Source: DASVDK01 sp036381125 [NCBI: Thermodesulfobacteriota bacterium]
GTDB taxonomy: Bacteria; DASVDK01
Length of the DNA stretch: 24,819 nucleotides
Assembly (NCBI GenBank): GCA_036381125.1
Contig: DASVDK010000062.1
Coordinates: 1 to 24,819, forward strand
Reading direction: 5' to 3'
Made by a program: the position numbers and the translations under genes. A model generated the notes under the pieces. That model searched no databases and was not told the DNA's origin. It saw nothing but the letters and a program-made list of their open reading frames with translations. Positions 1-24,819 of the stretch are shown here, piece by piece; the stretch's first letter is position 1, and each line of letters begins with the position of its first letter.

Positions 1-411
1 CTCGCCCCGGAGGCCGCCCGGCGCGGCGTCTCGATCGTCGTCGAGCCGGCGCCGCCGGTCCTGGTCCGGGCCACGGCCGACGCCGTCGCCGTCATCATCG
101 GCAACCTCCTCGACAACGCCGTGAAGTTCTCTCCGCCGGGAGGGCGGGTGGCCGTCCACCTCGACGCCCGAGGGGGCCGCGGCCGGGTTGCCGTGGCCGA
201 TCAGGGTCCCGGGATCGCGCCGGGGGATCGCGCACGGGTCTTCGAGCGCTTCTACCGCGGCGACCCCTCGCGCGCCCCCGGATCGCCCGGCGTCGGCCTC
301 GGCCTCGCCATCGCGCAGGCGCTCGCGCGCGCCCACGGCGGCCGCATCGAGGTGGGCGACACGCCGGGCGGAGGGGCCACCTTCACCCTCGACCTCCCGC
401 TCGCGGCCTGA
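1..411 (+). CDS. Sensor histidine kinase, C-terminal catalytic part (5' end outside window)
   Basis: The reading frame is open from the first base, so this is the C-terminal ~136 residues of a longer protein. It carries the GHKL ATPase boxes in order: N box NLLDNAVKFSPPGG, G1 box DQGPGIAPGD, F box VFERFYRGD, and G2 box GVGLGLAIAQALARAHGG. These are the HATPase_c signatures of a HisKA-type membrane sensor kinase that autophosphorylates and passes phosphate to a response regulator. The H box, sensor region and any partner regulator would lie upstream of the window. The internal GTG at 121 sits inside the N box and is not a credible start. The gene ends 91 bp before an operon of redox proteins and just before a direct repeat that could be a target of its partner regulator. 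The signal it senses cannot be told from this fragment. Confidence 0.93.
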   Translation, partial: LAPEAARRGVSIVVEPAPPVLVRATADAVAVIIGNLLDNAVKFSPPGGRVAVHLDARGGRGRVAVADQGPGIAPGDRARVFERFYRGDPSRAPGSPGVGLGLAIAQALARAHGGRIEVGDTPGGGATFTLDLPLAA

Positions 412-425
412 GCGGCGGGCCGTTC

Positions 426-442
426 TTCAGGATTCCTTCAGG
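426..442 (+). promoter_or_regulatory. Candidate OmpR-family operator: TTCAGG direct repeat, 11-bp period
   Basis: TTCAGG occurs at 426-431 and again at 437-442, giving TTCAGGATTCCTTCAGG with an 11-bp period. Tandem half-sites one helical turn apart are typical of OmpR/PhoB response regulators. A weak -10-like TAGGCT lies at 453-458, about 45 bp before the ATG at 503. No good -35 is seen, which would fit activator-dependent transcription. The link to the kinase just upstream is inference. Confidence 0.4.
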
Positions 443-502
443 CGGCCGGGGGTAGGCTCACCCCGTCGTGAGCAGGCCTCGCCTGCCAGGAGGATCCTTT
501 CG

Positions 503-1012
503 ATGAGCCCAGTACACCTGCACCTCGTCCTCAACCACCTGCCGGCGATCGGCGTCCTCTTCGCCGGCGCCCTGTTCGTCGTCGCCCTGTTCATGCGCAG
601 CGCCCCGTTCCAGCGCGTCGCGCTCTGGTTCCTCGTCCTCTCCGCCCTCGCGGCCGTCCCCGTCTACCTGACCGGCGAGTCGGCCGAGGAGGCCGTCGAG
701 CACCTGCCCGGCGTCGCCGAGACGCTGATCGAGCGGCACGAGGAGGCGGCCGGCGTGACGTTCACCACCATGGAGGTGCTCGGCGGGGTCGCGCTCCTCG
801 CCGCCCTGATCTTCCGGAAGGCGCGCGAGGTGCCCCGGGTGGTCGCGGCCGGGCTCGTGGCGCTCGTCGTCGCCACCTCGGGGCTCTTCACCTGGACCGG
901 GTACCTCGGCGGCCAGATCCGGCACGCCGAGATCCGCTCGGACACCGCTCTCGCCGACGCGGGCGGGGCTGGGGAGGACGGCAGCGGCGGGGAGGATCGG
1001 GACGATGACTAG
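503..1012 (+). CDS. Four-helix integral membrane protein, DUF2231-like (copy 1)
   Basis: A 169-residue protein. The start is the ATG at 503, preceded by AGGAGGAT at 488-495. The frame stays open further upstream but there it overlaps the kinase gene. It opens with a His-rich helix (MSPVHLHLVLNHLPAIGV) and has about four membrane helices. A loop in the middle carries LTGESAEEAVEHLPGV and IERHEEAAGV, and the C-terminus is an acidic Gly/Asp tail. It resembles small DUF2231-like membrane proteins with no settled role; the conserved His residues in or beside the helices could bind heme or metal, but that is inference. Its stop overlaps the start of the YceI gene, so it is translationally coupled to YceI and a pentaheme cytochrome, which suggests an electron-transfer job at the membrane. 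A clear paralogue lies at 6427-6927. Confidence 0.85.
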   Translation: MSPVHLHLVLNHLPAIGVLFAGALFVVALFMRSAPFQRVALWFLVLSALAAVPVYLTGESAEEAVEHLPGVAETLIERHEEAAGVTFTTMEVLGGVALLAALIFRKAREVPRVVAAGLVALVVATSGLFTWTGYLGGQIRHAEIRSDTALADAGGAGEDGSGGEDRDDD

Positions 1013-1589
1013 GCGCAAGGCGCTCCGCGCGGCGGGTGCGGTCACGACCCTGCTCGTCCTCGCGCCGGCGGCCGCGTCGGCGGCGCCGGAGCGGTTCGCC
1101 GTGATCCCGGAGGCCTCTCGCGTCGAGTTCGTGAGCGGGACGCAGATGGGCGAGTTCCGCGGCGGCACGGCGGCCGTGACGGGGGAGATCGTCTACGACC
1201 CCGACGACCCGTCGCGCCCGCGGGTGGCGCTTTCGGTCGACGCCGGCCGCCTCGAATCCGACAACGCGGCGCGTGACAAGCACATGCGCGAGCGGGTCCT
1301 CGAGGTGTCCCGCTTTCCGGCGATCACGCTGACCGCGACCACGTTCCGCCCGGCAGGCGAGACGGCGGGGACGCTGGAGGGCCGGCTCGCGCTCCACGGC
1401 GTCGAGCGGCCCCTCGGCGTGCCGGTCCGCTTCGCCCGGGAAGGGGCGGCCCTGCGCGCCGACGCGCGGTTCGATCTGGCGCTCGCGGACTTCGGCATGA
1501 CGCCGCCCCGCCTGCTCGGCCTCAAGGTCCGCGACACGGTGACCGTCCTGGCCCGCATCGTGGCCGGGCCGGTACGAGCCGCCCGATGA
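1005..1589 (+). CDS. YceI-family periplasmic lipocalin-like protein
   Basis: A 194-residue protein with a signal peptide (positive MTRRKALR, hydrophobic stretch, cleavage probably near AAASAAPE). The mature part shows the YceI pattern: an opening strand FAVIPEASRVEFVSG, then DNAARDKHMRERVLEVSRFPAITLTAT in the middle (the typical D..R..H.....L....P.I.F region), and a closing TVTVLARIVA strand. YceI proteins fold as a beta-barrel that binds isoprenoid chains such as polyprenyl or quinone-type lipids. The ATG at 1005 overlaps the previous stop, and its own TGA overlaps the ATG of the cytochrome at 1586. The gene order membrane protein, YceI, multiheme cytochrome suggests a quinone- or lipid-linked redox function, but the ligand is not known. 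Confidence 0.88.
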   Translation: MTRRKALRAAGAVTTLLVLAPAAASAAPERFAVIPEASRVEFVSGTQMGEFRGGTAAVTGEIVYDPDDPSRPRVALSVDAGRLESDNAARDKHMRERVLEVSRFPAITLTATTFRPAGETAGTLEGRLALHGVERPLGVPVRFAREGAALRADARFDLALADFGMTPPRLLGLKVRDTVTVLARIVAGPVRAAR

Positions 1590-2314
1590 TCGGCCGCGAC
1601 CTGCCCGTCGCCCTCGCGACCCTGCTGGTCGCCGCCCTCCTGGGGCTCGGCGCCGTCGCGGCCGCCGCGCGCGACCGGGAGGCCGAATGGGGGCGCGTGG
1701 GGCGCGGCCGGCCGGCGCCGCCCGCGGACGACGTGGTCGTCGACTTCCCCGCGCGCGACGCGGAGAACCCGGGCCGCGTCGCCTTCAGCCACGTGCGGCA
1801 CTTCGGCGCGCTCGGCGAGAAGGCCTGCACGACCTGCCACTCGCCGGAGATGGGCCTCCTCACGAGTCCCGCCTACGCGAGCCGCGCGGCCGATCCCGCG
1901 CTGGAGCCGCACGCGCCGGCCTCCCTCGGCCGCTACTGCGCCACCTGCCACAACGGGACGACGCGACTCTCGCAGGTGGGAGTCCTTGCCGGGCGGGTGG
2001 ACCGGCCGATCTTCACGGCGGCCCGCGGCGGCAGCCTCGCGAGCTGCCAGCGCTGCCACGCCCCGTCCGACCACGGCGCCGACTTCACGAGGCGCCACGA
2101 GGACGTGGCCGAGCGCGTAGGGGCGCAGGCGTGCGCGGGGTGCCACCGGCAGGACTGGGGGACCCGCGACCGGCAGGCCCAGACCGCCCTGCTCGCCGCG
2201 GAGCGGGCCCTCGCCGCGAACCCCGAGGACGCCGTCGCCGCGCGCGTCGTCGGCCCCGACAACTTCTGCGTCTACTGCCACCGTGCCGACGGGAAGTGGC
2301 TCGAGCGGGACTAG
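1586..2314 (+). CDS. Pentaheme c-type cytochrome, membrane-anchored or exported
   Basis: A 242-residue protein with an N-terminal hydrophobic segment (about residues 6-28, no clear cleavage site) that would export or anchor it. Five CxxCH heme sites are visible: CTTCH at residue 81, CATCH at 118, CQRCH at 154, CAGCH at 183 and CVYCH at 228. The stretch VAFSHVRHFGALGEKACTTCH contains the SH..H pattern seen in c7/c3-type multiheme cytochromes, where the extra His residues serve as distal ligands. The protein probably passes electrons across the periplasm; donor and acceptor are not visible. It is translationally coupled to YceI through an ATGA overlap and is the last gene of its operon. The spacing does not match NrfA or octaheme reductases, so a carrier role is more likely than a catalytic one. 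Confidence 0.9.
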   Translation: MIGRDLPVALATLLVAALLGLGAVAAAARDREAEWGRVGRGRPAPPADDVVVDFPARDAENPGRVAFSHVRHFGALGEKACTTCHSPEMGLLTSPAYASRAADPALEPHAPASLGRYCATCHNGTTRLSQVGVLAGRVDRPIFTAARGGSLASCQRCHAPSDHGADFTRRHEDVAERVGAQACAGCHRQDWGTRDRQAQTALLAAERALAANPEDAVAARVVGPDNFCVYCHRADGKWLERD

Positions 2315-2344
2315 CCTCGCGTCGAGCCCCGACGGCTCCCCGTT

Positions 2345-2400
2345 GGAAAATGGAAAGACCTGACCCCATGGAAAATGGAAAGACCTGACCCCATGGAAAA
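2345..2400. repeat. 25-bp tandem repeat, 2.2 copies
   Basis: Two perfect 25-bp copies at 2345-2369 and 2370-2394, each starting GGAAAATGGAAAG and ending ACCTGACCCCAT, followed by a partial third copy GGAAAA at 2395-2400. The repeat lies between the convergent pentaheme cytochrome and DedA genes. Its CCTGACCCC core is repeated inverted at 2406-2414. The lower GC content of the unit stands out from the surroundings. Confidence 0.9.
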
Positions 2401-2428
2401 CGAGAGGGGTCAGGCCCCAACGTTTTCC
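2395..2428. terminator. Hairpin between convergent genes, terminator-like
   Basis: GGAAAACG at 2395-2402 pairs with CGTTTTCC at 2421-2428, and inside it GGGG at 2406-2409 pairs with CCCC at 2415-2418 around a TCAGG loop. The element can form on either strand and overlaps the stop codon of the DedA gene (2410-2412). It sits about 80 bp past the cytochrome stop. The A- and T-rich outer arms suit a bidirectional terminator, but there is no separate T-run, so it could equally be part of a mobile repeat. Confidence 0.5.
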
Positions 2429-3405
2429 CGAACGGTGCCGAGGCCCAGGCCGGCCAGAACCGCCAGTGACACCGCCAGGCCAGTGAGGTTCTCGAGGGAA
2501 TCGGCCGCCGCATCCAGGTCGCCGCCCACGGCGTAGCCGAGGCCCAGGTAGGCGGAGGTCCACATCAGGCGCCCGATAACGGCGAACGCCAGGAACTGCG
2601 GCAACCGACACCGGCTCACGCCGCACAGCACGTTCACCACCGAGCTGAGATGCGAGACGAGCGTGCGACTCAGGAGCACCGTCAGGATGCCCCACCGGTC
2701 GAGGAGTCGCTGAACGCGCGCCCGCCCTGCGGGTGTGTACCCGAACCAGCGCCCCCGCCGTTCCAGGAACTCCCCGCCCAGCACCCGCCCGAGACCGTAG
2801 CCGGCCAGATCGCCGAGCACCGAGGCCGTCACGGCGACGGTGCTTGCTCCCAGCCAGCTCATGCGTGCCTGAGCGACCAGTGAACCGGCAACGGCCGCCG
2901 ACAGTCCAGTGGGCAGCGGCAGGCCCACCGCCCCCAGCAGCAGCGTCAGCCCCAGAGCCGGGTACCGGTACACGAGCAGCGCCGCGAGCAACTCACCGCC
3001 GATCGTGCCCAGCCAGCCCGGGGACGTGTCGTCGCGATTGGTCGTCACGGCCGGTGCGACGTCAACGACCGCTCGCTGCACCCGCCGCACGTACTCGAAC
3101 GGCGAAAGTCCTTCCCGTTCCGCGAGGGCTCTCAGGCTCGTGTCGGGGCGCGTTTCCGGTGCCAGCTCGAGGCGTGCGATCACGGCTGCCTCGGACGCGC
3201 CGTACGTGCCGGCAACGTAGCGAAGCGTCATCCAGGGTCGGATGCTGCTGACATCCGGCGCGCCCACCTGGTATGCCGAGCGCAGCAGCAACAGCGAGTG
3301 GTAGGCGCGGAGCGCGAAGATCACGGTCGCGAGTGTGGCGACCATGACGAGCGCAAGGCGGACCCGATGGAGCCAACGGGAGCGAGCCCGGGTGACGGCA
3401 GCCAC
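2410..3405 (-). CDS. DedA/VTT-family membrane protein with extra N-terminal helical module
   Basis: A 331-residue protein. The start is the GTG at 3405, chosen because AGGAGG lies five bases upstream (complement of 3411-3416); the frame runs on upstream but without protein-like sequence. Residues ~12-34 form one membrane helix. Residues ~56-113 form a soluble helical module (RPWMTLRYVAGTYGASEAAV, then LRALAEREGLSPFEYVRRVQ). Residues ~135-325 match the DedA/VTT core: GLPLPTG at 161-167, SVLGDLAGYGLGRVLG near 196-210, and a later LSRTLVSHLSSVVNVLCGVS segment. DedA proteins are lipid scramblases or transporters with roles in envelope homeostasis. The substrate here is unknown and the C-terminal VTT motif is diverged. 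The last codons and the stop fall inside the GGGGTCAGG repeat element. Upstream, 3406-3683 holds no gene I can support. Confidence 0.75.
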   Translation of the reverse strand: MAAVTRARSRWLHRVRLALVMVATLATVIFALRAYHSLLLLRSAYQVGAPDVSSIRPWMTLRYVAGTYGASEAAVIARLELAPETRPDTSLRALAEREGLSPFEYVRRVQRAVVDVAPAVTTNRDDTSPGWLGTIGGELLAALLVYRYPALGLTLLLGAVGLPLPTGLSAAVAGSLVAQARMSWLGASTVAVTASVLGDLAGYGLGRVLGGEFLERRGRWFGYTPAGRARVQRLLDRWGILTVLLSRTLVSHLSSVVNVLCGVSRCRLPQFLAFAVIGRLMWTSAYLGLGYAVGGDLDAAADSLENLTGLAVSLAVLAGLGLGTVRENVGA

Positions 3406-3683
3406 CTCGCCCTCCTGAAGGTTCCCCGCGATCGGTTGGCCCCCCGCAGACCTGACGCGTGCCGGACCAACGGCGCCCTGGTACCAGCCGAATAGCCGGG
3501 CCGAGCGCCGCCTGGCTTCGGAGGCCGCCGGCGTTCGGCATACCCGAGCCGAGCGAGCCGCGCACGGGCCGGCGGCCTGCTCCGGGCTCGCGCCACGTGC
3601 CGGCGGCGGTCCAGCGGGCGGCGTGGGCGCGCGACGGGGGAATCGCCTGGACGCCCGGATGGCAGGCAGACCAGATGCGTGCG

Positions 3684-4922
3684 TTACTGCGGCGGGTGGC
3701 AGTCGGGCAGCGGGACCGGGGCGGCCGACGCCGTCGACAGGTCGCCGGCGGAGCCGGCGTCCGGGAGCCGCGTGTCGTCGCGCGGTCCGGGCGGCCAGCC
3801 GGCCGGCACGTACGCGCAGAGCGGGTCGGCCTCGAGGACGTCGCCGGTCATGGCGTACGCCCGCGCGCGGCTGCCGCCGCAGACCTGCTTGAACTCGCAG
3901 ACGCCGCACTTCCCCTTGAGGCGCGACCGGTCGCGCAGCGTCCGGAAGAGACGCGCGTTCCGGTAGACGTCGACGAGGTCGTCGGTGCGGACGTTTCCGG
4001 CCGACACGGGGAGGAAGCCCGAGGGGAAGATCTTCCCCGTGTGGCTCACGAAGACGAAGCCGTCGCCGTCGTTGACGCCGCGCGCCCGCGCGATGCCGTC
4101 GGGCGCGGAGAAGCCGCGCTGCGCGGGGCGCCGGCCGGCCTCGCCCTCGGCTCGCCGCCGCGCCGCCTCGCGCTGGATGACGACGCGCCGGTACTGCGGC
4201 GCCGCGGTGCTCTTCACGTCGAAGGGGGCGACGAGCGAGAGGTCGTACATCCGGTGGAAGATCGCCTCGAACTGCTCCGGCGTCGCCATCAGCTCCGGCC
4301 GCGCGCGTCCCGTCGGGACGACGAAGAAGACCGACCACATGGCGATGCCGAGCCCGGTCATCAGGGCCGCGAGCGCCTCGAAGTCGTCCACGTTGCCGGC
4401 GTTCACCGTGGTGTTCACCTGGGTCGACACCCCGAGGTCGCGCGCGGCGCGCAGCATGGCGATCGTCCAGTCGTACGACCCCTCGACGCCCCGGAACGCG
4501 TCGTGGATCGCCGCGGTCGACCCGTCGAGGCTCACCGCCAGCCTCGCGAGGCCGGCGTCCCGGAGGCGGCGGATCACCTCCGGCGTCATGAGCGGCGTGC
4601 CGGAGGGGGTCATCGCCATGCGCAGGCCGAGCGAGGCGCCGTACGCCACCAGGTCGATCGCGTCGTCGCGCTTGAGCGGGTCGCCGCCGGTCAGGACGAC
4701 CAGCGGCGAGCCGAAGCGGCGGATGTCGCGCAGGAGCCGCCGCGCCTCCTCGGTGGTCAGCTCGTTCGGGTGCCGGCGCGTGATCGCGCAGGCGCGGCAG
4801 TGCCGGCAGGCGAGGTCGCAGGCGCGCGTCATCTCCCAGATCACCACAAAGGGCGCCTGCGAGAAGTCGAGCGGCAGCCGGGGTGGCCTCGTGCCGGTCA
4901 TCCCCACACCCCCGTCACGCAT
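3684..4922 (-). CDS. Radical SAM/SPASM protein, TIGR04053-like
   Basis: A 412-residue protein from the ATG at 4922; the ATG at 4901 (MTGTRPPRL) is an equally possible start with G-rich sequence before it. The radical SAM cluster motif CDLACRHC (Cys35, Cys39, Cys42) follows PFVVIWEMTRA, and TGGDPL is the SAM-binding GGE-like motif. A central stretch MWSVFFVVPTGRAR, then STAAPQYRRVVIQRE, is what I recall from the TIGR04053 group rather than from AhbD heme synthase. The C-terminal SPASM Cys set is CGVCEFKQVCGGSRARAYA, then DPLCAYVP, for extra FeS clusters. It acts in the cytoplasm on an unknown substrate. Its start overlaps the stop of the AhbC-like gene, so the two are coupled and probably act in one pathway, likely heme or tetrapyrrole maturation. 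Confidence 0.82.
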   Translation of the reverse strand: MRDGGVGMTGTRPPRLPLDFSQAPFVVIWEMTRACDLACRHCRACAITRRHPNELTTEEARRLLRDIRRFGSPLVVLTGGDPLKRDDAIDLVAYGASLGLRMAMTPSGTPLMTPEVIRRLRDAGLARLAVSLDGSTAAIHDAFRGVEGSYDWTIAMLRAARDLGVSTQVNTTVNAGNVDDFEALAALMTGLGIAMWSVFFVVPTGRARPELMATPEQFEAIFHRMYDLSLVAPFDVKSTAAPQYRRVVIQREAARRRAEGEAGRRPAQRGFSAPDGIARARGVNDGDGFVFVSHTGKIFPSGFLPVSAGNVRTDDLVDVYRNARLFRTLRDRSRLKGKCGVCEFKQVCGGSRARAYAMTGDVLEADPLCAYVPAGWPPGPRDDTRLPDAGSAGDLSTASAAPVPLPDCHPPQ

Positions 4923-6156
4923 GCGCCGCGAACGGCTCCCGAACCCGGGAGCCGGGCACGAGACCGCACTCGGCGTCGGTCAGGTAGCAGGCCGGGTCCT
5001 CGGCCCACGGGTCGCCGTGCGCGGCCAGCGCCCGCACCCGGAAGCCGCCCCCGCACACGTCGAGCCACTGGCAGGCGCCGCACCGGCCGCCGAGCCGGCC
5101 CGCCCGGCTGCGAAGCTGCGCGAGGAGCGGCAGCGAGCCGTCCTGCCAGATCTCGGAGAAGCGCCGCTCGCGCACGTTGCCGAGCACGGCACTCGACCAG
5201 AACTGGTCGGGGTGGACGTTGCCGAGGAAGTCGACCGCGCCGACCCCGATGCCCGAGCCGTGCAGCCCCCCGCCGTTCCAGGTGAGGAGCGTGAGCGCCT
5301 CGGCGGCCCGCGCGGGGTCCTCCCGGAGGAGGCGCATGTAGATGTAGGGGCCGTCGCACGGGTTGTCCACCGTGAGGACCTCCGTCGCCTTGCCGCGGTC
5401 GGCGAGCGAGCGGGTCCAGTCGAGGATCGCGTCGATCGCGGCGCGCGCCGACGGCGCGTCGAGGGCCTGGTCCCGGGTCCCGCGGCCGCTGTCGACCAGG
5501 TGGTAGAAGCAGACGCGGTCGATTCCCTCGGTCTCGACGAACTCGAAGATCCGCGGTAGCTCGAGGACGTTGTGCCGGGTGAGCGTCATGCGCAGCCCCA
5601 CGCGCTGGCCGACGGCCCGGCAGGCGCGGAAGCCGGCCACGGCCTTCTCGAACGCCCCCTTGTGGCCCCGGAACCGGTCGTTCACGTCGCCGATCCCGTC
5701 GAGGCTGATGCCGACGTAGCCGAGGCCGAACGCCTTGAGCCGCTCTGCCACCTCGGGCGTGATGAGCGTGCCGTTGGTCGAGAGGGTCGTCCGGAGCCGC
5801 CGCGCCTTCGCACGGGCGATGAAGTCGAAGATGTCGGGGCGCATGAGCGGCTCGCCGCCCGAGAGGAGCAGGACCGGGATGCCGAAGTCGGCCAGGTCGT
5901 CGATGAGCGCGAGGCCCTCCTCGGTGGTCAGCTCGCCCGGATAGAACCGGTTGGCCGAGTCGCTGTAGCAGTGCCGGCAGTGGAGGTTGCAGCGACGGCC
6001 CACGTTCCAGACGACCACCGGCCGGCGCTGGGCGGCGGTGGCCGGCCGGTCCGGCAGGACCTCCGAGGGGCGCAGCCCGGCGGTCGACTGCCGCCCGTAC
6101 CGGAGCCCGTCGGCCGGCATGTTGCGCGAGGTGTAAAGGCGAGAGATCCCGATCAT
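4915..6156 (-). CDS. ahbC: AhbC/NirJ1-type radical SAM/SPASM protein (siroheme-derived heme maturation)
   Basis: A 413-residue protein. The start is the ATG at 6156, with GGAGG five bases upstream (complement of 6161-6165); the longer frame to 6225 adds nothing family-like. The N-terminus MIGISRLYTSRNMPADGLRY matches the distinctive opening of AhbC/NirJ1 enzymes. Next come RRPVVVWN and the FeS motif CNLHCRHC (Cys56, Cys60, Cys63), then LLSGGEPL. The C-terminus has the SPASM cysteines CGACQWLDVCGGG and DPACYL. AhbC removes acetate side chains from 12,18-didecarboxysiroheme in the siroheme-dependent heme route; NirJ acts on the same kind of substrate for heme d1. The other pathway genes (ahbA/B, nirF and others) are not in the window. 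Many c-type cytochromes nearby give a reason for heme supply. Family placement is from recalled motifs, so the exact reaction is inference. Confidence 0.78.
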   Translation of the reverse strand: MIGISRLYTSRNMPADGLRYGRQSTAGLRPSEVLPDRPATAAQRRPVVVWNVGRRCNLHCRHCYSDSANRFYPGELTTEEGLALIDDLADFGIPVLLLSGGEPLMRPDIFDFIARAKARRLRTTLSTNGTLITPEVAERLKAFGLGYVGISLDGIGDVNDRFRGHKGAFEKAVAGFRACRAVGQRVGLRMTLTRHNVLELPRIFEFVETEGIDRVCFYHLVDSGRGTRDQALDAPSARAAIDAILDWTRSLADRGKATEVLTVDNPCDGPYIYMRLLREDPARAAEALTLLTWNGGGLHGSGIGVGAVDFLGNVHPDQFWSSAVLGNVRERRFSEIWQDGSLPLLAQLRSRAGRLGGRCGACQWLDVCGGGFRVRALAAHGDPWAEDPACYLTDAECGLVPGSRVREPFAAHA

Positions 6157-6426
6157 GCGTCCTCCAGGTGAGACGACGTGGCGGCCCCGTGCGGCCCGGC
6201 TTGCACGCGGCACGCCATCCGCCAACTTCGCGAACGTACACGGTTTGCGCAGGCGCTAACTGTACCACGCCCGCCCCGCCGGGACATCGGTGCCCCGCAA
6301 GCCGGCCGCCAACCGTGCGTCCGGCCGTCGGTGCGCGCTGGCCCGGCCGATGCACCGCCTCGCCGGTGCAGCGAACGGCCTGATCGCGACCCGGCCTGCC
6401 GGACCGCGATCGGAGGGAGAGCCGAG
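6157..6426. other. Divergent intergenic region, promoters likely
   Basis: This 270-bp gap separates the minus-strand radical SAM pair from the plus-strand membrane protein and must hold both promoters unless expression is read-through. The segment 6225-6270 is less GC-rich than its surroundings and contains GTACA at 6236-6240 and its complement TGTAC at 6261-6265. No FNR box (TTGAT-N4-ATCAA) or confident -35/-10 pair was seen. Confidence 0.4.
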
Positions 6427-6927
6427 ATGACAGCCGCACACGTCCACCTGATCCTTACCCACGTCCCGATCGTCGGGGTCGCCGTCGCCGCTCTGCTCTT
6501 CGTGGTGGCCTGGCGGATGCGCAGCGCCCCCTTCCAGCGCGTCGCCCTCTCGTTCGTCGTCCTCTTCGCGCTGCTCACCATTCCGCTCTACTTCACGGGC
6601 GAGGCGGCGGAGGAGGTCGTCGAGCGGATGCCCGGCGTGTCCGAGCCGCTGATCGAGGAGCACGAGGAGGCGGGAGGGGTCTCGTTCATTGCCGTGGAGG
6701 TGCTCGGCGCGGTAGCCCTCCTCGGGGCCCTCGCCTTTCGCAGGCGGCCCGGCATCCCGGCGGCCTTCTCGACCGTCATCGTCGTCCTCTCGCTCGTCTC
6801 GATCGGCCTCCTCGTGTACACGGGCTCCCTGGGCGGCCAGATACGGCGACCCGAGCTGCGCGCGGAGGGCGCCGCCGCAGACGTCGGGCACGCGCAGCCC
6901 GCTCGGGACGGCGAGGACGACGACTGA
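6427..6927 (+). CDS. Four-helix integral membrane protein, DUF2231-like (copy 2)
   Basis: A 166-residue protein starting at the ATG at 6427, with GGAGGG at 6412-6417. It is a clear paralogue of the protein at 503-1012: both share a His-rich first helix (here AAHVHLILTHVPIVGV), MRSAPFQRVAL, TGE.AEE.VE..PGV.E, LIE.HEEA, EVLG..ALL.AL.FR and GSLGGQIR/GYLGGQIR near the end, and both end in an acidic tail. About four membrane helices are expected. Unlike copy 1 it has no cytochrome or YceI partner; it stands alone, divergent from the radical SAM pair and convergent with a Crp/Fnr remnant. Function is unknown; a membrane redox or heme-related role is a guess from both contexts. Confidence 0.82.
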   Translation: MTAAHVHLILTHVPIVGVAVAALLFVVAWRMRSAPFQRVALSFVVLFALLTIPLYFTGEAAEEVVERMPGVSEPLIEEHEEAGGVSFIAVEVLGAVALLGALAFRRRPGIPAAFSTVIVVLSLVSIGLLVYTGSLGGQIRRPELRAEGAAADVGHAQPARDGEDDD

Positions 6928-6946
6928 CGCCGGCAGCCGCCGCCGC

Positions 6947-7135
6947 TCACCGGGCACCGTCGGGCGAGACGTACGGCGCCGCCTCGCTCCAGCGCGCAAG
7001 GCCCTGCGGGTCGACGACGAGGACCCGGGCCCGCTCGAGCCTGACGACGCCGTCGCGCTCGAGGGTCTTCAGCGCCCGCTGGACGACCTCGCGTACCGAC
7101 CCGGTCATGGCCGCGATAAGACGTCCGGCGCGACC
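6947..7135 (-). pseudogene. Remnant of a Crp/Fnr-family regulator (C-terminal winged helix only)
   Basis: On the minus strand the frame ending at the stop 6947-6949 encodes LIAAMTGSVREVVQRALKTL, followed by ERDGVVRLERARVLVVDPQG. This matches the end of a Crp/Fnr DNA-binding domain: the recognition helix pattern TGS.RE.V.RAL..LE, then the wing and a closing strand. No cyclic-nucleotide-like beta-roll is found upstream in this or the other two minus frames, and no sensible start exists next to the motif. The gene therefore looks truncated at its 5' side, with the break near 7130. It lies tail-to-tail with the copy 2 membrane protein. A full regulator may once have controlled these genes. Confidence 0.6.
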
Positions 7136-7309
7136 GCCATCCCTGCGTCCTCCGGGGAGCGCCCATGGTGTAGCGCGGTGCCGGCGCGACATCGATGTCC
7201 CGGCCCGGGGCGCCGCCGCCCCGGTCGCGAGGCCCCCCGGCCAGACGGAGCGCCGCCAGGGGAGCGATGTCGCGCCGGTCTTGCCGCCGCCGCCGCGGGC
7301 GCTCTCCTT

Positions 7310-7391
7310 GCACACCGTACGTGTGCGGATCTCGTGGCGCCTTCTGCGACCGAAGTCGCGGAGAGGCGCGTCCGTGTGCCCTATCGTGTGC
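7310..7391. promoter_or_regulatory. Candidate operator region: GCACAC dyad and GTGTGC repeats before the exporter operon
   Basis: GCACAC at 7310-7315 and GTGTGC at 7321-7326 form a perfect 6-bp inverted repeat with a 5-bp spacer. GTGTGC recurs at 7374-7379 and 7386-7391, 12 bp apart, close to the start at 7417. A second short hairpin GCGAC-CGAA-GTCGC lies at 7346-7359. Four half-sites in 82 bp upstream of an eight-gene operon suggest a regulator target. The rest of 7136-7416 holds no supported gene. Confidence 0.35.
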
Positions 7392-7416
7392 GGCGAGGCA
7401 GTCGGGGACCAACGGA

Positions 7417-8625
7417 ATGAAATGGGCTGCCACGATGGCACGGCGCAGGCGGCTGCTGGCCCTCGCGGCGGCGGCGCTGTTCGCCCTGGGCGGCACGCTG
7501 GCCTGGCGCTGGTGGAGCCGCTCGCCCGAGGGCGTCCTGCTCGCATCGGGCACCATCGAGGCGACCGAGGTCGACGTCAACACCAGGGTCGCAGGCCGGG
7601 TCCTCGAGCGGCCGGTCGACGAAGGCGACTGGCTCGAGCCGGGCATGCTCGTGGCGCGCCTCGAGAGCGCCGAGCTGCAGGCCGAGGTGGAGCGGCTGCG
7701 GGCCTCGCTCGCCGCGACCCGAACCCGGCTGCCCCAGCTCCGCACGGAGATCGACCTCAAGGATCGGCTCGCGCGGGCCGGTATCGATCAGGCGAGGGCC
7801 GACCTGGCGGCCCGAGAGGCGCGCCTCGCCGAGCTGCGGAGCGGCGCCCGCCGCCAGGAGGAGCAGATGGCCGCAGCGCAGGCGCGCGAGGCCGAGGCGA
7901 ACCTCGTGAACGCGCGTGCCGAGTTCGAGCGGCAGGAGGCGCTCTTCGAGGAGAGGATCATCGCCCGGCAGGCGCTCGACCGGGCGCGCACCGCCTTCGA
8001 CGTCGCCGCCGAGCGGCACCGCAACGCCCTCGAGCGGCTCGACCTCGTGAGGGAGGGGCCGCGTCAGGAGGAGATCCGCCGGGCCGAGGCCGAGGTCCGG
8101 CAGGCGGCCGCCGCCCTGCGTCTGGCCGAGACGGGCGAGATCGAGGTCGTGCGGGCGCGCCAGGAGCTCGAGACGCTGAAGGCGCAGATCGCCCGCGACG
8201 AGGCGGCGCTCCAGGCGGCGCTCGTCCAGCTCGAGTACACGGTGCTCCGGAGCCCCCGGCGCGGCGTCGTCCTGCGCGAGCACGTCGAGCCGGGCGAGGT
8301 CATCGCCGCCGGCACGCCGGTCGTGACCATCGCCGACCTGCAGGACGTGTGGCTCAAGATCTACGTCCCCGAGCCGCAGCTCGGCCGGGTGAAGCTCGGC
8401 CAGACGGCCGAGGTCACGACCGACTCCTACCCGGGCAAGGTGTACCGGGGGACCGTGACGTTCGTCAGCGCCGAGGCGGAGTTCACCCCGAAGAACGTTC
8501 AGACCCAGGAGGAGCGGGTGAAGCTCGTCTTCGCCGTGAAGATCACCCTGGACAACCCGGACCAGGAGCTGAAGCCGGGCATGCCGGCCGACGCCCGGGT
8601 CCTCATCGAGGAGACGACGTCATGA
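7417..8625 (+). CDS. HlyD/YbhG-family membrane fusion protein
   Basis: A 402-residue periplasmic adaptor for an ABC exporter. The start is the ATG at 7417 (MKWAATMARR); a second ATG at 7435 is possible. One N-terminal membrane helix spans residues ~12-30. Residues ~43-85 form the first half of the barrel-sandwich (lipoyl-like) domain, with GTIEATEVDVNTRVAGRV. Residues ~86-255 are a long Ala/Glu/Arg-rich coiled-coil hairpin. The second lipoyl half, TVLRSPRRGVVLREHVEPGE, follows, and then a beta-barrel with IADLQDVWLKIYVPE and ELKPGMPADARVLIE. It heads an operon that also encodes two ABC ATPases and two ABC-2 permeases, the same component set as E. coli YbhG-YbhF-YbhS-YbhR. It overlaps the next gene by ATGA. 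The exported substrate is not evident. Confidence 0.92.
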   Translation: MKWAATMARRRRLLALAAAALFALGGTLAWRWWSRSPEGVLLASGTIEATEVDVNTRVAGRVLERPVDEGDWLEPGMLVARLESAELQAEVERLRASLAATRTRLPQLRTEIDLKDRLARAGIDQARADLAAREARLAELRSGARRQEEQMAAAQAREAEANLVNARAEFERQEALFEERIIARQALDRARTAFDVAAERHRNALERLDLVREGPRQEEIRRAEAEVRQAAAALRLAETGEIEVVRARQELETLKAQIARDEAALQAALVQLEYTVLRSPRRGVVLREHVEPGEVIAAGTPVVTIADLQDVWLKIYVPEPQLGRVKLGQTAEVTTDSYPGKVYRGTVTFVSAEAEFTPKNVQTQEERVKLVFAVKITLDNPDQELKPGMPADARVLIEETTS

Positions 8626-9071
8626 CATTCGAGATCCCCGAACCGCTCAAGGTCGAGCACGAGGCGCTCCACGCCGACCTCGTCGAGGCGATCCGCGCAG
8701 GCGGCCGCGTCGGGGCGGCGGCGCAGGCGGTTGCCGACGTCCTCCATCCGCACTTCGTGCGCGAGGAGGAGATCGCCATGCCGCCGCTCGCGCTGCTCGA
8801 GCCGCTGGCCGCCGGCAGGGTGACGCCCGAGATGGCGAGCGCGCTCGAGATGACCGACGCCCTGAAGGCCGAGCTGCCGCGGATGCTCGCCGAGCACGGG
8901 CGGATCGTGAAGGCGCTCGAGGCCCTGGCCGACGCCGGCCGGGCCGAGGCCAGGCCCGAGATCGTGGCGTTCGCCGAGAAGCTGATGCTCCACGCGCAGG
9001 TCGAGGAGAAGGTCCTCTACCCGGCGTCCATCCTGGTCGGCGAGTACCTGAAGGCCAGGCTCGGCCGGTAA
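8622..9071 (+). CDS. Hemerythrin-like diiron protein
   Basis: A 149-residue cytoplasmic four-helix protein with the diiron ligand pattern in order: H13 and H17 in KVEHEALH, H44 with E48 in HPHFVREEE, H92 in AEHGRI, and H124 with E128 in LHAQVEEKVLYP. The start is the ATG at 8622, overlapping the previous stop, and the next gene starts two bases after its TAA, so it is embedded in the exporter operon. Hemerythrin-like proteins bind O2 or NO at a diiron centre, or serve as iron or redox sensors. A hemerythrin inside a YbhGFSR-like operon is unusual. It could protect against or sense NO or O2 near the nitrate reductase locus; that is inference. Confidence 0.88.
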   Translation: MTFEIPEPLKVEHEALHADLVEAIRAGGRVGAAAQAVADVLHPHFVREEEIAMPPLALLEPLAAGRVTPEMASALEMTDALKAELPRMLAEHGRIVKALEALADAGRAEARPEIVAFAEKLMLHAQVEEKVLYPASILVGEYLKARLGR

Positions 9072-9073
9072 CC

Positions 9074-10027
9074 ATGAGCGAGCCGGCCATCGAGATCCGC
9101 GGGCTCACCCGCCGCTTCGGCTCGATCACGGCGGTCGACCGCCTGAGCCTCACCATCCCGAAGGGGGAGCTCTTCGGCCTGGTGGGCCCCGACGGCGCCG
9201 GCAAGACGACGATGCTGCGGATGCTGGCCGGCATCCTCGCGCCGACGGACGGTGACGCCCGGGTGGCCGGACGGTCGATCCGGACGGAGCCGGAGGCGGT
9301 CAAGGACCGCATCGCCTACATGTCGCAGCGCTTCGGCCTCTACGGGGACCTCACGGTGCTCGAGAACCTCCTGTTCTACGCCGACCTCTTCGAGGTCCCG
9401 GCGGGGGAGCGGCCGGCGAGGATCGAGCGGCTCCTCGGCTTCAGCAACCTCACGCCGTTCAAGGGCCGCCTCGCCGACACGCTCTCGGGCGGCATGAAGC
9501 AGAAGCTCGGGCTCGCCTGCGCCCTGATCCACACGCCGGAGATCGTCCTCCTCGACGAGCCGACCAACGGCGTCGACCCGGTGTCGCGGCGCGACTTCTG
9601 GCGGATCCTCTACGAGATGCTCAAGGAGGGGGTGACGATCGTCGTGACCACCGCGTACCTCGACGAGGCGGAGCGGTGCAACCGGGTCGGCCTCCTGCAC
9701 CAGGGTCGCCTCCTCGCCCTCGACACGCCCGACCGCGTGAAGGCGCTCGTGGCCGAGGAGATGGTCGAGATCCCGGTGGCCGACGCCTGGCGGGCGCGCC
9801 GGGTCCTCGAGGCCGTCCCCCAGGCGAGGGGGGTGAGTCTCTTCGGTCACCGCCTCCACGTGGCCCTGGGCGACGCGGAGCGCGACCTCCCGTCGGTCCT
9901 GGCCGCCCTCGAGGCCGAGGGCCTCGCGCCGCACGACGCTCGCCGCGTCGTCCCGTCGCTCGAGGACGTCTTCATCGCCATGGTGGAGCGGAGCCCCCAG
10001 GGAGCGCCCGATGGCCGCGCCGCCTGA
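9074..10027 (+). CDS. ABC transporter ATPase (first of two, YbhF N-half-like)
   Basis: A 317-residue ABC-2-type ATPase. Walker A is GPDGAGKTT, with Asp in the usual Asn place. The Q loop is YMSQRFGLY, the signature is LSGGMKQKL, and Walker B is VLLDEPTNGVDP with the catalytic Glu present. The switch (H-loop) position reads TTAYLDEAER, so the usual His is Ala at residue ~194. The C-terminal ~90 residues form the extra domain found in ABC-2 drug or lipid exporter ATPases. The second ATPase gene overlaps it by 17 bp; in E. coli YbhF the two domains are one polypeptide. It energises export together with the HlyD and permease proteins. The loss of the H-loop His suggests a degenerate, regulatory site in a heterodimer. 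Confidence 0.93.
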   Translation: MSEPAIEIRGLTRRFGSITAVDRLSLTIPKGELFGLVGPDGAGKTTMLRMLAGILAPTDGDARVAGRSIRTEPEAVKDRIAYMSQRFGLYGDLTVLENLLFYADLFEVPAGERPARIERLLGFSNLTPFKGRLADTLSGGMKQKLGLACALIHTPEIVLLDEPTNGVDPVSRRDFWRILYEMLKEGVTIVVTTAYLDEAERCNRVGLLHQGRLLALDTPDRVKALVAEEMVEIPVADAWRARRVLEAVPQARGVSLFGHRLHVALGDAERDLPSVLAALEAEGLAPHDARRVVPSLEDVFIAMVERSPQGAPDGRAA

Positions 10028-10964
10028 CCTCGCCGTACGGGTCCGGGGCCTCGAGCGGCGCTTCGGCGACTTCGTGGCCGTGGACCGCGTTTCCTTCGAG
10101 GTCCCGTGGGGCGAAGTCTTCGGCTTCCTCGGCCCCAACGGCGCCGGCAAGTCGACCACCATCCGGATGCTGACCGGGCTCCTCGCGCCGACCGCCGGCG
10201 AGGGTGAGGTGGCCGGGTACGACGTCCGCACCGAGGGCGAGGCCATCAAGGCGCGGATCGGCTACATGTCCCAGAGGTTCTCGCTCTACGAGGACCTGAC
10301 CGTCGAGCAGAACCTCGACTTCTACGGCGGGATCTACCGCATCCCGAAGGCGAAGAAGGGGGCCCGCAAGACCTGGGCGGTGGAGATGGCCGGGCTGGCC
10401 GGCCGCGAGCGGACGCTCACGCGCGAGCTGGCCGGGGGCTGGCGGCAGCGGCTCGCGCTCGGCGCGGCGATCCTCCACGAGCCGAGGATCCTCTTCCTCG
10501 ACGAGCCGACGTCCGGCGTCGACCCGATCTCGCGCCGCGCCTTCTGGGACCTCATCCGGACGCTCGCCCGCGACGGCGTCACCGTCTTCGTCACGACCCA
10601 CTACATGGACGAGGCGGAGTACTGCGACCGGCTCGCGCTCATCTACCGGGGGCGAATGATCGCGCTCGGCACCCCCGACCAGCTCAAACGCGAACACATG
10701 CCCGAGGACGTGCTCGAGGTGGCCGTCGACCGCCCGGTCGAGGCGCTCGAGGCCCTCTCGCGCGAGCCGTCGGTCCGCGAGGCGGCCATCTTCGGGGCCC
10801 TGCTCCACGTGGTCGTCCCCGAGGCCGCCGCCGGCGTGCCGGTGGTCCGCTCGACGCTCGAGGGGGCCGGCCTGCGGGTCTCCCGGATCGAGCGGATCCT
10901 GCCCACCCTCGAGGACGTGTTCGTCTCGCTCATCGAGGCGGAGGACCGGAAGGAGGCTCGCTGA
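10011..10964 (+). CDS. ABC transporter ATPase (second of two, YbhF C-half-like)
   Basis: A 317-residue ATPase with canonical Walker A GPNGAGKST, Q loop YMSQRFSLY, Walker B LFLDEPTSGVDP and H-loop VTTHYMDEAE. Its signature is LAGGWRQRL rather than LSGG. The start is the ATG at 10011, inside the previous gene, with AGGGAG about ten bases upstream. With its partner it gives a non-equivalent ATPase pair: one protein has the standard signature and no H-loop His, the other has the H-loop His and an altered signature. The C-terminal extension is like that of the partner. It is followed by AAGGAGG and a GTG start for the permease one base after the stop. Confidence 0.93.
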   Translation: MAAPPDLAVRVRGLERRFGDFVAVDRVSFEVPWGEVFGFLGPNGAGKSTTIRMLTGLLAPTAGEGEVAGYDVRTEGEAIKARIGYMSQRFSLYEDLTVEQNLDFYGGIYRIPKAKKGARKTWAVEMAGLAGRERTLTRELAGGWRQRLALGAAILHEPRILFLDEPTSGVDPISRRAFWDLIRTLARDGVTVFVTTHYMDEAEYCDRLALIYRGRMIALGTPDQLKREHMPEDVLEVAVDRPVEALEALSREPSVREAAIFGALLHVVVPEAAAGVPVVRSTLEGAGLRVSRIERILPTLEDVFVSLIEAEDRKEAR

Positions 10965-10965
10965 C

Positions 10966-12090
10966 GTGCGTCTCGCCCGCCTCTTCGCCGTGGCCCGCAA
11001 GGAGGTCATCCAGATCCGGCGCGACCCGCGCAGCCTGGCGATGGCGTTCGTCATCCCGATGATCCTCCTCTTCCTCTTCGGCTACGCGCTCACGCTCGAC
11101 GTCGACGACCTGACGACGATCGTCTACGACCAGGACCGCACGGCCGCGAGCCGGGAGTTCCTCGCCCGCTTCGAGGAGTCGGGCTACTTCAGGGTCGTGG
11201 CCCACGCGGAGGCCTACGGCGACCTCGAGCGCGCCATCGACGCCGGCCGCGCCCAGGTCGGCCTCGTCGTCCCCACGGGCTTCGCCCGCGACCTCGACCG
11301 GGACCGCCGCGTGCCGGTCCAGGCGATCCTCGACGGCAGCGACTCGAACACCGCCACCATCGCCATCGCCTACCTCGAGGGGATCGCGGGCCGCTACTCG
11401 GACGAGCTCGTCACGGCGAGGGTCGGCCTGGGCGCCCGGGAGCCGCCGGTCGAGAGCCGGCTGCGCGTCTGGTACAACCCGGAGATCGAGAGCAAGAACT
11501 ACATCGTGCCGGGCCTGATCGCCGTCATCATGATGGTGATCGCGGCCCTCCTCACCTCCCTCACGATCGCGCGGGAGTGGGAGCGCGGCACGATGGAGCA
11601 GCTCGTCGCCACCCCGGTCCGGGTCCCGGAGCTGGTCCTCGGCAAGCTCCTCCCCTACTTCGGCATCGGCCTCGTCGACGTGGCGCTGGCGGTCCTGGCG
11701 AGCACCCTCGTCTTCCGCGTCCCCCTCCGCGGGAACGTCGTGCTGCTCCTCGGCCTCTCGCTCGTCTTCCTCCTCGGGGCCCTGAGCCTGGGCCTCCTGA
11801 TCTCGATCCGGGCGAAGTCGCAGCTCGTGGCGAGCCAGGTCGCCATGGTGGTCACGTTCCTCCCCTCGTTCCTCCTGTCGGGGTTCATGTACGACATCGG
11901 CAACATGCCGGGCTGGCTGCAGACCGTCACCTACGCGTTCCCGGCCCGGTACTTCGTGACGATCCTCAAGGGCATCTACCTGAAAGGGGTCGGTCCGCCG
12001 GCGCTGGTCGTGGAGGCCGCGTTCCTCGCGCTCTTCGCCCTCGCCGTGACGGCCGCCGCGCTCCGGGCGTTCCGCAAGAACCTCGAATGA
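10966..12090 (+). CDS. ABC-2 type permease (YbhS/YbhR-like), first copy
   Basis: A 374-residue inner-membrane permease. The start is the GTG at 10966, with AAGGAGG at 10950-10956. It has one N-terminal helix after the ARKEVIQIRRDPRSLAMAF segment, then a large extracytoplasmic domain with DGSDSNTATI and RVWYNPEIESKNY, then five or so helices with the ABC-2 motif REWERGTMEQL and the closing SGFMYDIGNMPGWLQ region. This is the typical layout of drug/lipid-exporter ABC-2 permeases. It probably pairs with the permease at 12979-14133 as a heterodimer, driven by the two ATPases upstream. A CDF transporter gene lies between the two permeases. Confidence 0.93.
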   Translation: MRLARLFAVARKEVIQIRRDPRSLAMAFVIPMILLFLFGYALTLDVDDLTTIVYDQDRTAASREFLARFEESGYFRVVAHAEAYGDLERAIDAGRAQVGLVVPTGFARDLDRDRRVPVQAILDGSDSNTATIAIAYLEGIAGRYSDELVTARVGLGAREPPVESRLRVWYNPEIESKNYIVPGLIAVIMMVIAALLTSLTIAREWERGTMEQLVATPVRVPELVLGKLLPYFGIGLVDVALAVLASTLVFRVPLRGNVVLLLGLSLVFLLGALSLGLLISIRAKSQLVASQVAMVVTFLPSFLLSGFMYDIGNMPGWLQTVTYAFPARYFVTILKGIYLKGVGPPALVVEAAFLALFALAVTAAALRAFRKNLE

Positions 12091-12106
12091 CGGAAGGGGG
12101 CCGACC

Positions 12107-12967
12107 GTGACCGGGACGACAGACCTCCGGGGCATCAAGCTCGCTCTCGCGACCTACGTCGTCGTCTTCGTGATGAAGCTCGCCGTGTACTTCATGTCCG
12201 GAGTCATGGCGCTCCTCGCCGAAGCGTTCCACACCCTGAGCGACGTCCTGATCTCGGGCTTCCTCCTCCTGGCGGCCAGGTGGTCGCGCAAGGCGCCCGA
12301 TCAGGTGCACATGTTCGGCTACGGACGGGCGCAGAACGTGGCGGCCCTGGTGGCAGCGACCCTCTTCATCTCCTTCACGAGCCTTCGGCTCTACGAGGAG
12401 GCGATCCCCAGGCTCTTCAGGCCCGAGGCGGCCGCCTACGAGAACCTCCCGCTCGCCGTCGGCGTGCTCGTCGTCTCGATGCTGATCGCCGCCGCGCCGC
12501 TGGTCGTGCTCCTCAGGCAACGCGCGCGGGGCGCGGCCGCCAGGGCTCAGCTCATGGAGCTCGTGAACGACGAGCTGGGCCTCGTGGCCGCGCTCGTCGG
12601 GACCCTCTTCGTCATCCGGGGACAGCCGCTCGCCGACCCGATCGCCACCCTGGTCGTCGCCACGATCATCGCGGCGAACGCCGTCGGGCTCTTCAAGGAC
12701 AACCTCCGCGTCCTGATCGGGCGGTCGCCGGGGCCGGAGTACCTGGCGAAGGTCGAGAGAGCCGCTCGGTCGGTCGACGGGGTCGAGGGCGTCCGGGACC
12801 TCAAGGCCGAGTACGTCGGGCCCGACGAGGTCCACGCCGGCATGCGCATCGGCGTGCGGCGGGGCGTCCCGGTCGAGGAGGCCGGCCGCATCGTGGCGGA
12901 GGTGCGGCGGCGCGTGCAGGACGAGGTCGACTGCCGCCACTGCTTCGTCGAGCTGGACGTGGCGTAG
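12107..12967 (+). CDS. Cation diffusion facilitator (CDF) metal transporter with atypical metal site
   Basis: A 286-residue protein starting at the GTG at 12107, with AAGGGGG just upstream. It has about six membrane helices and a C-terminal cytoplasmic domain. The helix 2 metal motif is AEAFHTLSDV (H42-x-x-x-D46), the following loop is FGYGRAQNVAAL, and the helix 5 position reads ELVNDELG (E151-x-x-x-D155), where most family members have His or Asp. CDF proteins export divalent metals (Zn, Fe, Mn, Co) by proton antiport. The H-D/E-D set does not match the common Zn (H-D/H-D), Fe/Zn (D-D/H-D) or Mn (D-D/D-D) patterns, so the metal cannot be called. The tail VDCRHCFVELDVA contains a CxxC. It sits between the two ABC-2 permease genes with short gaps, so it is transcribed with the exporter. 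Confidence 0.88.
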   Translation: MTGTTDLRGIKLALATYVVVFVMKLAVYFMSGVMALLAEAFHTLSDVLISGFLLLAARWSRKAPDQVHMFGYGRAQNVAALVAATLFISFTSLRLYEEAIPRLFRPEAAAYENLPLAVGVLVVSMLIAAAPLVVLLRQRARGAAARAQLMELVNDELGLVAALVGTLFVIRGQPLADPIATLVVATIIAANAVGLFKDNLRVLIGRSPGPEYLAKVERAARSVDGVEGVRDLKAEYVGPDEVHAGMRIGVRRGVPVEEAGRIVAEVRRRVQDEVDCRHCFVELDVA

Positions 12968-12978
12968 GGGTCCGGACG

Positions 12979-14133
12979 ATGTGGGAACGCGTGAAGCACA
13001 TGCTGATCAAGGAGTTCATCCAGATCCTCAGGGACCCGCGGATGAAGGCGGTCATCTTCGTGACGCCCGTCCTCCAGCTCCTCGTCTTCGGCTACGCGGT
13101 GACGACCGACGTGACGGAGATCCCGACGGCCGTCGCGGACCTCGACCGCAGCCAGCAGACGCGGGAGATCGTCCGGCGCTTCGAGTCCTCCGGATACTTC
13201 AGGGTCGTCCGCCGGGTCGCCGACGCGCGCGACCTCCGGGCCCTCCTCGACCGGGGGACCGTGAAGGCGGCGCTCCAGTTCGACCCCGGCTTCACGACCG
13301 ACCTGCAGCGGGGCCGCACGGCGAGCCTCCAGATCCTCGTCGACGGCACCGACTCGAACACGGCCAGCGTCGTCATGGACTACGCGAACCGGATCGTCGC
13401 CCGCTACAATCAGGACGCCGCGCCCGCCGCCCGGGCCGCGGCGCGTCTGGCGGTCGGCACCGCGCCCGGTCCCGAACGGACGGCCCTCCCGAGCGTCGAC
13501 CTCCGGACGCGGGCCTGGTACAACCCCGACCTCGAGAGCCGCAACTACAATGTCCCGGCGGTGATCGCCATCATCGTCATGCTGACCTCGCTCCTCCTCA
13601 CGTCGATGGCCATCGTGCGCGAGCGCGAGATCGGCACGATGGAGCAGCTCATGGTCACGCCCATACGGCCGGCCGATCTGATCCTCGGCAAGACCCTGCC
13701 GTTCGCGCTCATCGGCTTCTTCGACGTCGCGCTGATCACGGCGGTCGCCGTCCTCTGGTTCGCGGTGCCGATCGCGGGAAGCCTCCTCCTGCTCCTCGGC
13801 GCGACGGCGCTGTACCTCGCCTCGACGCTCGGGATCGGCCTCTTCATCTCGACCGTCTCGAGGACGCAGCAGCAGGCGCTCATGTCGACGTTCTTCGTCT
13901 ACCTGCCGGCGGTCCTCCTCTCGGGCTTCATGTTCCCCATCGCCAACATGCCGCCGGCGATCCAGTACCTGACCTACGTGAACCCGCTCCGGTACTTCCT
14001 CGTGATCATCCGGGGGATCTTCCTCAAGGGGAACGGCCCGGACGTCCTCTGGCCGCAGATGCTGGCGCTCTCCGTCCTCGGCGTCATCGTCCTCACGGCC
14101 AGCACGCTGAGGTTTCGGAAGCGGCTCGATTGA
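12979..14133 (+). CDS. ABC-2 type permease (YbhS/YbhR-like), second copy
   Basis: A 384-residue permease from the ATG at 12979, 11 bases after the CDF stop. The frame is open far upstream, but there it shadows the CDF gene. It shares with the first permease the opening KEFIQILRDPRMKAVIF, the external DGTDSNTASV and RAWYNPDLESRNYNVPAVI motifs, REREIGTMEQLMVTP, and SGFMFPIANMPPAIQYLTYV. It is a paralogue and the likely heterodimer partner. It lacks a nearby ATPase of its own, which supports sharing of the two ATPases upstream. The following cytochrome starts 16 bases downstream after an AAGGAG. Confidence 0.93.
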   Translation: MWERVKHMLIKEFIQILRDPRMKAVIFVTPVLQLLVFGYAVTTDVTEIPTAVADLDRSQQTREIVRRFESSGYFRVVRRVADARDLRALLDRGTVKAALQFDPGFTTDLQRGRTASLQILVDGTDSNTASVVMDYANRIVARYNQDAAPAARAAARLAVGTAPGPERTALPSVDLRTRAWYNPDLESRNYNVPAVIAIIVMLTSLLLTSMAIVREREIGTMEQLMVTPIRPADLILGKTLPFALIGFFDVALITAVAVLWFAVPIAGSLLLLLGATALYLASTLGIGLFISTVSRTQQQALMSTFFVYLPAVLLSGFMFPIANMPPAIQYLTYVNPLRYFLVIIRGIFLKGNGPDVLWPQMLALSVLGVIVLTASTLRFRKRLD

Positions 14134-14149
14134 GAAGGAGAGTCGATTC

Positions 14150-14638
14150 GTGACGAAGACGAGATCCACGAGGCGTGCACGGGCCGCCGTCGCCGCGGCC
14201 CTGACCGTGATCACCGTCGGTTTCGCCGCCGGGTCCCCGAACCTCGGCAGGGCCGACACCCCGAGTCCCGCCGACACCCGGCAGCGGCTCGCGCTGCCGG
14301 CCGGGCCGCGCGACCAGGTGCTCGCCGAGATGCGGCACATGCTGGAATCGGTGAACGGTATTCTCGGGGGCCTCGCCGACGGCGACATGCGCGCCGTCGA
14401 GAAGGCCGCGCGCGCGTCCGGCATGGCGGCGGCCGGCAACGTGAACCCCCAGATACGGCAACGCCTGCCCCAGGCCTTCCTCAAGCTCGGGATGGGGACC
14501 CACAAGGCGTTCGATGCGCTCGCCGACACGATGGCGGCCGGCGGGACCCGGGAGGACGCGCTGAGGGGCCTCACGGAGATCACGTCGAGGTGCGTGTCGT
14601 GTCACGCGACGTACCGGCTCGACGAAGCGCCGCACTAG
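14150..14638 (+). CDS. Class II c-type cytochrome (c'/c556-like), exported
   Basis: A 162-residue protein starting at the GTG at 14150, with AAGGAG at 14135-14140. It has a signal peptide (TKTRSTRRARAAVAAALTVI, then a hydrophobic stretch, cleavage probably near GRADTP). The mature part is helical with a single C-terminal heme site, CVSCHATYR, the hallmark of class II cytochromes, where the heme is near the C-terminus of a four-helix bundle. The Met pair in AEMRHMLESV may supply a sixth ligand, as in c556. Members bind NO or CO (c') or carry electrons (c556). It closes the exporter operon and lies 134 bp before the nitrate reductase cluster, so an NO-related role is possible, though not shown. 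Confidence 0.82.
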   Translation: MTKTRSTRRARAAVAAALTVITVGFAAGSPNLGRADTPSPADTRQRLALPAGPRDQVLAEMRHMLESVNGILGGLADGDMRAVEKAARASGMAAAGNVNPQIRQRLPQAFLKLGMGTHKAFDALADTMAAGGTREDALRGLTEITSRCVSCHATYRLDEAPH

Positions 14639-14657
14639 GGTTCACCGACCGGGCGTA

Positions 14658-14674
14658 ACGGGGGTCGTCCCCGT
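14658..14674 (+). terminator. Short GC hairpin after the exporter operon
   Basis: ACGGGG at 14658-14663 pairs with CCCCGT at 14669-14674 over a 5-base loop, 20 bp past the cytochrome stop. There is no T-run after it, so termination is uncertain. A pyrimidine-rich stretch follows at 14702-14713. Confidence 0.35.
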
Positions 14675-14771
14675 GCGGATCCGGTCGCAGGCCCCGGGCC
14701 GCTCCCCCCTCCTTTCGAACCCGCCCGCCGTGTAAGCCGGCTGGAAGGCCGGCCGGCGATCCTCCCTCGCG

Positions 14772-14981
14772 ATGAATCGAGCAGGCCCGAAGCGCCCGGG
14801 TGCCGGCGAGCCGGTCTCCTTCGTCATCGTGCTCTGGCTCGAGCCGGGGCGGCGAGGGGCGAAGCCGGAGTGGCGCTGGCGCGTGCGGCAGGCGCAGACC
14901 GGTGAGGAGGGCTGCTTCCGGCGCCTCGACGACGTGCTCGCGTACGTCAAGAGCCGGGCGGGCGTCCCGGCACCGGCCTGA
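14772..14981 (+). CDS. Small conserved-looking protein of unknown function
   Basis: A 69-residue protein with [11 protein letters not shown], then [20 protein letters not shown] and [13 protein letters not shown]. The core resembles short bacterial hypothetical proteins that combine a strand-rich W.WRV..VQTGE..YF segment with a closing helix LDDVLAFI. The start at the ATG 14772 has no strong ribosome site, so the true start could be a little downstream. It lies 33 bp before the cytochrome that opens the nar cluster and could share its transcript. No cysteine pair, signal peptide or membrane helix is evident. I do not recognise a function. Confidence 0.55.
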
Positions 14982-15014
14982 CGGCGGCGAGCCGAGGGGG
15001 AAGCGAGGGATCGG

Positions 15015-15842
15015 ATGGTACGGCGACGTTCTCGCGCATGGGTGCTCGGACTCGTCCTGGCCGGTGGGTTCGTACCGGCCCTCGCGGCGTGGGCGGCGCC
15101 CTCGCCGGCGGACGGCGAGCGGCTCTTCCAGGAGCGCTGCGCCGCCTGCCACACCATCGGCAAGGGGGACCTCGTCGGCCCGGACCTCCAGGGGATCACC
15201 GCCCGCCGCGACCGGGACTGGCTCGTCCGGTGGATCGTCGCGCCCGACCGGATGCTGGCGGCGGGCGACCCGATCGCCACGGCCAGCCTCGCGAAGTACG
15301 GCGTCCCGATGCCCAACCTCGGGGTGACCGAGGCCGAGGCGGCGGCCCTCGTGGGCTATCTCGGCGCGCAGGCGGGCCCCGCCCCCGCGCCGCAGCCGGC
15401 GCGGGCGGTCGCACTCCCGCCGGGCGACCCGGCGGCCGGCAAGGACCTCTTCACCGGAGCCGCACGGCTCGCCGGCGGCGGCCCCCCGTGCATGGCCTGC
15501 CACAGCGTCGCCGGCATCGGCGCGCTCGGCGGCGGCGCGCTGGGGCCCGACCTCACGCCGGCCTACGCGAAGTTCGGGGCGAGCGGAATCGCCTCGATCC
15601 TCGCGACGATGCCCTTCCCCACCATGGCGCCGATCTTCACGACGCAGCCGCTCACCGCGCGGGAGCAGGCCGACCTCGCCGCGTTCCTGGAGCAGACGGC
15701 GGTGATGCAGCGGCCGCCGCAGGCGGTCGGCGCGCTCGCCGCGCTCGCGGGCGCCGGGGCGGTGCTCCTCCTGGCGCTGGCCAACCTGCTCTGGCGCCAC
15801 CGACTCACCGGCGTGCGGCGGTCGCTGGTCAACCGGGGGTAA
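15015..15842 (+). CDS. Diheme cytochrome c with C-terminal membrane anchor (NarC-like)
   Basis: A 275-residue protein with a signal peptide ([20 protein letters not shown], cleavage probably near AWAAPSP). It has two heme-binding domains: CAACH at residues 42-46, with a probable Met ligand in GVPMPNLG near residue 99, and CMACH at 159-163, with Met ligands possible at FPTMAPIF. A helix at about residues 238-260 and a basic tail ([10 protein letters not shown]) anchor it to the membrane. The gene is directly upstream of narG (5-bp gap), which matches the position of narC in the Thermus narCGHJIK operon, where a diheme cytochrome is part of the nitrate reductase complex and takes part in electron flow. 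Homology to that NarC is inferred from context and heme number, not from alignment. Confidence 0.85.
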
Positions 15843-15847
15843 CCGAC

Positions 15848-18800
15848 ATGGGCTGGATCCAGGACCTCGTCAGGCCGAAGGCGCGCCAGTGGGAGGAGTT
15901 CTACCGGAACCGCTGGCAGCACGACAACGTCGTCCGCAGCACCCACGGGGTCAACTGCACGGGCGGCTGCTCGTGGGCCGTGTTCGTGAAGGACGGCATC
16001 GTCACATGGGAGATGCAGCAGACCGACTACCCGATGCTCGAGCCGGGCCTGCCGCCCTACGAGCCGCGCGGCTGCCAGCGGGGCATCTCGGCCTCCTGGT
16101 ACGTCTACAGCCCGATCCGCGTGAAGTACCCGTACGTCCGCGGTGCGCTCATGGACCTCTGGCGCGAGGCGCGCGGGCGGCACGCGAACCCGGTGGAGGC
16201 GTGGGGCTCGATCGTCGGCGATCCCGAGAAGCGGGCCCGCTACCAGCGCGCGCGGGGCAAGGGCGGCTTTCGCCGCGCGCGCTGGGACGAGGTCCTCGAG
16301 CTCGTCGCCGCCGCCTGCCTGCACACGGCGAAGCGCTGGGGGCCCGACCGCGTGTTCGGCTTCTCCCCCATCCCCGCGATGTCGTACCTCTCGTACGCCG
16401 GCGGCTCGCGCTTCCTGCAGCTCTTCGGCGGCGTGAACATGAGCTTCTACGACTGGTACGCCGACCTCCCGAACGCCTTCCCCGAGATCTGGGGCGACCA
16501 GACCGACGTCTGCGAGAGCGCCGACTGGTTCAACGCCAGGTACATCGTGTCGATGGGCTCGAACCTCAACATGACGCGCACGCCGGACGTGCACTTCATC
16601 TCCGAGGCGCGCCACGAGGGGGCCAAGTTCGTCGTCATCGCCCCCGACTTCAGCCAGGTGGCCAAGTACGCCGACTGGTGGATCCCCGTGCGCGCCGGCC
16701 AGGACACGGCGCTCTGGATGGCGGTGAACCACGTCATCCTCACCGAGTTCCACGCCGCCCGTGAGGTCCCCTACTTCACCGACTACCTGCGGCGCTACAC
16801 GGACGCCCCGTTCCTCGTCGAGCTGGTCAGGGGCGACGGCGGCTACGTGCCGGGGCAGTTCCTGCGCGCCGGGCGGCTCGCCCGGTACCGGAACACGGAA
16901 CTCGGCGACTGGAAGCTCCTCGTCCACGACGCGGCGAGCGGCGAGCCCCGGATGCCGAAGGGGGCGGTCGGGTTCCGGTGGGGCCGCGAGACGGGTAAGT
17001 GGAACCTCGAGATGAAGGACGGCCTCGACAACGCGCCGATCGAGCCGGTCCTGACGTTCCTCGGCCGCGAGGAGGGCGTCCTCGAGGTCGGCTTCCACGA
17101 CTTCGCCGGCGGTCGGATGGTGTCGCGCGGCGTGCCGGTGCGGTACGTCGAGACCGCCGAGGGGCGCGTCCCGGTCACCACGGTCTTCGACCTCCTCATG
17201 GCGCAGTTCGGCGTCGGCCGCGGCCTCGCCGGCGCCTACCCGACCGGCTACGACGACGACGCCCCCTACACGCCCGCGTGGCAGGAGCGGTTCACCGGGA
17301 TCGGCCGCGAGACCGTCATCCGGCTCGCGCGCGAGTTCGCCGGCAACGCCGAGGCGACCCGCGGCCGCTCCATGATCATCGTCGGCGCGAGCATCAACCA
17401 CTGGTACAACAACAACCTCGCCTATCGCGCCCCCATCACGGCCCTGATCCTCACCGGCTGCTGCGGCCGCAACGGCGGCGGGATGAACCACTACGTCGGC
17501 CAGGAGAAGCTGACCCTCGTGGCGCCCTGGACGACGCTCGCCTTCGCCCTCGACTGGGTGAGGCCGCCGCGCCGGCAGCAGTCGCCCCTCTGGCACTACC
17601 TCCACAGCGACCAGTGGCGCTACGAGGGGGACTTCACCGAGTACGCCGCGGTCCCGCCCGGCGCGCGCTGGGCGAAGGGCCACGCGGCCGACCTGGCCGC
17701 CAGGGCGGTGCGCCTCGGGTGGATGCCCTTCTACCCGCAGTTCGACCGCAACCCGCTCGACCTCGCGCGGGAGGCGGAGGCGGCCGGCGCCGCGACCGGG
17801 GAGGCCGCGGCGCGCTGGACGGTCGAGCAGATCCGGAGCCGCCGGCTCCGCTTCGCCGTGGACGACCCGGACGCCGAGGCGAACTGGCCGCGCGTCTGGC
17901 TCATCTGGCGCGGCAACGCGATCATGTCGAGCGCGAAGGGGCACGAGTTCTTCCTGCGCCACTACCTCGGGACGCACGACAACAGCGTCGCCGAGGAGCA
18001 CGCCAGGGGCCGCACCCGGACGGTCACGTTCCGGGAGCCGGCGCCCCGGGGCAAGATGGACCTCGTGGTCGACGTGAACTTCCGCATGGACACGTCGGCG
18101 CTCTACTCCGACGTCGTCCTGCCGACCGCGATGTGGTACGAGAAGAACGACCTCAACACGACCGACCTGCACTCCTTCATCCATCCGCTCGGCGCCGCCG
18201 TGCCGCCGGTCTGGGAGGCGAAGAGCGACTGGGAGATCTTCAAGGCGCTCGCCCGCACGGTGAGCGACCTCGCGCCGCTCGTCTTCCCGAAGCCGGTCCG
18301 CGACCTGGTCGCCACGCCGCTCATGCACGACACGCCCGACGAGGTCGCCCAGCCCGCGGTGCTCGACTGGGCGGCCGGCGAGTGCGAGCCGGTCCCGGGC
18401 GCGACGATGCCGCACATCCGGGTCGTCGAGCGGGACTACGTCAACCTCTACAACCGCTTCGTCTCGTTCGGCCCGAACGCGCGCGAGGACGGCCTCGACG
18501 GCAACGGCGTCCACGTCCCGATCGAGCGGTTCTACGACGAGCTGCTCGAGAACCCGGTCGGCGGCACTCCCGATCCGCGGCACCTGCGCTGCGTCGCCTG
18601 GGGCGGCCGCAAGTACCCGTCCCTGGAGGACGCCCTCGACGCCGCGAACCTGCTGCTCCACCTGTCGCCGGAGACCAACGGCGAGGTCGCGTACGAGGCC
18701 TTCCGGCACGAGGAGGCGCGCGTCGGCCTGCCGCTCGCCGACCTGGCGGAGAAGGTGCGCGGCGTGCGCATGAGCTTCGGCGACCTCACCCGGCAGCCGA

Positions 18801-19492
18801 GGCGCACGCTGATCAGCCCCTGCTGGACCGGCATGGTCAACGACGGCCGCGCCTACGCCGCCTGGTGCATCAACGTCGAGCGGCTCGTCCCCTGGCGGAC
18901 GCTCTCGGGGCGGCAGCACCTCTACGTCGATCACCCCCACTACCTCGACTTCGGCGAGCACCTGCCGACCTTCAAGGCGAAGCTCGACCCGCGGCGGACG
19001 GGCGACATCGTCCTGAGCCCCAACGGCGACGGCTGCCTCGTGCTGAACTACATCACGCCGCACGGCAAGTGGCACATCCACTCGACCTACTACGACAACC
19101 ACCGGATGCTCACGCTCTCGCGGGGAATCGAGCCCTGCTGGATCAACGACCGCGACGCCGAGCGGATCGGCATCAGGGACAACGACTGGGTCGAGGTCTA
19201 CAACGACAACGGCGTCATGGTGACCCGGGCGGCGGTGAGCGCCAGGGTCCAGCCCGGCACCTGCATGGTCTACCACTCGCCCGAGCGGACCATCTCCATC
19301 CCGAAGTCGCAGGTCCGCGGGGGGCGGCGGGGCGGCGGGCACAACAGCCTCACGCGCACCCGGATCAACCCGGTCCAGCTCGCCGGCGGTTATGCCCAGT
19401 TCACCTACGGCTTCAACTACTGGGGGCCGATCGGCATCTTCACCCGGGACACGTACGTGGTGGTCCGACGGCTCGAGCGGCTCGAATGGTGA
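15848..19492 (+). CDS. narG: Respiratory nitrate reductase alpha subunit (Mo-bisMGD catalytic subunit)
   Basis: A 1214-residue protein, close to the ~1245 residues of E. coli NarG. The start is the ATG at 15848, preceded by a GGGGGT stretch. The FS0 cluster ligands are H33, C37, C41 and C76 in [11 protein letters not shown] and RGCQRG, with the same spacing as the H49/C53/C57/C92 set of E. coli. The Mo ligand Asp is D202 in [11 protein letters not shown]. Other family landmarks include [52 protein letters not shown], and the C-terminal [11 protein letters not shown] and GFNYWGPIG. The start [11 protein letters not shown] has no Tat signal, so the active site faces the cytoplasm in the standard NarGHI way, reducing nitrate to nitrite. 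NarG-like nitrite oxidoreductases look similar, but narJ, narI and narK alongside favour nitrate reduction. The stop overlaps the next gene's ATG. Confidence 0.97.
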
Positions 19493-20037
19493 CGGGCGGA
19501 GAGAAGGCGGACGGGCCGCTCACCCGGCGGCGGCTCTCGGAGCACTTTTTGCGCGTCTTCCACGAGGATCACCGCGCCCTGCGCGACGAACTGCTCGACC
19601 TCGTGGAGGCGCTCCGCGCGCGCGACGGGGCGGCGGTCCGGTCGCGGCTCGACCGGATCGCGGCCGACACCGGGCCCCACTTCCGTTACGAGGAGGAGGC
19701 GCTCTACCCGGCGCTCGTCGAGATCCTCGGGCCCGAGCCGATGGAGGACCTCTTCGGCGACCACGACCGGTTCATCGGCGTCGCGGGGAGCCTGGCCGCG
19801 CTCGCGGCCCGAAGCGTCCTCTCCGACGAGGACGCCGCCTACGGCATCCGCCTCGCCCGGAGCGTCCTCCCCCACGTGAGCCGCTGCGGCGGGCTCGCGA
19901 TCCTGGTGGAGGCCCTCTCGAACGAGACGGTGCGGGCCGTCCTGGGCGCCCGGGCGTACGCGCGCGCCGATGGGCTGGACCTGTTCGACTGGGCCATGCG
20001 GGTGCGGCGCCGGCCCCGCGTCGCGACGGCGGTGTAG
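19486..20037 (+). CDS. Hemerythrin-like protein inserted between narG and narH
   Basis: A 183-residue helical protein whose ATG at 19486 (or GTG at 19489) overlaps the narG stop in ATGGTGA. Diiron-type ligands are visible: H26 and H29 in [13 protein letters not shown]65 with E69/E70 in [14 protein letters not shown]93 in FGDHDRF and H130 in [10 protein letters not shown]. The fourth helix lacks the usual HxxxE glutamate, so the second iron site may be incomplete. Such proteins bind O2 or NO or sense redox state. The position inside a nar operon, coupled to narG, suggests a role in maturation, protection or regulation of the nitrate reductase, for example as an O2 or NO sensor. It is not closely similar to the hemerythrin at 8622-9071. 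Confidence 0.83.
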
Positions 20038-20078
20038 GGCGCGCCCGGGACCCGGTCACGGGCGGCAAGGAGGACGAC

Positions 20079-21580
<1,502 letters not shown>

Positions 21581-21587
<7 letters not shown>

Positions 21588-22138
21588 GGCGACGGCTCCT
21601 CGCGCTCTTCGCGGACATCCTCGACTACCCGGGCCCCGGGCTGGCGCGGGCGGTCGGCGCGTGCGAGGCGCTGGCGGCGTCGGCGAGCGCCGAGGCGGCG
21701 TCGCTCCTCGGCGCGTTCCGAACCTTCGTCGAGCAGACCCCCCTCGCCCGCCTCGAGGAGGTCTACACCGCCACGTTCGACCTCGACGCCGCCTGCCATC
21801 CCTACGTCGGCTACCACCTCTTCGGCGAGACCTACAAGCGGAGCGTCTTCCTCGTGGGGTTGCGCGAGCGCTACCGCGCGATCGGCTACCTGGACGGCGC
21901 GGAGCTGCCCGACCACGTCGCGGTCCTCCTCCGCTTCCTCGCGCTGACGGAGGACGCGGCGCAGGCCGAGGAGGTCGTGCAGGAGGCGCTCCTCCCGGCG
22001 CTCGAGCGGATGACCGCCGGGGCCGACGCGGGCCCGGAGGAGGCCGGGCACGAGCCGAAGCCGGCGCACTACCGGCCGGTCCTCCGCGCCCTGTACCTCG
22101 TCCTCGGAGGGGAGGCCGCGCGGGCCGCGGCCGTGTGA
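21581..22138 (+). CDS. narJ: Nitrate reductase molybdenum cofactor assembly chaperone
   Basis: A 185-residue, all-helical TorD/NarJ-type protein. The start is the ATG at 21581, overlapping the narH stop. Family landmarks are the opening LLALFADILDYPGPGLARAV, the central LEEVYTATFDLDAACHPYVGYHLFGE region with the typical Y....D......P..G..L pattern, and LPDHVAVLLRFLAL. NarJ holds apo-NarG, allows Mo-bisMGD insertion and delays membrane attachment until assembly is complete. It is not part of the final enzyme. Gene order narG-(hemerythrin)-narH-narJ-narI supports the call. Confidence 0.93.
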
Positions 22139-22180
22139 TCCGCGGAGCCCCACGGGCCCCGAGCCAAGGAGGCCGCACCC

Positions 22181-22861
22181 ATGGTCGACCTGCTCCTGTT
22201 CGCCGTGTTCCCCTACGTCGCCGCCGCGCTCGCCGTCGTCGGCGGGGTCTACCGGTACGCGAACGACCGCTTCTCGTTCTCGAGCCAGTCGTCGCAGTTC
22301 CTCGAGAACCGGGCCCTCTTCTGGGGCTCGGTGGCCTGGCACTACGGGGTGCTCGTCATCCTCCTCGCGCACCTCCTCGCGCTGCTCTTCCCGGGGGCAT
22401 GGGCGACCCTGATCGCGTCCCCCCTGCGCCTCTACGCGCTCGAGGTGACCGGCCTCGCCCTGGCGGTCGTGACGATCGCGGGGCTCGCGGCGTTGATCGT
22501 CCGGCGGCTCTCGAGCCCGCGCGCGGCGGCCGTGACGAGCCCGATGGACTGGGTCCTGCTCGCGGCCCTTCTCGCGCAGGTCGTGCTCGGCTTCTGGGTG
22601 GCCCTCTTCTACCGCTGGGGGTCCGACTGGTACCTGCACACGGCCGTCCCCTGGCTCGTGTCGCTCGTCACGTTCTCGCCCCGCATCCAGCACGTGGCGG
22701 CGCTGCCGTGGGTGGTGAAGCTGCACATGACCGGCGCGTTCGTCCTCCTCGCCCTCTTCCCGTTCACTCGCCTCGTCCACGTCGTCACGGTGCCGATCGC
22801 CTACCTCTGGCGACCCTACCAGGTGGCGATCTGGAACCGGCGCACCGCCGCCGGGCGATAG
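22181..22861 (+). CDS. narI: Nitrate reductase gamma subunit, cytochrome b
   Basis: A 226-residue membrane protein from the ATG at 22181, with AAGGAGG a little upstream. Five membrane helices are expected. The four heme b ligands are H54 and H64 (VAWHYGVLVILLAHLLAL) and H182 and H200 (KLHMTGAF and RLVHVVTVP). The spacings of 10 and 18 residues equal those of E. coli NarI (H56/H66 and H187/H205). It oxidises quinol at the outer face, passes electrons to NarH and so builds proton motive force. The C-terminal LWRPYQVAIWNRR is also typical. Confidence 0.96.
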   Translation: MVDLLLFAVFPYVAAALAVVGGVYRYANDRFSFSSQSSQFLENRALFWGSVAWHYGVLVILLAHLLALLFPGAWATLIASPLRLYALEVTGLALAVVTIAGLAALIVRRLSSPRAAAVTSPMDWVLLAALLAQVVLGFWVALFYRWGSDWYLHTAVPWLVSLVTFSPRIQHVAALPWVVKLHMTGAFVLLALFPFTRLVHVVTVPIAYLWRPYQVAIWNRRTAAGR

Positions 22862-22865
22862 CGCC

Positions 22866-24062
22866 GTGGCCTCCCGACCGGCGAACCGCCAGCTCGCGCT
22901 GGCGACCGTCGCGTTCGGGGTCGCCTTCGCGGTGTGGGGCCTCCTCCCCGGGCTGATGCCGGTGCTCGGGGAGGCGTACCGCCGCGAGGAGGGGCATCGC
23001 CTCGGCGCCGCCGCGGCGGCGCTCGTGGTCGCGATCCCGGTCGTCCTCGGCTCGCTCGGCCGCATCCCGGCCGGCATGCTGGCGGACCGGTTCGGCGGCC
23101 GCCTCGTCTTCAGCGCCCTCCTGGTCCTGGTCGCCGTTCCCTGCTTCGCCCTCGCGCTCGACCACGACGACTACGACCGGCTCCTCGTTTTCGGGCTCTG
23201 GATCGGCCTCGCGGGGGCGGCGTTCGCGGTGGGCGTCGGCTTCGTCTCGGCCTGGTTCCCGCCCGACCGGCAGGGCGCGGCGCTCGGCGTCTACGGCACC
23301 GGCAACGTCGGCCAGTCGGCGGCGGTGTTCCTCGCGCCGCTCCTCGCGACGACGATCGGCCTCGCTGCGACGTTCGCGCTCTTCGGCGCCGCCGCGCTGG
23401 CGTACGGGATCGCCTTCGCCCTCCTCGCCCGCGACGCGGCACCCGCCCGGCGCCGCGAGCCGATGGTGGCCGGCCTCCGCGCGCTCCTGGCCGACCCGGC
23501 GGCCTGGCGGCTCTCGCTCTTCTACTTCCTGACGTTCGGCGGGTTCGTGGCGCTCGGCGTCTACCTGCCGACCCTCCTGCGGGAGACGTTCGGCCTCGCC
23601 CCGGTCGACGCCGGCGCGCGGACCGCCGGGTTCGTCCTCCTCGCCACGGCGGTCCGGCCGGTCGGGGGGTGTCTCGGCGACCGGGTCGGCGGGGAGCGCG
23701 TGCTCGCGGGCGTCTTCGCGGGGGTCGCCCTCCTCGCGTGGCTCCTCGTGCTCGACTCGATCTATCCGTTCACCGTCGGCGCGCTCGGCTCCGCCGCGCT
23801 CCTCGGCCTCGGCAACGGCGCCGTCTTCAAGCTCGTCGCGCAGCGCTTCCCGCAGCGGACCGGCACCGCCACGGGGCTCGTCGGCGCGGCCGGCGGCCTC
23901 GGCGGCTTCTTCCCGCCCCTCGCGCTCGGGCTCTTCAAGGACACGGTCGGCAGCTACGCGCCCGGGTTCGCCCTCCTCAGCGTCTTCGCCCTCGTCTGCG
24001 AGCTCGTGCTCGTGCGCACGGTCGCGCCCGACGTCTGGAAGCCGACGCGGGTCGCGTCCTGA
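22866..24062 (+). CDS. narK: Nitrate/nitrite transporter, major facilitator superfamily
   Basis: A 398-residue, 12-helix transporter. The start is the GTG at 22866, four bases after the narI stop; its ribosome site is weak and coupling is likely. NarK landmarks are the loop motif GRIPAGMLADRFGGR, FVSAWFPPDRQGAALGVYG, the nitrate signature GTGNVGQSAAVFLAPL in helix 5, and GAAGGLGGFFPPLALG in the second half, along with YFLTFGGFVALGVYLP. It imports nitrate by proton symport or exchanges nitrate for nitrite; which of the two cannot be told from sequence alone. It ends the nar operon and is convergent with a BTAD regulator. Confidence 0.94.
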   Translation: MASRPANRQLALATVAFGVAFAVWGLLPGLMPVLGEAYRREEGHRLGAAAAALVVAIPVVLGSLGRIPAGMLADRFGGRLVFSALLVLVAVPCFALALDHDDYDRLLVFGLWIGLAGAAFAVGVGFVSAWFPPDRQGAALGVYGTGNVGQSAAVFLAPLLATTIGLAATFALFGAAALAYGIAFALLARDAAPARRREPMVAGLRALLADPAAWRLSLFYFLTFGGFVALGVYLPTLLRETFGLAPVDAGARTAGFVLLATAVRPVGGCLGDRVGGERVLAGVFAGVALLAWLLVLDSIYPFTVGALGSAALLGLGNGAVFKLVAQRFPQRTGTATGLVGAAGGLGGFFPPLALGLFKDTVGSYAPGFALLSVFALVCELVLVRTVAPDVWKPTRVAS

Positions 24063-24085
24063 TCCCCACCCTCCTCGACGCGATC

Positions 24086-24120
24086 GACGGGGGTCAGGTC
24101 TCGACCCGCCGACCCCCGTC
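24086..24120. terminator. 10-bp perfect hairpin between convergent narK and regulator
   Basis: GACGGGGGTC at 24086-24095 pairs perfectly with GACCCCCGTC at 24111-24120 over a 15-base loop. It lies 24 bp after the narK stop and overlaps the last codons and TGA (24094-24096) of the minus-strand regulator. There is no T-run. Like the element at 2395-2428, it contains a GGGGTCAGG core (24090-24098 region) that provides the stop codon of the minus-strand gene. Confidence 0.5.
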
Positions 24121-24819
24121 ACGCGGCGCGGGGCCGGCGCGGACCCGCTCGGCGAGCCGCTCGGTCTCGGGCAGCGGCGCGACGCCGAGCTCCTGCCGCA
24201 GGATCTCGCGGCAGGTCCGGTACTGGCGCAGCGCCTCGTCGCGCCGGCCGGCGCGCCAGAGCGCCTCCACGAGCCGCCGGTGGATCTCCTCCCGGATCGG
24301 GTCCACGCGGAGGGCGCGGCGGCAGCAGGCAATCGCCCGATCGAGGTCTCCCTCGCGCGCGTGGAGGCCTGCGAGCGCGGTCAGCACGTCGAGCAGGAGC
24401 TCGCGCAGGTGCTCCCGCTCGAGGCTGCACCAGTCCGCGTCCGGCTCCCCCTCGAGGAGGTCTCCCCGGTAGAGGTCGGCCGCCGTCTCGTACGCGCCGA
24501 TCGCCTCCGCGATCGCCCCCGACCGCTCGGCGCGCCGGCCTGCCGCCACGGCCGCGCCGAACGCCCGCACGTCGACCCAGCAGGCGTCCCCGACGTCGAG
24601 GCGATACGCGTCGGGGGTGCGGCGGACGACCGACGCGTCGAGGACGCGGCGCAGGGCGTGGACGACGACGTGCAGCCGGCCGGCCGCGAGCGCGGGGGCC
24701 GCCCCCGGCCAGAGGATCGCCTGAAGCGTGTCGCAGGGGACCGGTCGGCCGGCGTTGACGAGGAGGACCTTGAGCAGCGTGAGCGCCTTTCGGCGGCCGA
24801 CCATCTCCGGCGTCACGAG
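24094..24819 (-). CDS. BTAD-domain transcriptional regulator (AfsR/SARP-like), 5' end outside window
   Basis: The frame is open to the window end, so about 241 C-terminal residues are seen. The first part is an OmpR-type winged helix (GRRKALTLLKVLLVNAGRPV, ILWPG, VVVHALRRVLD, YRLDVGDACWVDV). It is followed by a bacterial transcriptional activator (BTAD) TPR-like domain: YETAADLYRGDLLEGEPDADW, ERDHL-like EREHLRELLLDVL, GDLDRAIACCRRALRVDPIRE and AGRRDEALRQYRTCREIL.QELG. Such proteins activate nearby genes. With no receiver or NB-ARC domain visible, it may be a stand-alone regulator, but the missing N-terminus leaves that open. It faces narK tail-to-tail and could regulate nar or unrelated genes beyond the window. 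Its TGA lies in the GGGGTCAGG element. Confidence 0.87.
   Translation of the reverse strand, partial: LVTPEMVGRRKALTLLKVLLVNAGRPVPCDTLQAILWPGAAPALAAGRLHVVVHALRRVLDASVVRRTPDAYRLDVGDACWVDVRAFGAAVAAGRRAERSGAIAEAIGAYETAADLYRGDLLEGEPDADWCSLEREHLRELLLDVLTALAGLHAREGDLDRAIACCRRALRVDPIREEIHRRLVEALWRAGRRDEALRQYRTCREILRQELGVAPLPETERLAERVRAGPAPRDGGRRVET

Follow-up and report, generated by a model that had tools for sequence, protein, structure and literature searches.

A YbhGFSR-type exporter operon carrying hemerythrin, CDF transporter and putative class II cytochrome c genes beside a nar operon

We analysed a window of 24,819 nucleotides, i.e., the whole stretch of DNA under study (Table 1). Eight genes lie on the + strand at positions 7417-14638, separated by successive gaps of -4, 2, -17, 1, 16, 11 and 16 bases. 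This agrees with an earlier note on this DNA, made from the sequence alone, which had described eight co-directional genes with overlaps or gaps of 16 bp or less and called them a hybrid operon, rightly in our judgement. The first seven genes matched the Pfam profiles HlyD_D23/HlyD_3, Hemerythrin, ABC_tran (twice), ABC2_membrane_3 (twice), and Cation_efflux with ZT_dimer. The frame shifts in third-position GC along the block track the gene boundaries. Changes relative to homologues were most frequent at third codon positions in the six genes included in this comparison (both permeases, ATPase 2, CDF, hemerythrin and cytochrome; HlyD and ATPase 1 were left out). A promoter scan of the block found no sigma-70-like promoter, and the one terminator-like match, inside ATPase 2, compares with 1.5 expected by chance; both are weak evidence at 73% GC. 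The FNR/DNR box TTGATN4ATCAA matched once with up to two mismatches, inside permease 2, which is not above chance (0.70 expected). The nar operon begins after a gap of 376 bases, which may hold a separate promoter. The nitrate reduction genes that the note had placed next to the block are real, from a cytochrome c to a narK-like MFS gene.

Table 1. Features of the window, with the evidence for each assignment.
Feature	Position	Strand	Evidence
Divergent Crp/FNR-family regulator remnant	6983..7117	-	HTH_Crp_2; only the C-terminal HTH part matches
HlyD-family periplasmic adaptor (YbhG/YhiI-like)	7417..8625	+	Pfam HlyD_D23 3e-26; start 7417 or 7435
Hemerythrin (HHE) domain protein	8622..9071	+	Pfam 1.4e-8, above cut-off; ATG overlaps HlyD stop as ATGA
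ABC ATPase 1, counterpart of YbhF N half	9074..10027	+	Pfam ABC_tran; comparison with YbhF
ABC ATPase 2, counterpart of YbhF C half (49%)	10011..10964	+	Pfam ABC_tran; comparison with YbhF
ABC-2 permease 1, YbhS-like (40%)	10966..12090	+	Pfam ABC2_membrane_3; comparison with YbhS
CDF metal transporter	12107..12967	+	Pfam Cation_efflux 2e-40, plus ZT_dimer, above cut-off; A-site HD-ED
ABC-2 permease 2, YbhR-like (31%)	12979..14133	+	Pfam ABC2_membrane_3; comparison with YbhR
Putative class II cytochrome c (cytochrome c'-like)	14150..14638	+	Leader-like N terminus; CVSCH near C terminus
nar operon: cytochrome c, narG, hemerythrin, narH, narJ, narI, narK-like MFS	15015..24062	+	Pfam
Hemerythrin of the nar operon, between narG and narH	19486-20037	+	

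The block holds a complete YbhGFSR-type gene set in one operon: an HlyD adaptor, two ABC domains and two ABC-2 permeases, in the subunit order of YbhG-YbhF-YbhS-YbhR of Escherichia coli. The note's description of the exporter as YbhGFSR-like stands, given that both ATPases and both permeases score higher with YbhF, YbhS and YbhR than with RbbA or YhhJ. The adaptor is a near tie between its Ybh and Yhi counterparts (119 vs 118 bits), with 29% identity to each of YbhG and YhiI. The H-loop histidine is replaced in ATPase 1 (TTAYLDEAE) and retained in ATPase 2 (TTHYMDEAE), and it is likewise missing from the first ATPase domain of YbhF. The window differs from YbhGFSR in having one gene for each ATPase, additional genes for hemerythrin, CDF and cytochrome, and a decayed Crp/FNR gene where E. 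coli has the TetR-type cecR. YbhGFSR is reported to act in the efflux of tetracycline and in Na+(Li+)/H+ transport (PMC7190983). The YhiI-RbbA-YhhJ system of E. coli has the same kinds of subunits as the window, and the NCBIfam RbbA model was the top match for both ATPases and both permeases. We rejected it as the closest exporter on scores: the model matches (248-291 bits) are far below the RbbA cut-off of 1050, and BLAST scores were lower than with the Ybh proteins. RbbA is a single fused protein; the four matching genes of the window are separate.

The note had suggested a joint role for the eight genes. An eight-gene system finds no support in the closest searchable relatives, where hemerythrin, CDF and cytochrome are missing beside the exporter, as the note had said would refute it. 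We examined 13 five-gene exporter loci of Methylomirabilota (NC10), the phylum to which the host of the window probably belongs. None had the eight-gene order, and none matched the hemerythrin, the CDF or the cytochrome; for the cytochrome, the expected position falls outside the contig in L051, and L066 covers just 322 bases there. Three of these loci (L047, L048 and L049) are 64-82% identical to the window, with 64-72% for the adaptor, and permease 2 is 81-82% identical to the copies of genomes G013 and G031. The junctions that hold extra genes in the window are closed in these nearest relatives: the permease genes of all three loci are 6-12 bases apart, with no CDF between them, and the ATPase start of L047 overlaps the HlyD stop as ATGA, where the window carries the hemerythrin. 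Where the same genomes had relatives of the extra genes, these lie away from the exporter, except in L005, whose CDF is located near an exporter remnant. Within the searched set, which for exporter and NarG relatives covered one phylum, the eight-gene order was found in the window alone. Hence, as far as searched, the arrangement is a lineage-specific accretion and not a conserved system; genomes outside this set may include a nearer relative that has all eight genes in order. A literature search short of full texts gave no apparent description of this gene block.

Such an accretion could be neutral, with three genes lodged in a well-expressed operon and sharing just a promoter with the exporter, without any joint function. 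The restriction of the order to the window fits this reading, as does the fluidity of such loci: the regulator is decayed here, and in L005 it has an internal deletion, with both permeases fused into one. The tight junctions, one of them an ATGA overlap, count against it, as do the neighbours of two of the newcomers' families elsewhere (see below) and the position beside a nar operon, and we consider neutral accretion unlikely. The regulator remnant is 80% identical to an intact gene in L048. We discarded the identification of the latter as DNR, since its PDB matches were general Crp/FNR proteins, with DNR ranking well below.

The CDF transporter has the HD-ED quartet, as do all 13 full-length relatives in the alignment. 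This motif is reported for part of CDF clade 8 (Barber-Zucker 2017, PMC5703985). The likeness to the HD-ED CDF family lies in the motif, and the window protein differs from that family by its location inside an ABC operon and by three missing histidines. By alignment, the equivalents of the FieF histidines are changed as H232R, H248R and H283E in the window CDF alone, whereas the 13 aligned relatives keep them (for H283, 12 of the 12 with a letter at that position). H232, H248 and H283 are cytoplasmic histidines of FieF with a metal role. Such histidines are not required of all CDF proteins.

This loss might suggest a change of control, which would fit an integrated device, with hemerythrin and cytochrome c' as sensors or traps of NO or O2 that serve one export cycle together with the CDF. 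The insertion points, located between subunits that have to be produced jointly, also fit such a device. Yet none of the relatives examined shares it, elsewhere the exporter is a five-gene set, and the histidine loss can equally be read as relaxed constraint. We hold it to be very unlikely. An example of a cargo for such a device would be a metal-nitrosyl or heme-related compound.

The genomic neighbourhoods of the CDF relatives point to nitric oxide. A cNOR norB gene lies within 6 kb of the CDF in five of the six relative loci of one search, and the two of these NorB proteins that were compared with the PDB had 3o0r as best match. L001, L002 and L006 have one neighbourhood in common and are therefore not independent. 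Over the 16 kb covered for the closest CDF relative (L103, 69%), norB is absent; only an M24 fragment adjoins its CDF, just as an M24 gene adjoins the CDF in L005. In the phylum of genome G002, a CDF at E ≤ 1e-80 was found in 4 of 377 genomes, G002 among them, and the four corresponding stretches (L004, L143, L144 and L145) had no exporter or norB match. The window copy falls in no starred set of the CDF tree; the tree gives it no definite place and does not demonstrate a transfer between archaea and NC10.

The cytochrome gave a similar picture. It scores 21.9 bits with Cytochrom_C_2, below the gathering score of 26.5, and has the CxxCH motif as CVSCH. Searching the PDB sequences gave no match at E ≤ 0.1. 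With a low-confidence single-sequence model (pLDDT 66), Foldseek ranked cytochromes c' at positions 1-10, with E-values of 0.016-0.19, none at E ≤ 0.001. We found cytochrome matches in 17 of 95 Methylomirabilota genomes. An NnrS-like gene adjoins the cytochrome at 9 of 16 relative loci, and these nine look like one conserved cluster; in the other seven, the NorB and NnrS genes searched for are absent. In this NnrS-like - cytochrome - ScdA_N-NnrS cluster of Methylomirabilota (L109, L110, L113, L117-L121), the cytochrome is 51-61% identical to that of the window, but the stretches have no exporter match. NorB and NnrS queries at E ≤ 1e-15 matched no further contig among 72 screened loci, some of which overlap; they do not amount to a random control. 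The families of the CDF and the cytochrome, two of the newcomers, often neighbour NO genes elsewhere, and here they lie beside a nar operon. The earlier proposal of a role in metal or nitrosative stress gains support for the CDF and the cytochrome from the norB and NnrS-like neighbours; for the block itself, we still infer it.

The main His/Glu motifs of the hemerythrin are common to six aligned sequences, the window included, with deviations at some of them in the most distant one (L101). The hemerythrin had no match in PDB sequences at E ≤ 0.1, its AlphaFold model was too poor to give a usable fold match, and the NorB and NnrS genes searched for are missing from all six hemerythrin loci. A search of the 377 genomes of the phylum of G002 gave no hemerythrin at E ≤ 1e-15, an uninformative result with at most 10 candidates scored per genome. 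Relatives in Sinorhizobium (about 60-65%) neighbour Crp/Fnr or HTH, PAS and universal-stress genes. This context would suit a low-oxygen operon, where the hemerythrin is an O2 carrier or store for microaerobic life and NO is incidental. So would Mhr of Pseudomonas aeruginosa, reported to be an O2-binding hemerythrin under Anr regulation (PMC12403760). A low-oxygen role leaves the CDF-norB and cytochrome-NnrS neighbourhoods unexplained, and we regard it as the least probable reading.

The reading that we moderately favour is that a five-gene YbhGFSR-type exporter operon was remodelled in this lineage, so that separate detoxifying parts are co-expressed beside the nar operon. The hemerythrin would have been placed between the adaptor and the ATPase of an ordinary tripartite exporter operon, the CDF between the two permeases, and the cytochrome c' after the final gene; the former divergent Crp/FNR regulator would have decayed to a stub. 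The block would be transcribed as a unit and expressed together with the nar operon during nitrate respiration at low oxygen, its products probably working side by side and not as one complex. The cytosolic hemerythrin might then bind O2 or NO, and the periplasmic cytochrome c' NO. The CDF might expel divalent metal, i.e., zinc or iron released from thiolates and Fe-S clusters under attack by NO, and the ABC pump might export a toxic organic compound. A tighter coupling is conceivable, though improbable: in a nitrosative-stress exporter, hemerythrin and cytochrome c' would catch NO on both sides of the membrane, the CDF and the ABC pump would clear metal and damaged or nitrosylated cargo, and the CDF, freed of its own cytoplasmic metal control, would be ruled by the operon. 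Short of full texts, the literature had no apparent description of NO defence, metal efflux and export joined in this way.

Under the remodelling reading, the block looks more like a stress operon put together within the lineage than like a new conserved machine. It would be a clean case of genes of one physiological theme fitted in at the joints of an existing operon that stays intact. The data also point to a CDF lineage that accompanies nitric oxide reductase, both in Methanoperedens-type archaea and on one Methylomirabilota contig. Through this pairing, a connection of NO metabolism with metal efflux could be tested in nitrate/nitrite-dependent methane-oxidising communities. Two marks of remodelling are visible in the window itself: the reduction of the Crp/FNR gene to an HTH remnant and the loss of the CDF histidines.

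The eight-gene hybrid block claimed by the earlier note was borne out. Its genes all lie on the forward strand, with gaps of -4, 2, -17, 1, 16, 11 and 16 bases, and Pfam profiles matched, in order, a HlyD adaptor, a hemerythrin, two ABC ATPases (ATP1 and ATP2), an ABC-2 permease (permease 1), a CDF protein and a second ABC-2 permease (permease 2). The last gene was matched below threshold by the class II cytochrome c profile. Third-position GC agreed with the annotated frames. Six genes (both permeases, ATP2, CDF, hemerythrin and cytochrome) were compared with those of relatives, and changes were most frequent at third positions (0.38-0.56 vs 0.09-0.33 at positions 1 and 2), as expected of proteins under selection. 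The hemerythrin and the cytochrome showed a weaker contrast than the CDF and the exporter genes, in which it was strong.

The exporter itself is of a known kind. In BLAST searches the ATPases scored higher against the halves of YbhF, and the permeases against YbhS and YbhR, than against RbbA or YhhJ; for the HlyD adaptor, YbhG and YhiI tied. ATP1 has the Walker A, signature and Walker B motifs and lacks the H-loop histidine; one of the exporter's two ATP sites is therefore probably degenerate. The N half of E. coli YbhF likewise lacks this histidine. Among 95 genomes of Candidatus Methylomirabilota, the phylum of G001 (the MAG that contains L005), close relatives of permease 2 were found in G013 and G031 (81-82%) and G012 (73%). 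Together with a close NarG relative in the same genome set, they make Methylomirabilota the likely host phylum; the exporter and NarG searches covered this phylum alone, and nearer relatives may exist in others.

Permease matches at E <= 1e-60 occurred in 61 of these 95 genomes. We examined 20 exporter regions, of which 13 had the order HlyD-ATPase-ATPase-permease-permease (L047, L048, L049, L050, L051, L053, L055, L056, L059, L060, L061, L062 and L066; HlyD is truncated at its start in L059 and L061). The remaining seven comprised two regions where the contig ends early (L052, L054), one exporter lacking close ATPases (L057), three in which a single ATPase and a single permease matched (L063, L064, L065), and an exporter remnant (L058) on the same contig as the CDF locus L005. 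None of the 13 five-gene loci had a match to the hemerythrin, the CDF or the class II cytochrome at E <= 1e-4. The places of the hemerythrin and the CDF were covered in all 13, that of the cytochrome lay off the contig in L051, and L066 has only 322 bases after the exporter. The results thus give no support to a conserved eight-gene system; the block is a new variation on a known exporter operon. In L047 an ATGA is shared by the end of the adaptor gene and the beginning of the ATPase gene; in the window this overlap belongs to the hemerythrin. The permeases are 6, 12 and 8 bases apart in L047, L048 and L049, and some of the more distant loci have looser junctions, e.g., 154-155 bases between the permeases in L051 and L053.

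Relatives of the extra genes occur elsewhere in the phylum. We found the hemerythrin in six of the 95 genomes (E <= 1e-5), the CDF in six (E <= 1e-30) and the cytochrome in 17 (E <= 1e-3). No HlyD or permease match was found in 27 regions around them: all six hemerythrin loci, the five CDF loci other than L005, and one locus from each of 16 cytochrome genomes, the seventeenth (G035) having been set aside because its match was weak and contained a stop.

The surroundings of the exporter have been remodelled. An intact Crp/FNR gene is divergent from the exporter in L048; it has decayed to an HTH remnant in the window, and the copy in L005 is internally deleted. L005 also carries a fused permease fragment, 80% identical over its first 75 residues to permease 1 of L048 and 91% identical over the remainder to permease 2. 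This apparently reflects recombination between the paired paralogues, the alternative being an assembly fault in the MAG. A NorC-like cytochrome, norB, an M24 peptidase and an N-terminally truncated CDF follow the fused permease.

Coordinates of the features discussed
Feature	Location	Positions	Strand	Remark
Eight-gene block	window	7417-14638	+	
Crp/FNR HTH remnant	window	6983-7117	-	C-terminal part only, 80% identical to L048 gene
Two radical SAM/SPASM genes	window	3684-6225	-	
Small membrane-type protein, first	window	575-1012		weakly DUF2231
Small membrane-type protein, second	window	~6427-6927		
Second hemerythrin	window	19486-20037		between narG and narH
Fused permease 1/permease 2 fragment	L005	2171-2821		
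362-residue hydrophobic protein	L097	7143-8231		
362-residue hydrophobic protein	L098	8433-9494		
362-residue hydrophobic protein	L138	1720-2484		
Region with DUF6448 adjoining hemerythrin	L151	12001-13124		
Region with DUF6448 preceding CDF	L003	622-2247		

In a first set of six loci with CDF relatives, NorB was encoded ~1.2-5.5 kb from the CDF in five: L005 and the archaeal, Methanoperedens-type L001, L002, L003 and L006 (two of them named Methanoperedens; CDF 62-66% identical to that of the window). The sixth, L004 (CDF 59%), had no NorB at the locus. All five CDF-norB loci have a c-type cytochrome in the NorC place, four a diheme cytochrome and three an M24 peptidase. For L003 and L005, the best match of NorB was to solved cNOR NorB, and the other three NorB proteins were 76-77% identical to that of L003. 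Since L001, L002 and L006 have one arrangement in common, the independent CDF-norB arrangements number two or three. In L103, which has the best CDF relative (69%), an M24 fragment adjoins the CDF in the same place as the M24 gene of L005, with no norB within the 16 kb examined. No NorB was found in L104-L107 and L143-L145 (CDF 53-56%).

The A-site of the CDF is HD-ED in the window and in all 13 aligned full-length relatives, vs DD-HD in FieF. HD-ED is reported for some of CDF clade 8, for which zinc is the assigned metal and others have been shown as well, and quartet and metal are reported to correlate only to a limited extent (PMC5703985). The equivalents of the cytoplasmic FieF residues H232, H248 and H283 were replaced in the window CDF alone, being kept in 13/13, 13/13 and 12/12 aligned relatives. 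Transport should still be possible; the control by metal on the cytoplasmic side is probably altered, or else constraint has relaxed.

A COX1-domain protein adjoins the cytochrome in nine of the 16 loci (L108, L109, L110, L113, L117-L121), and a ScdA_N-NnrS-DUF1858 protein is on its other side in eight of these (not L108; 2.3 kb off in L109). The former matched Pfam COX1 at threshold, its weak name "NnrS-like" coming from a reading of its sequence; the latter matched ScdA_N, and NnrS below threshold. The nine loci look like one conserved cluster, which was not found in the other seven (L111, a weak local match aside, L112, L114, L115, L116, L122, L123). NorB and NnrS queries (E <= 1e-15) matched no other contig among 72 loci screened, a set in which some loci overlap and which is not a random control. 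These CDF and cytochrome family neighbourhoods strengthen the joint role in metal or nitrosative stress proposed in the earlier note, which is still unproven. Most likely, proteins that bind NO or O2 would act side by side with metal efflux and with a pump for small molecules, all co-expressed during nitrate respiration; the single transcript, timing, metal, cargo and cell compartments are what we infer.

The hemerythrin has other neighbours. A 362-residue hydrophobic protein without Pfam or NCBIfam match adjoins it in L097, lies 322 bases off in L098, and is also encoded upstream of the G096 nar operon (L138). L097 has a distant NarG-like gene ~5 kb from the hemerythrin, and L099 encodes a radical SAM protein that shares 47% identity with one of those in the window. 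Hemerythrin matches were found in 22 Sinorhizobium plasmid records, two at 61-65% and 20 below 60% (59.7% among the matches listed). In the three annotated Sinorhizobium loci examined (L151, L153, L154) a DUF6448 gene adjoins the hemerythrin, with Crp/Fnr or HTH, PAS, acetate-CoA ligase-GNAT and universal-stress genes within 10 kb; tblastn gave the same gene set in the unannotated L152. DUF6448 also precedes the CDF in L003, a Methanoperedens contig, and both the L048 exporter and the exporter remnant in L005 are flanked by Crp and acetate-CoA ligase-GNAT genes. The same families therefore recur together, in differing orders, at hemerythrin, CDF and exporter loci.

The nar operon starts 376 bases after the block and encodes a cytochrome c, NarG (81% relative in G096, among the 95 genomes), a hemerythrin, NarH, NarJ, NarI and an MFS transporter. 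A hemerythrin (32-33% identical) takes the same place in four other Methylomirabilota nar operons (L139, L140, L141, L146), and none lies between narG and narH in G096 (L137) and G013 (L142). One of the two radical SAM/SPASM proteins scored above the TIGR04053 cut-off; the other was nearest to AhbC/NirJ1/NirJ, below cut-off. This pair may take part in making heme b or heme d1 alongside nitrate reduction. The two small membrane-type proteins, alike by eye, bracket a block of YceI, multiheme cytochrome, VTT-domain and radical SAM genes.
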